Of a stretch of 64,000 nucleotides of DNA, positions 1-64,000 are shown piece by piece. Origin of the DNA: Caballeronia sp. NK8 (GTDB taxonomy: Bacteria; Pseudomonadota; Gammaproteobacteria; Burkholderiales; Burkholderiaceae); NCBI RefSeq assembly GCF_018408855.1, contig NZ_AP024325.1:1488001-1552000 (forward strand). The letters are read 5' to 3'. The position numbers and the translations under genes were made by a program. The notes beneath the pieces were generated by a model. That model was not told the DNA's origin and did not search any database. It saw nothing but the letters and a program-made list of their open reading frames with translations. How positions within the stretch are numbered: the stretch's first letter is position 1; every line of letters starts with the position of its first letter.

Positions 1-1572
1 ATGTTTGGAAACGTATTTTCAACGCATCTGCAGCCTCAAGCTCTACCCGTGTTTCACTCTACGTTCGTGTGCGTCGGGTTAATCACGATGTCATCTGCTT
101 TCATTTTTGCCCAGTTAGCGTCCGACACGAGAGGCATCGACGCCCGGAAGACCAACGCGGTCGAAGACTAGACTGTCACACCCCCTGGTTGCACGTAAGA
201 GGCGTCCAGCCGCCGTTGATCCACGCACTGCATTGCCCTGCCGATTTCACTTCGACCGGCAATCGAGCAACGGGTCCGTCGGCGCGCGGGTGGTTCCAAT
301 AGACTTGATTGTCACTGGTTGGAGGCGAGCCCGCGATAATTCGCTGTTTCGGAATTGGCATGAGGTTGCTATCTGGCACCCCTCGCCCTGCTGTTGACTT
401 TGGGCTTGCCACACCCGTGCCCTCTCAATTGCCCGCCAAAGAGGCGGCGTTCCTTTTCGAGGTGGCCGGGGATGTGACCAAAGCCTCACCGTGCTGCATC
501 CGTGCACCTGCAAATCGACGAGCAGCCCGCGTTAACTGACCGCATCGGTGCCCAGCATCGACATTTTGTACGTCATCTCACTCGCCAGGATCGCGGTTGC
601 GCGAAGAATGCCAGTTTCGGCCGCAGTCGCCTCTCCATTGAACAGTCTGCCAACAAGAATCACACGGTTCACCGAGCGCATGCCTCATCAGCGCTTCGTC
701 ACCACGCCGGAAGCCACCATCGATCATCGCCATGCAGCAAAAGACGGCAGCAACGACGACTTTGGGTAGCGCTCGCAAGGACGCGAGCGCGCCGTCGTTT
801 CCCGAAATGACTCGAGACGAACGCACCATCGACTTCGAAATTGCGCGTGCGGCGTATATCGTCCACATCCTGGATGCCCGTTCACAACGAGCGGTCACTG
901 CCACAAATCGCAGATCAACTATAGGTGATCCCGGTCATCGCGGCTGAACGCTGTGCAGGCATCCGGCGAACTGATTGCCCTACTTTGAGACGGCGGGTAA
1001 TTTGTCCCGAGACCCGGGCCTGTGCGGCCCTGTGAGAGCATCAATCCACAACGGGCCCACAGCCCGACGCTTCTCGTGCTATACCTCGAGCGCCATGAAT
1101 ATGACAGTGCCCTGGTAGATTGCGAACGGCGCTATTCCAACCGGACGAAAGCTTGCGGAGGCGGCGAAGTCGGAGCGTACGTGACAGGAAGAAGGCTGTG
1201 CGCTGGGTTGACGAGAAGGCCACAGCGCCGATCAACCGGTAAGTCGGCGCCTTCGTTCCATTCCATGAGACGCGACTTCGGGAACTGCACAGCAGTTGAT
1301 TCGGCAGGCGGTCTGTTAAGCAGGCGTTCCATCACGAGACCATGCTGAACGATGAGTCCCGTAGAAAGCAACACGCCCGAAGCTCCGTGGAAATAGTCGC
1401 ACGGAGCTCTTGACGTTTCGAAAGAGCCTTGCGAAGAGCAGCGCACACCACCGTGAGATAGGGCGCGGCAACTGCGCACCGCTATCCAGCGGCAGACGTC
1501 GTACTCGACACCTTACTAACGACGTTGCGTGGAATGAATTGGATGTTTGATTTTGGCGATTTTTGACTTCTG
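1..1572. other. Gene-poor segment, no convincing CDS
   Basis: No frame on either strand gives a product with recognisable family motifs. The open frames are short, overlap on both strands and have arginine-rich, low-complexity composition typical of chance frames in GC-rich DNA. The minus strand around 1080-1480 has stretches that look almost protein-like but change frame, so a decayed gene is possible. I cannot name it. Confidence 0.5.
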
Positions 1573-1779
1573 TCAGATCTCGACCATTTCAAAATCGCCT
1601 TTCGTCGCCGAGCACTCGGGACATACCCAATCTTCGGGAATGTCTTCCCAACGAGTACCGGGCGCGATCCCTTCGCTCGGTAGACCTTCAACCTCGTCAT
1701 ACGTGAATCCGCACAGAAGGCATTGCCAAACCTTGAATTCACGAATCTCGGTACTTTGTCCTTCGTTTTCAGCTGTCAT
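1573..1779 (-). CDS. Rubredoxin
   Basis: This 68-residue protein is a rubredoxin, a small cytoplasmic electron carrier with one iron held by four cysteines. The two knuckles are visible: CLLCGF (Cys20, Cys23) and CPECSA (Cys53, Cys56), with the usual 29-residue gap and the family's GTRWEDIPEDW segment before the second pair. I chose the internal ATG at 1779, because the extra upstream residues in the longer frame are basic and unlike the family; the chosen start leaves a short acidic N-terminus. It is downstream of and co-directional with the FadB-like gene (about 130 bp gap). Rubredoxins often feed electrons to alkane hydroxylases or flavoproteins, but no such partner is nearby, so its role here is open. 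Confidence 0.9.
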   Translation of the reverse strand: MTAENEGQSTEIREFKVWQCLLCGFTYDEVEGLPSEGIAPGTRWEDIPEDWVCPECSATKGDFEMVEI

Positions 1780-1908
1780 ATCATTGCCTCGCAACTCGGT
1801 TCGACGAGCGCCTGGAACTAACTTTGTGTCGTTGCCGCGCGTTCGCGACTGCAAGAACCAAATCCCTTTCGATGGCCCTTACTTATCATTGGACCAGGCG
1901 CTGAATGC

Positions 1909-4023
1909 TTAAGAAAGATTAGGCGCTTGGGCCTCTCGAAGCGATCCACCAACTTCGGCGATCTGCGCCAACAACTGGCTTGGCTTCCAGCGCTTTCCAT
2001 ACTGCTCGTGCCACACACTGACCTGCTCAAAGATCTTTTGTGCACCAATCGAGTCTGCCCAGTACATCAGTCCGCCTCGATGGCGCGGGAAGCCAAAACC
2101 ATACAGCCACATCACGTCGATATCACTTGCGCGGTAGGCTTTACCATCTTCCAGGATCTTGCAGGCTTCGTTCACCGAAGCGAAGAGCAAGCGGTTCAGG
2201 ATCTCGTCGTCTGAAAACTCACGTTGCGGGACGCCAAGCTCACGACCAACGTCACGGATAATCTTCGAAACCTCTTCGTCCGGATGCGGCGTGCGATCAC
2301 CTTCGTTGTAACGATACCAACCCGCACCATTTTTCTGCCCCTTTCTACCCATCTCAACCATGCGATCGGGGACGTGGAGCTTTCGATAGGTCGGGTCTGC
2401 AGCGGCGCGGCGCTTGCGCGTATCGTAACTAACGTCTAGACCCGACAAATCGCTGACCACAAAAGGTCCCATTGGGTAGCCAAATCCAACCATGACCTTA
2501 TCCACCTGCTGGGGCAGCGCGCCTTCTTCCAGCATCAGCATCATCTCCGTCACCAGCGGCGCGCGGCTACGATTTGCCGCAAAACCATCGCAAGAACCTG
2601 CAACGACGCTTACTTTGCCGAGGTCACGCCCCAATTTCGTCGCTCGGAGTATCGTTTCTATTGACGACCGGTCGCCCCTGACGACTTCGCAGAGTTTCAT
2701 GACATTCGCAGGCGCAAAGAAGTGTGCCCCCGCGACATCATGCGGACGTCGTGTAACGGCCGCCATCGTGTTGATGTCGATCGCCGAAGAGTTGGTAAGC
2801 AGGAGCGCCCCTTCCTTCATCACCGCGTCCAGCTTCGTGAAGACATCTTCTTTCAGATCGATACGCTCGAACACTGCTTCCACGACAACATCGGCGTCCC
2901 AGATGTCCTCATATCGCAAGACAGGTTGTACGTACGTCAGTCGCTCGTTCATTTCTTCTTGCGTGAGGCTTCCGCGCCGCACTCTTACCGCATACGTGTC
3001 GTGAATCCGCTTCATGCCTCGATCGAGTGCCTCTTGCGTCACTTCGAGCACTTTCACCGGAACGCGAACGTCCGCAAAACAGATTGCGATTCCAGCCCCC
3101 ATTGTTCCAGCGCCCACGATTGCAGCGGATCGCACGCCTTCAGGCTTATAGGACGCGGGCGCGCCCGGAATCTTTTTCGCCTCACGCTCGGCAAAGAAAG
3201 CATATCGCAATGCCCTCGCTTCATCCGAGCCCTCGAGTTCCGAAAACAGTCGCTGCTCAAGAGCCAGTCCGTCCTCGAAGCTACCGGTTAGTGCCGCTTC
3301 CACGCAAGCGACAGCGCAGTGCGGTGCCTTCACGTTACGAGCCTTGCTAAGAGCGGCCTTCTTCGCCGCTTCCCAGGCTTCAGGGTGCTGACCCGCATAG
3401 GTAATTTGATCAATCATGTCCCGAACCCGTGGCAATGGGCGCACGGGCGCGACGTCTTTCGCGTAAGAAATTGCGCTAGCCAGAAGATTTTCCTGACTCA
3501 CAATCTGCGTAACGATTCCGGAATTCAACGCCTCGAACGCGGAAACATGACGACCACTGCTGATCATCTCAACAGCCACCTTCGGTCCGATCAACCTCGT
3601 CAGCCGTTGGGTCCCACCCCCAGCTGGAATTATCCCGATGCTTACCTCAGGCAGTCCCAGCTTGGCGTCAGGCGCGGCGATTCGATAATGACATGCGAGG
3701 GCATGCTCGAGTCCCGCGCCAAGAACGTAGCCTTGCATCGCGGCTACCACGGGCTTCTCACATGCGTCCAAGGCAGCAGTGCTGACGCTGGTACTGATTT
3801 GGCGCGTCTTCCCAAACTGTCGGATATCGGCTCCGGCGATGAAGTTCTTGCCTGACCCGATGAGCACAACCGCCTTCACTGCAGGGTCAGCGCCGGCGCG
3901 CTCCAGGCCATCAATGATGCCCTCCCGCATACCGGGTGCCAGCGCATTGACCGGCGGATTGTCGACGGTAATCACTGCCACGCCGCCCTCGACGTGATAA
4001 CTGACATTCTGTGTATCGCTCAT
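1909..4023 (-). CDS. FadB/FadJ-like enoyl-CoA hydratase / 3-hydroxyacyl-CoA dehydrogenase
   Basis: This 704-residue bifunctional beta-oxidation enzyme should hydrate enoyl-CoA to 3-hydroxyacyl-CoA and oxidise that to 3-ketoacyl-CoA with NAD+. The N-terminal crotonase domain shows the oxyanion-hole region GAGLEHALACHYRIA and LPEVSIGIIPAGGGTQ; each contains one of the two glutamates expected of active hydratases. The second half has the NAD-binding VGAGTMGAGIA loop at about residue 303 and the dehydrogenase HFFAPANVMKLCEVVRG segment with its catalytic His, then the C-terminal dehydrogenase repeats. Length matches stand-alone FadB/FadJ-type proteins. The start has an AGAGA ribosome site. An inverted repeat about 190 bp upstream suggests control by the neighbouring IclR regulator. 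Its exact substrate (fatty acid, aromatic or dicarboxyl CoA) cannot be told. Confidence 0.93.
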   Translation of the reverse strand: MSDTQNVSYHVEGGVAVITVDNPPVNALAPGMREGIIDGLERAGADPAVKAVVLIGSGKNFIAGADIRQFGKTRQISTSVSTAALDACEKPVVAAMQGYVLGAGLEHALACHYRIAAPDAKLGLPEVSIGIIPAGGGTQRLTRLIGPKVAVEMISSGRHVSAFEALNSGIVTQIVSQENLLASAISYAKDVAPVRPLPRVRDMIDQITYAGQHPEAWEAAKKAALSKARNVKAPHCAVACVEAALTGSFEDGLALEQRLFSELEGSDEARALRYAFFAEREAKKIPGAPASYKPEGVRSAAIVGAGTMGAGIAICFADVRVPVKVLEVTQEALDRGMKRIHDTYAVRVRRGSLTQEEMNERLTYVQPVLRYEDIWDADVVVEAVFERIDLKEDVFTKLDAVMKEGALLLTNSSAIDINTMAAVTRRPHDVAGAHFFAPANVMKLCEVVRGDRSSIETILRATKLGRDLGKVSVVAGSCDGFAANRSRAPLVTEMMLMLEEGALPQQVDKVMVGFGYPMGPFVVSDLSGLDVSYDTRKRRAAADPTYRKLHVPDRMVEMGRKGQKNGAGWYRYNEGDRTPHPDEEVSKIIRDVGRELGVPQREFSDDEILNRLLFASVNEACKILEDGKAYRASDIDVMWLYGFGFPRHRGGLMYWADSIGAQKIFEQVSVWHEQYGKRWKPSQLLAQIAEVGGSLREAQAPNLS

Positions 4024-4213
4024 CAGGTGTCTCTCTTAATATCAAAAACGCTGACGGTGGGTCAGCTAATCCTGTGAAATCCCTTTCCCGAGAAAGGCAC
4101 GTTGAACCGCAGATGCCTCCCCGGGAGTCGACCTTCCCAACTCCGAACCGTCCTTCGCCGCGCAGAAGAAAACTTCAGCCCATCGTAACACGCGTTCCGA
4201 TGATCAGCATCAA

Positions 4214-4228
4214 TTCCACTGAGCGGAA
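4214..4228. promoter_or_regulatory. Candidate IclR operator upstream of the FadB-like gene
   Basis: The sequence TTCCACTGAGCGGAA is an inverted repeat (TTCC and GGAA arms). It differs by one base from the site at 6621-6635 upstream of the Bug-type gene. Arms of this kind are typical of IclR-family operators, and an IclR gene sits between the two sites. Binding is inferred. Confidence 0.55.
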
Positions 4229-4579
4229 CTTCCTAACCGAGATGTCGCGATTCGAGAGACTGGCGCGACGATTGACAACACGACACGGATTTACGAGTCG
4301 CTGAGACGCCGTGGGAACTGGCATCACGGGCTATGGCCGGAGGCGCACGAACCGACAGTGACGAGCAGGAGGACAAGCTACGGAACGACGCCGGATTGCT
4401 CCGCCAACGAAGAGCCGAAAGGGAGTGTGGGATGGCGGCTTGGATTCTTGGATTCGCGATAGCTTGCGAAACGCTGCGCTCGTGGATTTTCTCGACCTCA
4501 TTTCAACGGCAACGCCGAAATGCGGTCGCAAACTCCGACGGAACGCCAAACCTTCAACATATCGGTAAAGAAAGGTTGA

Positions 4580-5365
4580 TTACTGGTAGAGCGCGCCAAA
4601 CCGACGCGAGATCTTTTCGGCCGCACTCACGACCAGCCTTATTGCCTCGTCTTCGTTGACCCGTAATCTTACAGTGGGCGCAGCAACGGACAAGCAGTAA
4701 CGAACTTCCTGATTTGCATCCCGAATTGGCGCCGATGCCGCCGAAATGCCGAGTAGCCGTTCGCCGTGAGAAACTGCATAACCATGTGCGCGTATCAGCT
4801 CAAGTTCTGCGATGAGCGCCTCATCTGTTACGTTCAAAACGCGGGCCACCGACGGCAAGATCGACGTCAACTCGAGCGGCGGCATGTGAGCTAAAAGTAC
4901 CTTCGAGCCCGAACCGCCGAGCAATGGCGTTTCCTCGCCCGGTTGGGTAACCGCTCGCAACGGCGCAGACACAGTCGATAAGGCGTCAATGCAAACACGG
5001 CTTCGTCCCGACAAGGTATGCAATGAAACCGTTTCCTTCGTCTGTTGAGCTAGTTCAACCAGTATTGGTCGAGCGATTGCTCGAACGTCCAAGGTGCTCC
5101 TGACCATGCCCGCCAGGCGAGTGAACCTAAAGGAGAGGCAATATTGTTGATCTTCGAGACGGACCAGGTATCCTGCCTTCTCAAGACTTTGCACTATCCG
5201 AAAGGCGGTCGACTTCGGCAGTTCGATGCGCTCCGCGACCTCCTGTAAGGTCAGACTGGTTCGATCCGAACTGAAGCTTTCGAACACAGCAAGAATGCGC
5301 TGAACAGACCGCATCATGTTTCGGTTCGCTGTAGATGGCTCGTTTGCAATGTTTGTCATAGTCAC
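4580..5365 (-). CDS. IclR-family transcriptional regulator
   Basis: This 261-residue protein has an N-terminal winged helix-turn-helix (RILAVFESFSSDRTSLTLQEVAERIELPKSTAFRIVQSLEKAGYL across about residues 26-70) and a C-terminal IclR effector-binding domain with the family's segments KETVSLHTLSGRSRVCIDAL and HGYAVSHGERLLGISAASAPI. It should bind a small acid or aromatic metabolite and control neighbouring catabolic genes. It lies between the FadB-like gene and the Bug-type gene, all on the minus strand, and matching inverted repeats precede both neighbours. No such repeat is evident before its own start. The ligand is unknown. Two further Met codons near the start make the exact N-terminus uncertain by a few residues. 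Confidence 0.92.
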   Translation of the reverse strand: MTMTNIANEPSTANRNMMRSVQRILAVFESFSSDRTSLTLQEVAERIELPKSTAFRIVQSLEKAGYLVRLEDQQYCLSFRFTRLAGMVRSTLDVRAIARPILVELAQQTKETVSLHTLSGRSRVCIDALSTVSAPLRAVTQPGEETPLLGGSGSKVLLAHMPPLELTSILPSVARVLNVTDEALIAELELIRAHGYAVSHGERLLGISAASAPIRDANQEVRYCLSVAAPTVRLRVNEDEAIRLVVSAAEKISRRFGALYQ

Positions 5366-5506
5366 GCGGCTGAAGACCGCTGCACCTATCGTTTAGCGAT
5401 GACCGAAAGTTTCGTGTCCGCACAAGACACCCCGTAAATCTCCCTGCTTGGGTTGAGCGCCCTCGCGCTCAAGATGTCGGGAATGCGCCCTCTCACCTCG
5501 CAGAGC

Positions 5507-6511
5507 CTACCCTCCGTCACCGACAGTGACGGACTGGCCCAGCCTCCGCCATTTCGGGACCTCTTTTGACATGTAGTCGGAAAAGTGCGCGGTTTCACCC
5601 GAAACTGGCTCGCAATAGAGCGAATTACGCATCCGGCTGGCTACTTCCGGAGAACTCGATACCTTATTCACAGCCGCGCTGATACGCTCAATCACGGAGG
5701 AAGGAACGCCTTTCGGTCCGATGACTCCGTAGAACGTATAGTTTTCGATACCGTGCAACGAGGCGTTGTGGGATTCCGCGAGACTCGGGACTTCAGGCAA
5801 TGCGCTCAGCCTGTGGTTACCAGTGACTGCAATAGCTCTCAATTTCCCAGCCTTCAAAAGAGGAATGACAAACTGCGGCACGCTCAGGCCTACCTGTATA
5901 TCGCCCATCCCGATTTCCTGAGTCAGTTCTTGATCCGACCTGTACGGAATATGGGTCATCGAAATTCCAGCGACGCTTTTCAGGTACTCGACTTGAAGGT
6001 GGCTGGCTGCACCAACGCCTGCAGAGCCAAAATTCAATTGTCCTGGGTGTGCTTTGGCGTAGCCAATGAGATCGTCGATGGAATGAATATCTGTCTTAGG
6101 GCTGACCACGAAGACGCCTGGCGCCGTTGCAACCATCGAAATGAGACTGAAATCCTTTAGAGGGTCATAAGGTAGGTCTTTCCTGACTCCCGGCCCCTGA
6201 GCCAGCGCGCTTCCGCTTGCGAGCATTAGCGTGTATCCGTCGGGCGGTGACGCCATCAGCATTCTGATCGCAACGAGAGACGACGCGCCGGGTCTGTTCT
6301 CGACAATAACCGTCGTATGCAACTCTTCTTGCAGGCCGCGAGCATAGAGCCTTGCAATCGTGTCGGTACCGCCCCCAGCAGCAAAGCCGACCAGCAATCT
6401 GATGGTTTGAGCTGGAAAATCCTTCGCCCTCACGCTGTTGAGCCCGGCTAGACTCAACGACAGCAAGACAATAATCTGGACAATCTTCCTTCCAAGCATC
6501 CCCAACCTCAC
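5507..6511 (-). CDS. Bug-family (TctC-like) periplasmic solute-binding protein
   Basis: This 334-residue protein begins with a signal peptide (hydrophobic IVQIIVLLSLSLAGL, cleavage near VRA-KDF). The mature part has Bug/TctC family hallmarks: IRLLVGFAAGGGTDTIARL, VIVENRPGASSLVAIRML, PDGYTLMLA, GLSVPQFVIPLLKAGKLRAIAV and LPEVPSLAES. These proteins capture carboxylates, amides or aromatic acids in the periplasm. Some serve tripartite tricarboxylate transporters, and many in Burkholderiales are orphans. No TctA/TctB membrane genes are adjacent, so this one is an orphan in this window. A putative IclR operator lies about 110 bp upstream of the start, linking it to the IclR/FadB-like genes. The ligand cannot be deduced. 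Confidence 0.92.
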   Translation of the reverse strand: MRLGMLGRKIVQIIVLLSLSLAGLNSVRAKDFPAQTIRLLVGFAAGGGTDTIARLYARGLQEELHTTVIVENRPGASSLVAIRMLMASPPDGYTLMLASGSALAQGPGVRKDLPYDPLKDFSLISMVATAPGVFVVSPKTDIHSIDDLIGYAKAHPGQLNFGSAGVGAASHLQVEYLKSVAGISMTHIPYRSDQELTQEIGMGDIQVGLSVPQFVIPLLKAGKLRAIAVTGNHRLSALPEVPSLAESHNASLHGIENYTFYGVIGPKGVPSSVIERISAAVNKVSSSPEVASRMRNSLYCEPVSGETAHFSDYMSKEVPKWRRLGQSVTVGDGG

Positions 6512-6620
6512 ACGTCTTATCTGTTCACCACACTCGAGAGCCGTCGTACCTGCACCGCTACGATCCGTCGATCATGAATGTAAACACTACGGCCGTCACC
6601 GTCAATGTTTTTGGCATTGG

Positions 6621-6635
6621 TTCCACTGAACGGAA
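6621..6635. promoter_or_regulatory. Candidate IclR operator upstream of the Bug-family gene
   Basis: TTCCACTGAACGGAA differs by a single base from the inverted repeat at 4214-4228. It lies in the gap between the divergent Bug-type gene (minus) and GFA-type gene (plus), so it could affect either. The recurrence upstream of two co-oriented genes flanking an IclR gene is the evidence for a local regulon. Confidence 0.55.
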
Positions 6636-6798
6636 CTATCCACGAACATTTATCGACGCCTGTCACGCGTGTATGCAAGGGCGGGTATCTTAGGTGAATG
6701 GAACGGTAGAGGCGGTGGACAGCAGACACGGGCGTGGCGCCGCTGGAGCTGTTACCATCGGAAGGCCATTCCATGTCGAACTTCGCATTGGAGCAAAG

Positions 6799-7206
6799 AT
6801 GAAAGTCGATGGTCAATGTCACTGCGGTGCGATTAAGTATGAAGCAGAGGTAGAACCGGGCAACGTGGTCATCTGTAATTGCGCGGATTGCCAAAGGCAG
6901 TCCGGCTCGGTCTTTCGAGCTAATATCCCGGCGCCTGCGGGGTCCTTCCGAATTGTCTCGGGCACGCCTCGGAAGTACCTAAAAATTTCCGACAGCGGAG
7001 CAAAGCGCATCCACGCATTCTGCGAGAACTGCGGAGGGCCGGTTTATGCCTGTGCCGCAGAAAACCCGCAGACATATTCACTGAGAATCGGGGCGCTGAA
7101 TCAACGATATGAGCTCGGGTCTCCCTCGCGGCAGATCTGGATGAAGCGTCGCTTCTCTTGGCTAACTAAACTCGATGATGTGCCTGGGTGTGAGGGTCAG
7201 TCGTAG
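6799..7206 (+). CDS. GFA-fold (CENP-V/GFA domain) protein
   Basis: This 135-residue protein has the zinc-binding pattern of the GFA family: CHCGAIKYEAEV at the N-terminus, CNCADCQRQSGSVFRA in the middle and CENCGGPVY later. The fold is named from glutathione-dependent formaldehyde-activating enzyme, but most family members have no assigned reaction. I placed the start at the ATG at 6799, which has a GGAG ribosome site and begins directly at the domain (MKVDGQCHCGAIKY); the longer frame adds 35 residues unlike the family. It is a single gene, divergent from the Bug-type gene. A formaldehyde role is not supported by any neighbour. Confidence 0.9.
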   Translation: MKVDGQCHCGAIKYEAEVEPGNVVICNCADCQRQSGSVFRANIPAPAGSFRIVSGTPRKYLKISDSGAKRIHAFCENCGGPVYACAAENPQTYSLRIGALNQRYELGSPSRQIWMKRRFSWLTKLDDVPGCEGQS

Positions 7207-7500
7207 TTTGCCTGCTCCAGTGCTTCCATGACTGGGCAGCACTTCAAGCGATTGCTCGCGGTGTTGTTCGCCGGGCCCGCCTGGTTCGCGCTGCCGCATA
7301 CGAGTTTGCGATCGCATCGCGGGTGAATCACGTCGGCGGCTCAACAAAGCCAAGCCTTAAATCAACTCACGGAGGTTGCGAACTCCAGCTTTCTGCGGAG
7401 CAAGCGTTTTTGTTTGGCGAAGCGCGGGAACAAGCAGGCGTGGACGCAATCGCTGTAAGGGCGCCAGATGAAGTGTCAGCCAGCTTGAGAGCAGCAGTCG

Positions 7501-7959
7501 GTGTTCGCGAATCCTCGCGTGTGTTGCAAAGCGACGCATGTTAGCCTATCGATGCAGCGCGAACACCTGATGCCCCGTGTAGAGGCAACCACATCGAACT
7601 TGGCTACGGGCACCAGTGCTGCATTATCTCGTCGAAAATATCCACACCGGAACGGCCCGACGCCCAGGCGCATCGTTAAGTATGCAGCGGCCCTTATGAT
7701 GCAACGTGCTGACTTAGCCACGCCCCGATTTCGTGGCTATCTCTCAATTGAGCGAAGAAGCAAAACGCTGCTTCCCCCTGCCGTACTTCGCCGAGGCCGA
7801 TACGATCCGAATTTCATCGTCCATCAAGCGGCCTATGTGTGCCACAACTTCAAGCGGCCGACCATCGAGGATGAGAGCGCGCTACAACGTATGACCAGCG
7901 CGAACCCAAGCCGACTTTATATCAAAAAAGCGTGGAACGCCCTGGCCACTACAGAGTGA
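7501..7959 (+). pseudogene. Decayed relative of the adjacent HETAH-motif gene
   Basis: Two reading frames here carry consecutive pieces of a protein related to the next gene (8194-9078). One frame gives ISQLSEEAKRCFPLPYFAEAD near 7737-7800, matching VGLSEETACFVSMMYFEETD downstream. The other gives NFIVHQAAYVCHNFKRPTIE near 7810-7870, matching DFVVHETAHVFHNCKRATIG. The frame changes between them, stops interrupt the upstream part, and the HETAH zinc-type motif has become HQAAY. This is a frameshifted, motif-less copy. The rest of 7207-8193 has no other gene that I can support. Confidence 0.75.
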
Positions 7960-8193
7960 GTGAATGTCAATCCACGCCCTTTCGGAGAGCGTTGCTCAAT
8001 TTCTACAACCGCTTGGCCGCGCTAATACTGATTCGACAGCACACTTACTTCCAACCGCAAGAATGGCTCTCGAACGTATCAAGCCAAAAACCTTGCAGAC
8101 GCCTTTGAAGGCATATTTCCCAACCATTCGAAGCGTGTCGTGTTCCGCGGTATCTTCGAGCGTTGTCCCTCCGCATGAACCGACTCTCAAAAT

Positions 8194-9078
8194 ATGCAAA
8201 TATCATCGAATGTCGCGAAGCGCGACCATCAGAGCCCGAAAGTCGGCACGCCGGCGTGGCTCAACGCTGAGGTGCGACGTTACCTCGCGAGCGGCGACTA
8301 CGACGGCATGTTTGAGGGCTGGCCGGGGGACGACTTTGTCGACGTCGCGCAACGGGCCACCCAACGTCTGAAGACTGCGCTGGTGGAAGAGACGCTCCGG
8401 CGAGCGCACGGTTTCCGCAACCAGGTGAGCGTACCGGGCGACTTGCATGCGTGGGCCCACGACAAGCTATCGCCGATGGTATGCGGGCTGTTCCCCGCCG
8501 ACGAGCGCTCCATCATCTTGGACACACTCACTCGGAGCGTCGTGTTTCTCACGCCGGACAACATCGCCGCAGCCCTCACGCAGCAAACGTGGTTGTCGAC
8601 AGCATGGGACGTGGCCAACCTCTATCTGGCCGGTGTCGGTGCGCCTGTTCTGTCGGAAGAGGCGAGAGACATCGTTGGACTGAGTGAGGAGACAGCTTGC
8701 TTCGTCTCTATGATGTACTTTGAGGAAACCGACCCGTTTGCAGATTTCGTCGTCCATGAAACAGCACATGTCTTCCACAATTGCAAACGAGCCACCATCG
8801 GGCTCAACGAGGAACGCCGAAAGGAATTCTTGCTGAACATCGACTACTCCAAGCGCGAGACGTTTGCCTACGCATGCGAGACCTACAGCCGGATTATCTC
8901 GCTGGCTGCAGGCGTCCGGCAGCGGCGAGCGGCGCTCGAGCGGCACGCCAAGGTCTCGTTGCCGCCCGATGACCGCGTGGATCACGACGAATATCTGGAC
9001 ATTCTCCGCGACGCCACGAGTGCCCGCAATGGATGGCAAAAAATCCTCAAACGGTGCGCGCCGCGTCAGCAACGATGA
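8194..9078 (+). CDS. Uncharacterised protein with HExxH-type (HETAH) motif
   Basis: This 294-residue protein has no family that I recognise by name. Its most informative feature is FVVHETAHVFHNCKR at residues 185-199, which contains a HExxH zinc-metallopeptidase-like signature (HETAH, residues 188-192). A following acidic residue in the ETFAYACETYSRI helix could be the third ligand, as in gluzincin-type arrangements; this is inference. There is no signal peptide or membrane segment, so it is probably cytoplasmic. The start has only a weak ribosome site, and an upstream start is not excluded. The decayed paralogue just upstream, with the motif destroyed, suggests a tandem pair of which one copy has been lost. 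A hairpin about 100 bp downstream may be its terminator. Confidence 0.75.
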   Translation: MQISSNVAKRDHQSPKVGTPAWLNAEVRRYLASGDYDGMFEGWPGDDFVDVAQRATQRLKTALVEETLRRAHGFRNQVSVPGDLHAWAHDKLSPMVCGLFPADERSIILDTLTRSVVFLTPDNIAAALTQQTWLSTAWDVANLYLAGVGAPVLSEEARDIVGLSEETACFVSMMYFEETDPFADFVVHETAHVFHNCKRATIGLNEERRKEFLLNIDYSKRETFAYACETYSRIISLAAGVRQRRAALERHAKVSLPPDDRVDHDEYLDILRDATSARNGWQKILKRCAPRQQR

Positions 9079-9179
9079 TGTTCACGTCTTGAGGCATCCG
9101 CAGCGGCAAGTGGTTTGGCGCGCGCCTTGATCAGGGCTAGCGTGGACCAATCCGAGCAGCGCTTCCATTTTCCACAGGC

Positions 9180-9202
9180 TTGCCCACAATTTCTGTGGGC
9201 AA
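9180..9202. terminator. Hairpin downstream of the HETAH gene
   Basis: TTGCCCACA and TGTGGGCAA form a perfect 9-bp stem with a 5-base loop. There is no T-run, so a classical intrinsic terminator is not certain. The arms also resemble relaxed DnaA-box-like sequences, together with TTTTCCACA just upstream. Confidence 0.4.
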
Positions 9203-9264
9203 CTTCGAGGCGCAGCGGCGGGCGACGAATGTCCGCCTTCACCTCCCCCTCTTGCTAACGCTCA

Positions 9265-9780
9265 CCGGCCGAGGGCCGGGATTTCTACTGCGCGACGTGA
9301 ACCTCCACTTAGTCGCTCCGGCGGATTCTTGCCACGACGCGCCTTAGCTCAGGCGAAGAAGCTGCACAGGCTAACAAGCGCGGTCCGCGCTCTAAAATGT
9401 TGATTGCGCCGACGACGTCGGCGTTGGTGCTCATATCCGCCCGACACACACGCGAATCGGGCTTGAATCTTCCGGTTCTCCCTCGCCACGTGTGCGCAGC
9501 GCGGGCACGTGCGGCTCATGTTGTGCGTCGATACCGCGAGCAGCATGCCGGCGGATCACTCCGTCTTGTACTCAAGCTGATGCCGGAGTTCGCCCCAGCT
9601 CTGATCGAGGATAGCCTTGTTGGCCTGGCTTTCGCCCGGACGTTCCCGCCCGGCGCCGCGACTGAGCTCGTTGCCGACTTGCTTGTATTCAACGCCTGCA
9701 AGTCTTCGATACATGGAGCGGATCGTTCGTCGACTTCTCAGCGCCGGGACCGGCAGAAGTTGGTTCGGTCCGCGGCCCCT
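9265..9780 (-). pseudogene. Broken IS200/IS605-type tnpB (C-terminal remnant)
   Basis: The minus strand encodes the C-terminal half of a TnpB/OrfB protein in several broken frames. Recognisable pieces are LNTSKSATSSVAAPGGNVRA, then ANKAILDQSWGELRHQLEYK, a TGA stop where a Trp is expected, then MLLAVSTHNMSRTCPRCAHV. The last piece carries the first CxxC zinc knuckle. The second knuckle reads SGGYEH (a Cys changed to Gly), and a one-base shift then leads to NADVVGAINILERGPR, the family's terminal RuvC segment. A GGCC-rich hairpin at about 9265-9282 resembles the element's right end/omega-RNA 3' end. TnpB proteins are RNA-guided nucleases, and this copy is dead. No tnpA is present. Confidence 0.85.
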
Positions 9781-9870
9781 AGCATCGCCATATTGTAAAG
9801 ATTCAGGCCGTCGCGTTCGGCAGAATCGAGAGAGCATGAAGTTGCCCTCGGTACAGTTGCGACCGGACGA

Positions 9871-10488
9871 TTACAACGCAGGGATCATCGCTTGCGCGGT
9901 CTTTCCGCTCATGATTCCGTCGAGATCGCAACTGTCATCGACGGCGATCAGGGTCCGGGCGTCTGCGGGAACCGCGCAGATATTGAAGTCAACCCCGTGG
10001 CCGAAGCTCACGCGCCGCATCTGGCCATAGGGAATTCTTTCCTTCTTAGAAAACGTCGCATTGTCCGTGAGTACCGGGATATTATCCGGGATCGCGTCGG
10101 TGATGACAGTGTTGCCCCAAGTCATCTCCTGCTTCCGGCCGAGATCGTAGACAAGTACCACTGCCACAGTGGCACTCGCGTTGTCGGCACCGATCAGGGT
10201 CACACGACTGGTAAGCTTAGCGACGCCCCATGCGCACGAGGTCATTTCAGCGTCGCACTTGCGAACGTCCATCAACGGTCCCGCACTGATGTACGTCATG
10301 CCTTGCTTTCTCACTTGAGTATCGCCAGCGCCTTCTCCACGTTTATTGGCAAAAAATGGATTCTGCGCGCTTACAAAGGTGGTGACGCTGGTTGTCTGCT
10401 GTTCGGTCGTCGCGAAGTTCGCGCATCCGGATAGAGTAGATGCTGCAAGCAGGCACAAAGATGCGGCGCAATAGGTCGCTTTCAACAC
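9871..10488 (-). CDS. Uncharacterised outer-envelope lipoprotein
   Basis: This 205-residue protein starts with a lipoprotein signal peptide ending in the lipobox LSGC (ATYCAASLCLLAASTLSGCA), so it should be lipidated and membrane-anchored. The GTG start at 10488 is backed by an AAGGAA ribosome site. The mature part is polar with four further cysteines (KCDAEMTSCAWG, FNICAVP, DDSCDLDG) that could form disulfides in the periplasm. No family is recognised. It stands alone between a broken tnpB and a gene-poor stretch. Confidence 0.75.
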   Translation of the reverse strand: MLKATYCAASLCLLAASTLSGCANFATTEQQTTSVTTFVSAQNPFFANKRGEGAGDTQVRKQGMTYISAGPLMDVRKCDAEMTSCAWGVAKLTSRVTLIGADNASATVAVVLVYDLGRKQEMTWGNTVITDAIPDNIPVLTDNATFSKKERIPYGQMRRVSFGHGVDFNICAVPADARTLIAVDDSCDLDGIMSGKTAQAMIPAL

Positions 10489-10731
10489 GAATTTCCTTGT
10501 TGTTAATCACGTTCCACAGGATATCGGCAACATGGACGAAATATTGAATGCGCATGCGCTGCTAGTCGATCTAATGTCGGCACTTTGCGCGTTATCGATT
10601 CGCGTAAGACATTTGAGTTCCGACCATATCCGATCCGTACGCGCGATCGAACCGCCTGGTTTCAAATACACCGAAGCAATTCCACGCGGGCTTGGGAGTC
10701 GTATTCTCGGCGACCGGCCCGCTTCCGCCGG

Positions 10732-10914
10732 CTACCAGGCGACGACGCGGATCACGATGCCGCTCAGAGCGCACAGGGCGAACGCAGTTGTCCAAAGCCA
10801 CCGAATCGAAGGCTTATGTCGCGCTTCATTGCCCGCGAGCCGCCGTCGTCCTTGGCTGTGGCGTTTCGGCTGCCGCACGGCGAGCGTGGGAGTCCTGTCG
10901 TCGACGCGGGCCAT
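10732..10914 (-). CDS. Possible 60-residue single-span membrane protein
   Basis: A short frame starts at an ATG with a GGGAAAA-type upstream sequence. It has a basic N-terminus (KRHSQGRRRL) followed by one hydrophobic span at its end (LWTTAFALCALSGIVIRVVAW), the shape of a small inner-membrane protein. There is no family evidence, and overlapping frames on both strands are also open. The rest of the gap 10489-11280 shows nothing else that I would call a gene. Confidence 0.28.
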   Translation of the reverse strand: MARVDDRTPTLAVRQPKRHSQGRRRLAGNEARHKPSIRWLWTTAFALCALSGIVIRVVAW

Positions 10915-11280
10915 CGTTTTCCCGCGGCGGCTGGTACGCCTCCAACCTCCTCGTAAAGTCGCCGAGCCCGTCGGCAGTTCTCATGCAACATATCCTCGAC
11001 GGTCATGATGCATCCGCGGATCCCTCCGGCGATCCCCAAATTTCGGGGGAATCGAGCGACCACAACACAATGTCGCTCTGTGTCGGAAAGCTCATCAGAA
11101 GCCCTCTCCCGAGCGCCTGAATTGCGCCAGGCACGGCCTCGTAGGTCGTCCCTTCGCCAGCGTCTCCAGTAAATCCCGGGTTGCCAACACAGCAGCAGTG
11201 CGTTGGTCGGGGCTGGTCATCGCACCTCTCCTCAAAGCATTTCGATAACCGAGGATAACCGAAGTGCGCGAATACGTGTA

Positions 11281-11931
11281 TTACCCCTCGCCAGAAGGCG
11301 CGCTGTAGTCCGATGCCTTGGGCACACCCCGCTGAACCCTCGGCATCGCGGTTTCGGCCGCGGCTCGGAGGTCACTGAAATCAACAAACTTATCCAATCC
11401 CTCGAAGGAGCAAACTACGGCGCATTGCAAAAAGAGCGTCGCCGGGAAGTTTCCCGATCGGAGGTGCGCGGAGAAATTGCGTGGCGTCATCTCTTCACCG
11501 ATCGTACGAAGGCGCCGCGAAATCTCCGACTTAGTCAGCCAGGGCCGGCTTGCGATCTCCTCCCCAAGAATTCCAGACGCTTTCTGCTCCCAACTCCTGT
11601 TAGAGCGCATGACGTCTTTCCAGTGAGGAGGATAGTCAGCGTTCAGCGCTTCCAGCGACTGTAGGAAATAAAGAAAACGATAGGTGCCCCGCTGCGTCTT
11701 GCCTTCGACCCCGCGCTCCGTCTCCTCTACACCGAGGCGGCCGAGCTCCGCGGCCAAGTGGGCGTAGCTCGCCTTCTTGCGCGCCAGAAGAACGCGAAGC
11801 GCCCGGCTGGCCAAATCCGACCAGATCGATTCGTTACCTTCCACAGAAAACCCTTGTTTTTGCCCACATATGCGGCTACCATTACCCGTAGAAACACACG
11901 TATTGACGACCTTTAGCCGCAGCGTCAACAA
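11281..11931 (-). CDS. DUF6471-type protein, paralogue 1
   Basis: The core of this 216-residue protein matches its paralogue at 14735-15280 along its length. Both have an opening helix-turn-helix-like unit (WSDLASRALRVLLARKKASY, then RGVEGKTQRGTYRFLYFLQ) and a second, shorter repeat of the same unit (ISRRLRTIGEEMT, then LRSGNFPATLFLQCAVVC). I recognise this as the DUF6471 architecture common in Burkholderia-lineage accessory DNA. Function is unknown; the double HTH-like repeat suggests a small DNA-binding or adaptor protein. The true start is probably at or near the GTG encoding VEGNESIW (about residue 30), since the first residues have no counterpart in the paralogue. Confidence 0.8.
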   Translation of the reverse strand: MLTLRLKVVNTCVSTGNGSRICGQKQGFSVEGNESIWSDLASRALRVLLARKKASYAHLAAELGRLGVEETERGVEGKTQRGTYRFLYFLQSLEALNADYPPHWKDVMRSNRSWEQKASGILGEEIASRPWLTKSEISRRLRTIGEEMTPRNFSAHLRSGNFPATLFLQCAVVCSFEGLDKFVDFSDLRAAAETAMPRVQRGVPKASDYSAPSGEG

Positions 11932-12163
11932 CGTGGAGGCGTCTGTCGAGGTTGTTCATAACCTCGCATTGTACGACAGCGATCCGCGCTAATTCGCGGA
12001 GGCGCGCCTGCGCCCGTCGATTGCGCAAATCCACTGCCGCGTGAACGGCAGTCGCCCTGGCCTACGGCTATGTGTCTTGGGTTCATTAGTGTGGCCATGC
12101 ATTTTTGGCACGCAATTGAAGATCCTAAAGCGACCCGGCAGCGTTGCCAGCGCTGGCTCCAGC

Positions 12164-12778
12164 ATGGATGGGCTACTCAGATTTGCGATGGACTACCCGG
12201 CGCTGCTCTTCTTGCCGGCCTGCGGCGGAGTAGTCTCTTTTGCGCTCCTGCGACTGAAGCGGAACTACGTCGAATACGGCGCGCTGTTGCTCCGCAACTC
12301 GCCTCGCGCGTGCAAGGCCGCACCCGTACCGACATCGAAGGATGCGCCGAATCGGGCAAGCTCTCTCGATACAGAGGAACTCGAACTCCGCATGCTCACC
12401 GCGTTGCTTGGCCTATGCGGGCTTCTCTCACATTCCCTCAACGACGGTCGCACACTCAGATGCATCTCGTCAGGTGAATCGAGCTTGGAAAAGCAGCGCT
12501 TGCTGAGCGACGCGACGTGCGCCCAGTGGATCGCCGTCAAAATTGTGCTCTTGAGCTCGGAGGCTATCGAAGATCGGCAACCAGCCTGGACCGATTTGAA
12601 GGATACCGCCGACGCGTCTTGCACCATGCGAGAAAGCATGGTCAGCCTCTGCGCCAGACCAACGCTCCTGGGCGTACAGTCGGCGAGCGCGGCCGTCGAC
12701 GCGTTCGCGGCAAGGGTGGAAACATACAAGCTTTTGAAGCGGCAAACTCCATGCGGGGCACACTCGCCAGAATATTGA
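12164..12778 (+). CDS. Hypothetical membrane-anchored protein
   Basis: The frame is open from a GTG at 12041. I chose the ATG at 12164 because it begins just ahead of a good membrane span (YPALLFLPACGGVVSFALLR) followed by a positively charged stop-transfer. The rest is helical, with leucine-rich stretches (EELELRMLTALLGLCGLLSH, CAQWIAVKIVLLSSEA). No family is recognised and neither start has a strong ribosome site. An open frame on the other strand (12265-12861) is serine/arginine-rich and looks like its shadow. I rate this as a probable but unproven gene. Confidence 0.5.
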   Translation: MDGLLRFAMDYPALLFLPACGGVVSFALLRLKRNYVEYGALLLRNSPRACKAAPVPTSKDAPNRASSLDTEELELRMLTALLGLCGLLSHSLNDGRTLRCISSGESSLEKQRLLSDATCAQWIAVKIVLLSSEAIEDRQPAWTDLKDTADASCTMRESMVSLCARPTLLGVQSASAAVDAFAARVETYKLLKRQTPCGAHSPEY

Positions 12779-13203
12779 TCCCGCGGTCTTAAAGCGCTTG
12801 CGTCCAGCTTAGATCGGCTGCTCCGGGCAGAAAGCCCACGATCGGTTGGTTGGTTAGCCAATGCCGCTGTAGCAAGCGTCGCAAAAGTCGCACTCTCCTC
12901 GACCGCGCGGTCACAGTAAAGGCTCGCGAAACGTCAAGAGCGTTGGGAAGTCGCTCCGGAGATTTCAGATCTGATTCCCGCTCATGCACGCCGACCTGAC
13001 GTGGTCGCGCGCCAATCTTCGCCCCGCAGCCACAGCCCTCGACCGGAGAGCCACTGGTGGTGGGGTGCGAATGGCAACGACGATCAGTCAGGGCTGGTTC
13101 GTTGTGCCGCGGGTAGCGCTCTCTGACCGGGCGGGGTCATCAATGCGCGAGTTGCCAACAATACCAAACCGGCAGCTTTAAAGAGTCGTTTGCGAGAGCG
13201 GCG
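12779..13203. other. Gap with no supported gene
   Basis: Only short overlapping frames without family motifs or ribosome sites are present. I see no repeat or RNA gene. Confidence 0.5.
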
Positions 13204-13803
13204 CTATCGCGCGAACGCGAAGGGCGTCAACCGTTCCGAGACGATGACGTTCGTCAATACACGTTGCAATGGCATTCCTGGAATGCCGGCCGGCACGCGC
13301 GCGCTACGGCGGCTCGTTCCCACCGCCCACAGCAAGGCATGCCACGTCGGCGCCGGCGAAGCCAAACGCCCGACATCTCTTGATTCCCTGCGTGCCAGTA
13401 TCGGCATTGTCACGACACAAACCATTCGGTGCCGCCGGACATCACGCGATACCCTAAACATGATCGGGATTCGACAACTTTGTTGCCATAGCTCGACAGC
13501 CTCGCACAACTGCGCGTCATTCGCGTCAGCGAGCCAGTAAACTTGCAAGCCACCCAGCTGGAGACAGATTTCCATCAGTGTGACGTCGTTGACGTTGAAT
13601 TCGCCAAACGAAAGAGCGGCCTTCTCATACACCGTCCCAAACCACTCGGCCTCGTGCGGCGTCAAGGATCCGACCAACACTGGAGTTTCAGCAGGAAGGT
13701 TGTCGGCTTGCCGAGGCAGAGGATCGAGCGACGACAGCCGAACCAACGACCCGACCGATATACGGCCCACCTCCGTTTCTATAATGCATGTCTCTGCATC
13801 CAT
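13204..13803 (-). CDS. Hypothetical protein
   Basis: This 199-residue protein starts at an ATG preceded by an AGAGG ribosome site at ideal spacing. The sequence is protein-like: an acidic N-terminal half (VGRISVGSLVRLSSLDPLPR, EWFGTVYEKAALSFGEFNVN) and a basic C-terminal half. No signal peptide or membrane span is seen, and no family is recognised. It lies downstream of, and on the same strand as, the BPSL0761/111-residue gene pair (about 170 bp gap) and may be co-transcribed with them. Confidence 0.6.
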   Translation of the reverse strand: MDAETCIIETEVGRISVGSLVRLSSLDPLPRQADNLPAETPVLVGSLTPHEAEWFGTVYEKAALSFGEFNVNDVTLMEICLQLGGLQVYWLADANDAQLCEAVELWQQSCRIPIMFRVSRDVRRHRMVCVVTMPILARRESRDVGRLASPAPTWHALLWAVGTSRRSARVPAGIPGMPLQRVLTNVIVSERLTPFAFAR

Positions 13804-13975
13804 ACCGACCTCTTCTAGTTCGACGGATTAATCTTAGTAGTACCAACTTCTAAGCACGAACTGAGCGTATGATCTGTTCCGACAAATTCCAATGAAGGCC
13901 CAAATTAGGCCAGCAAGTGAGCTAAGCCATCCAACCGACGACCAGCGCATACGAATGGCGGCCCCGAATCCTCGG

Positions 13976-14203
13976 CTATCGGTGACTTCGAGCCGTCATC
14001 TTTTCTGTCTCTGCCCAGACGGCTGGCAACGCAAGTGCGGACTCGTCGATGTCGGCCTGGCTGGGATAGTGCCTGAGCAAGACGATTGCCAAACTTCGCA
14101 CAAGATCTGCGCAATACGGCCCCCGTCCATTGGCGAGAGTTACGAGCAGATCGCGGGCGCCGGCGACTGCTCGCGTCCTTTCTTCAGCCGTGGTCATATG
14201 CAT
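13976..14203 (-). CDS. BPSL0761-family small protein
   Basis: This 75-residue protein has the family's opening EERTRAVAGARDLLVTL and the conserved LRHYPSQADI segment near residue 43. The function of the family is unknown; its members are small, cytoplasmic and restricted largely to Burkholderiales. Its start lies inside the end of the 111-residue gene upstream (20-bp overlap), so the two are translationally coupled. Confidence 0.8.
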   Translation of the reverse strand: MHMTTAEERTRAVAGARDLLVTLANGRGPYCADLVRSLAIVLLRHYPSQADIDESALALPAVWAETEKMTARSHR

Positions 14204-14519
14204 CCCAAGAACTGACCTTCTTACTCAAGTCAAGGTACTCGACAACGCCAGCGAATTGGCACCATCGATCCCAAACGTACTGAGCCTCGTCCGCGTGTCC
14301 GCTTCGACCTTCAAGCATGTAGAAACGGCCGGATTGGGTCGTGCCTTGAAGCGCTTTGGCATCGAAGCTTTCGATTGGGGAGCTCACTCGGCCGGTTCGG
14401 TCGTTCGCATTCAGACCGACAAAATGACGAGTTCGCTGCGGTAAGATTTCAAAGATGCGCCATTTGATTAGGCGGATGCGCGGTTCCTCAGGAACCGGCG
14501 GAAGTGGCCAGATGGGCAT
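14184..14519 (-). CDS. Hypothetical protein upstream of the BPSL0761 gene
   Basis: This 111-residue protein has an AGGGGG ribosome site just before the ATG. The second half (SGRFYMLEGRSGHADEAQYV, then WDRWCQFAGVVEYLDLSKKV) resembles Burkholderia hypothetical proteins often found next to BPSL0761 genes; I know no functional name for them. It overlaps the start of the BPSL0761 gene by 20 bp, showing a two-gene operon. No membrane span or signal peptide is present. Confidence 0.7.
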   Translation of the reverse strand: MPIWPLPPVPEEPRIRLIKWRIFEILPQRTRHFVGLNANDRTGRVSSPIESFDAKALQGTTQSGRFYMLEGRSGHADEAQYVWDRWCQFAGVVEYLDLSKKVSSWDAYDHG

Positions 14520-14734
14520 TATTGCCCCCTATTACAAGACTGACAGGATGCGATCCGGTCAGGCCGCCTAAACCAATAGAAAAGTTATAGGATTTATGTA
14601 CTATCTACCCGCGGCGGCAATATAGAACGAGCGTTAGTGGAATTGTATTTTTTCTGCCCGGAGTTCTGACGAGTGTTTTCCCTGCCAAAGTAATTTTAGG
14701 CTAGTTTGCCGCGAAAACAAGCATCGCGCAAACC

Positions 14735-15280
14735 TCAGAACCGTTCGAGGCAGGCCATGCCCGCTTCTGCGGTTCGCCGCATCGCCTCGGGATCAACGAA
14801 CAGGAATACGCCGTCGAACCGGCAAACAGTCGCGCACTGGAGATAAAGAGCGGCCGTGAAGGTCCCTCGCCTGATCTGCTGTCGGAGAACGCGAGCCGAC
14901 ATAGCAACGCCGATGGTGCCTAGCCGACGCGACAGCTCCTTCACATCGATCCATCGTTGTTCGGCCAGATCGGCGTCCAGGACGGCTGTTGCGCGGGCTT
15001 CCCAAGAATCGCACGAAGAAACGCTTGCCCAATTCGCTGGGCACACGGCACGAGTCGCTGAAACAACCTGAAGCAAGAAGACGAAGCGAAACGTCCCGCG
15101 CTGAATCTTACCCTCGACCGAACGCGCGGACTCTGCCACGCCTCGCGAAGCGAGGGATTTCGCGAGCTGAGCGTACCCCACCCCTTGGCGAGCGAGAATC
15201 ACCCGGACAGTCCTGGACGCGAGTTCCGCCCACACAGCGTCCACCGCAGAGTGCGGTGCTCCTTGATTTTCCGCTGTCAT
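14735..15280 (-). CDS. DUF6471-type protein, paralogue 2
   Basis: This 181-residue protein has two tandem HTH-like units. The first is WAELASRTVRVILARQGVGY with RSVEGKIQRGTFRFVFLLQ, and the second is LSRRLGTIGVAMSARVL with IRRGTFTAALYLQCATVC. It aligns throughout with the protein at 11281-11931, about 3 kb away, but the two are clearly diverged, so this is an old duplication or two separate arrivals. Function is unknown; the repeated basic helix pairs suggest nucleic-acid binding. It is divergent from the HAD-like gene at 15435. Confidence 0.82.
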   Translation of the reverse strand: MTAENQGAPHSAVDAVWAELASRTVRVILARQGVGYAQLAKSLASRGVAESARSVEGKIQRGTFRFVFLLQVVSATRAVCPANWASVSSCDSWEARATAVLDADLAEQRWIDVKELSRRLGTIGVAMSARVLRQQIRRGTFTAALYLQCATVCRFDGVFLFVDPEAMRRTAEAGMACLERF

Positions 15281-15434
15281 GCACTACCCTATGGAGAGTG
15301 AAATCACTCACAGCTGCTACAGTCCTCTCTCTCCAAAAAAAACGTTTTCTCTGAGAGGAACCTTCCCTCGCCGCAAAGCAGGAAAATGGGCCGACCAGGT
15401 CCTCAAAAAACGCGGCCCAGAGAGAACGGTCGCT

Positions 15435-16016
15435 ATGTATCCCATCCTCTACCTTGGCATCGAAGGCGTGCTATTTCGCGCTAGCGTTTGCCGTCATCCC
15501 CTTGCGCGGCGCGGCAGAGAGATTCCTCGCTCGGATCCGCTTCCGTTACTCGGGCTCGTATCGCACATCGTCCAACACCAGACCAATCTCCGAGTAGTTC
15601 TTAATAGTTGGTGGGTAGTCGACTACGGATTCCAACGCCTGATCAGTTGCCTTCCATCGCCCATCGCTCAGCGGACAGTCGGCGCGACCATCCCAGGAAA
15701 TCGCCTACATCGAAAGGTAGCATACCAAGAAAGGGCTGATTTGCTTCGGGCAGACGTGAAGAAACGCGAGCCGACAGAGCTAACTATCTTGGATGCTTCG
15801 CGTGCTGCCATACCCATCGAATATTTGAATCGCTCGGTTTGGGTGCGCGGAGATCACACGGCGCATGTTAACGAATGTGCATCTAGATTACTGCATCTTT
15901 TGAATTACACCGGTCCAATCGACAACGAATCAAAGATTCCGAAAACAAGATCGCTTGGCTCGACTACTGGCTCGCCCGATGGCGAAGCCAATACGATAAC
16001 GATGGTATCTGTATAG
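15435..16016 (+). CDS. HAD-like (Swiss-Army-Knife HAD type) protein lacking the catalytic Asp pair
   Basis: From the ATG at 15435 this 193-residue protein follows the HAD_SAK-type layout: an N-terminal strand MYPILYLGIEGVLF, then LNSWWVVDYGFQRLISCLP and QRTVGATIPG, which match the LSTSWVxxxGF...RVVGAT pattern of that family. Active members have DFDG in the first motif, with two Asp residues for phosphoryl transfer. Here the motif reads GIEG (residues 8-11), so the nucleophile and acid/base are both missing. It is either a non-catalytic relative or has lost function. The longer frame upstream (from 15279) has no family support. The stop is followed by an AT-rich gap that may include the start of the transposon. 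Confidence 0.7.
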   Translation: MYPILYLGIEGVLFRASVCRHPLARRGREIPRSDPLPLLGLVSHIVQHQTNLRVVLNSWWVVDYGFQRLISCLPSPIAQRTVGATIPGNRLHRKVAYQERADLLRADVKKREPTELTILDASRAAIPIEYLNRSVWVRGDHTAHVNECASRLLHLLNYTGPIDNESKIPKTRSLGSTTGSPDGEANTITMVSV

Positions 16017-16716
16017 CATAAAATTGACAACATACACAAAGAAACTTAACTCCGGTAATTGTTAATCTTAATTATTATGTTGTACTTAGAATCGAGAAGT
16101 GAAATCTTCTCGTCCTCAGTGTGAACGAGCGCGAAGATTGACCTACTGGAACTGAAGAGCAGAGCGTCCTAATATTGGACTAACGTTTGTACCACTCGAG
16201 GAGGTGCATATGCGATAGCGGAGAGGCTTGCCTCAGTTAACACGGGAGTCCAAGAGGGCTCCGCCGACCGCGACCTTTGGGCTGAAATGAAGAGGGGTCG
16301 GCTGACCCAAGCGAACCCGAACCAGTCGACCCCCGGCGGTTTCACGAGAGAAACCGGCCTCAGCAACCTAATTCTCTCACCAACTCCGTCGGGCGTCAAA
16401 GCGATTTCTTTGTCTGGAGTAGACACTGAATTCGGTGGATGCGCTCGTCGGTTCTATCCTCAAGCTCCGGCCCCGAGCTTCGGTTGAAGCTCGCCTACCG
16501 GCACGCCGGCACCTGTCTGGGGACTACTGCCAGCTCGTCCACGCCCCGCGCGAATCGCGCGAGGCAAATGGTTTGGTTCCTGCGTTTTCAGACTCCCCAA
16601 AGCTGGCATCGAGGTTCGAGATGCACTCGGATCCCCTTTGCCATTTCGAGCCAGTCGCGCGTGCTGAAGCGAATCGATTTGCTTGCCGAACAGCTCGCTG
16701 CGTAAGGAGTTATCAA
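16017..16716. other. AT-rich gap, candidate tnsA-proximal transposon end
   Basis: No gene is supported. Between 16020 and 16260 the DNA is unusually AT-rich for this window and contains AACTTAACTCC, TTGTTAATC and CAGTTAACACG, similar to the GTTAAC motifs clustered at 39051-39296. An inverted pair ACAACATA / TATGTTGT flanks 16026-16083. The tnsA-side end of a Tn7-like element is expected here, but the exact terminal TGT and target duplication could not be fixed by eye. Confidence 0.35.
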
Positions 16717-17070
16717 ATGGATCACTCGACACTGCAATTGCGTCACGAATGGTTTGCGGAGGCCCAGTACTGCCTGGACGCGTACATGCGTTTGTACTTT
16801 CTTCGACGGAATAGGTTCGACCCAAATACCCTTGCAACTTTTCTCCAAGGACTTCGGGACATTCCGACGCAGCGAGACTATGTCTACGACCATGCGTACA
16901 AGGCCCGTCGACAACCGCTTCCCTATTGGATTACCGGCCAGCGACGGCGAATGATCGAAGCAGACAGATTGCTTGCAAAGCAATTCGTGGAAAAGTTGGT
17001 AGCGAACTACAACGCGCCGAGATTCCAAAGATCGACCTTTGGTCGCATTCGCGAAATGAACCGATCCTGA
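16717..17070 (+). CDS. Hypothetical protein upstream of tnsA
   Basis: The start at 16717 (MDHSTLQLRHEWF) follows a clear AAGGAG ribosome site at 16704-16709. The frame is open further upstream, but that part is not protein-like. The 118-residue product is rich in aromatic and basic residues (EWFAEAQYCLDAYMRLYFLR, YDHAYKARRQPLPYWITGQR) and probably helical. It has no recognised family. It points towards tnsA, 200 bp away, so it may be the first gene of the transposon operon, for example a small regulator; this is inference. Confidence 0.65.
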   Translation: MDHSTLQLRHEWFAEAQYCLDAYMRLYFLRRNRFDPNTLATFLQGLRDIPTQRDYVYDHAYKARRQPLPYWITGQRRRMIEADRLLAKQFVEKLVANYNAPRFQRSTFGRIREMNRS

Positions 17071-17274
17071 AGCCCTTCTACCAGCTGACCGTTGAATACG
17101 GAGAGCCGCGCGGCGGCTCTCTCCTTGGTCGACCCCGCGCTTGAATATCGCGCCGCGTCGAGTCTTTTAGCTCGCGCCTTGTGGCCGGGGGGACTCATGG
17201 CACGCCACCGAATAGTACTGAAAAAGCTTGCAGCGCTTCTTCTTGGACGCCGCCGGCGAATTGCGGAGGTAATC

Positions 17275-18078
17275 ATGCCGAGATTCAGGTATTCAATGAC
17301 GTTTGCCAAGCAGAAGCGCTTTAACCGAGAGCTTCGCGGTAAGGGCGAGGGAGCTGACTATCGTCCTTGGCTCACTGTTTCTGATGTTCCGTCCCGAGGC
17401 AGGTCGCATCGTCTTGCCTGCGCAAAAACCGGCTTTAGAACAATGCACTTTTTATCCGACCTCGAGTACGCAGCTTTCCTCGAAGCCTGGTGGGACGAAT
17501 TCGTCAGGGATATTCGCGAACAATACCCCATCGACCTCAAGGCCACCCTTGCGATCGCTTGGAACCTCAATGTCAAGCATCCGGTAGACCCTCGAACCGG
17601 CCTTCTTCTCACTCAAACGACCGACTTGCTGTTGACAAAAAGAGCCGCTAGCGTGGCGCCGAGTTACGCAGCTTGGGCCGTCAAGAGCCGCCAGCAATTA
17701 ACCGAGAAGCGGACGTTGGAAAAGCTCGAGATCGAACGCCGCTACTGGGAAAGCCGCGGCGTTCCTTGGACCCTGGTCATAAGCGACGGGCTCAATTCGG
17801 CTCGGGCGTTGAACCTCGATTGGCTCTTCAACTTCGAATTGGCTCTACGCGGTAACACTCGCGTAGACCAAGCGTGTGTCGCACGGGTACTTGCTGCGAC
17901 TCGTAAACGGCGTGCCGAACCTGCCTCTCTCGTGTGCCGCCACCTCGACAGGCTTTGGCTGACTGAAGGCGGTGCTCATCTCACAGCGTTTCGCTTCCTG
18001 CTGTTCGCGAGAGTTCTGAAGTGCAGTTTGAATGTAGGTACGTTTGCCGACCAACCTCTTTGCTCATTCACATCATGA
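17275..18078 (+). CDS. tnsA: TnsA-like transposon endonuclease
   Basis: This 267-residue protein is the TnsA subunit of a heteromeric Tn7-like transposase, which cuts the 5' strands at the transposon ends. The start at 17275 has GGAGG seven bases upstream. Catalytic positions can be read: Glu64 in DLEYAAF, Asp117 in TTDLLLT and Lys137 in AVKSRQ, close in spacing to E. coli TnsA Glu63/Asp114/Lys132. The C-terminal domain (LEIERRYWESRGVPWTLVIS, then NLDWLFNFE) would contact TnsC. The restriction-endonuclease core looks intact, so cut-and-paste transposition is expected. The gene leads the tnsABC operon and its end overlaps a relic of a second tnsB. Confidence 0.92.
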   Translation: MPRFRYSMTFAKQKRFNRELRGKGEGADYRPWLTVSDVPSRGRSHRLACAKTGFRTMHFLSDLEYAAFLEAWWDEFVRDIREQYPIDLKATLAIAWNLNVKHPVDPRTGLLLTQTTDLLLTKRAASVAPSYAAWAVKSRQQLTEKRTLEKLEIERRYWESRGVPWTLVISDGLNSARALNLDWLFNFELALRGNTRVDQACVARVLAATRKRRAEPASLVCRHLDRLWLTEGGAHLTAFRFLLFARVLKCSLNVGTFADQPLCSFTS

Positions 18079-18317
18079 ACACAACCTACTTCCTCAAACG
18101 CAAGCACCAACCGCGCGAAGGCCAGGAGCTTCAGAGTCCGCGACATGTGATTCTCTACACCGGTATCGCCGATGTAAATCTTTACTTTCGCTTCGATCGC
18201 ACAGTCATTGTAGGGAGACCCGCTGTCTACCTGGCGATCGACCCCTTCAGTCGCCTCGTACTCCGACACTCCGTCCGATTCGAGCCGAAATGTGGAATTC
18301 CTGACCGATCTCTTTGA
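18075..18317 (+). pseudogene. Relic of a second, divergent tnsB
   Basis: This 80-codon frame begins like the real tnsB (CACATCATG followed by MNTTY, versus MDTTY in tnsB). It then jumps to a piece of the integrase core: GIADVNLYFRFDRTVIVGRP followed by AVYLAIDPFSRLV and RFEP. The matching part of intact TnsB is TIADAYLLSIFDRISLVGRP, IYFAIDLFSRLI and GFEP. The first catalytic Asp context (IDAT) is missing and everything between the N-terminus and the core is deleted. The two copies are too different for a recent duplication. The frame starts inside the tnsA stop region and stops just before tnsB. Confidence 0.75.
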
Positions 18318-18355
18318 TAGCGACGCGTTCGCCGCTACCAACTCCTCCTCACATC

Positions 18356-20617
18356 ATGGATACCACCTACTCCCCACCTGCACTAGCGGTCGGAATGCTG
18401 CTGCGGGACCCTACCAGCAAAGCAGTTTATCGAGTCGTCACTCCGGAAGGAGCCGGCCAGTTCGTCGCCCTTTACGACATCGGCAAAGGGCAGAACACCT
18501 GGCCCGAGCCGATATCCGCAGATGAGATCCGTCGGCGAATGGACCCGAGCGGACCGTCGGAGGACCGGCTTACCGTAGAAGCCGCTGACCCCTGGTCGTT
18601 GGAAAACCGGCCGCCACGGTCAGGATATGATCAAAGTCGGTTGGACAGCGATTGGCATCTCATCGAAGCCCTCCTTACGAGGCCGACTGCGTTCCGTCTC
18701 ATGCTCCCCAAGTACCGAAACGGCATACTGAACGAGCACGCTCGACTGAACCACACAACGCGGCAAAAACTTACTCGTCTGCTTAGGCGGTATTGGCAGC
18801 GCGGTCTGACCCGTTCGGCACTCATGGACGATAGAAATCTGTGCGGGGGCAAAGACAAAGTCAAGATCTTCAAGAATGCAAAAAGCGGAAGGCGTCCACG
18901 AAACAACTATCCTGGCCTGCCTCTTAACGAGATCGCACGTCAGATATTTAATCAGGCTGCTGATTGGCTCTTACAGGACTGGAAGCATAGGACTTACCGA
19001 GAAGCGTTAGAAGAATACGCTGCGAAGTTCTGTGTCGGAAGAACGGCTCTGGATGCGCGAGGTCGAAAAATCGCTATCCAAGCCACCGATCGAAGATTCC
19101 AGCCGACCGCGCGACAACTGCAGCATCTCGTGCTGCGGTGGCGCCCCCACGCCGTTGTCAAACGCTCCAAGCTCGGAAAGCGAAAGTTCGAACTGATCGG
19201 GCGCGCCTTCAATGGCCGGGCGGACCAACATGTGACCTGCCCTGGTTACGCAGTTATCGACGCCACAATAGCCGATGCTTACCTTCTTTCCATCTTCGAC
19301 CGGATTTCCCTCGTCGGGCGGCCGACCATTTATTTCGCCATCGACCTGTTCAGTCGCCTCATTGTAGGGATCTACGTCGGATTCGAGCCTCCTTCGTGGG
19401 TCGCCGCCATGATGTTACTGACCAATGTCGTAACACCGAAGGTAGCCTATTGCGCGCAATTCGGAATAACAATCTCCGAGGATCAGTGGCCGTGTCATCA
19501 CATGCCGACAACACTGTTCGGTGACAAAGGCGAAATGATGAAGGTACGCGCAGGGCAACTTCTCAGCAGTGAGTTTGGCATCCACATCGAAAACGCGCCG
19601 TCGGGCAGGCCAGACGCCAAATCGATCGTGGAACTGCGTTTTAACACCATCCAGCGTCCATGGGGAGCCTTCATGCCGGGCTACGTCGACAGGGACTACG
19701 ATGAACGTGGTTCTCGCGACCCTCGTCAAGATGCCGCACTGACCTTGTACGAATTCACCCAGATCATTATCTTGGCCGTCCTGCGGCATAACGCAGCACC
19801 GATTTCGGACTTTCCACCCATTCCCGATTTGGTTGCTGAGGGCGGAGCGCCCACTCCTCTCGAACTCTGGGACTACGGGATTTCCTCAACAGGCGGGCTC
19901 CTTAGAAATGACTCTGTCGAAACTGTTCGACGGTACGTGCTTCCACGCGAAAGAGCGACTGTAACTCATAAAGGGATCGAGTTTGGCAAGTATTACTACC
20001 TTTGCCCAGCGGCAAGAGACGGCGACTGGCTCATCAAGGGACGCGACGCTCGATGGACCGTGGAGATCGCATTTGATCCAAGCAACCTTGATTGTATCTA
20101 CCTGTGCGAAGACGGCCGGTTCGAAAAGTGCACAAAAGCCGGGACCAACTCAAAGTACGTTGATCGTGAAGGGGTTTCAATGGCGGAACGTAATGTTCTC
20201 GAGGACCGGCAGAAGGCAAATCTTGAACGCGCGAAGGACGATGACTTTGCATTTAGGGTGAGCGCAAAGGAGATTGACAACAAAATTGTTAAGGAAGCGG
20301 CCAAGAAGACGAAGGAATCGTTGAAAGAAGCGGGTCTTCGCAAGCCTCAAGTCTACGATTTACGCAAAACACGCGAACGCGAGCGCGCCGCGGAGCGTGA
20401 GCATCTGACGGATGTCGAAGCCGATTTTATCGCATCTGTCGCCGACGAACGTAAGTCACGCTCGGACCTTCACTTCAACCAAATTTCGAAGCAGCGCGGC
20501 GCTGCAAGACGCCGCATAACTTCCTCAATGCGCGCTCATCAACAAGCCGCAGTAGAAACTGTGCGCATGAGCAGGAAGAGCAAGACCTTAGACATTCTCA
20601 AGCAAATTAGGAGGTAA
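18356..20617 (+). CDS. tnsB: TnsB-like DDE transposase
   Basis: This 753-residue protein is the DDE-type transposase that binds the transposon ends and performs 3' cleavage and strand transfer. It has an N-terminal DNA-binding region with basic helices (TRQKLTRLLRRYWQRGLTRS), the integrase core and a Mu-type C-terminal barrel. The triad is complete: Asp302 (IDATIAD), Asp390 (LFGDKGEM) and Glu426 (SIVELRFN), with 88 and 36 residue spacings as in E. coli TnsB. The charged, Lys/Arg-rich tail (from about residue 620) is where TnsB proteins contact TnsC. A TTG start at 18314 is also possible. tnsC follows two bases after the stop. Confidence 0.93.
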   Translation: MDTTYSPPALAVGMLLRDPTSKAVYRVVTPEGAGQFVALYDIGKGQNTWPEPISADEIRRRMDPSGPSEDRLTVEAADPWSLENRPPRSGYDQSRLDSDWHLIEALLTRPTAFRLMLPKYRNGILNEHARLNHTTRQKLTRLLRRYWQRGLTRSALMDDRNLCGGKDKVKIFKNAKSGRRPRNNYPGLPLNEIARQIFNQAADWLLQDWKHRTYREALEEYAAKFCVGRTALDARGRKIAIQATDRRFQPTARQLQHLVLRWRPHAVVKRSKLGKRKFELIGRAFNGRADQHVTCPGYAVIDATIADAYLLSIFDRISLVGRPTIYFAIDLFSRLIVGIYVGFEPPSWVAAMMLLTNVVTPKVAYCAQFGITISEDQWPCHHMPTTLFGDKGEMMKVRAGQLLSSEFGIHIENAPSGRPDAKSIVELRFNTIQRPWGAFMPGYVDRDYDERGSRDPRQDAALTLYEFTQIIILAVLRHNAAPISDFPPIPDLVAEGGAPTPLELWDYGISSTGGLLRNDSVETVRRYVLPRERATVTHKGIEFGKYYYLCPAARDGDWLIKGRDARWTVEIAFDPSNLDCIYLCEDGRFEKCTKAGTNSKYVDREGVSMAERNVLEDRQKANLERAKDDDFAFRVSAKEIDNKIVKEAAKKTKESLKEAGLRKPQVYDLRKTRERERAAEREHLTDVEADFIASVADERKSRSDLHFNQISKQRGAARRRITSSMRAHQQAAVETVRMSRKSKTLDILKQIRR

Positions 20618-20619
20618 TC

Positions 20620-22251
20620 ATGGACTTCCATCCAAATCTCGACACCGAAGAGCAAGCTCAGGAAGACGCTTCGACGTCTGACCTGAAGTTCGTCGACGCC
20701 ATTTACGTGCCCCGCGATGAGGATCTTGGAGTCGACAATCCGCTGATTCGATCTCTTCCCATCTACATCAACTCCGAATCAGTTCTGGAGGCATTCTCAA
20801 ACGCACCACAGTTCTGTCTAACCGACCGGCAACTGCCAGCTAGCTCCCGGATTCAGAGAGTCGCCTCACTCGGAACCTACTTTGATTCGCTGACATGCCA
20901 TCCCACTCTTATCGACTCAATCTTTCGGCTAATCATCGAGGGATATATGTGGCGCAATCCCTGGGACCACTCGCAGGAGGTCATCCGGTCGCGCTATGCC
21001 GCGTCGATGGGTAAAAAAACGATGACCCCTGTGCTCCCGTTCCGACCGGCGCACTCGGCCGTCATGGCCCTGACCGGCGTATCCGGGGTCGGAAAATCGA
21101 CATCCGTATATCGCACGCTTTCTTTCGTGCCGCCCGTGATTCGTCATGAAAGGCTCGCGGGCAGCAACCTTCAGGTCGTGTGGCTCAAAGTAGATTGTCC
21201 GCCGGACGGAAGCATCAAGCAACTTTTTCGGTGGATTTTGATTGAATACGACCGCCTGCTCGGCACCCACTATGAGCAAGAAGTTGGCAAGGCGGCTCGA
21301 CTGGACCAGCTGATGAACAAGGCCGCTGCTGTCGCACGATACCATCACACCGGTCTGATCGTCGTAGATGAAATCCAGTTTGCGGCTAGGGGAGCGGCAA
21401 GGCGAGGTGATCCCTTCATGGATTTCTTCGTAACGTTCACCAATATTGCGCAGATCCCGATGTTGGTCACCGGCACTCCACAGGCTCGACCCTTGATGGA
21501 AAAGTCTTTCCGCCTGGCACGCCGAGCCTGTGATCGTGGGTCGATGACCTTCACAAACATGGCATTCGATGACGAATGGCATTTCTTCCTTCGCGGGCTC
21601 TTCAAGTTCCAGTGGACATCCAAAGTGCAGCGCTTCAACAGCGACTTCAGCGAGGAGTTCTACGATCTGACGCAGGGCATACATGCTCTCGTGATGCGAC
21701 TTTTCCAGTTCACGCAGATTGTCGCTATCCAAGATCAGAGCGAGAAGATCTCTAAGCCGCTCCTGCGCTATGTCTCTAAAGAATGGCTCGGTCCCGTCCA
21801 ACCGATGCTTTCTGCGTTGAAAAGCAAGAAGAAGAATCGCATCGAGATTTATAACGATCTCCTTGTGGACACGCTAGCCGGGCTTGAAGACGCCGTAAAC
21901 AAGGAAGCGGAAGATGCGAAGATCGCCGAGGCGAGAGAGCAGCGTCAGCGAAATCAGGCGAAGTTGGCATCAGTGTCCGATCTCGTGGCTATGGGTGTCC
22001 GTGAGGCCAAGGCGCTCGTCGCAGTACTCGAGGTCCTAAAAGTTGCGCCTACTCTCACTGGAACGGAGCTCACTCAGGCAGCGTGCGAAAAAGCTGGCGT
22101 GACCTTCGACGCTAATCTCAGCTCAAGTCAAGATGACCTTCCATCTCTCCAAGACATCGTCGGAGATACCAAGGATGCCGACGAAGCGGTGGAGAAGTTA
22201 CGACTGGCTGGCTACGTTATCGGGACCCGAGCGCACGCTGAGACCGCGTGA
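20620..22251 (+). CDS. tnsC: TnsC-like AAA+ transposition regulator
   Basis: This 543-residue protein is the AAA+ ATPase that links target selectors to the TnsA/TnsB transposase. Walker A is GVSGVGKST (residues 153-161) and Walker B is LIVVDEIQFA (246-255). TFTNIAQIPMLVTGTPQARP is the sensor-1 region. The N-terminal 130 residues correspond to the TnsB/TnsD contact region, and the C-terminal 150 residues to the TnsA-interacting tail. A GGAGG ribosome site sits just before the ATG. It belongs to the tnsABC operon and is followed by two tnsD-type genes. Confidence 0.93.
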   Translation: MDFHPNLDTEEQAQEDASTSDLKFVDAIYVPRDEDLGVDNPLIRSLPIYINSESVLEAFSNAPQFCLTDRQLPASSRIQRVASLGTYFDSLTCHPTLIDSIFRLIIEGYMWRNPWDHSQEVIRSRYAASMGKKTMTPVLPFRPAHSAVMALTGVSGVGKSTSVYRTLSFVPPVIRHERLAGSNLQVVWLKVDCPPDGSIKQLFRWILIEYDRLLGTHYEQEVGKAARLDQLMNKAAAVARYHHTGLIVVDEIQFAARGAARRGDPFMDFFVTFTNIAQIPMLVTGTPQARPLMEKSFRLARRACDRGSMTFTNMAFDDEWHFFLRGLFKFQWTSKVQRFNSDFSEEFYDLTQGIHALVMRLFQFTQIVAIQDQSEKISKPLLRYVSKEWLGPVQPMLSALKSKKKNRIEIYNDLLVDTLAGLEDAVNKEAEDAKIAEAREQRQRNQAKLASVSDLVAMGVREAKALVAVLEVLKVAPTLTGTELTQAACEKAGVTFDANLSSSQDDLPSLQDIVGDTKDADEAVEKLRLAGYVIGTRAHAETA

Positions 22252-22416
22252 AGCCAGGATTTTGTCTGTCGTCGAACCGGGCGCGTGGGAGAAGGGCCAC
22301 CCACCGCTCCTTTCGCGACAATGGTGCAAAGGCTTCGTCGGTCATGCTCGTTGGACGTTAACGCATCGATCGAAGGCAACGCGTGCCTTTTATAACCATG
22401 GTGCGGGAGGTGAACC

Positions 22417-24219
22417 GTGTCAATCGCCCTGCCTTTACCCTATGACGAAGAACTGCTCTTCGGCGTCCTTGCACGCTACCTGGAAGCGGCGGATATTCCC
22501 GCTCCGACATTTGTAATAGACACGTTGTTCGGGCGACTGGCGCATCCAAAAAAGGAGTTGATTTGCAGCTTGGCCGAGTTTTCTAGGCAGACCCATGTCG
22601 CCTGGGGGCTTCGACCTCTCGAAATCGCGCACCGACACACGGTGGTTCCGTACTACGCAAGCTACACCACAGCGGCACGTCGCACCGCCGCCTACGCCGG
22701 CATTTCAGGACAAGAAGGTACATCACCGGCCGTCACCTTGCGTGTGAACCACTCAAACGTCGCGCGCGTTGATCACCTTCGATGCTGCATGCGCTGTGCG
22801 ATGTCCGACGTTCTCGAAGGACGACGTCCGTACTGGAGGCGAGCACACCAGTTGCCCGGTGTGTTCACCTGCCCAAAACACGGCACGATTTTGTGCGTCG
22901 CCGAAGCTGAAAACGGCGGCGGACCGGTGAAATGGCGCCCCGTCGTCGACGACACCATTGACTGGAGGGACAACGTGCATGTACGTGCCGTGCAGACAAC
23001 ATCCATTGAAACACTTGCAGCGCGCGACTCGGCCTGCTCGTCCCCTGCTTTTGAGACAAACTGGTTGGCCGTCGCTCACCAGAGGGGTTTCGTTAAATCC
23101 AGCGGCTACATTGATACTGGCGCTCTGTTGTCGAAAATGAACGATCTCTACGGAAACGCCTATCTGGGAGCTACACGCTTGAATATCGCTTGGAAGCAGA
23201 GCGCGTCGTGGGTTGTGCGACTGTTGAAAAGCCCGCACACGTTATTCCATCCGTTGCAGTACATCCTGATGGCGAATCTACTTCAGCAATGTGAGGGACC
23301 TAACCCAAGGACAGAGGTCACTCCGAAGCTTCGCACAAATCAGCCCATCGTCTGCCCGAATAGCTACGCGGCACACGAACGCCAGCATGTCGTTGATGAA
23401 GTCAGGGTGACCGAAACCACTGACCGCCAGCAGGTCGCTCATGGTCGTTGTAGTTGCGGCGTCCGTTTTACTTTTTTGAGATGTGAACCGGACGGGAAGA
23501 CTCCATGCGACCTGCAGATAACGAAATACGGTCATGATTGGGCAAACGCGGTACGCGCAATGCATGGCCAAGGACACTCGTACCCAGCGATCGAACGCAG
23601 CATGGGTCTTCCGCCAAGGGCAGCGCTGCGAATGTCGAAGCGGCCAGGGGACCGGAAGCAATCGAAACCGACGCCTGCCCAATTGCTTCAGTGCCGGCGC
23701 GAATGGAGACAAACGCTGCGCAAGGTGGCCCCAGGGGGTCATCTCCTCGCCGCTCAACGTAACAAGCTTCTCTACAACCGCCTACGAGAATTCGATCGCG
23801 ATTGGCTTACAAGGTCCGCGCAACGTCGATGCCAGCCACGGCGAAAGGCTAGCGAAATGGAATGGAAGCGCCGAGACCGCGAGTGGCGCACTCGGCTGGA
23901 GACAGCTGCGGCAAAGCTCCGGGGATTGGACTCACCGGCGGTACGTGTGAGCAAGGCCGCGATGGCCGCTGAGGCCGGCGTATGGGTGCTGGGCGCAAGC
24001 GTCCGGGACAAGCTCCCGTTGTGCCATGCCGCCTTACGGGACCTTGCGGAGTCAGCGGAGCAATTTCAGATACGCCGGCTCGAAGTCGCGCGGATGAGAC
24101 TCTCCGCATGCAGCCAAGAAGTTACACGGTGGAAGCTTCTCAAGCTTGCAGGCATTTCCAGAGCATTGAACCCGATCGTGGAAGCAGCCCTGGCGAAGCT
24201 CGTACCTTGTCACGAGTGA
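22417..24219 (+). CDS. TnsD/TniQ-type target selector 1
   Basis: This 600-residue protein opens with the TniQ signature (ALPLPYDEELLFGVLARYLE). It carries a zinc-finger of the TnsD type with Cys124-x-x-Cys127 and Cys152-x-x-His155 (CCMRCAMSD, TCPKHG), joined by YWRRAHQLPGVF, the family's core motif. The C-terminal half is basic and helical and should read the attachment site. It starts at a GTG with GGAGGTG upstream. TnsD proteins recruit TnsC to a fixed chromosomal site. A second, different selector follows, so this element may use two sites. The target gene of either cannot be told from the sequence. Confidence 0.9.
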   Translation: MSIALPLPYDEELLFGVLARYLEAADIPAPTFVIDTLFGRLAHPKKELICSLAEFSRQTHVAWGLRPLEIAHRHTVVPYYASYTTAARRTAAYAGISGQEGTSPAVTLRVNHSNVARVDHLRCCMRCAMSDVLEGRRPYWRRAHQLPGVFTCPKHGTILCVAEAENGGGPVKWRPVVDDTIDWRDNVHVRAVQTTSIETLAARDSACSSPAFETNWLAVAHQRGFVKSSGYIDTGALLSKMNDLYGNAYLGATRLNIAWKQSASWVVRLLKSPHTLFHPLQYILMANLLQQCEGPNPRTEVTPKLRTNQPIVCPNSYAAHERQHVVDEVRVTETTDRQQVAHGRCSCGVRFTFLRCEPDGKTPCDLQITKYGHDWANAVRAMHGQGHSYPAIERSMGLPPRAALRMSKRPGDRKQSKPTPAQLLQCRREWRQTLRKVAPGGHLLAAQRNKLLYNRLREFDRDWLTRSAQRRCQPRRKASEMEWKRRDREWRTRLETAAAKLRGLDSPAVRVSKAAMAAEAGVWVLGASVRDKLPLCHAALRDLAESAEQFQIRRLEVARMRLSACSQEVTRWKLLKLAGISRALNPIVEAALAKLVPCHE

Positions 24220-24321
24220 CTTGTCACGCATAAGTGGATTGCAGGATGAGCGTTACTGCATTGTGCTCGCCGCCAAACATGGACTTCAAAAGGACATCGC
24301 CGTACGTTAAGGAGTAGCATC

Positions 24322-26295
24322 ATGACTGTTGCTCTACCGGTACCTTACGATGATGAACTCCTATTCAGCGCTATCGCTCGGTACTTCGCTTCTGTAGCGG
24401 TTCTCAACAATTACTCGAATTGCTATCCGGTGATGCAGGGCCTGTTCGAAAGGTCATCCGCACCAAAGGCGGATCTGCTTTTCAATCTATCGAGGGTGGC
24501 GTCTGAAACGAGCGCGGCGTGGAGACTGTCGGCGAAAGAAATTGCCTATCATCACACACTTCTGCCCTACTTCCTTAGCTATCTACCTTCCGAAAAACAA
24601 GAAGCTGTACTCAATGCGGCGTTCGGGACAGGAATTCCCACGTCTTATGCGCTCCTAGGTCATTTCAACTCGGCCGTGAAGCGGGTCTCCCTGCTGCGTG
24701 TCTGCCCCGCTTGCATCCAAGAGGACCGCCAACGGTGCGGTGAAGGCTACTGGCGACGTGCGCATCAACTGCCAGGGGTCTTCGCATGCGTTAAGCACAA
24801 TCTACCGCTCAGAGTTACTCCGGTGAACGTTGACTGTGATGGTGGCAAAGTCATTTGGACGACGGCTGAACACGCATTTAAAGAGTCCGCCCCTGCTGTG
24901 AGCGACCTAGGCAAAGATTGGCTGAAAGACGATACTCTGATGAAGGTAATGAAGGCCTCCGTAAAGTTGCTTTACGAGCCACCAGGAAACTATGGCAAGA
25001 CTAGCTACGAGAATTACCTTGCCCGTGCCGAGCAGGCCGGCTTCGTCAACATTCGCGGGTGGTTGAAGACAGAGGCGTTCTCCGCTTCGGCAACCGGCTG
25101 GTTCAATGCCGGGTATCTTAAGAAGGTGGGACTGAGCACAGGTAAATGGGCGGTCCGCATGCTGACGTGCGAGGCTAAGAAGCAAGTCTTTCAGCCACTT
25201 GAGCATGTTCTGTTAGAGCACTTTTTTGACGGTATCGAATCATCGAATCAGGCCCTGGCCCATCGATTAAGACCACCGCCTAGTGAAGACGTCGCGGTCT
25301 GTCCGAACCGGCTCGCTGCCCATCGACGCGGCCATCGGATGGACCATGTCGCTATAAAGTACAACGCTGACGGCTCGTTCGTCGGAACTGGACGATGCGC
25401 TTGTGGTGTTAGCATCCGCTTCTCGCGGTTCAAACGTGGAACCCGTGAGCCGGTGATTGATCGCTTTTACAGCTTGGGGGAGCATCCGCGGAACGCAATC
25501 ATCAAATTGCGCGATGAAGGAGCGTCGCTCGGCAGCATCTCGGACCGGTTGGATGTTCCCAAAGCAAAGATTCAACATGTCATCTACACAAACACAGCGA
25601 AAGCCAAACGCTTGAGGTCGTACGCCGGAATAAGCCCACGCTACATTCGAAGCTTGCGAAAGGAATGGATGGATATTCTCAACTCAGTGGACGGCGCGCA
25701 GGCCGGGCTCGCGAGGCAGCAAAGCCCCCAAATTTACGAGATCCTGCGGAGGCACGATGCGAGATGGCTCATTGACGTAACGGAGAGCAACACGTTGGAC
25801 CGCAACGACGATCGATGGCGCGAGCGCGACGAACTATCCGTTTCAGCACTGATTGAAGCTAAGGAGCGTCTTCTCTCCGCGAAGCCCCCGATACGCGCAA
25901 CTCGAAATGCTATGACACGGGAAGTCGGAGTGTGTTGGTATTTATTTAACGCAGGGCGAATGCCACGCGGAGCGGCTGCCCTCGAACAGCTTGAGGAATC
26001 TTGGGAGGAGTTTCGGATACGTCGCCTGTGGATCGCAGCACAAAATATCGTTCAGCGCGGTCTGCCGCGGACCCGTGCGAAGGTTTTGCATCTAGCGTCA
26101 GTACGGTTGAAAGACGTTACTCCGGCGATCGAAAGTGTAGTGGATCAAATCATTGGCGGGTTCGCTGGAGACGCGGGCCCAAGCGAGGCTCCATCCTCTT
26201 GCGTTTTGCCGACTGCCTCGAATACCTGTCCGGCAACCCAGGGGGCAGCATCGGACTATAGATTGCCGCGACTGCGGAAACATAGAACAGCGTAG
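24322..26295 (+). CDS. TnsD/TniQ-type target selector 2
   Basis: This 657-residue protein is homologous to the preceding one: ALPVPYDDELLFSAIARYF at the start, zinc ligands Cys128-x-x-Cys131 and Cys156-x-x-His159, and the shared YWRRAHQLPGVF. The C-terminal halves match less well, as expected if the two read different DNA. It has its own AAGGAG ribosome site, 100 bp after the first selector. Two selectors in one element resemble Tn7-like elements that pair a home-site selector with a second pathway, such as the type I-B CAST elements, but no CRISPR array or cas gene is seen here. The last 30 residues are low in similarity to anything in the first selector. Confidence 0.9.
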   Translation: MTVALPVPYDDELLFSAIARYFASVAVLNNYSNCYPVMQGLFERSSAPKADLLFNLSRVASETSAAWRLSAKEIAYHHTLLPYFLSYLPSEKQEAVLNAAFGTGIPTSYALLGHFNSAVKRVSLLRVCPACIQEDRQRCGEGYWRRAHQLPGVFACVKHNLPLRVTPVNVDCDGGKVIWTTAEHAFKESAPAVSDLGKDWLKDDTLMKVMKASVKLLYEPPGNYGKTSYENYLARAEQAGFVNIRGWLKTEAFSASATGWFNAGYLKKVGLSTGKWAVRMLTCEAKKQVFQPLEHVLLEHFFDGIESSNQALAHRLRPPPSEDVAVCPNRLAAHRRGHRMDHVAIKYNADGSFVGTGRCACGVSIRFSRFKRGTREPVIDRFYSLGEHPRNAIIKLRDEGASLGSISDRLDVPKAKIQHVIYTNTAKAKRLRSYAGISPRYIRSLRKEWMDILNSVDGAQAGLARQQSPQIYEILRRHDARWLIDVTESNTLDRNDDRWRERDELSVSALIEAKERLLSAKPPIRATRNAMTREVGVCWYLFNAGRMPRGAAALEQLEESWEEFRIRRLWIAAQNIVQRGLPRTRAKVLHLASVRLKDVTPAIESVVDQIIGGFAGDAGPSEAPSSCVLPTASNTCPATQGAASDYRLPRLRKHRTA

Positions 26296-26317
26296 ACGGC
26301 ACTGGCGGCAAGAACCC

Positions 26318-26830
26318 TTAAGTTCCAAAGGTGCTCGGGCTTGACGTCCTCCCGGCCCTAAAGGACCGGGATTCCTTTAGCAAGACGGCCACGTCCGGCC
26401 GCGAGATTGGTTGATGCGAGGCCGTCCTGCAATCCCGCGCCGCCGGCGCGCCATGCCTTCCCAGTAGCGAGGATGTTCCGGGCGCGTTGACGTCTCGCTC
26501 GTGATTCGAGCCGCAGGCTTCGCATCGCCATTCTCTTATCCCAAGACCTGCGATACCTTTCGGCCCCGTGCGGCTGCTGCAGCACGAACAGGTCTGGGTA
26601 GAAAACGCTTCATTGACTTCCTCGAACCACACGCTGGCGTCAGCGCACTTGTACTGCAGCATGGTTCGGAACGCGCGCCGGCTCCAGGTCGCGATGAAAA
26701 CGATGAGCCTCGACCTTGGATCCGTCGCTTGCTGTCAGGAAATCTTTTAAGCCCAGGTCAATGCCGATGGCCGTCGTCCCCCCGGGAGGCCGCCGGTCGC
26801 TTCGGGCGACGGTGCCGTGCGCCGATTGCC
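26318..26830 (-). pseudogene. Broken tnpB (RuvC pieces with internal deletion)
   Basis: The minus strand holds fragments of a TnpB RNA-guided nuclease. AIGIDLGLKDFLTASDGSKV, near 26720-26780, is the RuvC-I segment with its Asp. After HRFHRDLEPA the frame breaks and jumps to YKCADASVWFEEVNEAFSTQ, the zinc-ribbon CSCCSSRTGPKG and CEACGSNHERDVNA, near 26480-26660. The middle of the protein is deleted and the end runs into an unrelated frame. At 26354-26373 a CCCGG..CCGGG hairpin has the form of the element's right end, where the omega RNA would end. No intact tnpB or tnpA is present. It was probably an insertion in the transposon cargo that later decayed. Confidence 0.85.
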
Positions 26831-26976
26831 TGCTGAGGCCGGCGCGCTATCACCAGCTCTTAGCCGGCTTTTTTCTAGTGCTATCATGCGCAAAGAACAA
26901 GAAATAGGCCAAATTTCCCCACGACGGCGCGATCTCGGACGCGCGGCGTCACGGGAACTCGAGGAGAATAAAAATA

Positions 26977-28698
26977 ATGGGCTGGGGCTTTCGAAAGAGC
27001 ATCAAGGTCGCACCGGGAATCCGCATCAATCTCAGCAAGAGCGGAGTCAGCACCTCAATTGGCGGAAGGGGATTCACGTACAACGCGCGCGGCCGCGTAA
27101 CGACGAGCATTCCCGGCACTGGAATACGGTTCACACATAACCTGAGAGGCGCGCGGACGTCGCGCCCTGTCAGCTCAGTCCTAACAGCAAGCCGAAGCCT
27201 TGATGCGGACGGCTCGGCGCGCCTATCAAAGCGCGAGCAGGCGACGCAAGAGTTCGTGGTCAAGGTCCAGGAGCGCACCGCAAGCGCACTGGTCGACTAC
27301 TTTTTCTCTCACGGCGTTTATGTGCGCGCCGAGGACCTGAGCGATGCCGTGACCCTGGAAACGCATCAGGACTTCCTGCAATCGCTCTCACGGGAGACTG
27401 AGGCCACGACAGACGCTATCCGGCTAGCCGTTGACATCGGCTGGATCTCCCTTGCCGAGAAAGAGAAAGCGATGCGGGCGGTGTATGCGATAGAAAAGCA
27501 GTGCTCTGAGCATCAGGGCTCAAGAGCGGAGCTGAGCCAGGCGTCGTCGGTCCTGCTTACCGCAGTACGCAGCTATCCTTCGGCGCCTGCCCTGGTAAGC
27601 CCGCTCATCATCGGATTGGTGGGTGCTTTCATAACCTACGCGGTCAGTATCGGGGCTGGCCTAGGGTTGACCGCCCTCGCCCTACTGTACGGTTACGTTA
27701 ACGCATCAAAATACCTTCGCCAGCGCAACGCGACATTGACCAACGTCGAAGCCGCGGACCAATACTTCGACTCATTGCTCACCGACGAAGTCACACCCCG
27801 CCCCTCGCTTCTAGTCGGCCGCGACATTGTCCGCCCAAAGGCAATCGGTTTTGCCGCGGTAACGCTGGTTGCGACCTTGTGCGCTATCGTAACGCAATTC
27901 TCGCATCCGATTCGGACCGTCGCCGATACCGTCGAGTCGGACGCTCCCAGCCCTGCCGATACCGCCCGTACGCCTTCTCCGGTACCTCTCGCGGGAATGC
28001 CGACCACCGGCCTTTCGTGGATGGCCGGCAAGTATCCGTACGATGTCGTGAACGACCGGCGGTTCAGGGCGGCCTTCCAGGGAGTCTCTCGGGCCGATTG
28101 GAAAAAAATTGCCGACCGGCTGACCGTCGTCAATGAAGCCGGAATCCAGTCGAAGGACGGCTACCTAGTGGGTGAAGGCTGCAAGGCTCACGAATGCAAT
28201 TCCGAGAAGGCAGCGTTCGCTATCAATGAGAGCACTGGCAAAGGCGTGCTCATAGTGATGGAGACGCCGGGAAGCTCTCCCATCTTCACAACGTACCGCT
28301 GGGAGCAGCTGACCATCGGCCAAACTCCGCTGGCAGCCTGGAAGCAACAGCAACTCGCCGATTCGGTCAGTGTGTCATCGACGTCCTCGTCAGGCTCCCC
28401 CACCGATCCAGCAACCCCGACCTTCGCAGCAAGCTTCGACTGCTCCAAAGCGCGCTCGGATGCTGAGCATCTGATCTGCAGTGACGCAGAGCTTGCCGCC
28501 GCCGACGTCGATTTGGCTGCGATCTACGCGAGGGCGAAAGCAGCCGCGATGGACCAGACGGCTTTCCGCGAACGCACGCGCGCAGAGTGGAACTACCGTG
28601 AGCAGACCTGCCACGACCGTGAGTGCGTAACTCGTTGGTACGCTGACCAGAAGGTAGCGCTCAACGAGATTGCGGCGACGGGAAATGTCGGCCGGTGA
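26977..28698 (+). CDS. DUF4236 membrane protein with C-terminal LprI-like domain
   Basis: This 573-residue protein is a fusion. Residues 1-56 are a DUF4236 domain (MGWGFRKSIKVAPGIRINLS, then SIPGTGIRFT). A middle part has two hydrophobic spans (ALVSPLIIGLVGAFITYAVS and IGFAAVTLVATLCAIVTQF). The last 85 residues are an LprI/DUF1311-type domain with its cysteines (FDCSKARSDAEHLICSDAEL, EQTCHDRECVTRWYADQKVA). The LprI domain is named from a mycobacterial lysozyme inhibitor, but most family members are untested. The topology suggests the C-terminal domain is in the periplasm. A GAGGAG ribosome site supports the start. It is the first cargo gene after the transposition module, 110 bp before the KAP NTPase gene. 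Confidence 0.8.
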   Translation: MGWGFRKSIKVAPGIRINLSKSGVSTSIGGRGFTYNARGRVTTSIPGTGIRFTHNLRGARTSRPVSSVLTASRSLDADGSARLSKREQATQEFVVKVQERTASALVDYFFSHGVYVRAEDLSDAVTLETHQDFLQSLSRETEATTDAIRLAVDIGWISLAEKEKAMRAVYAIEKQCSEHQGSRAELSQASSVLLTAVRSYPSAPALVSPLIIGLVGAFITYAVSIGAGLGLTALALLYGYVNASKYLRQRNATLTNVEAADQYFDSLLTDEVTPRPSLLVGRDIVRPKAIGFAAVTLVATLCAIVTQFSHPIRTVADTVESDAPSPADTARTPSPVPLAGMPTTGLSWMAGKYPYDVVNDRRFRAAFQGVSRADWKKIADRLTVVNEAGIQSKDGYLVGEGCKAHECNSEKAAFAINESTGKGVLIVMETPGSSPIFTTYRWEQLTIGQTPLAAWKQQQLADSVSVSSTSSSGSPTDPATPTFAASFDCSKARSDAEHLICSDAELAAADVDLAAIYARAKAAAMDQTAFRERTRAEWNYREQTCHDRECVTRWYADQKVALNEIAATGNVGR

Positions 28699-28809
28699 CA
28701 GCTCTGTCCCGTCGGTCGCCGAAGTTTGTATCCGCGAGCGTAAGTGGTTTTACGCCAGCGATGAGTTCGACAAGCGATCGCACCCCGAAGAAAAGCGTGA
28801 CTCTCCACG

Positions 28810-31071
28810 ATGAAAGGCATGAACAACGAAAATAGAAACGCTCAGGTGGACGAACCCACGCTGGAGAACTCCTTGGGAAGCGACGCGCCACAAATACACC
28901 CCTCCCTTGATGAGTTCGGCTACGCGCCCTTCGCTCGCGCAATTGCTCGGGCCGTCCGAACCACTCCGAGCCCGAAGGGCTTGGTCATGGCAGTCGACGG
29001 ACCCTGGGGAGCCGGAAAGACAAGCTTACTCAACTTCGTCGCGCACTATCTGACTGAGGCTAACGCACCGCTTGCCGGTGGGCTCGTGAGCGATACGCCG
29101 GTCATTGTCGCCTTCAATCCGTGGTGGTTCGCTGATGGCGAGCAGCTCGCAATGCAGTATCTAAGGCAAATTCGGGCGCGCTTTCCGTCAGAGAATGCGA
29201 AGCTCATGGCCGTCGCAGACACGTTCGCAGAGTACGCCGACACCATCGGTTCGGCAGTCGAAAAAAGCATCGCCACGACGGGCTTCGCGATTCCCCTGCT
29301 AGGACCGGTTATCTCATGGCTTCTCAAGAAGTTCCGTCGTGCGGACAAAGACATTCCCACACTGAAGGCCGAAATATCGAAGGCGTTGAATCAATCAGGT
29401 GTCCGATTCGTCGTCTTTATCGACGACATCGATAGACTCGCGCCCGATGAGGTCCGTGAGGTATTCAAGGTCATCAAAGCGGTCGCCGACTTTCCGAACG
29501 TCGTATACCTCTTGGCGTTTGACCGGAAACTGGTCTCCGGCTCGTTGCAAGCCTCCCTTGGAATAGACAACGGCGATGCTTATCTTGAAAAGATCGTGCA
29601 GGCGCAGTTCGTCTTGCCTGCAGTTTCACATGAGCTTCTCATTCAGAAGCTGTTACGAGACCTCGATCGCCTCATCGGTACACCGGGGGACGATGAGTTT
29701 CCCGTGGATCCGGCGCATTGGGCCAACGTGCTTCATGACGGGCTGGCGTCGCTCGTTCAAACCCCTCGGGACGTCGTGCGTGTAGTCAACGCGCTCATGG
29801 TCACCTTCCCTTCAGTTCGCGGTGAAGTGAATCCGGTTGATTTTATTGCAATCGAGTTTTTGCGTGTCTTCGTTCCCGCGGCATATGCAGTCATACGTGA
29901 CAACAAAGAGAAGTTCACCGGAGTATCGGATCGCGGAAATCGCGATGAAATGGAGCGATTTCACGATGGCTGGCTTGAGTCAGTGGCAATCAAAGACCGT
30001 GGTTCAGTCAAATCGCTAGTCAAGCGCCTGTTTCCCCGCCTTCAATTCGTGTGGGACAATGTTTCATACGGTGAGAATTCACTTCGCAGATGGAGCGCAA
30101 AAGGCTTAGTGTGTACCCCCGAGAAATTCGACCGATACTTCCAGTTCAGCGTCGCCCCTGACACCCTCAGCGAACGGGAAATTCGTGCCTTCGTAAATCT
30201 CGGCGACAACGTAGATGCGCTCGCGAACGCATGGCTCGAGGCTTTCGAAGTTCGCCGCGCCGCCGGCACATGCAAGGCCAGTGACCTAATCAACGCCTTG
30301 CTTGATTTCGACGACCTTCCTGAGCCGTTCGCTCTCGCGTGCACTGAGGCTTTCTTTCGAGTCGGGGATACATTTATAGCCGACCCGCGGAACTCGCTAC
30401 CCGGATTTTTCAGCGTTCACGCTGACATTCAAGCCTTCTGGTTGATCAACCATCTCGCCGCCAGAATCCCGGACGAGTTGCGAGAAACTACATTCATCCG
30501 TCTCGCTCGCGATGGTGACGCGTTGGGAGTCGCCCTACGCCTCACGTACAGCATCACCGGGCTCACGCGGCCAGATGCGACCCAGCGGGACTCCATCTTT
30601 CAGACGTTCGCGCCTGAGGCCGTGCAGCAAATGAAGGATGCGGTGATCGCGCGCGTGCGTCACGCCGCAGAGAACAATACGCTCACCGCCCTACCGGATG
30701 TATACCTCGCATTACTCGCTTGGAGCAATTGGGTTGATGTCGCCGCGGTTCAAAATTGGCTCGAAGGCGCTCTGCGAAACGACGACACGCTGCTTAAGTT
30801 GTTGGTCGAGGCACGCCAGATTGGAACCTCTCATACGCTCGGGGAGCACACGTCACGTCGCATTGTTTCCATAAATCCCAAGACTATTGGGCAGTACCTG
30901 CCGCCGACTATCAGCCTCGAGGACCTATCCCGCCGCGTTCAGGAGGTTAGCGCTCGTCGAACTCTCAGCGATGGCGAGACTGAGGCAGTTCGCGAATTTG
31001 CACGAGGCATGGAGGAGCTCCTGAAAGCCGCGTCATCTCCTGATGATGCAACAGCGCCGGAAAAGCCATAG
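28810..31071 (+). CDS. KAP-family P-loop NTPase
   Basis: This 753-residue protein has the KAP NTPase pattern: Walker A GPWGAGKTSLL (residues 64-74), the following VIVAFNPWWFADGEQLAMQY element, Walker B VVFIDDIDRLAPDEVREVFK and VVYLLAFDRKLV. KAP proteins often have membrane helices inserted in the NTPase; here a single hydrophobic stretch (GFAIPLLGPVISWLL, about residue 165) is the only candidate. The C-terminal 400 residues are helical with no known domain. KAP NTPases occur in defence islands and in plasmid and phage exclusion, but no reaction has been fixed. The neighbours (Gabija, RES toxin) suggest defence, by association only. A second Met (residue 4) may be the true start. Confidence 0.85.
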   Translation: MKGMNNENRNAQVDEPTLENSLGSDAPQIHPSLDEFGYAPFARAIARAVRTTPSPKGLVMAVDGPWGAGKTSLLNFVAHYLTEANAPLAGGLVSDTPVIVAFNPWWFADGEQLAMQYLRQIRARFPSENAKLMAVADTFAEYADTIGSAVEKSIATTGFAIPLLGPVISWLLKKFRRADKDIPTLKAEISKALNQSGVRFVVFIDDIDRLAPDEVREVFKVIKAVADFPNVVYLLAFDRKLVSGSLQASLGIDNGDAYLEKIVQAQFVLPAVSHELLIQKLLRDLDRLIGTPGDDEFPVDPAHWANVLHDGLASLVQTPRDVVRVVNALMVTFPSVRGEVNPVDFIAIEFLRVFVPAAYAVIRDNKEKFTGVSDRGNRDEMERFHDGWLESVAIKDRGSVKSLVKRLFPRLQFVWDNVSYGENSLRRWSAKGLVCTPEKFDRYFQFSVAPDTLSEREIRAFVNLGDNVDALANAWLEAFEVRRAAGTCKASDLINALLDFDDLPEPFALACTEAFFRVGDTFIADPRNSLPGFFSVHADIQAFWLINHLAARIPDELRETTFIRLARDGDALGVALRLTYSITGLTRPDATQRDSIFQTFAPEAVQQMKDAVIARVRHAAENNTLTALPDVYLALLAWSNWVDVAAVQNWLEGALRNDDTLLKLLVEARQIGTSHTLGEHTSRRIVSINPKTIGQYLPPTISLEDLSRRVQEVSARRTLSDGETEAVREFARGMEELLKAASSPDDATAPEKP

Positions 31072-31138
31072 GGCCAATCGAGTCGCTCACGCAATTGCAC
31101 TTGCGGAGTGAACGCGCTGCGATGCGGTCGTATGGTAA

Positions 31139-33322
31139 TCACTTCTTCACTGAATTCTCGTTTGAGTCCGCGGTCTTTTCCACGCCTGACGGTCTACACG
31201 ATTGGATGAATTGCTCGCCGCCTGCATGGCGGTCGAAGACGAGTCCTCGTTTCGGATCGACATGAAAGAGCAACTGGAGGGACATGCCTGTGAAGCCGTT
31301 GAACACGACCGTCAGCGCGACCGCTTGCTCGCCCGATGCCGACGCGCGCGTCGACGCAATTACTTGGCTCATTCTCCATCGATGGCTCATATCGAGGATG
31401 GCAGCATTCCAAGCCGCGCTGTTCGGTGCAAGCGCTTTTCCTGATGTTGAGGGTAGCGACCTGTTGGCTCTCTCTCGGATGGTGGACGCATACGGGCTGT
31501 TGAGTTGAGCAGCGAGATCAATATCGCACGTGACCCCGTGGTCGGGAACGGCCTGGAGACCCGACGAAGAATCCAAACGGAGCCGCGTGAGAAGTACGTC
31601 GAACCGAAGCATTGGGTCAGCGACGTCGTCGGGCGTAGCACACATATCCAGGCCGCGTTGACGTGCGTTCGTGAATCGCGGGAGGAATATCTGGGCCTCG
31701 TCCATCTGCGGGAAACGCGCGATGATCGGTGGTATTTCCATGTAGCAGTCACGTGCTTCCGGCATGAAATCCACGAACTTCCCCTCGCTGGGAAGTCCAT
31801 TCGGACCCAGCAGCCATGTCTTAAGTCGCGGATTCACGCCGCGCCGCTCGCTTTCTTCCTCTCGCCAATCCACCCCGATGAGCGCACTTGTCCCATCACC
31901 ACGCACACGTATGAGACTCAGCGGTTCGTTCTTTTCCGTGGCATCCAGCATGAAGCGCTGGGTGGCGCCGTCGGGCCCGTCGCCGAGTCCTTGCCTCGTC
32001 ACGAGGACTTGCTTCGCAAATTCCTTTGCGGAGTTATCGGTCAGATAGTGCCCGCCCGGGTCCACACCCACGCCACGGGCAAGCACCAACACATTCGTCG
32101 CATTTCCCTGCGCATCCTTTTCGACGAGCAGGTCATGTACGAGGAAGCGGTACGCGTTGTGGACATTCTGTGTATCCAAGCCGTGAGTACGATATGCCAG
32201 AGGGGGATCGAGGCGATGCTCCAACAGCTTAGGGCCCGTGCCGTTACCAAGAGACCCTCTGTGGGTTAGCGAAATAATTTCTGCCTCGTCGCCTTTTTGC
32301 GTAATCTTTGAGACCGAGACATCGCAATCAGTCACCCCGTTAGTGCCGGTGCACTGCATCACATCGCGGCGGGATTCGAACTTCAACGCCGCGCCCTTTT
32401 CAGCGGTGCTCGAATGGAACATCTCGACTTCCAAGCTCGTGTCCGTGAATCCTGCTCGGGCGAGCGACAACAGCGGTGCATCCGAACGACCCTGCAATAC
32501 CTGGGGAGGCGTTGCCATTCGTGCATTCGGAAAGGCAACCAGATCCGCTCGAAGGGGGATGAGCGTGCCTGTCGGCGAGTCTGTCTCTTTCTCGTCGACC
32601 ATCGTTACCGAGTTGCGCTTGAACAGAAAAGCGCGTATTCCGAGATCGCGAGGATCCGCAGTGACAGTGCTCTGTGGCATAGCGCGCGCTATCACGTAGT
32701 TATCCGCGTGCTCAGGCATCGGATCATATTCAAAGTATGTCGATCTTCCGGGGCCCTTGTAGGATCCGGAGCCGCCGAGCGCCACACCAAGCAGGACTTT
32801 TTTCGCTTCCGTCTCGCAATAGCTATAGGGATCCGTCCCAGCCTCCGACTCCCCTTTAGCGTCACCGCCGCCTTCGCGCTGAATCTGCCGGCATAACCGA
32901 AAAGCCGACTCTTGCAACGCGAGGTCGCAGTCATTTTGGGTGTATCCGTAGGTTGCAAAGCCGTGCCGGTAGCAGAAGTCATGATTCACGCATGCCTGCC
33001 GAAACCGCAGACGGATGTCCGACACTCCATCGGGACGCTTGAATGCGACGTCGCCTATCGAAGGAATCGAGCAGTCAATCCCTCTCCCCTCGCCACCTAT
33101 GATCGCTTCCGTTTCCACTGAGGACGGGTAAGCGACGAACGTAGAAGGTGCTTCCGACTCGAACGGTCGCTCAAGGTTGGAATACACCTTGTTCGAGATC
33201 TTATCGGTGATCCATGTGCAACTCGATAACGCTGACCAGGCGAATACGAGAACTAGGACCCGCGCCCCTCCGCCGAAGCAGGTGGAGAACACACCGGGAC
33301 GAGAGAGCCGGATTCGATCCAT
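31139..33322 (-). CDS. Large lipoprotein with phospholipase A2-like HD motif
   Basis: This 727-residue protein starts with a lipoprotein signal peptide; LSSC places the lipid on Cys35. Near the N-terminus lies FRQACVNHDFCYRHGFATYG, with His114-Asp115 flanked by Cys111 and Cys117. This is the catalytic dyad pattern of secreted phospholipase A2 (compare CxxHDxCY, or the bacterial CxRHDFGYRN). Cys132, Cys144 and Cys169 could complete disulfides. The remaining 550 residues have no family that I recognise, and look beta-rich and periplasmic. It is the only minus-strand gene in the cargo and faces the KAP gene (67-bp gap). It could be a lipase, an effector or an envelope defence factor; the calcium-loop residues are not clear, so activity is not certain. 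Confidence 0.7.
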   Translation of the reverse strand: MDRIRLSRPGVFSTCFGGGARVLVLVFAWSALSSCTWITDKISNKVYSNLERPFESEAPSTFVAYPSSVETEAIIGGEGRGIDCSIPSIGDVAFKRPDGVSDIRLRFRQACVNHDFCYRHGFATYGYTQNDCDLALQESAFRLCRQIQREGGGDAKGESEAGTDPYSYCETEAKKVLLGVALGGSGSYKGPGRSTYFEYDPMPEHADNYVIARAMPQSTVTADPRDLGIRAFLFKRNSVTMVDEKETDSPTGTLIPLRADLVAFPNARMATPPQVLQGRSDAPLLSLARAGFTDTSLEVEMFHSSTAEKGAALKFESRRDVMQCTGTNGVTDCDVSVSKITQKGDEAEIISLTHRGSLGNGTGPKLLEHRLDPPLAYRTHGLDTQNVHNAYRFLVHDLLVEKDAQGNATNVLVLARGVGVDPGGHYLTDNSAKEFAKQVLVTRQGLGDGPDGATQRFMLDATEKNEPLSLIRVRGDGTSALIGVDWREEESERRGVNPRLKTWLLGPNGLPSEGKFVDFMPEARDCYMEIPPIIARFPQMDEAQIFLPRFTNARQRGLDMCATPDDVADPMLRFDVLLTRLRLDSSSGLQAVPDHGVTCDIDLAAQLNSPYASTIRERANRSLPSTSGKALAPNSAAWNAAILDMSHRWRMSQVIASTRASASGEQAVALTVVFNGFTGMSLQLLFHVDPKRGLVFDRHAGGEQFIQSCRPSGVEKTADSNENSVKK

Positions 33323-33801
33323 GATTCACCGCTTATTTGAGGATGACCGTTCGCCGGCCGAGCAGCGGCCGTGCATCTGACTTTAGGTGAACAGTCCAAC
33401 AAGTTCCAGCAATTGGCGGATAGAATCGTGCTTTGGCGGCTGCATTCTATGTGAAGGATTGAGCCTCGTACTTGTTCTATTTGGAGTACGAGAGAGGCAG
33501 AATTCGAGATAGGAGGGGCCCGTGCACCCGGATGGACTGCTCAGTCGGCCACCGCTCACGTCGAATCGCACGTCAAGATACAGCAACGGATCGCCAGGAC
33601 TTGCGAGTTCCAGCAGAGCAGATGAGGCGGTCGAGCGTGTCACAATATTTTTTTTTTGAGATCGAGCGCAAGCTACTCACGCTGGCACTCTCGGTCTGCT
33701 CGGAGTGAGGCTACACGTATGGTATGCATCACCAAGGCGAGCCCCGGCAGCCCCACGCTTTTGCCACTCCGCTGGTCGAACAAATTAACGAGGGGATCGA
33801 A

Positions 33802-35029
33802 GTGGGACGAGCGAAAGCATGGGCTATGGAGCAGCAGGAGAAAGGATTCTACTCGAACAGACACACGCGTCTGTAATCGTTGCATCGTCGACCTGGCACT
33901 TCGCCGCTTCATAAAGAAAGAAGGCGAAAAAGGCCTCGACTGTTCATATTGTGATGCGGACTCACAAGGCAAAAAGTCCGTTGAGTTTGACCGTTTCGTC
34001 GAGCGTGTGTTGCGGGGAATCCAAAGCGAATGGGGCGAGCCCAACAACGAAGGAGTTCCATGGGAACAGGGATGGGTTGGCGACGTTTTCGACACCTATG
34101 ACATCCTCACCGAGGAGATCGACATTGGCTTCGCACATGACAGTTTGTTCAAAGACGTTGTAAGCTCGCTGAGCGACCACCAGTGGTGCCAAAAGAATTT
34201 TTACGAGCTAGAGCCACATCAAGCACTTTCAGCAGGCTGGAAAGAATTCGCATCTGTTGTCAAGCATGAGTCACGCTACGTTTTCTTTCGCCGGGACGAC
34301 GCGCGAGCGCGATGGCGCGGAGGCGAGGAAATTCCACCGTCCGAGTTTCTTGACGCTCTTGGAGCGGTCAACGAGAGTTGCGGCTTGTATAAGACGCTCC
34401 CCGCTGGGACCGCGATAAGTCGGCTACGGCTGCACGCGGAAGACGAAAAGCTCACGAAGGCCGGAGAACTGGGCTCTCCGCCGGCCGACAAGGCGAAATT
34501 CGCAAACCGCATGAGCGCCGCAGGCATTTCAGCATTCTATGGCGCTTTTGACAAAGCGACCGCGATCGCGGAGACAACCACATCCCTGGACGAGTCCACA
34601 TGGGCAACGCTTGGTCACTTCCGTCTTCTCAAAGATATTCGTGTCGTCGACCTTACCAAACTACCTAATCTACCGGGCGTCTTCGAACCAGATTCGCGCT
34701 CTGAGCGTCAGGGGATCGTGTTCTTGCGCGACTTCCTCGACGACTTCACCGCGCCGATTAAGAAGGACGGCCGCGAGCATATCGAGTATGTACCGACGCA
34801 GGTTGTCGCCGAATATTTGAGATTCGTCCACCGCGACAGAAAAAATCGCGCAATCGACGGCGTCCTTTATAAGAGTGCTCGGCAAACAGGTTCTCAGGCA
34901 TGCGTACTGTTCGTTGGCGCTGAAGCTGCATGCGATCCTGGAGACGAAGACAGCGACAAAATTCTTGTGCTGGACTCCACTGAGACATTCGAGATACAGC
35001 CGACGCCTTCGTCCACACACTCACTCTGA
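33802..35029 (+). CDS. HEPN/RES N-terminal-domain and RES-domain toxin-like protein, 5' frameshift
   Basis: The main frame encodes a zinc-knuckle-like start (VCNRCIVD, then CSYCDA), a HEPN/RES-NTD1-type helical domain, and a RES-type domain (SRLRLHAEDE, KFANRMSAAGISAFYGAFDK and ATAIAET). RES toxins such as MbcT/Res degrade NAD+. The natural start appears to be the GTG at 33802, with AGGGG at 33791-33795. It gives GRAKAWAMEQQEKGF, the expected family beginning, but that frame hits a stop at about 33874. The rest (TRVCNRC onward) is in the +1 frame. So either the gene is inactivated by one extra base near 33850-33870, or there is a sequence error or recoding. The only uninterrupted frame starts at a TTG at 33656 with an unconvincing N-terminus. 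Confidence 0.72.
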
Positions 35030-35347
35030 AACGAGCGAGACCGGGCACATTGATCGTCGATGCATCAGTGGTCGCCCGCTTTGTGCGTTGGCATCCAGAT
35101 GAGATAACACCATAATACTGGCGGTGGCCGCCGACGACTCCTTTCCAGGGTCCGGCATCGCTAGGCCGTAGTATGGCAGCCGAGATTTGCTCGTCGGGCG
35201 AGAGAGCGCCTCGTACTTGCGGAGAATCGCTACTGCTTGTCCGCCCATAACTCAACCTCGTTAATTCGTCTTCTTCCGCTTGCTCGGCCATTTCACGGAT
35301 AATGTAGCCTAAGTCGAATGAGGCGTAAAAGCCGAACGGGGATTCGA
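35030..35347. other. Gap between RES-type gene and gajA
   Basis: No gene is supported on the plus strand. On the minus strand, about 35250-35354 reads in a protein-like way (GFYASFDLGYIIREMAEQAE) but changes frame after about 40 codons and overlaps the gajA start. It may be the remnant of a small gene such as an antitoxin; I cannot show this. Confidence 0.35.
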
Positions 35348-37159
35348 ATGGCATCAGAGATCAAACGTCTTCACATCGAACGCTTCCGCGGAGTTCGAGA
35401 ATTGACGTGGCACCCCCAGCCCGGCCTGAACCTACTACTAGGTGGGGGCAACGTTGGTAAGTCAACGATCCTGGAGGCGATCGGTCTTCTGCTCAGCCCG
35501 ACTACGAGCTACACGCTGTTGGACTCGGACTATTTGGATCGTCTCGTCGAAGACGGGTTTCTCATTGAAGCGGTCATGAGTCTCCCTGGAGATGTGAATC
35601 GCCAGAGCAGCATGGCATGGCCATGGGAATGGGATGGTCAGGACGCTGTACTTCAGTTGGCTGTGGAGCCGGAAATTGCGGCGCCAGCACAGGCTCCTCA
35701 ACCCGCAAGGCCTGCAGTCTACAAGGTCCGCGTCCGTGGCACAGCGGACTTGGAACTCGTGTACGAAATCGTGCAGCCGGACGAAAGCGTCACGGTATTC
35801 TCCGTCGCATTGCGCCGCCAGATTGGACTCGTGCGCTTGCTGGGCGATGACCAAAGCGATCGCGACCTGCGGCTGCTTGTTGGATCCGGCCTCGACCGGC
35901 TAATCAATGACCGTGGTCTACGCGCGCGGCTTGGGCGGGAGTTTGCCGCTAACTCCGTTGATCAGCATCTCGAAGCCGAGCCACGTACTCGCCTGGAGCA
36001 ACTCGATCAGGACTTCGCTGAGCGTCAACTTCCAAACCGGCTTGGCCTGGCCTTCACCGGGGGCGCCGGTCAGTCTATTAACGCACTCATCGGTCTCACC
36101 GCCATTAAGAACGACGTGGTATTGCCCCTTGCAACTTGGGGCTCGGGCACCCGTCGTTTGGCTGCGCTGGCAATCGCAGATTGCCTGCAGGACGGCCACC
36201 CGATCACCCTCGTGGATGAGCTCGAACGTGGGCTTGAACCCTATCGCCAGCGTCAGCTTGTTCGCCATATTGCTGCCGGACAAGGCCAGACTTTTGTCAC
36301 CACGCATAGCGCCTCCGTTGTGACCACGGCAATTGACGCGTCAATATGGTACGTCGACACCGGCGCAAGGGTCGGTACGCTCGCGCGAGAGAAGGTATCC
36401 CGCCATCTAGCCCGAGACCCAGAGGCGTTTCTGGCGCGGCTCACCCTCGTCGCTGAAGGCGCAACCGAGGTCGGGTTCCTCCAAGAAATCTTCGATCACG
36501 AACTGCCCGGATGGAAGGACCGCGGCGTTCACATCGCAGACGGCGGCGGCAATGACGACACCCTGATCCTACTTGAAGCGCTTTCGACCGGCGGAGTGAA
36601 ATTTGCCGGATTTGTCGACAACGAGAACAGGTACGCAGGGCGATGGCGCGCCGTGGCGGACCGCGTCGGCGCGCTTCTATTCCAGTGGAACGCCGGCAAC
36701 ATGGAAGAGAATGTGATTCCGCTGTTCGCCGCCGAACAGGTTCAAATGCTCATCGCTGATCCAGAAGGAGAAAAAACCGGGCTCCGGTTGCGGACGCTTG
36801 CCGATAGGCTGGAAACAGCCGACGCCTCGTTCGAGGCACTGAGCGCGCTCGCATTAGCGCGCCGCGGCGAAATCATCGACGGCCCAGCGCACCCCCTGCT
36901 CCCTTGGATCGTTGAAGCCGCAACGGGTAAGGTACCCGATGTACTACGCGACGCGCCGGCGGCACAACGCAACCCCTTCAAGGGACATGCGGGAGCATGG
37001 TTCAAAAGCATCGAAGGCGGTCGTGAACTGGCCGGAAAAGTTTACGGCTCTGGTGTCTGGGATAGACAACTGAATGCCGTGCTGCGGGGTTTCGTCGACG
37101 CGGTTATCCTCGCACAGGCCGATCCGGTTCCTGCTGCGGCCAGGAGGCAGGCCCGGTGA
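35348..37159 (+). CDS. gajA: GajA-like OLD-family ATPase/TOPRIM nuclease (Gabija)
   Basis: This 603-residue protein has an ABC-type ATPase domain: Walker A GGGNVGKST (residues 32-40), signature-like WGSGTRRLAAL, Walker B ITLVDELERGLEP and H-loop FVTTHSA. A TOPRIM nuclease domain follows, with Glu370 (LVAEGATEV) and the acidic FVDNEN at 424-426. This order and length match class 2 OLD nucleases, the GajA subunit of the Gabija anti-phage system. GajA cuts DNA when nucleotide pools fall during infection. The stop overlaps the next gene's start by four bases (GTGA), giving the tight gajA-gajB pair that defines Gabija. The start is the ATG at 35348; the ten codons before it are not needed. Confidence 0.88.
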   Translation: MASEIKRLHIERFRGVRELTWHPQPGLNLLLGGGNVGKSTILEAIGLLLSPTTSYTLLDSDYLDRLVEDGFLIEAVMSLPGDVNRQSSMAWPWEWDGQDAVLQLAVEPEIAAPAQAPQPARPAVYKVRVRGTADLELVYEIVQPDESVTVFSVALRRQIGLVRLLGDDQSDRDLRLLVGSGLDRLINDRGLRARLGREFAANSVDQHLEAEPRTRLEQLDQDFAERQLPNRLGLAFTGGAGQSINALIGLTAIKNDVVLPLATWGSGTRRLAALAIADCLQDGHPITLVDELERGLEPYRQRQLVRHIAAGQGQTFVTTHSASVVTTAIDASIWYVDTGARVGTLAREKVSRHLARDPEAFLARLTLVAEGATEVGFLQEIFDHELPGWKDRGVHIADGGGNDDTLILLEALSTGGVKFAGFVDNENRYAGRWRAVADRVGALLFQWNAGNMEENVIPLFAAEQVQMLIADPEGEKTGLRLRTLADRLETADASFEALSALALARRGEIIDGPAHPLLPWIVEAATGKVPDVLRDAPAAQRNPFKGHAGAWFKSIEGGRELAGKVYGSGVWDRQLNAVLRGFVDAVILAQADPVPAAARRQAR

Positions 37160-38679
37160 GCGACGCCTCGGTCGCTGAAGCGCTGCGGACAGAGGTGCAG
37201 CGTGTCGTTGTTGAGGCGCCTGCAGGCACGGGCAAAACATATCAAGCCGCCAGCTACGCTCGGGATGCTACAACAGGCCTGGGTAAAGGCCAGCGGGTAC
37301 TGATATTGGCCCATACACATTCCGCCTGTGGCGTCTTCTCGTCGAGAACGACCGACTTGGCGGGACGGCTGAGAATTGGGACCATCGACTCACTCGTCGC
37401 AACGATCGCCCAGATCTACCACCGTGCTCTTGACCTACCTGCAGATATTCACGCTTGGTCGATTGCTCGAGGAGCCGAATGCTACGCCGACCTCGCAGAC
37501 AGGGTACTGCGCCTGATCGTCCGTTCACCTGGTATCGCTGGCGCGGTCGCAGAACGACACCCCATCATTATCTGCGACGAGCATCAGGACGCCAGCCAGG
37601 ATCAACACACGATCGTCGATATGCTTGGACAGGCAGGTGCGAAAGTGCGGTTTTTTGGCGACCCTATGCAGATGATTTTCAGTACAGGGCGGGAACGCGA
37701 ATCACATGAGACTCAATGGCGCGATCTCGTGGCAAGCGCCAACGCCTTCGAGCACCTGGACACTGCACACCGCTGGACTAATGGCTCTCCTGAACTGGGC
37801 GCCTGGGTGCTCGAACAGCGCGAGCGGCTAAGTGCCGGCGGCAGCGTCAATCTGGGGAACCGGTTGCCCAGAGGCTTACGCCTGTTGCGGGCAGACAATC
37901 GTGCGCCGCGCTTTGGCGGCTTCCAGCTAAGTCCGGTGGAACGTCGTCCGCTCGACATCGTGGTCCGGGACAGTCCGAACCTGCTGGTGTTGACCGCTCA
38001 CAATAAAACGGTACTCGGTCTCAACGCGTTCTGGGGAGCCCGCATACCGATCTGGGAGGGTTATACGAGACACGCCTTGAGTGATCTCCTTGCGGCCTGC
38101 CGCGTCCGGTCCGGCGATCCTGTCGCCCTCGGCAGGGCAATGTGTGTCTTCCTCGAAGCGGTCGGAAAAGGCTTCTCGCCCACAGCCTTCGGCAATCGAC
38201 TTGCTCAGGAACTGGAAACCCACTGCGTGAGACCCTGCCGCGGGAAACCTGCAGAGATTCAATCGATAGCTCGGCTGATTTTGCAGAAGCCCACCCATAC
38301 CGGCGTCGGCGAAGCAATCGATCGCATCCATCACCTGATGAATACGAGCCAGCATTTCGGCGACGCCCGCATCGACCTACGGACGGAATTTGCTCAGGCA
38401 CGGCGCATTCAGGTGCACCCTGACATCAGCACCGTGCTTGCAGGACTTGCTTATCAGCGCGGCAAAGGAAGTGACCGGATGCCGTTCCGGTCGATCAGCA
38501 CGATCCACAAGTCCAAAGGGCTTGAATGCGATCGCGCCGTTCTGATTCCTTGTGACGCTGGCAGTCTCGCGCCCAATCAGAAAAACCGATGTCTGCTGTA
38601 CGTTGCGCTTAGCCGATCTTGCGAGGAACTCACGCTTGTGGTGCCGAACGACAACCCGTCCCCGCTCCTCGAACTGTAG
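37156..38679 (+). CDS. gajB: GajB-like UvrD/PcrA-family helicase (Gabija)
   Basis: This 507-residue superfamily 1 helicase has all main motifs: Walker A APAGTGKT (residues 21-28), IICDEHQDAS (motif II, DEHQ), FFGDPMQMIF (motif III), STIHKSKGLECDRAVLI (motif V) and LLYVALSRSCEEL (motif VI). It is short for UvrD and matches GajB, which senses DNA ends or nucleotides and activates GajA. It begins at a GTG that overlaps the gajA stop, so translation is coupled. No other gene follows in the operon; a non-coding stretch with repeats comes next. It is an intact partner for gajA and makes this the clearest defence module in the window. Confidence 0.88.
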   Translation: MSDASVAEALRTEVQRVVVEAPAGTGKTYQAASYARDATTGLGKGQRVLILAHTHSACGVFSSRTTDLAGRLRIGTIDSLVATIAQIYHRALDLPADIHAWSIARGAECYADLADRVLRLIVRSPGIAGAVAERHPIIICDEHQDASQDQHTIVDMLGQAGAKVRFFGDPMQMIFSTGRERESHETQWRDLVASANAFEHLDTAHRWTNGSPELGAWVLEQRERLSAGGSVNLGNRLPRGLRLLRADNRAPRFGGFQLSPVERRPLDIVVRDSPNLLVLTAHNKTVLGLNAFWGARIPIWEGYTRHALSDLLAACRVRSGDPVALGRAMCVFLEAVGKGFSPTAFGNRLAQELETHCVRPCRGKPAEIQSIARLILQKPTHTGVGEAIDRIHHLMNTSQHFGDARIDLRTEFAQARRIQVHPDISTVLAGLAYQRGKGSDRMPFRSISTIHKSKGLECDRAVLIPCDAGSLAPNQKNRCLLYVALSRSCEELTLVVPNDNPSPLLEL

Positions 38680-39810
38680 CCTCATCGTGTCCGAACATCG
38701 CATGTGCATAAGCTGGTAACGAGCGCCGACTACGCATGCCGTCGAACACGATGCAAGGTCGGGCATGCCGAAGCGATGCCGCAGCTAGCCGCCAAACGCC
38801 AAGAGCAGCGAGCTACTATGCCGCCGGGTCCTTTCGCGTATGTGGCATAACTGAACCGCCTTCACAGACGGGCGACCTTCGGGCGAACCGGGTATCGCAA
38901 TCTAACAGACGCCTCGTGGTCGGACCGGTTAGTACGTCGCAAATTTGGACTCTTACTTACCTACAGGCACCAAGCCGCACAGCTAATCTCAGTGTTGTGC
39001 AAGTGTCGATACTAACCTAATGATCCATTGAGACTGGCAGAAGTCTTCGGCAGTTAACGATGCGCAACAGGCAAGTTAACTCTGCGGCACGAATCCAGGC
39101 AGTTGCTTTCTGTCGTCGTCGCTAATCCGACAGCGGTATTGTTAACTAACACTTCTGGCTGGGATGCATCGGTCAGGCGGGCTCGACGATGAGTTAACGA
39201 AGGCGGATCGTTCACTCGGCCCGAAGCATAATTGTTGCGGGACCTGCATCGGAGACAATGATCGACGAGTGGCGTCTCCGGCCGCCGATCGCGTTAACGT
39301 GGCATTCCGTATAGCGTAGATTCTTCGCAGTTGCTGCCCGCTGCGTCGCCGGGAGCCAAGAGCGTGCTTCCTTCCCTCAACGAGGCGCAAAGGCAGACGT
39401 GGCAAGGCCGGCCAGGCTTTCTGTGCGTCTCCAGCTTCGTCGCTTTGAGCCCGGTACAGACTTTTCGCTCGCTGGGGAGCCGTCCACAGTCCAAAAAACA
39501 AGGACTTGGACGATGATTTGGTACGACCTCTTTTGCGCATCATCAGCTTGGTCGGCATGATGTCTGATGCGCGAGAGTGAAGTTGCCCGCATTCTAGACA
39601 GCGCGACGACGCGCAAATCTCGGAACAAAGCGAAAGCGCTATTGGGAATATGAAATGCGGCGTTTCGCACATGCCGCGCTCATGCGCTTGGGGAATCGAA
39701 ATGATTCACGCCGCTGCGCTTTCGCGTGACGCTATCAGCATCACGAGCATGCCGATTCGCTCAGCGCGATCCGCCACGGCGCGCAGCGAAACAGCGCGTT
39801 TCCGTTTTAC
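38680..39810. other. Non-coding stretch at the island-core junction
   Basis: No supported gene on either strand. The first 350 bp have no obvious structure, the middle carries the GTTAAC cluster listed separately, and from about 39.7 kb composition changes to the high GC of the following genes. The open frames in 39.3-39.7 kb have no family motifs. This is probably the distal end of the Tn7-like element plus flanking scar. Confidence 0.5.
39051..39296. repeat. Cluster of five GTTAAC palindromes, candidate TnsB-site array
   Basis: GTTAAC occurs near 39052, 39075, 39141, 39193 and 39292. A 6-mer would be expected about once in 4 kb, so five in about 250 bp is not chance. Looser relatives (CTAACAGACG, GGTTAGTACG, GCTAATCC) lie nearby. 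Spacing is irregular (about 23, 66, 52 and 99 bp). This resembles the spread of TnsB-binding sites at Tn7 ends, which also contain a TTAA(A)C core. It could instead bind some other protein. Confidence 0.45.
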
Positions 39811-40986
39811 TCAGCACGAAGCAGGCGCGGCTTTGGTCGCACCTGTCAGCAGCAGTTCGATCAGATCGCGCACGCTGCGGATCGCCGCGCCGAACGGCAG
39901 CTTCTCGCGTCCACGGAAAAACAGCCCGTTGCCGACATCGCCGCGCAAGGCAGCGGCCAGCCGCGTATCGATGCAGAAGTGGCCGAACTTCTCGATGCCG
40001 TCGCGCAGGCCGCACGCGCTCAGGCAGTCGAGCGCCGACGGGCACGCCTGCTTGCGCGCGCCGATCTTCGTGCGGATGCGTTCTTCATTGCGCAGATAGC
40101 GCATGAGCCAGGGCGTCTTGACGGCGCGCGCGGGCAGTCCCGTCACGCTGACGAATTCGACGATATCGTCCGGCGTCGCCTCGACCAGCACGCGCTTGAA
40201 GTCGGGATGCGCGTCGCCCTCTTCGGTGACGGCGAACGGCGTACCGATCTGCACGCCGTTCGCGCCCGCCGCGAGCCACTTGCGCACTGCTTCGTGACTG
40301 TTGATGCCGCCCGCGACAATCACCGGCACGTCTTCGCGCTTGAGTCCGAGCGCTGCGAAAGATGCATCGAGTTCCGTCAGCACGCGCTCGAAACCGAAGC
40401 GCTCGTCGTGCATGTCCGCGACGGCGGCGACGCCCAGATGACCGCCCGCGTGCGCCGGATGCTCGATCACGATGGCATCGGGCAGGCGGCCTTTTTTCAT
40501 CCACTTCTTGAGCACGAGCGTGACGCCACGGCTGTCGGAGAGAATCGGGATCAGCGCGATATCGCAGCCTGCGGTGAGATCGGGCAAGTCGAGCGGCAGG
40601 CCCGCGCCCATCACGATGGCGTTCGCGCCCTCGTCGCACGCGACGCGCGCGTAATCCGCATGCGCGCTCACCGCCTTCATCACGTTGACGGCGATCATGC
40701 CGCGCCCTTGCGACAACTCGCGCGCCGCCCTGATCTCGCGTGCGAGCGCGATCAGGTTCGCGCGTTCGAGCGTCGGGCGCGAGTGGTCTTCACGGCACAT
40801 CGCGAGCAGATCCTCGTGATGATGACGCAAGTCGATGCTCGCGATGGTGCCGAACGCGCCTTCACGCGCGACGCTGCCCGCCAGCCGGTGCGCGGAAATG
40901 CCGACGCCCATGCCGCCCTGCACGATCGGCAGAAGGCTGCGACCGCGAATCTTGAGCGGCGCGAAGGAATGTGCGTGAGAGGTCAT
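39811..40986 (-). CDS. Nitronate monooxygenase (2-nitropropane dioxygenase family)
   Basis: This FMN-dependent TIM-barrel enzyme oxidises nitronates to carbonyl compounds and nitrite. From the ATG at 40986 it has 391 residues. Family segments are PIVQGGMGVGISAHRLAGSV, ANAIVMGAGLPLDLPDL, EHPAHAGGHLG and PVIVAGGINSHEAVRKWLAA, followed by GANGVQIGTPFAVTEE, which includes the FMN phosphate-binding loop; HAGGH contains the usual catalytic-region His. The same frame is open 100 codons further upstream, but those residues belong to other protein families (see the relic), so the start should be at 40986 or the Met nine codons before. Cysteines in the C-terminal KQACPSALDCLSACG are unusual but common in this branch. 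It is the first core gene beyond the island. Confidence 0.88.
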   Translation of the reverse strand: MTSHAHSFAPLKIRGRSLLPIVQGGMGVGISAHRLAGSVAREGAFGTIASIDLRHHHEDLLAMCREDHSRPTLERANLIALAREIRAARELSQGRGMIAVNVMKAVSAHADYARVACDEGANAIVMGAGLPLDLPDLTAGCDIALIPILSDSRGVTLVLKKWMKKGRLPDAIVIEHPAHAGGHLGVAAVADMHDERFGFERVLTELDASFAALGLKREDVPVIVAGGINSHEAVRKWLAAGANGVQIGTPFAVTEEGDAHPDFKRVLVEATPDDIVEFVSVTGLPARAVKTPWLMRYLRNEERIRTKIGARKQACPSALDCLSACGLRDGIEKFGHFCIDTRLAAALRGDVGNGLFFRGREKLPFGAAIRSVRDLIELLLTGATKAAPASC

Positions 40987-41286
40987 GGGCGATTCGGTTT
41001 GATATGAATTCATGGTGTCCGGCTTGACGATCGCGACCTGCACGCGACTCGTGAGATTGAGCTTGCGCAGAATGTTTGCGCCTGCCGCCGCCTTGCGAAT
41101 CGCGCTCGCGAGCGTTTCGGCTTCGATGCTCTTCAGCAGTTCTTCGGGATCGTAGCCGTGTCCATCATCCTCGACAAGGAGGCTGAAGTCGCGATCATTG
41201 ACGATCGTCACGGTAATGCGTTGCGCTTCCGCGTGCTTGCGAATGAGGGTGTGCGCGATAGTTGCCACGCCTTCCTGAGACTTCAA
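40987..41286 (-). pseudogene. In-frame relic of a two-component system
   Basis: The 100 codons in front of the nitronate monooxygenase carry two unrelated fragments. KHAEAQRITVTIVNDRDFSL then LVEDDGHGYDPEEL is the N and G1 box region of a histidine-kinase ATPase domain. ANILRKLNLTSRVQVAIVK is the end of a LuxR-type DNA-binding domain from a response regulator. Large parts of both genes are deleted and what is left is fused in frame with the next gene. A gene finder would give a false 491-residue fusion protein here. Confidence 0.75.
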
Positions 41287-41296
41287 TAGCTTCTAT

Positions 41297-42409
41297 TCAA
41301 GCCTTCTGCGAAGCCAGCGCAATGCAGCTCCCGGCATCGATCGAAAAGTGGATGGTCTCCCCGACCGGCGTCTTGTGCGACGGATGCACGCGCGCCAGCA
41401 CGATCTGTTCGCCGATGCGAATCTGGAAATCGAGCGTTTCCCCGAGAAACACTTTCGCCGCGACAGTGCCGGTGTACACGTTGCGCGCGCTCAGGCCATC
41501 GAGCGATTCATGGACCATCACGTTTTCCGGGCGCACGGAGATCACGACTTCATCGCCGGGGCGGCACGACACCGCGTTCGCCACCGCGATCACGCCGATC
41601 GACGATTCGATCAGCACGTTGCCATCATCGCCTTCGCAGTCGCGCACGCGGCCATCGATGAAGTTGGTCGTGCCCACGAAGTCCGCGACGAACTTGCAGT
41701 TCGGCAGATCGTAGATCGCGCGCGGCGCGGCTTTCTGCACGATCTGGCCATCTTTCATCACGGCGATTTCATGCGACAGCGCGAGCGCTTCTTCCTGATC
41801 GTGCGTCACGTAGATGGTCGTGATACGCAGTTCGCGCTGCATGCGCTTCAACTCGAAGCGCATCTTGTCGCGCAGTTTTGCATCGAGGTTCGAGAGCGGT
41901 TCATCGAGCAGCAACAGCTTCGGCTCCATCACGAGCGCGCGCGCGAGCGCGAGGCGCTGTTGCTGGCCGCCCGACATGCGCGTCGCATCGCGGTCCGCGA
42001 CATGATCGAGACCGACCGCCGTCAGCACGCGCATCACCTTTGCTTCGATCTCGCGCTTCGAGTATTTCTTCTCGCCCACTTCAAGCGGAAAGCTCGCGTT
42101 GCGAAACACCGTCATGTGCGGCCAGATGGCGTATGACTGAAACACCATGCCGAACTTGCGACGGTTCGGCGGCACGAAGGTGTCGTCGCGCGCGGAAAAT
42201 ACGGTCACGCCGTTCACGGAAATGGAACCATCTACCGGACGCTCCAGCCCGGCAATGGAACGCAACGTCGTCGTCTTGCCGCAGCCGCTCGGGCCGAGCA
42301 GCGTGAAGAGCTTGCCTTCGGGCACATCGAACGACACGTCGCGAGCCGCGCGCACGCGCACGTTGTTGCCATCGACATATTCGGTGTTCAGTCCTTGTAC
42401 GTTCAGCAC
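41297..42409 (-). CDS. ABC importer ATPase (Fe/thiamine/2-aminoethylphosphonate type)
   Basis: This 371-residue ATPase has Walker A LLGPSGCGKTTTLRSIAGLE, Q-loop VFQSYAIWPHMTVF, signature RMSGGQQQRLALARAL and Walker B LLLLDEPLSNLDAKLR, and a C-terminal TOBE-type domain (VISVRPENVMVHES). I chose the GTG at 42409: it has GGAG eight bases upstream and starts at the domain (LNVQGLNTEY), whereas the longer frame overlaps the permease gene. It powers the fused permease encoded just upstream (23 bp). The pair resembles FbpBC/PhnT-type importers for ferric iron, thiamine, spermidine or phosphonates. No solute-binding gene is adjacent, so the substrate cannot be named. Confidence 0.9.
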   Translation of the reverse strand: MLNVQGLNTEYVDGNNVRVRAARDVSFDVPEGKLFTLLGPSGCGKTTTLRSIAGLERPVDGSISVNGVTVFSARDDTFVPPNRRKFGMVFQSYAIWPHMTVFRNASFPLEVGEKKYSKREIEAKVMRVLTAVGLDHVADRDATRMSGGQQQRLALARALVMEPKLLLLDEPLSNLDAKLRDKMRFELKRMQRELRITTIYVTHDQEEALALSHEIAVMKDGQIVQKAAPRAIYDLPNCKFVADFVGTTNFIDGRVRDCEGDDGNVLIESSIGVIAVANAVSCRPGDEVVISVRPENVMVHESLDGLSARNVYTGTVAAKVFLGETLDFQIRIGEQIVLARVHPSHKTPVGETIHFSIDAGSCIALASQKA

Positions 42410-42432
42410 TTGCGTCTCCGATGGTGTTCGTT

Positions 42433-44175
42433 TCAGGCGTGGTTCGCTTTCACGCCGAACTTCGCGCCGATCCATTGCAGCAGCATGACGAGCGCGAGCA
42501 ACGCGAGCACGAGCATCACCGAGAGCGCCGAGAGCTCCACGTATTGCCCGTTCTGCCAAAGCTCCCAGATCACGATCGACACCGTCTCCGAGCCGGGGCT
42601 GTAGAGCAGGATCGAACTCGACAGCTCGCGGATCGACACGATCATCACGTAGATCCAGCCCGCGAGCAGGCCCGGCTTCAGGAGCGGCAGCACGATGCGG
42701 AAGAACGTCGCGCTCCAGCTCGCGCAGCTCATCGCGGCGGACTCTTCGAGTTCCTTGTGAATCTGCACCATCGATGTCGTCGTGTAGCGCATGCCGTACG
42801 GCATGAAGCGCGTGATGTACGCAATCAGCAGAATCCACAGCGTCCCGTAGATGCCGATATCGACCTTCAGCGAAACGATCATGAACGACAGGCCGAGCAC
42901 GAGCCCCGGGAACACGAGCGGCAGCGATGCGAGGTTGTCGAGCAGCCAGCGGCCCGGTAGCTTCGTCTTGATGACGATCCAGCAGATCACCGCGGACAGC
43001 AGCATGACGGCGGTCGCGCAGCCGAACGAGAGCAGGAGGCTGTTGACGACCGCGTGACGCAACGTCGAGAGATGCAGGATGTATCCGTAAGCATCGAACG
43101 AAAGGTGATGCAGCGCGGCGAGCGATGGCGTGCGGTAATACTTCTGCAGCGACGACCACAGCAGCACCGCGAACGGCAACGCGACGATCAGCAAAAAGTA
43201 GACGACGAACACGCCGGCCGTCAGATAACGCCATTTACCGATGTCGACCACGCGCGGACGAAAGCCCTTGCCGCTCATCGTCGAATATTTGCCGCCGCCC
43301 GAGGAGACGCGCGATTGCAGATAGAGGCCGACCGAGGTGATGACGAGCAGCAGCATCGAGTAAGAGGAAGCGAGTCCGATCTGACTCGGATACTGCTCGA
43401 TCGCCTCGTAGATCGACGACGTGAACACCTGCAGCTTCACCGGCAAGCCGATCAGCGCGGGCACTTCGAACGATTCGAGCGCGCGCACGAAGAGAATCAG
43501 CAGCGTCGAGACGATGGCCGGAAACGCGAGCCGCAGCGTGATGTGCCACATCGTCCGCGCGATGCCCGCGCCGCTCATCAGCGACGATTCCTCCAGCGAC
43601 GGGTCCATGCCGCGAAAGGCGGCGGACATGAGGAGGAAGGCCATCGTCGAATAATGCAGGCCGTCGACCCAGATCATGCCGCCCATGCTGTAGATGTCGA
43701 AGAAGGGTTTCGTCACGCCGAACAGCGAGCCGAGCGCCACGTTGAGCACGCCGATTTTCGGGCTCGCGAGGAAGATCCACGCGATCGTGAAAAGGATGCT
43801 CGGGACGATCAGCGGGACGATGGTGATGGCGTAGAAAAACTTGCGGAAAGGCGTGTTGGTGCGCTCGATGATCCACGCCAGCACGGTGCCGATCGCGAAC
43901 GACACGCAGGCGGCGCCGAACGCGAACTTGAGCGAGTTGAAGAGCGTGCGCAGCGTTTCGGGACTGCCGTACGCGAGCCTGTAATTGCCGAAGGTGAAGG
44001 CGGCGGGGTTATCGGCGACTTGCGGCGTGAAGAAGCTCTGCCAGAAGAGGAACACGAGCGGGATCAGCGCGAGCACGCCCGCGATGACGACCGCGCCGCC
44101 GATCACGAGCCACTTCGCATCGAGCCGCGTGGAACGCGACAGGGCTGCCTTCATCGCATCGATTGTCAGTTCCAA
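42433..44175 (-). CDS. Double-domain ABC permease (Fe/thiamine/phosphonate type)
   Basis: This 580-residue inner-membrane protein has two homologous permease halves with about twelve hydrophobic spans (LVIGGAVVIAGVLALIPLVF, and VFVVYFLLIVALPFAVLLW at the start of half two). EAA loops such as LEESSLMSGAGIARTMWHIT and LEESAAMSCASWSATFFRIV contact the ATPase encoded downstream. Fused permeases of this size are typical of FbpB- and PhnU-like importers. A TTG start at 44175 is supported by AGGGGGAG upstream; an ATG at 44154 is the alternative. It and the ATPase form an operon without a binding protein, so either that gene is elsewhere or the system is a partial one. Confidence 0.9.
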   Translation of the reverse strand: MELTIDAMKAALSRSTRLDAKWLVIGGAVVIAGVLALIPLVFLFWQSFFTPQVADNPAAFTFGNYRLAYGSPETLRTLFNSLKFAFGAACVSFAIGTVLAWIIERTNTPFRKFFYAITIVPLIVPSILFTIAWIFLASPKIGVLNVALGSLFGVTKPFFDIYSMGGMIWVDGLHYSTMAFLLMSAAFRGMDPSLEESSLMSGAGIARTMWHITLRLAFPAIVSTLLILFVRALESFEVPALIGLPVKLQVFTSSIYEAIEQYPSQIGLASSYSMLLLVITSVGLYLQSRVSSGGGKYSTMSGKGFRPRVVDIGKWRYLTAGVFVVYFLLIVALPFAVLLWSSLQKYYRTPSLAALHHLSFDAYGYILHLSTLRHAVVNSLLLSFGCATAVMLLSAVICWIVIKTKLPGRWLLDNLASLPLVFPGLVLGLSFMIVSLKVDIGIYGTLWILLIAYITRFMPYGMRYTTTSMVQIHKELEESAAMSCASWSATFFRIVLPLLKPGLLAGWIYVMIVSIRELSSSILLYSPGSETVSIVIWELWQNGQYVELSALSVMLVLALLALVMLLQWIGAKFGVKANHA

Positions 44176-44419
44176 GCGCGGCTCCCCCTCGAAGTGATCG
44201 ACTGAGTTTCATCGGATGGAGCTCATCATAAACTTAGGTATCTAAGCAAATAAACCTGCGGAAAATACTGAGCACGCGCTGGCACGGCGGGCGTTCTGTG
44301 CGGCGGAATGAAATCCGCCGATAACCACGCTTTTTGACACCTGCGACCTCATCCCTTCGTTGTAGACTCCCGTACTCTCTCCCGACGGCTCAGAAAGCGC
44401 GACACCCTGTCGCATCGGG

Positions 44420-44433
44420 TTGATATGAAACAA
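44420..44433. promoter_or_regulatory. Candidate FNR/ANR box upstream of cyoA
   Basis: TTGAT-ATGA-AACAA matches the FNR/ANR consensus TTGAT-N4-ATCAA with one mismatch, 118 bp before the cyoA start. Anaerobic repression of cyo by FNR-type regulators is established in other proteobacteria; binding here is inferred. Confidence 0.4.
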
Positions 44434-44550
44434 TTTTCCTAACATTCGCACCATCGCGAAAAAACGCGCGTGGCATGATCCTGACGCGGCGCAACGCCGT
44501 GCGGCGGCGTTCTTCCCCGGACGCTTCGATCATAGAAACCAGCGAATGCA

Positions 44551-45438
44551 ATGAATGAAAATACCCAACGTTTAGCAGTGCCATTGTTATCGGGGTTGAT
44601 AGCCAGTCTCTGTCTTTCGGGATGCAAGCTGGAGGTGTTGGACTCGAAAGGCGTGATCGGCGCAGCGGAATCCTCGCTGATCGCCACCGCGACTTACGCC
44701 ATGCTTCTTGTCGTGGTCCCGGTGATTCTGCTCACCCTGTTTTTCGCATGGCGCTATCGGGCGTCCAACAGGAACGCCACCTATGCGCCGAAGTGGGCGC
44801 ACTCCACGGCCATCGAAGTGGTGGTCTGGGTGATTCCGGCGATCATCATCCTGTACCTCGGCATCCTGACGTGGAAAACCACGCATGAGCTCGATCCGTA
44901 CAAGCCGCTGGAATCGAACGTCAAGCCGATCAACGTCGAAGTCGTGGCGCTGGACTGGAAGTGGCTGTTCATCTATCCCGACCTGGGCGTGGCGTCGGTC
45001 AACCAGCTCGCGTTTCCGGTCGGCACGCCGGTGAACTTCCGCATCACGTCGGATTCGGTGATGAACTCGTTCTTCATCCCGCAACTGGGCAGCCAGATCT
45101 ACGCAATGGCCGGCATGCAGACGAAGCTGCACCTGCTGACCGATCACGCGGGCGACTACGCGGGCATCTCGGCGAACTACAGCGGCAAAGGCTTCTCCGA
45201 CATGAAGTTCCGCGCACTGGCGATGTCCAGCGCAGACTTCGACGCGTGGGTCAAGAAGGTCAAGACCGCGCCCGAGAACCTGAGCATGGACGTCTACGCC
45301 GGCGTCGCGCGCCCGAGCGAGAAGGTCGCGGTGCGCTATTTCTCGACCGTCGATCCGAAGCTGTTCAAGAACATCGTCGGCAAATACAACAACGGCCGCT
45401 TCGATGTGAATGGCGACAACTGTGTAACAAAGGGGTAA
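44551..45438 (+). CDS. cyoA: Cytochrome bo ubiquinol oxidase subunit II
   Basis: This 295-residue subunit of the bo3-type quinol oxidase has a lipoprotein signal peptide (LIASLCLSGCKLEV, lipobox LSGC) and two membrane spans (YAMLLVVVPVILLTLFFAW and STAIEVVVWVIPAIIILYLG). A periplasmic cupredoxin-like domain follows (VVALDWKWLFIYPDLGVASV, SFFIPQLGSQIYAMAGMQTK). The CuA ligands of cytochrome c oxidases are absent, as expected for quinol oxidases. It is the first gene of cyoABCD; cyoB follows after three bases. The oxidase couples ubiquinol oxidation to oxygen reduction and proton pumping. An FNR-like box upstream suggests oxygen control. Confidence 0.95.
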   Translation: MNENTQRLAVPLLSGLIASLCLSGCKLEVLDSKGVIGAAESSLIATATYAMLLVVVPVILLTLFFAWRYRASNRNATYAPKWAHSTAIEVVVWVIPAIIILYLGILTWKTTHELDPYKPLESNVKPINVEVVALDWKWLFIYPDLGVASVNQLAFPVGTPVNFRITSDSVMNSFFIPQLGSQIYAMAGMQTKLHLLTDHAGDYAGISANYSGKGFSDMKFRALAMSSADFDAWVKKVKTAPENLSMDVYAGVARPSEKVAVRYFSTVDPKLFKNIVGKYNNGRFDVNGDNCVTKG

Positions 45439-45441
45439 GCC

Positions 45442-47451
45442 ATGTTCGGCAAATTAACGCTTGAGGCGATCCCGTACCACGAGCCCATCATCATGGGGGC
45501 GACCGTCTTCATGGCGATCCTCGCGCTCGGTACGGTCGCCCTTCTCACCAAACTCGGCAAATGGGGCTGGCTCTGGCGCGAGTATCTGACTTCGGTCGAT
45601 CACAAGCGCATCGGCGTCATGTATCTCGTCGTCGCCGGGCTGATGCTCGTGCGCGGCTTCGCCGACGCCGTCATGATGCGCGCGCAGCAAGCCATCGCGA
45701 TGGATTCGCCGGGCTATCTGCCGCCGCATCACTTCGACCAGGTTTTCTCGGCGCACGGCACCATCATGATCTTCTTCATGGCCATGGCGCTGCTGGTCGC
45801 GTTCTTCAACCTCGTCGTGCCCCTGCAGATCGGCGCGCGTGACGTGGCATTCCCGTTCATCAACTCGCTCTCGTTCTGGATGACGGCCGTGGCCGCCATT
45901 CTGATCAACCTGTCGCTGTTCATCGGCGAGTTCTCGGCAACGGGCTGGCTCGCGTATCCGCCGCTCTCCGAGACGCAGTTCAGTCCGGGCGTCGGTGTCG
46001 ACTACTACATCTGGGCGTTGCAGTTGTCCGGCGTCGGCACGTTGCTGACGGCGGTGAACTTCTTCGTGACGATCGTGAAGATGCGCGCGCCCGGCATGAC
46101 GTGGATGAAGATGCCGGTCTTCACGTGGACGGCGTTCTGCTCGAACGTGCTGATCATGGCGACATTCCCGATCCTGACCGTGGCGCTCGCGCTGCTCGCG
46201 CTGGACCGCTACATGGGCATGCACTTCTTCACGAACGACGGCGGCGGCAACCCGATGGTCTATCTGAACCTGATCTGGGCCTGGGGTCACCCCGAGGTCT
46301 ACATTCTGGTTCTGCCCGCCTTCGGCATCTACTCGGAAGTGATCGCGACGTTCTCGAAGAAGCCGCTGTTCGGCTATCGCATGATGGTGTATGCGACGTG
46401 CTGCATCATGGTGCTGTCGTTCCTCGTGTGGCTGCACCACTTCTTCACGATGGGCTCGGGCGCGAACGTCAATGCCTTCTTCGGCATTATGACGATGATC
46501 ATCTCCATCCCCACCGGCGTGAAGATCTTCAACTGGCTCTTCACCATGTACCGCGGCCGCGTGCAGTTCACCACGCCCGTGCTGTGGACCATCGGCTTCG
46601 TCATCACCTTCACGCTCGGCGGCATGACCGGCGTGATGCTGGCGATTCCGGGCGCGGACTTCGTGCTGCACAACTCGCTGTTCCTGATCGCCCACTTCCA
46701 TAACGCGATCATCGGCGGCGTGGTGTTCGGCTACTTCGCGGGCGTGCAGTACTGGTGGCCGAAGGTGTTCGGCTTCAAGCTCGACGAGAAGCTCGGCCGC
46801 AACGCGTTCATCTGCTGGTTCGTGGGCTTCTTCGTGGCGTTCGTGCCGATCTACATCCTCGGCTTCATGGGCGCGACGCGCCGCCTGAATCACTACGACA
46901 ACCCGGCATGGCAGCCGTACTTCATCGTCGCCGCTGTCGGCGTGGCGATCATCGCGGTGGGCGTCGTGTTCCAGGTCGCGCAGATCGTGGTCAGTATCAT
47001 CCGCCGCAATCAGCCTGCGTATCGCGACGTCACGGGCGATCCGTGGAACGCCCGCACGCTGGAATGGACCATGAGCTCGCCGCCGCCCGTCTACAACTTC
47101 GCGAATATCCCGGCTGTACGCGAACTCGACGATTTCGCCGATGCCAAGGAACACGGCCGCATCGATGCGCGTCCGTTCGGCGACATCCACATGCCGTCGA
47201 ATACGAGCGCGGGTCTGGTGATCGGTCTGTTCGCGCTGGCGTTCGGTTTCGCCGCGATCTGGCACATCTGGTGGCTGGCTATCGTGGGTCTCGTCGGCAT
47301 CGTCGCGACGGCGATCGGTTACAGCTTCCGTGAGAACGCCGGCTTCATCATCCCGGCCGCGACCGTGAAGTCAACCGAAGAGCGCAATCGCCCGCCGAAA
47401 GCGCCCGCGAAGGCAGGTGCTGCGCGCGAACTCGAACTGGAGGCAATGTAA
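45442..47451 (+). CDS. cyoB: Cytochrome bo ubiquinol oxidase subunit I
   Basis: This 669-residue catalytic subunit binds heme b, heme o and CuB. Its His ligands sit in [20 protein letters not shown] (low-spin heme), [20 protein letters not shown] (CuB His with the HPEVY Tyr crosslink motif), [11 protein letters not shown] (CuB His pair) and [18 protein letters not shown] (high-spin heme His). GFMGATRRL and [10 protein letters not shown] match the quinol-oxidase branch. There are about fourteen or fifteen spans. It is the core of the operon, between cyoA (3-bp gap) and cyoC (start and stop overlap by 1 bp). Length is typical of CyoB. Confidence 0.96.
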
Positions 47452-48053
47452 TGTCGCAATCGACACTGTCCGCGCAACACGCGCACGAGCATGAGCACCA
47501 GTCGCATTCGGTGTTCGGCTTCTGGGCCTACCTGATGACCGACTGCGTGCTGTTCGCGTCGCTCTTCGCAACGTTTGCGATGTTCGCGATGCAGACGGCA
47601 GGTGGCCCGACGGCCAAGGATCTGTTCAACCTGACGGATGTCGCGTACGAAACGGCGCTCCTGCTCACGAGCAGCCTGACCTTCGGTCTCGCGATGATCT
47701 CCGCGACGCGCCGCAAGTCAGGCGCGACGCTCGCGTGGCTGCTCGTCACGGCGGCGCTCGGCGTGGGCTTCCTGTGGCTGGAGATGCACGAGTTCGCGCA
47801 TCTCGTCGCCGAAGGCGCGGGTCCGCAACGCAGCGCGTTCTGGTCGGCGTTCTTCACGCTGGTCGGCACACACGGCCTGCACGTCACCATCGGTCTGATC
47901 TGGCTGGTCGTGCTGGCCGTGCAGATCGTGCGCAAGCCGCAGATGAGCGAGCGCGATCTGCGCCGCCTCGCGTGCCTGAGCCTCTTCTGGCACTTCCTGG
48001 ACATCGTCTGGATTTGCGTGTTTTCCTTCGTCTATCTTGGGAGCGTGGTCTGA
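47451..48053 (+). CDS. cyoC: Cytochrome bo ubiquinol oxidase subunit III
   Basis: This 200-residue membrane subunit has five spans (FGFWAYLMTDCVLFASLFAT, LLLTSSLTFGLAMIS, LAWLLVTAALGVGFLW, GTHGLHVTIGLIWLVVLAVQ, ALFWHFLDIVWICVFSFVYL-like). It retains the family's WLEMHEFAHL motif and the terminal WHFLDIVWICVFSFVYLGSV. It starts within the last base of cyoB and its stop overlaps cyoD by one base, so translation is coupled. A short His-rich N-terminus (HAHEHEHQSH) is common in Burkholderia homologues. Confidence 0.95.
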   Translation: MSQSTLSAQHAHEHEHQSHSVFGFWAYLMTDCVLFASLFATFAMFAMQTAGGPTAKDLFNLTDVAYETALLLTSSLTFGLAMISATRRKSGATLAWLLVTAALGVGFLWLEMHEFAHLVAEGAGPQRSAFWSAFFTLVGTHGLHVTIGLIWLVVLAVQIVRKPQMSERDLRRLACLSLFWHFLDIVWICVFSFVYLGSVV

Positions 48054-48385
48054 TGGCACATACGCATACCGAATCAAGCGATTTCCCGCACGTCACCGTG
48101 CGCGGCTATCTCATCGGCTTCGTGCTGGCTGTCGTGCTGACCGTGGCTTCGTTCTGGGCCGCGACCTCGGGCGCGTTCAAAGGCGAAGGCGCGATCGTCG
48201 CGCTCGCGGTGCTCGCCGCGATACAGGTCATTGTGCATGTCGTGTGCTTCCTGCACGTGAACGCGTCGAAGGGACAGCGCTGGCACGCGATGTCGTTCGC
48301 TTACACCATCCTCATGTCGTTGATCCTGATCGTCGGCACGGTGTGGGTGATGCATAACGTGCATATGCTGATGATGGCGCGATAA
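48053..48385 (+). CDS. cyoD: Cytochrome bo ubiquinol oxidase subunit IV
   Basis: This 110-residue protein has three membrane spans (VRGYLIGFVLAVVLTVASFW, VALAVLAAIQVIVHVVCFLH, FAYTILMSLILIVGTVWVMH) and the CyoD family layout. It assists assembly of the CuB site in subunit I. The ATG overlaps the cyoC stop (TGATG). No cyoE (heme o synthase) gene follows; it must be elsewhere. A strong intrinsic terminator 30 bp downstream closes the operon. Confidence 0.94.
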   Translation: MAHTHTESSDFPHVTVRGYLIGFVLAVVLTVASFWAATSGAFKGEGAIVALAVLAAIQVIVHVVCFLHVNASKGQRWHAMSFAYTILMSLILIVGTVWVMHNVHMLMMAR

Positions 48386-48414
48386 CCCGTTCGGATTCCT
48401 CGAGCGATCGAAAG

Positions 48415-48443
48415 GCGGCCCCGTTACAGGGGCCGCTTTTTTT
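48415..48443 (+). terminator. Rho-independent terminator after cyoABCD
   Basis: GCGGCCCC and GGGGCCGC form an 8-bp GC-only stem with a six-base loop, followed by seven Ts. It ends the cyo operon. Confidence 0.92.
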
Positions 48444-48507
48444 CGTCCCTGCACGAATTCGGCATCCGATGAAGAATCTTGACAATTCCCGCGACGAGGC
48501 AGAATAT

Positions 48508-48546
48508 TTGTCCATAATTTGATTTATACATCCACAATATGGACAA
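48508..48546. promoter_or_regulatory. Inverted-repeat operator before the dioxygenase operon
   Basis: TTGTCCATA (48508-48516) and TATGGACAA (48538-48546) are perfect inverted repeats with a 21-bp AT-rich spacer. The second arm ends 10 bp before the dioxygenase ATG. The IclR gene at the end of this operon is the obvious candidate ligand-responsive binder. The region also must contain the promoter, so repression by occlusion is likely. Confidence 0.6.
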
Positions 48547-48555
48547 GGAGACGCG

Positions 48556-49083
48556 ATGAGCGCGCCAAAGCCCGCGGCGGATGCCATGACGCCGTATCAA
48601 CTTCCCTTCCCGAAAGAAGCGCAGAAAGAAATCGTCATCGGTCATGCGATTCCGACCGACGAGCGCGAATGGGTTCCGCAAGCCGAAAACGTCTGGTTTC
48701 GCCCGCTGTGCCTGAACGTATCGACCGGCTACTGGATGAACCTCCTGCGCGTGCGCAAATCCGGCGTGCTGTCGCGTCATCGTCATCCGCAAGCAGTGCA
48801 CGGCATGGTGTTGAAGGGCCGCTGGCGGTATCTGGAGCATGACTGGGAAGCGACTGAAGGCAGCTATGTCTTCGAACCGCCCGGCGAAACCCACACGCTG
48901 TACGTGCCCGAAGACGTGGAAGAGATGATCACGTACTTCCAGGTGAACGGCGTGATGTTCTATTGCGACCCATACGGCAATTACACCGGCTACGAAGACG
49001 TGTTCACCAAGGTCGACATGTGCCGCAAGCATTACGAGTCAGTTGGTCTCGGCGCGGATTTCGTCGACCAGTTCATCCGCTGA
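48556..49083 (+). CDS. 2,4'-dihydroxyacetophenone dioxygenase-family cupin
   Basis: This 175-residue cupin has the metal-binding pattern of the family. LSRHRHPQAVHGMVLKGRWR gives His ligands and the following Gly-rich turn, and SYVFEPPGETHTLYVPED gives the second cupin motif with its His. The founding enzyme splits 2,4'-dihydroxyacetophenone with oxygen to 4-hydroxybenzoate and formate. It starts at an ATG with AAGGAGA upstream. It leads a four-gene run (MFS transporter, SDR oxidoreductase, IclR regulator), so the cluster probably imports and degrades an aromatic ketone or a related acid. The substrate is inferred at family level only. Confidence 0.85.
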   Translation: MSAPKPAADAMTPYQLPFPKEAQKEIVIGHAIPTDEREWVPQAENVWFRPLCLNVSTGYWMNLLRVRKSGVLSRHRHPQAVHGMVLKGRWRYLEHDWEATEGSYVFEPPGETHTLYVPEDVEEMITYFQVNGVMFYCDPYGNYTGYEDVFTKVDMCRKHYESVGLGADFVDQFIR

Positions 49084-49133
49084 TTTCCCAAACCACCTCT
49101 ATCAGACTCACAAGAGCATTCGGAGGGGACAAC

Positions 49134-50435
49134 ATGTTGGAAAAATCACCGCGCCTGAAGCGCGTTCAGATCGTCGCGATCACGTTTTTGATGCTCGCGG
49201 GCATCGTCAATTATCTCGATCGCAGCACGCTCTCGATCGCGAATCACTCCGTTACGCAGGAACTCGGGCTGTCCGCGTCGCAGATGGGCCTGCTGCTCTC
49301 CGCGTTCTCGTTCGCGTATGCGTTCTCGCAGTTGCCCATCGGCGCGATGCTCGATCGCTTCGGCGCGCGCGTCATGCTCGGCCTCGGGATGTTCGTGTGG
49401 TCGGTCGCGCAGTTGTTCGGCGGGCTCGTGACGAACCTGCATCAGTTCCTCGCGGCGCGCATCGCGCTCGGCATCGGCGAAGCGCCGCAGTTTCCCGCCG
49501 GCGCGAAGGTCGTGTCCGAATGGTTCGCGCAACGCGAACGCGGCAAGCCGACCGGCATCTTCGTCACCTCATCGACGATCGGACCCGCGCTCGCGCCGCC
49601 GATCCTCACCGTGCTGCTGCTCAACTTCGGCTGGCGCAACATGTTCGTGATCATGGGCGTGCTCGGGATTGCGGTGTCGATCGGCTGGTACATCGTGTAT
49701 CGCAATCGCCGCGATGTGAAGCTCGAATCGCAGGAACTCGCGCATCTCACCGAAGGCGAGCCCGCGCAGCGCGCGGAACGCAACATGACCTTCGCGGAAT
49801 GGCGCGGCCTGTTCGGCAAGGCGACGACGTGGGGCATGATATTCGGCTTCATGGGCGTGATCTACATGGTGTGGCTGTATCTCACGTGGCTGCCCGCGTA
49901 TCTCGAACATGAGCGCCATCTGACGATCGCGAAGACTGGCTGGGTCGTGACGATTCCGTATCTCGCAGGCACGCTCGGCATGCTGTCGTCGGGCTTCATC
50001 GCCGATGGTCTGATGGCGCGCGGCGTCGCCCCGATCCGCAGCCGCAAATGGCCGATCTGCTCGGGTCTCATCGGCGGCGCGCTTTTCACGGTGCCGGCCG
50101 CGTTCACGCCGAATCTCACGCTCGCGATCGTCTATCTCTCCGCCGCGATGTTCTTCGTCAACATGGCGAGCGGCGCGGCATGGGCGCTCGTTTCCGTCGC
50201 CGCGCCGCGCCACATGGTCGCGTCGCTCGGCAGTATCCAGAACTTCGGCGGTTACTTCGGCGGCTCGTTCGCGCCGTTCATCACCGGCCTCGTCGTCGAC
50301 AAGACGCACTCGTTCGTGAACGCGTTCCTGATCAGCGCGGGCGTCGCGTTCGCCGCCGCGCTCGTCTACATGTTCGTCGTACGCGCACCGATCGAAGACG
50401 CCGAACAGCAAGCCGCACCCGTTCCCGTCGTCTAA
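49134..50435 (+). CDS. MFS transporter (ACS/hexuronate-type)
   Basis: This 433-residue inner-membrane transporter has twelve predicted spans in two halves. The first half carries MLAGIVNYLDRSTLSIANHS and the MFS motif A relative GAMLDRFGARVMLGLG; IALGIGEAPQFPAGAKVVSE matches anion:cation symporter members that carry hexuronates, phthalates or aromatic acids. The start at 49134 has GGAGGGG seven bases upstream. It lies 50 bp after the dioxygenase gene and 11 bp before the SDR gene, so it is the likely importer for the pathway substrate. Its final 30 residues are a charged cytoplasmic tail. Confidence 0.9.
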   Translation: MLEKSPRLKRVQIVAITFLMLAGIVNYLDRSTLSIANHSVTQELGLSASQMGLLLSAFSFAYAFSQLPIGAMLDRFGARVMLGLGMFVWSVAQLFGGLVTNLHQFLAARIALGIGEAPQFPAGAKVVSEWFAQRERGKPTGIFVTSSTIGPALAPPILTVLLLNFGWRNMFVIMGVLGIAVSIGWYIVYRNRRDVKLESQELAHLTEGEPAQRAERNMTFAEWRGLFGKATTWGMIFGFMGVIYMVWLYLTWLPAYLEHERHLTIAKTGWVVTIPYLAGTLGMLSSGFIADGLMARGVAPIRSRKWPICSGLIGGALFTVPAAFTPNLTLAIVYLSAAMFFVNMASGAAWALVSVAAPRHMVASLGSIQNFGGYFGGSFAPFITGLVVDKTHSFVNAFLISAGVAFAAALVYMFVVRAPIEDAEQQAAPVPVV

Positions 50436-50446
50436 ATCACAACGTT

Positions 50447-51175
50447 ATGACTTTTCAGGCTGATCTCTTCAAGGGCAAGACCGTCCTCGTGACCGGCGGC
50501 ACGCAGGGCATCGGCGCGGGCATCGCGCAGCAGTTCGCCGCGCTCGGCGCGCGCGTGATCGCGGCGGGCCTCGCGCCGACCGTAGCCCAACGTGACGCAC
50601 TCGGCGATGGCGTCGAACTCGCCGCGCTCGATGTCGCCGATGCCGCCAGCGCCGCCGCGCTGTTCGGCACGCTCGACGCGCTCGACGTGCTCGTCAACTG
50701 CGCGGGCATGATCCGTCGCGGCGACGAGCACGACATCGAAACGTTCGAGCGCGTGATCGCCGTGAATCTCAACGGCACGATGCGCATGTGCGCCGCCGCG
50801 CGTCCCTTGCTCGCGAAGAGCAAGGGTTCGATCGTCAACACGGCCTCGATGCTGACGTTCTTCGGCGGCGGGCTCGTGCCCGCGTACAGCGCGAGCAAGG
50901 GCGGCGTCGCGCAACTGACGAAGTCGCTCGCCATCGCCTACGCGGCCGATGGCATCCGCGTGAACGCCGTCGCGCCCGGCTGGATCGCGACGCCGCTGAC
51001 GCAGGCGCTCCAGGAAGACGATGGCCGTTCGCAGGCCATCCTCGAACGCACGCCGATGAAGCGCTGGGGCTTGCCGGAAGACGTCGCGCGCGTGACGGCG
51101 TTTCTCGCGTCGCCGGCGGCGTCGTTCATGACCGGCGCGATCGTGCCCGTCGACGGCGGCTATCTCGTGGCATGA
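50447..51175 (+). CDS. SDR-family oxidoreductase
   Basis: This 242-residue short-chain dehydrogenase/reductase has the NAD(P)-binding TGGTQGIG motif at residues 16-23, NCAG in the middle and the catalytic Ser/Tyr/Lys set (NTASML and YSASKGG). RVNAVAPGWIATPL is the conserved loop after the active site. The first acid after strand two is not an Asp, so NADP+ or NAD+ choice is unclear. It is the third gene of the dioxygenase operon, and its stop overlaps the IclR start by four bases (ATGA). It should oxidise or reduce an alcohol/ketone intermediate. Confidence 0.9.
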   Translation: MTFQADLFKGKTVLVTGGTQGIGAGIAQQFAALGARVIAAGLAPTVAQRDALGDGVELAALDVADAASAAALFGTLDALDVLVNCAGMIRRGDEHDIETFERVIAVNLNGTMRMCAAARPLLAKSKGSIVNTASMLTFFGGGLVPAYSASKGGVAQLTKSLAIAYAADGIRVNAVAPGWIATPLTQALQEDDGRSQAILERTPMKRWGLPEDVARVTAFLASPAASFMTGAIVPVDGGYLVA

Positions 51176-51984
51176 TTCGCAGCATCATGCTGACCGACAC
51201 CACCGCTCTCGACGCCGCCAAAGCCAGCGGCACCGCCGCCTTTTCGAAGTTCATGGCGGTGCTGCAGGTCATCGCCGATGCCGACGAGCCGCCGAGCATC
51301 GCGCGGCTCACGGCGGCGAGCGGCTATCCGCGTCCGACGGTGTATCGCATCGTCGGCGCGCTGATCGCGGAGGGGCTGGTGGTCGAGAGCGCGCGCGGCG
51401 GCTGTTACGCGCTCGGCCCGCGCCTGATGTCGCTCGCGAGCCGCAGCTGGGAACGCTCGGACTTGCGCATCGCCGCCGCCGACGCGCTGCAGACCTTGCG
51501 CGACGCCACCCAGGAAACCGTGCACCTCGCGGTGCGCAGCGGCTCGGAGATGGTGTACGTCGAAAAGCTCGAAAGCCCGCACGCGGTGCGCATGGCCTCG
51601 CGCATCGGCACGCGCGTGACGCTCTATTCGAGTTCCGTCGGCAAGGCTTATCTGTCGACGCAGACGCCCGCCGAACGCGATGCGCTGCTGCAAGGCATCG
51701 CGTTCGAGCGCTTCACGCCGAATACGATCATCGAGCGCGCCGCGCTCGACGCCGAACTCGACGCGACCCGCGCGCGCGGATACGCGGAGGACCGCGAGGA
51801 AAACGAGGCGCAGATTTTCTGCTACGGCAGCGCGATCGTCGGCGCGAACGGTGCGACGCTCGGCTGCGTGAGCGTCAGTATTCCGCTGTTCAGAAAGTGC
51901 GCGACGCCGCTTGAAACTTACATCACGCCGCTCAGAGAAGCGTGCCGGGCGATCGCGGAGCGCATGAGCCCCGGCACGCGTTGA
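51172..51984 (+). CDS. IclR-family regulator of the dioxygenase operon
   Basis: This 270-residue protein starts with a winged helix-turn-helix (FMAVLQVIADADEPPSIARL, then SGYPRPTVYRIVGALIAEGL) followed by an effector-binding IclR domain (QETVHLAVRSGSEMVYVEKL, RARGYAEDREENEAQIFCYG, TLGCVSVSIPL). It overlaps the SDR gene by four bases; a second ATG at 51187 is also possible. As the last gene of the operon it probably controls the cluster from the inverted repeat at 48508-48546 and so also regulates itself. The ligand is likely an aromatic acid or the pathway substrate. Confidence 0.9.
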   Translation: MIRSIMLTDTTALDAAKASGTAAFSKFMAVLQVIADADEPPSIARLTAASGYPRPTVYRIVGALIAEGLVVESARGGCYALGPRLMSLASRSWERSDLRIAAADALQTLRDATQETVHLAVRSGSEMVYVEKLESPHAVRMASRIGTRVTLYSSSVGKAYLSTQTPAERDALLQGIAFERFTPNTIIERAALDAELDATRARGYAEDREENEAQIFCYGSAIVGANGATLGCVSVSIPLFRKCATPLETYITPLREACRAIAERMSPGTR

Positions 51985-51988
51985 TGAA

Positions 51989-53476
51989 TTATCGTCGCGC
52001 TGTCGCCGCGTAGTGCGCGATGAGCGTCGGCAGGCGCGGCAGCGTGTGCGGCCAATGCGTCGCCTCACGCGCGAGACGCGCCGCAAGACTCCTGCAACTG
52101 AACTGATCCGCCGCGAGCCGCACGATCACCTTGCGCGCGATCTTCCATACATCGACATTGGGCGCGATCTCCTGCGCCACGCGCTCGATGCGCTCCATCG
52201 CCCGCGACAACAGCACCGCGCGCGACGCGATGCGCCCGTGCCCCGCGCTGAACATATGCTCGGCGGGCGCCTTGCCGATCGCGCCGAACAGTTGCGCCAC
52301 GCCCACGCCGTGCCGCGCGTGCGGCGACGCAAAGCGCTCGGCCTCGCGCCGATACGTCGCTTCGACCCGCACTTCATGATGCGTCGCGTTCGTCGCGGGC
52401 CGGCCGTGTTCGAGATGCGCGCGCGCCGCCGCCTTGTGATCGCCCGACATGAGCGCATGCGACACGCCGACGAGAAAATCACGCTCGTGCGCGGCGAAAA
52501 TCATCAACGGGTTATCGGCTTCCAGGACGATCTGGCCGCGCGTCCCGGGCTCGATGCTCACGCGCGCGCCCGCCGCATCTAGCCCCGCGTGATATACGCC
52601 AACATCGAGCGACATTTCGAAGAACGCTTCGATGAGCGTCGCGAGGACATCGGCCTGATCGAGCCCGCATGACGCAAGCGCGTCCGCATCCGATAGCGCG
52701 GCGGTCTCGATCGCGCGCGTGGTCAGCACCGCGTCGTTGCAGTAGTCCCACAGCACTTCGGGCACGGCGAGGCGGTCGTCGTCGCGCAGGCGAAAGCGCA
52801 GGTAGCTCTGATCAGCGGCGCGCTGGCGCAAGTCGATCATCGCGTCGACGCTTTCGCGCGCCCGCCGCACCCATTCCACCGGATGCATCTCGCGCGCCTG
52901 CGCCGAACGCCGTTCCGCGAAACGCGCCGCCGCGAGCGCGAGATCGAGATCATCGTCGAGTTCGGCGCGGGTGTCGGCGCGCAGCAGCGTTACGCGCACC
53001 GGCGTCTCGCCGATGCGCGCCGCATGCGTCTGCTCCGCGATGCCCGAACGCAGCGGCACATCGCTCAACCCGGTGAGTTCGAATGAAAGTGTGGCGGGAA
53101 ACGTCGCCCTGCAAGCCGCGCGAAAGGCGGCCGCGTCATAGGGCGTGAACAGTCCGTCGACTTCGTGCAAGGCGACGCGCACTGCCGTCTCCGCGAGCGC
53201 GGGATGACGCGCGAGCGTCCCGGAAGCGTTTTCCAGCACGCGTGAGAGTTGCGAGAGCGCGGGCACGCCTGCGCCGAGCGGCGCGGCGCGCGCACCGTGG
53301 GACGCGAAGAAGCGCGCCACGCGGGTGATCGCGGCGCCGTCGCTGGTCAGCTGGCTTTCGTGGACGAACGCCCGGCCAAGCCGCCAGAGCGTCGCGAGTC
53401 GTCGGACAGACAAATTCAGGCTCGCTGAAAGTGAGTTGAAACCGCTGAAAGACTGCGATGCCGCGCTGCGTGGCAT
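51989..53476 (-). CDS. ABC1/UbiB-family pseudokinase
   Basis: This 495-residue protein has the outline of ABC1/UbiB (ADCK) proteins: an RLATLWRLGRAFVHESQLTS-type N-terminus, ALHEVDGLFTPYDAAAFRAA, HPVEWVRRARESVDAMIDLR (the family's KELD-like region) and FRLRDDDRLAVPEVLWDYCN. The catalytic parts are ruined: the VAVKV lysine site reads VRVTL (160-164), HADxHPGN reads HAGLDAAG (296-303) and the metal-binding DFG region reads LEADN (318-322). So it cannot be an active kinase by the known mechanism; it may be a structural relative. Its C-terminal 130 residues look like an unrelated helical domain. It faces the IclR gene (4-bp gap), and upstream it is divergent from the serine hydrolase gene. A TTG at 53527 is an alternative start. 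Confidence 0.7.
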   Translation of the reverse strand: MPRSAASQSFSGFNSLSASLNLSVRRLATLWRLGRAFVHESQLTSDGAAITRVARFFASHGARAAPLGAGVPALSQLSRVLENASGTLARHPALAETAVRVALHEVDGLFTPYDAAAFRAACRATFPATLSFELTGLSDVPLRSGIAEQTHAARIGETPVRVTLLRADTRAELDDDLDLALAAARFAERRSAQAREMHPVEWVRRARESVDAMIDLRQRAADQSYLRFRLRDDDRLAVPEVLWDYCNDAVLTTRAIETAALSDADALASCGLDQADVLATLIEAFFEMSLDVGVYHAGLDAAGARVSIEPGTRGQIVLEADNPLMIFAAHERDFLVGVSHALMSGDHKAAARAHLEHGRPATNATHHEVRVEATYRREAERFASPHARHGVGVAQLFGAIGKAPAEHMFSAGHGRIASRAVLLSRAMERIERVAQEIAPNVDVWKIARKVIVRLAADQFSCRSLAARLAREATHWPHTLPRLPTLIAHYAATARR

Positions 53477-53605
53477 CCGGATTGCTCGATGTGTAACACG
53501 ATTCGGCGGAACCTGCACGCGGATCAAGCGAATCGTTCTTTGCGCTCGACCGTACTTTTTTGCTTCGGTATCCTGCTTATATCTTCATTCCGGCATCTCT
53601 TGCTC

Positions 53606-54538
53606 ATGACGTTCGTCAACGATTCCGACTTCACTTCATTGCAGAAAGCGCTGGCCGGGCAACCCGGCGTGCGTAGTTTCGTCATCGCTCACGAAGACCG
53701 TATCGTGTTCGAGCACTATCGGTACGATGTCGACGCGCAAAGCCCGCAGGACATCAACTCGGTCACGAAGACGGTCGTCGGACTCGCGGTCGGCGCGGCA
53801 TTGCGCGCAGGTTTGCTGCCGCCGCTCGACACACCCGTTTGCCACCTCCTGCCGCAGATGCGCTTATACGGCTTCGATCGCCGCGTGCAGCGCATCACGC
53901 TGCGGCATCTGCTGACGATGACTTCCGGCTTCGAATGGGATCAGGGCGTCATCGACGAGTGCGTGCTCGGCCCGTGCGAGCGCTTTTCCCGCGAAGGAAG
54001 CCGGCTGCGCTTCGTGCTGGCGCGGCCGATCGCGCAACCCGGCATGCGCTTCGAATACGATTCACACGCGATGCTGTTGCTGTCGCTCGTCATCGAATCC
54101 GCTACGAAACGCACGCTCGAGTGCTACGTGCGCGACACGCTGTTCGCGCCGCTCGGCATCGCGAGTTGCGAATGGATCAGCGACGAGGATGGACATACCT
54201 TCGGCGGCCGCGGCCTCACGTTGCGCACGCGCGACATGATCAAAATCGGGCAGTTGATGCTGCATCGGGGCGTGTGGCGCGGCGCGCGGCTCATCGACGC
54301 AACGTTCATCGATGAAGCCACCGCCGTGCATGGCGATGGCGGCCCGCCGATGGACGACGCGCAATACGGCTATCTCTGCTGGATCGATCCGCGCTATGTG
54401 TTCGCCGCCGGATACGGCGAGCAGTTCATCTTCGTCGCGCCGCGCGAGCGGATCGTCGCGGCCACGACCTGTGACAACGACGACACGCCCAAAGGCGTGC
54501 GCGAATTGTTTGCCCGGCATGTGCTGGGCGCGTCGTGA
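53606..54538 (+). CDS. Class C beta-lactamase-like serine hydrolase
   Basis: This 310-residue protein has the beta-lactamase/penicillin-binding fold motifs: nucleophile SVTK (residues 52-55, SxxK), YDS where YxN is usual, and AGYGEQF in place of the KTG/HxG box. LRHLLTMTSGFEWD and RDTLFAPLGI are typical family segments. Such proteins are esterases or peptidases of unknown target more often than true lactamases. I used the ATG at 53606; the upstream in-frame ATG at 53489 would add a hydrophobic segment that could be a signal peptide, so location is uncertain. It is divergent from the ABC1-like gene. Confidence 0.85.
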   Translation: MTFVNDSDFTSLQKALAGQPGVRSFVIAHEDRIVFEHYRYDVDAQSPQDINSVTKTVVGLAVGAALRAGLLPPLDTPVCHLLPQMRLYGFDRRVQRITLRHLLTMTSGFEWDQGVIDECVLGPCERFSREGSRLRFVLARPIAQPGMRFEYDSHAMLLLSLVIESATKRTLECYVRDTLFAPLGIASCEWISDEDGHTFGGRGLTLRTRDMIKIGQLMLHRGVWRGARLIDATFIDEATAVHGDGGPPMDDAQYGYLCWIDPRYVFAAGYGEQFIFVAPRERIVAATTCDNDDTPKGVRELFARHVLGAS

Positions 54539-54780
54539 CCGGCACGGCAATAGCCTGCTTTGAGCAGCAATAAATCCTGCACATTCCGAAGCAAAAATGC
54601 CCTGCGCTTCAGTTCGCAGCGCGTGTTGCGTTGACTGTATCTTTTTGTCGATACGTACTTCGGATTAATTTCGATACGGTATCTTATTAAAGCGGTAGGC
54701 TACAACGTATCAATATCAAGAACGAGGTCGATTCGCGCGCCCGTGCACGAAGACCATAAAGATAAATCGAGAGAGGCGCC

Positions 54781-55191
54781 ATGCAACACCCTTCCGAAGC
54801 CCCGATGGCGAAGGCGATGTACATCCTTGGCCAGATCGGCGCGATCATCTGCCATGAACGCGGGCCGCGCCCGCACACCGCTGTGCTGACGAGGATGGCA
54901 TCGCGGCCCGCCGAGGGTTTCTCTATCGCGGTCGCGCGAATGAACGAGATGTGCCCGCCGCGCCGCGGCCATCGACGCGCGTTGCTGCAATGGAAGCACA
55001 AGGAAATCCAACGTCTGAGCCGGATGCTGCCCGATCCACTGCCGACGGCCGCGTCCGCGCACTCGCAGATGCCGTTCTGGGCCGGCTATTGTCAGTATTG
55101 GGAAGACATGCTCAAGGAACACGTTCAGCGCGACATCGATCAGCTTGCGCTCAAGCTCGACGACATTCAGCGCAAGCGCGCCGATGCGTGA
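54781..55191 (+). CDS. Hypothetical Burkholderia-type protein
   Basis: This 136-residue protein follows a GAGAGAG ribosome site. It is basic, rich in Met, Arg and His, with helical segments (SIAVARMNEMCPPRRGHRRA, then WKHKEIQRLSRMLPDPLP, WAGYCQYWEDMLKEHVQRDI). No signal peptide or known domain is recognised. Its end converges on, and overlaps by 25 bp, the response regulator gene on the other strand. Upstream (54539-54780) is an AT-richer stretch with two CGATACG repeats about 21 bp apart that may bind a regulator. Confidence 0.65.
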   Translation: MQHPSEAPMAKAMYILGQIGAIICHERGPRPHTAVLTRMASRPAEGFSIAVARMNEMCPPRRGHRRALLQWKHKEIQRLSRMLPDPLPTAASAHSQMPFWAGYCQYWEDMLKEHVQRDIDQLALKLDDIQRKRADA

Positions 55192-55634
55192 TCGCCCTCG
55201 CCCTCCCGCATCGAGAAATAGTCCTGCAATATCGCGATCATTCCGTCGAGTTCCGTCGGCTTGACGAAGTAGCCGTTGAAGCCGGTGCGTTGCGCGCGCG
55301 TGAGGTCTTCGGGGTCGGTGCGGCTCGTATGCGCGATCAGCAGCATCGACAGATCGATCGCGCGAATCGCTTCGGCGGCTTCCCAGCCGTCGCCGAGCGG
55401 CATCATCAGATCGAGCAGGATCACGCCCGGCCGCCATTTGCGCGCGAGCGACACGGCGTCGAGCCCCGTGTGCACCGCGCGCACGGTGAACGCGGCGTCT
55501 TCGAGCGCAAGACAGATTGCGCGCGTCGCCTCCAGATCGTCATCGGCGATGAGCACGCGCGGCTCGTCGGGGCGCGTTGCGCGCGGCGGAATCTGCCACA
55601 GCGCTTGCGAAGGAACACGGTCGTGTCGTTGCAT
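55167..55634 (-). CDS. Stand-alone response regulator (REC domain)
   Basis: This protein of 155 residues is a single receiver domain. RVLIADDD gives the acidic pair, VILLDLMMP has the phosphoacceptor Asp, SMLLIAHTS the conserved Thr/Ser switch, and GYFVKPTELDGM the Lys. No output domain is present, so it works by protein contact, like CheY or a phosphorelay protein. The start (MQRHDRV) is the second ATG in the frame; the longer version begins at 55676. No histidine kinase is adjacent; a kinase relic exists at 40987-41286 but there is no reason to link the two. Confidence 0.88.
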   Translation of the reverse strand: MQRHDRVPSQALWQIPPRATRPDEPRVLIADDDLEATRAICLALEDAAFTVRAVHTGLDAVSLARKWRPGVILLDLMMPLGDGWEAAEAIRAIDLSMLLIAHTSRTDPEDLTRAQRTGFNGYFVKPTELDGMIAILQDYFSMREGEGDHASARLR

Positions 55635-55854
55635 CGTTTTGGCCTCGGAATGGACGGAGATGAGAGCAACGATCATTCCCTCGCGGGTCGCTGAAGGCGC
55701 AGCGCCAGGCGGGGTGCGGTCCGCCGACGTTACACTTCGGGATTACCCGGTGGCTGTCGCGGCGCGCCGGTTCACGCGCGCCGTGCAGGATCTGCACCGC
55801 CGTGGCTCGTGCGGCGGCGATGGTGCATTCATCTTCAATACGAGAGGCTAATCG

Positions 55855-56094
55855 ATGTTCGTCGTGTATTGGCTCGGCGGCAACCCTGATATCGAAGGCG
55901 CGGCGCACTTCAAACGGTTCGATGAGAACGCGCTTTCCGATGCGCTGCGCTTTGCGGAGGCGTTGCGCCGCCGACAGGCCGATGGCGAAGATATCGGCTT
56001 CGTCACGCTATGCAGTGAAAACCCGCATTCGGTAGGCAAGCCTGGCGTCGCCGATCCGCCTGCCGGTTACGACTGGAAAAAGCGCCGCCGTTAA
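55855..56094 (+). CDS. Small hypothetical protein
   Basis: This 79-residue soluble protein (MFVVYWLGGNPDIEGAAHF, then RFAEALRRRQADGEDIGFVT) is compact and protein-like, with a strand-helix-strand pattern and a basic C-terminus (YDWKKRRR). I recognise no domain. It lies 105 bp before the UspA gene on the same strand. Confidence 0.65.
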   Translation: MFVVYWLGGNPDIEGAAHFKRFDENALSDALRFAEALRRRQADGEDIGFVTLCSENPHSVGKPGVADPPAGYDWKKRRR

Positions 56095-56198
56095 GTTCCT
56101 GCGTAAAAGATGCAGACAAAGATCCAGACGCGCGCTCATTCGCGCCTAAGTCTGTACGGCGATCATCCTGTCTGAACGAACCAGACCGGAGACGCATC

Positions 56199-56753
56199 AT
56201 GTACAAGCACATCCTCGTCGCAGTAGGCACGAGCCTCAGCGAAAGCGCCCTGACCACCGCCATCACGCGCGCCCGCGCCTGCAACGCGCGTCTGACCGCG
56301 CTGCATGTCGTCGATCAGACGCCGTGGTGGGCCGTCGTCACCAGCGATAGCGATCCGGACGAAACGCTCGGCGTCATCGACGATCACGCGCGCGCCGTGA
56401 CGCGTTATGCGGCGCGGCTGATCGACAGCGCGGGCATCGACGGCATCGCGCGCAGCGTCACGCAGCCGCTCGACGGCACCAGCGTCGGCGCGTTGATCGC
56501 GAAGGAAGCGCAAGCGGCGAGCGTGGATCTCATCGTGCTCGGCGGCGAAGCGGACACCGGCTGGCGGCACGGCGAAGCGCGTCTGCGCGATGTGGTGTGC
56601 ATGCACGCACGCTGCGACGTGCTGATCGCGGCGCACGCGCCGGCGCCCCTTTATGCGGAAAAGGACATGGAGTCGATCGAGGCGCGCTTCGCCGCTTCGC
56701 AGGGCCGCGCGCAAGCGCGCGCATCGCATCGTCAGAGCGCGCCGCGCAAGTGA
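56199..56753 (+). CDS. Universal stress protein (UspA family)
   Basis: This 184-residue protein has the UspA fold: YKHILVAVGTSLSESALTTA at the start with the Asp-to-Gly change of some members, ARLTALHVVDQTP, DLIVLGGEADTG in place of the usual ATP loop GxxGxxG, and a final VVCMHARCDVLIAAHAP. The ATP-binding glycines are only partly kept, so nucleotide binding is uncertain. The last 35 residues are basic (GRAQARASHRQSAPRK). It overlaps the IclR gene on the opposite strand by 22 bp. Confidence 0.85.
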   Translation: MYKHILVAVGTSLSESALTTAITRARACNARLTALHVVDQTPWWAVVTSDSDPDETLGVIDDHARAVTRYAARLIDSAGIDGIARSVTQPLDGTSVGALIAKEAQAASVDLIVLGGEADTGWRHGEARLRDVVCMHARCDVLIAAHAPAPLYAEKDMESIEARFAASQGRAQARASHRQSAPRK

Positions 56754-57478
56754 GCCGCAAGCTGCACGATGCCGATCGATATCTGCTTCTCACGTTTCGG
56801 ATCGAGCCGGCCGACCGGCACGCTCGTCGATACCGCGACGCGCTTGCCCGCCGGCGTCATCCCGACGAAGGCCGCGAAACACGCGAGTCCCTCGGCGACC
56901 TCCTCGCGCTCGACCGCGAGCCCGCTCGCACGGATCGCCGCGAGTTCGCGTAACAGCGCCGCGCGCCGCGTAATGGTGCGCGGCGTGACCGCTTCGAGAC
57001 GCTCGGGCAGACGTTCGACGACGGCTTCGTCGCTCATGCCGGCAAGCAGCGCCTTGCCGAGCGCGCAGCAATGCGCGGGCAGACGCGAACCGAGATCGGA
57101 GACGAGCCGCACCGGACGATGCGCGTCCTCGCGCGCGATATAAACCACCTGCACGCCGTCGAGCACGGCGAGTTGCACCACCTCGTTATGCTTGTTGATG
57201 AACGCGCCCGCGCCTTCGCGGAACGCGGCCTGAAGTTTGTCGTGTCGCACGTACGCGTTGCCGAGCTCGAACAGGCCGACGCCGATCATGTAGCCGTCGT
57301 CGCGCTTGTCGATCCATTGCATGCGCGCGAGCGTTTCGAGCATCAGATACAGCGTGCTGCGCGACAGGCCGGTCTGTTCCGCGAGCGTGGCGGCGCGCAC
57401 CGGCTTGGCAGCGGCGGCGAGCGCTTCGAGAATGTCGCTCGCGCGGCGCAGCGCGGGGACGTCATAGGTCTTTTCCAT
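56732..57478 (-). CDS. IclR-family regulator divergent from a FAH gene
   Basis: From MEKTYDVPALRR (57478) this 248-residue protein has an N-terminal HTH (AATLAEQTGLSRSTLYLMLE) and an IclR ligand domain (EVVQLAVLDGVQVVYIARED, RLPAHCCALGKALLAGMSDE, GLACFAAFVGMTPAGKRVAV). It is divergent from the fumarylacetoacetate hydrolase-type gene and the perfect inverted repeat CAGGTTG-N10-CAACCTG lies between them, 16 bp before this start. It should sense a sugar acid or aromatic intermediate and control the FAH gene and itself. Confidence 0.92.
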   Translation of the reverse strand: MEKTYDVPALRRASDILEALAAAAKPVRAATLAEQTGLSRSTLYLMLETLARMQWIDKRDDGYMIGVGLFELGNAYVRHDKLQAAFREGAGAFINKHNEVVQLAVLDGVQVVYIAREDAHRPVRLVSDLGSRLPAHCCALGKALLAGMSDEAVVERLPERLEAVTPRTITRRAALLRELAAIRASGLAVEREEVAEGLACFAAFVGMTPAGKRVAVSTSVPVGRLDPKREKQISIGIVQLAAHLRGAL

Positions 57479-57493
57479 GGGTGAATCTTCCAA

Positions 57494-57517
57494 CAGGTTG
57501 GACAATTAATCAACCTG
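57494..57517. promoter_or_regulatory. Operator of the divergent IclR/FAH pair
   Basis: Perfect inverted repeat CAGGTTG-N10-CAACCTG, with AT-rich centre (GACAATTAAT) that could hold a -10 element. It lies in the 101-bp gap between the two starts, the expected place for an IclR-type operator. Confidence 0.7.
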
Positions 57518-57579
57518 ATGGACACCACCCCGCACGCGGGCTACGATCGGCTTTCCTTTCCCGCCCGTCATTCGCATTC

Positions 57580-58767
57580 ATGCAAACCGTCAACGTCTCC
57601 TCCTGTCTGCCCGAAGATTTCGCCGATGCCGTGCTGATCGGCCGCGTCTGGCGTCCCGCGCCTGTGAACGGTCCCGCTGTCGTCGCGGTGCGCGGCGGCG
57701 AAGTGTTCGACATCACGCGCGCCGCGCCGACCACCGCCGATCTCTTCGATAATGCCGACGCACTCGACATCGCCCGGAACGCGGAAGGCGAGCATCTCGG
57801 CGGCGTGCAGGACCTGTTGCAGGCAACGCTCGATGCGTCCGCCGATGGCCCGCGTCTGCTCGCGCCCTGCGATGTGCAGGCGGTGAAGGCGTGCGGCGTC
57901 ACGTTCGCGGTGAGCTTGCTGGAGCGCGTGATCGAGGAACAGGCCGGCGGCGACGCGAGCCGCGCGCAGGAAGTGCGCGACACGATCAACAAGCTGATCG
58001 GCGCGGATCTCTCGCAGATCAAGCCCGGTTCGGAAAGCGCGGCGAAACTGAAGGCGGAGCTTGAGCGTCGCGGCGCGTGGTCGCAGTACATGGAAGTCGG
58101 CATCGGGCCGGATGCGGAAGTGTTTTCGAAGTCGCAGCCGATGTCATCGGTCGGCTTCGGCGCGGATGTCGGCCTGTATCCGACATCCCAATGGAACAAC
58201 CCGGAACCGGAGATCGTGCTCGCGGTGAATGCGCGCGGCGAGATCGTCGGCGCGACGCTCGGCAACGACGTGAACCTGCGCGATATCGAAGGCCGCAGCG
58301 CGTTGTTGCTCGGCAAGGCGAAGGACAACAACGCGTCGTGCGCTATCGGGCCGTTCGTGCGCTTGTTCGATGAGCGCTTCACGCTGGATTCGGTGCGCGG
58401 CACGAGCGTGTCGCTGCGCATCGAAGGCGCGGACGACGGCTTCGTGCTCGAAGGCGTCAGCCATATGAGCGAAATCAGCCGCGATCCGGCCGATCTCGTC
58501 ACGCAGACGCACGGCGCGCATCATCAGTATCCGGATGGGTTCATGCTGTTTCTCGGCACGATGTTCTCGCCGATCAAGGATCGCGATACGGCGGGCGGCG
58601 GATTCACGCATCATCTCGGCGATGTCGTGACGATCTCGACGCCGAGTCTTGGGGCGTTGGTCAATACCGTGAGGCTGTCGACGGAAATCGAGCCGTGGAC
58701 GTTCGGCGTGAGGGCGTTGTATCGGAGTCTTGCGACGCGGGGGTTGTTGGGGAAGGCGGCGGAGTGA
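57580..58767 (+). CDS. Fumarylacetoacetate hydrolase-family protein
   Basis: This 395-residue protein belongs to the FAH superfamily, which hydrolyses or dehydrates 2-keto acids. Segments are CDVQAVKACGVTFAVSLLER, the metal site EPEIVLAVNARGEIVGATLG followed by NDVNLRDIEG, KDNNASCAIGPFVRLFDERF and DRDTAGGGFTHHLGDVVTIS. The N-terminal 100 residues are the longer domain seen in sugar-acid dehydratase-like members. The start at 57580 fits the family length; upstream codons are not protein-like. The divergent IclR gene and its operator control it. The substrate is probably a 2-keto-3-deoxy sugar acid, by family resemblance only. Confidence 0.85.
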   Translation: MQTVNVSSCLPEDFADAVLIGRVWRPAPVNGPAVVAVRGGEVFDITRAAPTTADLFDNADALDIARNAEGEHLGGVQDLLQATLDASADGPRLLAPCDVQAVKACGVTFAVSLLERVIEEQAGGDASRAQEVRDTINKLIGADLSQIKPGSESAAKLKAELERRGAWSQYMEVGIGPDAEVFSKSQPMSSVGFGADVGLYPTSQWNNPEPEIVLAVNARGEIVGATLGNDVNLRDIEGRSALLLGKAKDNNASCAIGPFVRLFDERFTLDSVRGTSVSLRIEGADDGFVLEGVSHMSEISRDPADLVTQTHGAHHQYPDGFMLFLGTMFSPIKDRDTAGGGFTHHLGDVVTISTPSLGALVNTVRLSTEIEPWTFGVRALYRSLATRGLLGKAAE

Positions 58768-58768
58768 T

Positions 58769-59236
58769 TCAGGGCCGCTGGCGTCCGGCTTCGATTTGCG
58801 TGAACGCAGCGCCATCAAATCGATAGTAGTAAGTGCCGTGGCCTTGTTCGTTTCTGATTCCGCGAACGATCAGCAGCGAACTGTCCTTGCGGTAAGCCAG
58901 AGGCTCGGTGACATCGAGCGGCCAGTCGGAGACGGTGAAGGGAAGCATGACGACTTTTCCCGTCTTCGAGTCGATCGCGGCAGCCATCACGCAACCGGCT
59001 CCGCAACCCCATTCGCTCATGATGAAGTGCCCGGCGAAGTTGACGGGAGCGCGTGCCGCTTCTGTGAGTTGGGCGATGTAGCGGCGGCTTTCGCTTGTGG
59101 TCAGCCGGAGCTTGACGGGTTTGCGCGCCTCCTTGACTGTCGCGGGATAGTCCGTGAAACGCGGTTCAGCGTTGTGAGCGAAACCCGAAATGGGCGCTGC
59201 GATGAGCAGCCAGAATACGACAAAGATTTTTCGCAT
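58769..59236 (-). CDS. Secreted hypothetical protein
   Basis: This 155-residue protein begins with a signal peptide (MRKIFVVFWLLIAAPISGFA) with cleavage near GFA-HNA. The mature protein has the segments VNFAGHFIMSEWGCGAGC and MLPFTVSDWPLDV, which resemble a family of small periplasmic proteins in proteobacteria whose function I do not know. Two close Cys (CGAGC) may form a disulfide. It is three bases downstream of the lysozyme-like gene (59240-59626), so the two form an operon. It faces the FAH gene with almost no gap. Confidence 0.75.
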   Translation of the reverse strand: MRKIFVVFWLLIAAPISGFAHNAEPRFTDYPATVKEARKPVKLRLTTSESRRYIAQLTEAARAPVNFAGHFIMSEWGCGAGCVMAAAIDSKTGKVVMLPFTVSDWPLDVTEPLAYRKDSSLLIVRGIRNEQGHGTYYYRFDGAAFTQIEAGRQRP

Positions 59237-59239
59237 GGG

Positions 59240-59626
59240 TCAATACCAGTGGTGTTTTTCCCAGAAATCTCTTGCCGCTTTTGCCGAATGATAGCGACCG
59301 TAGATATAGCGAATCCCGCCCTGGCATTCTTCAACAGCATTGCCAAACGATTTTTCCCCGTGGGGATTGAATTCATATTGCGCGTGCAAAAGCTGAAACA
59401 GGCCTCGCGCGCTTGAATTGTGATTGCGGTTATCCACGATGCCGCTCGATTCCTGGGCCAGAATCCAGAGCAAATCATCGTAGTCCGCCTCGGATACCGT
59501 CTCGAGGCGAATAGCGTCTCTGAGCGCGGACCGAACATAGAGCGGCACGACGTCTGTGGGAATGGCTTGCCACGCCTTTCGAGGCTGCTTGAACGGGCGG
59601 TGGTGGTGAGCGTGTGGCGTAGTCAT
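59240..59626 (-). CDS. Lysozyme-like/SLT-type transglycosylase-domain protein
   Basis: The second half of this 128-residue protein resembles a short SLT-type lysozyme-like domain: LLWILAQESSGIVDNRNHNS has the catalytic Glu in QESSG, ARGLFQLLHAQYEF is the substrate-binding GLxQ-like motif, and GIRYIYGRYHSAKAARDFW is the closing helix with the RY motif. Substrate would be peptidoglycan. There is no signal peptide; a His-rich N-terminus (HAHHHRPFKQPRKAW) is unusual, so export may need a non-classical route. It is operonic with the secreted protein downstream. Confidence 0.75.
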   Translation of the reverse strand: MTTPHAHHHRPFKQPRKAWQAIPTDVVPLYVRSALRDAIRLETVSEADYDDLLWILAQESSGIVDNRNHNSSARGLFQLLHAQYEFNPHGEKSFGNAVEECQGGIRYIYGRYHSAKAARDFWEKHHWY

Positions 59627-59720
59627 GCGACGGCCTTTTGAATTCGCACTTTGTGTTTCACGACACTAAGCGAACTCGACCCGATGGCCTACACGACTTC
59701 TCTGAAAGCGCGCGTCGTTC

Positions 59721-60704
59721 TCACGCCCCCCCAAACCGAAACCCCTTCGCCTGCCCTTTCGTCACCAGTTGCACCGGCGTCTCCATATATGGCGACAAAT
59801 CCCTCTGCCGCCGCTTCTCGAGCAACGCCTTCACCGCCACGTCCACACCGAACACCGCCTGCCGCGCGCCGAATTGCTCGACCGTCGCAAGCAGGCGGCC
59901 GTCGTCCAGCATCGGCTGCACGGCTTCGATGTTGTTGTAGCCCGTCACCAGCACGCGGCCTTTCTTCTCGGCGATGCGGATCGCGTCGATTGCGCCCATC
60001 GCGATGTTGTCGTTCGCGCAGAGCAGGCCGCGCACATCCGGATGCGCGTAAAGCATCTGCAGCGCGATCGACTTGCCGCTCGCGGCGGTCCAGTCGCCGC
60101 CGTCCGCATCGGCGATACGCATGCCCGCTGCGGTCATCGCTTCCCTGAAGCCGAGCGTGCGTTGCTGCGCGTTGCGATCGTTCGACGGCCCTTCGATGAT
60201 GCCGACCTCGTCGCCCGCCTTCAGCTTCGAGCCGAGATACGCGCCGACGAGCTTCGCGCCGCGCCGGCTGTCCGGTCCGACGAACGGAATCGCGAGGTCC
60301 GCCACTTCCTGCGCGGCTTCGTCGAACGGATTGTCGATCGCGATCACGATGATGCCCGACGCAATCGCCTTCGCGGCCACCGGCAACAGCGCCTTCGAAT
60401 CGGCAGGCGCGATGACGATCGCGTTGGTCTTTGCGTCGATCAGCGTCTCGACGATGTGTATCTGCCCCGCGACGTCATTGTCGGCGAGCGTGCCGTGCGT
60501 GGTCAGATCGAGTTGCGATGCGTAGTGCCGCTGGTAATTGCGCGCGCCTTCGATCATCGAGACGACGAACGGATCGTTCAGCGACTTCATCACGAGCGCG
60601 ACCGTCACCTTGTCCGATGCCGCGCGCACGTCGCACACGCGCGCGAACGAGCACGCGCTCAGGGCGCACGCGGCAAGCAGGCGGCGGCGGGCAAGGCTCG
60701 TCAT
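59721..60704 (-). CDS. Periplasmic sugar-binding protein of an ABC importer (RbsB-like)
   Basis: This 327-residue protein has a signal peptide (MTSLARRRLLAACALSACSF). It carries periplasmic-binding-protein motifs for ribose-type sugars: VALVMKSLNDPFVVSMIEGA, NAIVIAPADSKALLPVAAKA, IVIAIDNPF and LLCANDNIAMGAIDAIRIAE. RbsB-like proteins bind sugars and pass them to an RbsC/RbsA importer. A sugar ABC ATPase gene lies 2.5 kb away on the opposite strand (63205), controlled by a ROK regulator; the two may be parts of one system. A longer frame from 60734 is also possible; neither start has a strong ribosome site. Confidence 0.88.
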   Translation of the reverse strand: MTSLARRRLLAACALSACSFARVCDVRAASDKVTVALVMKSLNDPFVVSMIEGARNYQRHYASQLDLTTHGTLADNDVAGQIHIVETLIDAKTNAIVIAPADSKALLPVAAKAIASGIIVIAIDNPFDEAAQEVADLAIPFVGPDSRRGAKLVGAYLGSKLKAGDEVGIIEGPSNDRNAQQRTLGFREAMTAAGMRIADADGGDWTAASGKSIALQMLYAHPDVRGLLCANDNIAMGAIDAIRIAEKKGRVLVTGYNNIEAVQPMLDDGRLLATVEQFGARQAVFGVDVAVKALLEKRRQRDLSPYMETPVQLVTKGQAKGFRFGGA

Positions 60705-60773
60705 GGAATTTTGAGACAGATGAAAACGTCTCATTGTAGACGCACGCGTCTGCGCGCCGATGACGCCAGATCG

Positions 60774-61172
60774 TCAGCGCGCCGCCGCCTCCGCGAGCGC
60801 GGCCACGCCGCCTAGCGGCTTCATCAGTTCGGCGTCGAGCCCGTGACGCGCGCGCAGAAAGTCCGGCGCGTTATAGGAAAGCCACGCGCGGCCGTCGGCG
60901 TCTTCCCATGACAGCACCTTGAGCGGCAAGTCGAGCGCGGCGGTCGGCACCGCCTGCATCAGTGGCGTGCCCGCCTGCGGATTGCCGAACACGAGCAACT
61001 GGCTCGGCGGCATCGTGAGGCCGGCGCGCGCCGCGTCGCCGCTGAAGTCGATGCGCGCGAACAGAATCAGCCCGCGCGCGCGGATCAGCGCTTCGAGCCT
61101 GTCGGCGGTCGCGACGGCGCCATGCGCGCTCGCGATCGTGACGACGCCGTTGTCCGCGGGATCGATGCTCAT
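60774..61172 (-). CDS. DUF302-family protein
   Basis: This 132-residue protein has the DUF302 pattern: RLEALIRARGLILFARIDFS, QLLVFGNPQAGTPLMQAVPT, ALDLPLKVLSWEDADGRAWL and SYNAPDFLRARH. The function of the family is not known; a hydrophobic pocket has been suggested. Its ATG overlaps the stop of the GAF gene upstream by four bases, so the two are co-translated. Confidence 0.88.
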   Translation of the reverse strand: MSIDPADNGVVTIASAHGAVATADRLEALIRARGLILFARIDFSGDAARAGLTMPPSQLLVFGNPQAGTPLMQAVPTAALDLPLKVLSWEDADGRAWLSYNAPDFLRARHGLDAELMKPLGGVAALAEAAAR

Positions 61173-61663
61173 TTTTTCCACGCAAGCGCGACGAACGCCG
61201 TACACAGCGCTTCCATGCCGAGCGCGTCTTCGTCGTCGAAACGATTCGGCACGGGGCTGTCTACGTCCCATACGCCGATCAGCGTGCCGTCGCTCGCGAT
61301 GAGCGGCACGACGATCTCCGAGCGCGACGCCGAATCGCATGCGATATGCCCGGGAAACGCGTGCACATCCGGCACGACCTGCGTGCGCCGCTCGCGCGCC
61401 GCGGTGCCGCACACGCCGCGTCCGAGCGCGATCCGCACGCACGCCGGCTTGCCCTGAAACGGCCCGACGACCAGCTCGTCGCCATCGAAGAGATAGAAGC
61501 CCGCCCAGTTCAGATCCGGCAGCGTGTGATAGACGAGCGATGAAAAATTCGCGGCATTGGCGATGAAGTCGGTTTCATCGGCGATGAGCGCGCGGGCTTG
61601 CTGTAGCAGTTCGTCGTATTGCGCTGCCTTGGTCGCGTGCGTGGCCTGGGAGATCGAGAACAT
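61169..61663 (-). CDS. Free methionine-(R)-sulfoxide reductase (GAF domain)
   Basis: This 164-residue GAF-domain enzyme reduces free Met-R-sulfoxide. The three cysteines of the family are in place: PACVRIALGRGVCGTAARER gives the first two and HIACDSASRSEIVVPLIASD the third. The final GVWDVDSPVPNRFDDEDALG is also conserved. The start at 61663 (MFSISQATHATKAAQYDELL) fits family length. It is the first gene of a pair with DUF302. It protects against oxidative damage in the cytoplasm. Confidence 0.92.
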   Translation of the reverse strand: MFSISQATHATKAAQYDELLQQARALIADETDFIANAANFSSLVYHTLPDLNWAGFYLFDGDELVVGPFQGKPACVRIALGRGVCGTAARERRTQVVPDVHAFPGHIACDSASRSEIVVPLIASDGTLIGVWDVDSPVPNRFDDEDALGMEALCTAFVALAWKK

Positions 61664-61916
61664 GGAACGGCGAAAGAAGTGTCGAAAAGTGTCGCCGACG
61701 ATAGCACATCGATCTGCGCGACGCTTCCCGTAAGCGCATCGCAAGGCAGCGCCGCGCGGCTTGGCAGCGTCGGCTGCATCGCCTAGTGTGAATCGCACCG
61801 GGTCCGCCGTTTGCGGCTGCTCGGCATCGCGCCGCCCGCACCATCTCTTCAAAACGCGCTTAAAAAGCGGCTTCGGGATTTCCCTCCTTTACTTCGACGC
61901 GCCGTCGTTCTTAAAT

Positions 61917-61931
61917 AAATCAACTTGATTT
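61917..61931. promoter_or_regulatory. Palindrome upstream of the ROK regulator
   Basis: AAATCAA-C-TTGATTT is a perfect 7-bp inverted repeat around one base in an AT-rich stretch, 43 bp before the ROK start. It is the natural operator candidate for ROK autoregulation. Confidence 0.5.
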
Positions 61932-61973
61932 AATTAATGGCCACGAGTCGATGGCCGTCTCCGGAGACAGCGC

Positions 61974-63215
61974 GTGAAATCCCCAAGCGGCAGAGGAAGC
62001 AACTCCGCGAACGTACGCCGGTACAACGAGCGGCTGCTGTTGCAGGCGTTGCGGCGCGCCGAACCGGCGTCGAAGGCCGAACTCGCGCGCCACGCGAATC
62101 TGACGAGCACGGCGGTCGGCAGCATCGTCGAATCGCTGGAAAATGCGGGCCTGATCGAATACACCGGACGTCGTCTCGACGGCCAGCGCGGCCAGCCCGC
62201 GTCGCTGATCCGGCTCGATCCGCGCGGCGCGTTCGGCATCGGCGTGCGGCTGGATCGCACCGGCATCGAAACGGTGCTCGTGAATTTCGCCGGCGATGTC
62301 CTTGCCCGCAGCGCGCTCGATGCCGTGCTGCCGCATCCGTCCGAGGCTCTCAAGATCGTGCAGCGCGACATCGACAACATGCTCGGCCTGCTGTCCGCGC
62401 CGGAACGCGAGCGGCTGACGGGCGTTGGCATCGCGCAGCCGTTCAACCTCGGCAGCTGGCTGCGCGAGCTCGGCCTGCCCGCCGAAACCTTCCGCGCCTG
62501 GGACGAAACCGATTTCGCCGATGAACTCGGCCGCGCGCTGTCGCTGCCCGTCTTCAGCGAAAACGACGGCAACGCCGCCGCGACCGCCGAGCTGTTCTAC
62601 GGCCACGGCCGCCGCTGCGACGACTTCGTCTACCTGTTTCTCGGCTCCGCGATCGGCGGCGGCGTCGCGATCAACGGCGACTGCCTGCGCGGCACGTCGG
62701 GCAACGCGGGCGACATCGGCGTCATTCCGGTGCCGCCGAGCCGCCTGCCTTCCGCGCCGCAGCCGTCCGGCCGCTGGGACATTCTGCTGTCGCGCGCGTC
62801 GCTGAACGCGCTCGTGCGGCATCTCAACTATTGCGGCGCGGCGGCGGACAACCGCGTCGACTTGCAGGCGTGCATCGAGCGGGATCTTCCCGCGGTCGAC
62901 GAGTGGATCGACGACTGCATCGAAGCGCTCGCGCCCGCCTTGCGCGCGACGCTCTGCGTGCTCGACGTGCCGATGGTCGTGATCGATTCCGATATCGACG
63001 GCGGCCTGCTCGACAAGCTCGTCGAGCGGCTCTCGACGACGCTCGCCGCCAACGCGCCCGAAGCGCGCGGCACCCCGACGCTCGTGCGCGGCTCCTTCGG
63101 CCCGGATGCGGGCGCGATCGGCGCGGCCACGCTGCCGATGTTCTTCAACTTCTCACCGCGCGCGGCGATTCGCCACGCGGGCTTCAAACCGCAAGAGGTG
63201 AACCATGCCGCATGA
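61974..63215 (+). CDS. ROK-family transcriptional regulator
   Basis: This 413-residue protein has an N-terminal HTH ([40 protein letters not shown]) and a ROK sugar-kinase-like domain ([46 protein letters not shown]). The usual zinc-binding CxCGxxGC motif is absent, so it is unlikely to be a kinase. It begins at a GTG. Its stop lies inside the next gene (11-bp overlap), an ABC sugar ATPase, so it controls its own transport operon in response to a sugar. The palindrome 43 bp upstream is a likely site. Confidence 0.9.
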
Positions 63216-64000
63216 CCCTTCCCGTCCGCCGCCGCTTCTGGAAATGCGCGGCATCAGCAAAACCTTTCCGGGCGTGCGCGCGCTCAACGACGTGCGCCTG
63301 TCCGTCTATCCCGGCGAAGTGCATTCGCTGATGGGCGAAAACGGCGCGGGCAAATCCACTCTGATGAAAATCCTGTCGGGCGCGTATCAGGCCGATGCGG
63401 GTGGCCAGATTCTCATCGACGGCAAGACCGTCACCATCGACGGGCCGCTCGCCGCGCGCGCGCTCGGCGTCGCCGTGATCTATCAGGAACTGAGCCTCGC
63501 GCCGAATCTTTCCGTCGCGGAGAACATCCACGCGGGACGCGAGTTGCGGCGCGGCAGGCTGGTCGATCGCAAAGGCATGGAGCGCGGCTGCGAGGATGTG
63601 CTGAAGCGCCTCGGCGCGAGCTTCAAGCCGCATACGCTGGTCGGCGATCTGTCGATCGCGGAGCGGCAGCTCGTCGAAATCGCGCGCGCCGTGCACGCGC
63701 ATGCGCGCATCCTCGTGATGGACGAGCCGACCACGCCGCTCTCGTCGCGCGAAACCGATCGTCTGTTCGAACTCGTACGCACGTTGCGCGCGGAAGGCAT
63801 CGCGATCATCTATATCAGCCACCGCATGGCGGAGATCTATGAGCTGTCGGACCGCGTGTCCGTGCTGCGCGACGGGTCGTACGTCGGCACGCTGATGCGC
63901 GACGAACTCTCCGCCGACAGCCTCGTGAAGATGATGGTCGGCCGCGACATCTCCGGCTTCTACAAGAAGGAGCACGCGCCCTACGATCCGGGCAACGTCG
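63205..64000 (+). CDS. Sugar ABC importer ATPase (RbsA-like), partial
   Basis: The gene runs past the window end; 265 codons are visible. The first ATPase domain is complete: Walker [16 protein letters not shown]-loop [14 protein letters not shown], signature [15 protein letters not shown], Walker [13 protein letters not shown] and H-loop [11 protein letters not shown]. The start of the linker to the second domain ([13 protein letters not shown]) follows. The signature LSIAERQ is typical of the ribose/xylose-type double ATPases. It overlaps the ROK gene by 11 bp and should be followed by a permease. The RbsB-like protein at 59721 is a plausible partner. Confidence 0.92.

Follow-up and report, generated by a model that had tools for sequence, protein, structure and literature searches.

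Several described systems come close to the locus analyzed here. Tn7 (TnsABCDE) combines TnsABC with a TnsD-family selector for its home site and with TnsE, inserts downstream of glmS, and leaves a 5-bp duplication. Elements with two tnsD genes have also been described: in Cupriavidus metallidurans CH34, a TnsABCD1D2 set was reported in 2012 (PMC3384475), in a paper that mentions the cluster in B. phymatum too and cites Parks and Peters (2009) for two tnsD genes being common, for the role of the second TnsD as a question already posed at that time, and for the proposal of non-specific targeting by one of the two. As presented there, this element, CMGI-E, has two distinct tnsD genes, no tnsE, and a location other than attTn7; its tns genes are inferred to have once formed a single group at an end of a 120-kb island that carries aromatic-degradation genes, and an IS now interrupts tnsC while a large inversion separates tnsABC from tnsD1D2. 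A later survey counted 998 dual TniQ/TnsD loci, 50 with more than two such genes, and 2,905 with a single one (Faure, 2023; PMC10293859). The pairs that it names include ones made of two tnsD genes, and it generally infers duplication within a clade as the origin of these tandem homologous selectors behind tnsC, of which the second protein is usually substantially smaller. CAST elements with TniQ and TnsD (I-B, I-D, and Tn7017) also possess two TniQ-family proteins, which there serve two pathways.

The element of Caballeronia sp. NK8 is a new and very large example of this already known two-tnsD arrangement. Its selectors, hereinafter D1 and D2, match the CMGI-E TnsD pair at about 24–26%; unlike in CMGI-E, the core has stayed whole and its element has two mapped ends, and unlike in the usual dual locus of the 2023 survey, the two proteins are of 600 and 657 aa. 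At 159 kb it is longer than the 140-kb maximum given for 6,549 Tn7-like transposons (Benler, 2021; PMC8649781), and its origin may be composite. The preliminary description had regarded a dual selector set as unusual, a view that gives way to the 2012 account of dual tnsD genes, the 998 dual loci counted in 2023, and the presence of two TnsD genes at 8 of 15 places in our Burkholderiaceae sample (see below).

The window, i.e., the whole stretch of 64,000 nucleotides that was analyzed, corresponds to C4:1488001–1552000 of the 9.2-Mb genome, and coordinates below are window positions unless prefixed by the contig. The core genes are ordered tnsA-tnsB-tnsC-D1-D2, all on the forward strand (17275–26295), and Pfam searches recovered TnsA_N (PF08722), Mu-transpos_C (PF09299), TniB/AAA (AAA_22 and TniB), and, in each of D1 and D2, TniQ and TnsD (PF06527 and PF15978). 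In tnsA (17275–18078), given the ATG at 17275, E64, D117, and K137 lie opposite the catalytic positions of Tn7 TnsA (1f1z, E=8e-39). Likewise, in the DDE transposase gene tnsB (18356–20617), given the start at 18356, D302, D390, and E426 lie opposite those of Tn7 TnsB (7pik, E=4e-72). The AAA+ regulator gene tnsC (20620–22251) sits between tnsB and the selector genes, as a Tn7-like transposon requires, and alignment with Tn7 TnsC (8glu, E=6e-52) places its Walker A (GVSGVGKST) and Walker B (LIVVDEIQ) motifs. For these assignments we assume the catalytic roles of the aligned residues in the Tn7 proteins. Alignment with the solved Tn7 structures thus bears out the earlier claim that tnsA, tnsB, and tnsC are complete by motif. 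The proposed core start at 16717 needs correction, as this coordinate belongs to a separate small ORF just 5′ of tnsA (16717–17070, forward strand; no Pfam match), which is found at 65% in the Caballeronia catudaia element described below and is weakly conserved in P. phymatum. Between tnsA and tnsB lies a tnsB-derived fragment (18068–18317, forward strand), also present in C. catudaia, in which the tnsB start is joined to the region around TnsB residues 280–345. Further 5′ is an accessory block on mixed strands (13204–16016), whose homologs in C. catudaia and P. phymatum likewise precede tnsA; it comprises genes at 13204–13803 and 14184–14519 and a DUF6471 gene at 14735–15280 (all reverse strand), and a HAD_SAK_2 gene at 15402–16016 (forward strand). 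With TnsA, TnsB, TnsC, TniQ/TnsD, inverted terminal repeats, and a 5-bp duplication all found, the locus is a Tn7-like transposon core.

The ends emerged from comparison with empty sites. Among 11 flank stretches from same-genus genomes, three (G023, G002, and G004) match the right flank from exactly 39545 onward, and in these the site is contiguous and the element absent; with the G023 site as query, its left flank maps to C4:1365756–1368183 and its right flank to C4:1527545–1527713. The element spans 159,362 bp, from about −119816 to 39545, so that its left end lies about 120 kb to the left of the window, and both ends fall far outside the interval 16717–26295 to which it had earlier been assigned. 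It is bounded by the target-site duplication GCTTG (39546–39550, forward strand; partner copy at C4:1368179–1368183; empty site in G023). The terminal inverted repeat begins TGATGAYGCRCAA; the right terminus (39528–39545, reverse strand) carries the repeat TGATGATGCGCAAAAGAG read inward, and the left and right junctions, with a slash at the boundary, read GAGCTTG/TGATGACGCGCAAAAAAG and GCGCATCATCA/GCTTGG, respectively. Exact copies of the terminal repeat are confined to these two ends within the 188 kb examined; three other places found there each differ by three substitutions. GTTAAC repeats near 16.0 kb and 39.1 kb, which resemble TnsB sites, were considered as ends and rejected, since the empty-site comparison placed the ends elsewhere. 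Whereas Tn7 termini begin TGT by the criterion quoted from PMC10702557, those of this element begin TGA, and all four ends examined in two elements start TGATGA.

Unlike the Tn7 site downstream of glmS, the insertion site lies at the start of a small gene, inside codons 3–5 of an ORF of 143 aa whose product starts MPTKLEF and has no Pfam match. This ORF adjoins a nitronate monooxygenase gene, checked with Pfam, and what we take, from our own reading of the sequence, to be a nap operon (napEDABC). In both mapped elements the frame of the ORF extends briefly into the element end, and an in-frame TTG precedes the nearest stop (18 codons upstream of the junction region here and 5 in C. catudaia), so that the start of the interrupted gene may be kept.

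Unlike in Tn7, 137 kb separate tnsA from the far end, so that most of the cargo precedes tnsA instead of following the selectors. On the other side, from D2 to the right terminus, Pfam and PADLOC identified cargo (26977–38679) comprising a DUF4236 protein (26977–28698), a PifA-like KAP NTPase (28810–31071), a HEPN/RES protein (33656–35029), and Gabija-type GajA (35318–37159) and GajB (37156–38679). From the island start to window position 4023, 28 genes were sampled, 20 with and 8 without a Pfam match; 16 of the 20 belong to transport or catabolic families, including TctA, BKACE, molybdenum hydroxylase subunits, GMC oxidoreductase, CoA ligase, and FadJ-type proteins, and one is an IS3-type integrase core. 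The absence of CRISPR features, proposed at the outset, holds for arrays in the 188 kb scanned, where no exact 20-mer is repeated three times at array spacing; 47 of the 137 predicted island genes scanned with Pfam (8 also with PADLOC) revealed no Cas effector besides a TnpB-type fragment. Thus, in contrast to the CAST elements, we found no CRISPR array in the island, and both selectors have a long C-terminal region. Where Tn7 carries TnsE, this element has a second TnsD; the TnsE profile PF18623 had no match in this genome, and none in 14 control genomes either.

The nearest relative found is in C. catudaia LMG 29318 (contig NZ_FCOF02000019.1), with TnsA, TnsB, and TnsC 79, 79, and 85% identical to those of this element. 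Its ends fall on two contigs, which gives its size only as more than 48 kb. It occupies the same site, shifted by one base and flanked by a duplication of its own, TTTGG, and the far ends of the two elements share sequence just inside (best block 76% over 388 bp); on the simplest reading, these are apparently two independent insertions at one preferred home site. Differences between the two at four-fold sites (the sites compared differ from gene to gene) were 0.17–0.22 for three chromosomal flank genes, 0.13–0.23 for three cargo genes (FadJ, 8194+, and 9871−), 0.41–0.70 for six genes upstream of tnsA, 0.51–0.63 for tnsA/B/C, 0.71 for D1, and 0.78 for D2. By these values the core and the upstream block are more diverged than the chromosome and some of the shared cargo; the selectors top the range, yet one gene upstream of tnsA, 14735−, is on a par with D1 at 0.70. 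Such uneven divergence would be explained if modules were exchanged at the shared site.

D1 (22417–24219) and D2 (24322–26295), both on the forward strand, align with the N-terminal part of Tn7 TnsD (8glu_X; E=2e-11 and 4e-12, respectively), and their C-C-C-H zinc ligands are intact and invariant across 20 aligned homologs. The initial view of two homologous yet distinct TnsD-type selectors with a zinc finger is upheld: they are 30% identical overall, and aligned domain by domain, as had been proposed, their identity falls from 39% (residues 1–165) through 22% (residues 166–300) to 16% in the presumed helix-turn-helix (D1 residues 371–420), the C-terminal half being the more different. Between this element and that of C. 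catudaia, D1 is 50% and D2 33–35% identical, making D2 the most diverged of the five core proteins. A tree of 24 TnsD proteins shows the two D1 proteins as sisters (100/99), joined by the first selector of P. phymatum (100/98), with the D2 proteins in the same six-row group (96/97) and not resolved as sisters. As D1 and D2 proteins share one such group, the pair appears to have arisen by duplication within the clade, as inferred for dual loci generally (Faure, 2023). In 40-column windows the D1 pair peaks at 58–60% about where the D2 pair drops to 18–20%, in the presumed helix-turn-helix. With this region picked after viewing the alignment, identity there is 10/52 for the D2 pair against 84/241 in the rest of the C-terminal half (p=0.03), and 27/50 against 116/244 for the D1 pair (p=0.44), a weak contrast. 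Substitutions relative to C. catudaia at codon positions 1/2/3 are 0.39/0.30/0.62 in D1 and 0.53/0.42/0.67 in D2; being commonest at position 3 and rarest at position 2, they follow the pattern of genes kept as proteins, and neither frame is interrupted over its roughly 600 codons in either species. In P. phymatum, the first, D1-like selector is only 338 aa and without the C-terminal half, the second is full-length, and tnsA is split over two frames.

Screening 398 Burkholderiaceae genomes for TnsC at E≤1e-60 gave 15 places, spread over 14 genomes. Counting selectors by BLAST at E≤1e-3, at which a second selector that is too diverged would be missed, two TnsD genes follow tnsC at eight of these (G000, i.e., this genome; G006, i.e., C. 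catudaia; G004; G076; G105; G303:C40; G321; and G370) and one was found at six; at the remaining place (G051) the contig ends too early. At all eight dual places both TnsD proteins exceed 430 aa with the start chosen by the script. Searches with a TnsC profile recovered only this genome and the distant G076 among 399 genomes of the order (E≤1e-80), and only this genome among 369 of the class (E≤1e-90). Of two contig scans for relatives, the first found none and the second only that of C. catudaia. A search for the terminal repeat in 58 genomes of the genus gave 12 places with at most one mismatch in 9 genomes; by eye, only four of these, in this genome and C. catudaia, resemble element ends, although the place in G026 is also an exact match.

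By analogy to Tn7, a TnsA+TnsB transposase, the TnsC AAA+ matchmaker, and a TniQ-family selector would bring the 159-kb cut-and-paste transposon to its target. We consider it probable, with reservations, that the home site is selected by D1 and that D2 serves as an alternative selector: D1 would read the chromosomal home site at the start of the small gene beside the nap operon and recruit TnsC through its TniQ domain, leading to insertion with a 5-bp duplication, and D2, also a complete selector, would work with the same TnsC to direct the element elsewhere, its target having probably changed between lineages. We propose D1 as the reader because both elements use the same site and D1 is the better conserved. 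As only two elements are mapped, both at one site, it is the sequence divergence of D2 that points to a second target. No pair of separate home sites, as first envisaged, came to light, as both elements with mapped ends use one. The preliminary description had set a single site with one selector broken against two targets; the single site was found, whereas both selectors are intact in the two mapped elements. Joint action of D1 and D2 at that site, as a heteromer or with one as adaptor, and hence a single targeting pathway, would account for both elements using one site while keeping two selectors, and in known dual loci the partner of a TnsD is usually a TniQ of substantially smaller size (PMC10293859); however, D1 and D2 each carry the whole TnsD C-terminal region, so that neither resembles a short adaptor, and related families include the six places where BLAST found a single TnsD, which makes joint action unlikely. 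The reverse assignment, D2 as home-site selector and D1 as the variable one, is harder still to credit: site use by itself fits either protein, and the truncated D1-like protein of P. phymatum beside a full-length second selector counts against D1, but the site is the same even though identity between the D2 proteins is no more than about 34%, with low values in the presumed DNA-reading segment, where D1, at 50%, is locally high. That one selector is redundant and drifting toward loss is very improbable. In its favor, D2 has diverged further than the other four proteins, and P. phymatum combines a shortened first selector with a tnsA split over two frames; against it, reading frames of about 600 codons stay open for both selectors in two species, the zinc ligands are kept, and substitutions are concentrated at third positions.

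With D1 as the candidate reader, the two elements provide a defined home site, mapped ends, and two apparently independent insertions, so that the question of the second TnsD is now testable with two proteins and one site. A bolder proposal, which we regard as doubtful, would have D1 held to one chromosomal home and D2 as a fast-changing reader that is redirected or exchanged from lineage to lineage and opens other replicons to the element; as part of this proposal, and with as much doubt, D2 could be a protein-only counterpart of TnsE or of CRISPR targeting.

In P. phymatum no ends were assigned: the terminal-repeat search gave one place, with two substitutions, in 150 kb; a search for paired duplications yielded numerous pairs of equal quality, attributed to chance; and three genomes that have its flank in common revealed no ends when compared with it. 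Among plasmids, D2 has relatives in six records and D1 in four, none close except P. phymatum. The core side in P. phymatum adjoins a 178-bp cut piece of a tyrosine-recombinase gene; its second half had no match in the 150 kb read, and P. phymatum was absent among the 12 listed of 144 records matching the fragment. The same piece is found on many plasmids, a hint, and no more, toward D2 reaching other replicons.

The cargo of the NK8 island and the transposition core differ in their closeness to the Caballeronia catudaia element. At window positions 1880-10801 the cargo shares 84-94% DNA identity with the C. catudaia contig across the longer blocks, whereas the core shares only 76%; this excess of cargo similarity over that of the core suggests that elements have exchanged sequence or that the history is composite. 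Within the core, the NK8 and C. catudaia elements have in common a tnsB-derived fragment between tnsA and tnsB (18068-18317 in the window), in which the start of tnsB is fused to the region around residues 280-345. An ORF of 114 aa on the minus strand (26318-26662), directly behind the second selector, D2, carries a TNB domain of the Cas12f/TnpB type and is apparently a remnant.

A third element of the clade lies on P. phymatum pBPHY01 (positions 16562-24760 of the sequence stretch L022). Here, tnsA is split between two frames, the first selector comprises only 338 aa and the second 617 aa, and the element is adjoined by a 178-bp fragment of a gene for a tyrosine recombinase; in the plasmid collection, 165 records contain relatives of this gene. 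The same stretch has one single gene matching both of the DUF6471 paralogs that are encoded on the minus strand in the block upstream of the NK8 tnsA (window 11281-11931 and 14735-15280). Elsewhere in the NK8 island, a minus-strand ORF of 1,579 aa (positions 1612-6348 of the island stretch L098) retrieved no Pfam matches at E <= 0.001.

On the right flank of the NK8 element (window 39714-39811), no nap operon stands next to the terminus, unlike in C. catudaia and some relatives. What remains of it, at 39732-39766, is a stretch of 35 bp that matches the napD end; the nitronate monooxygenase region follows directly.
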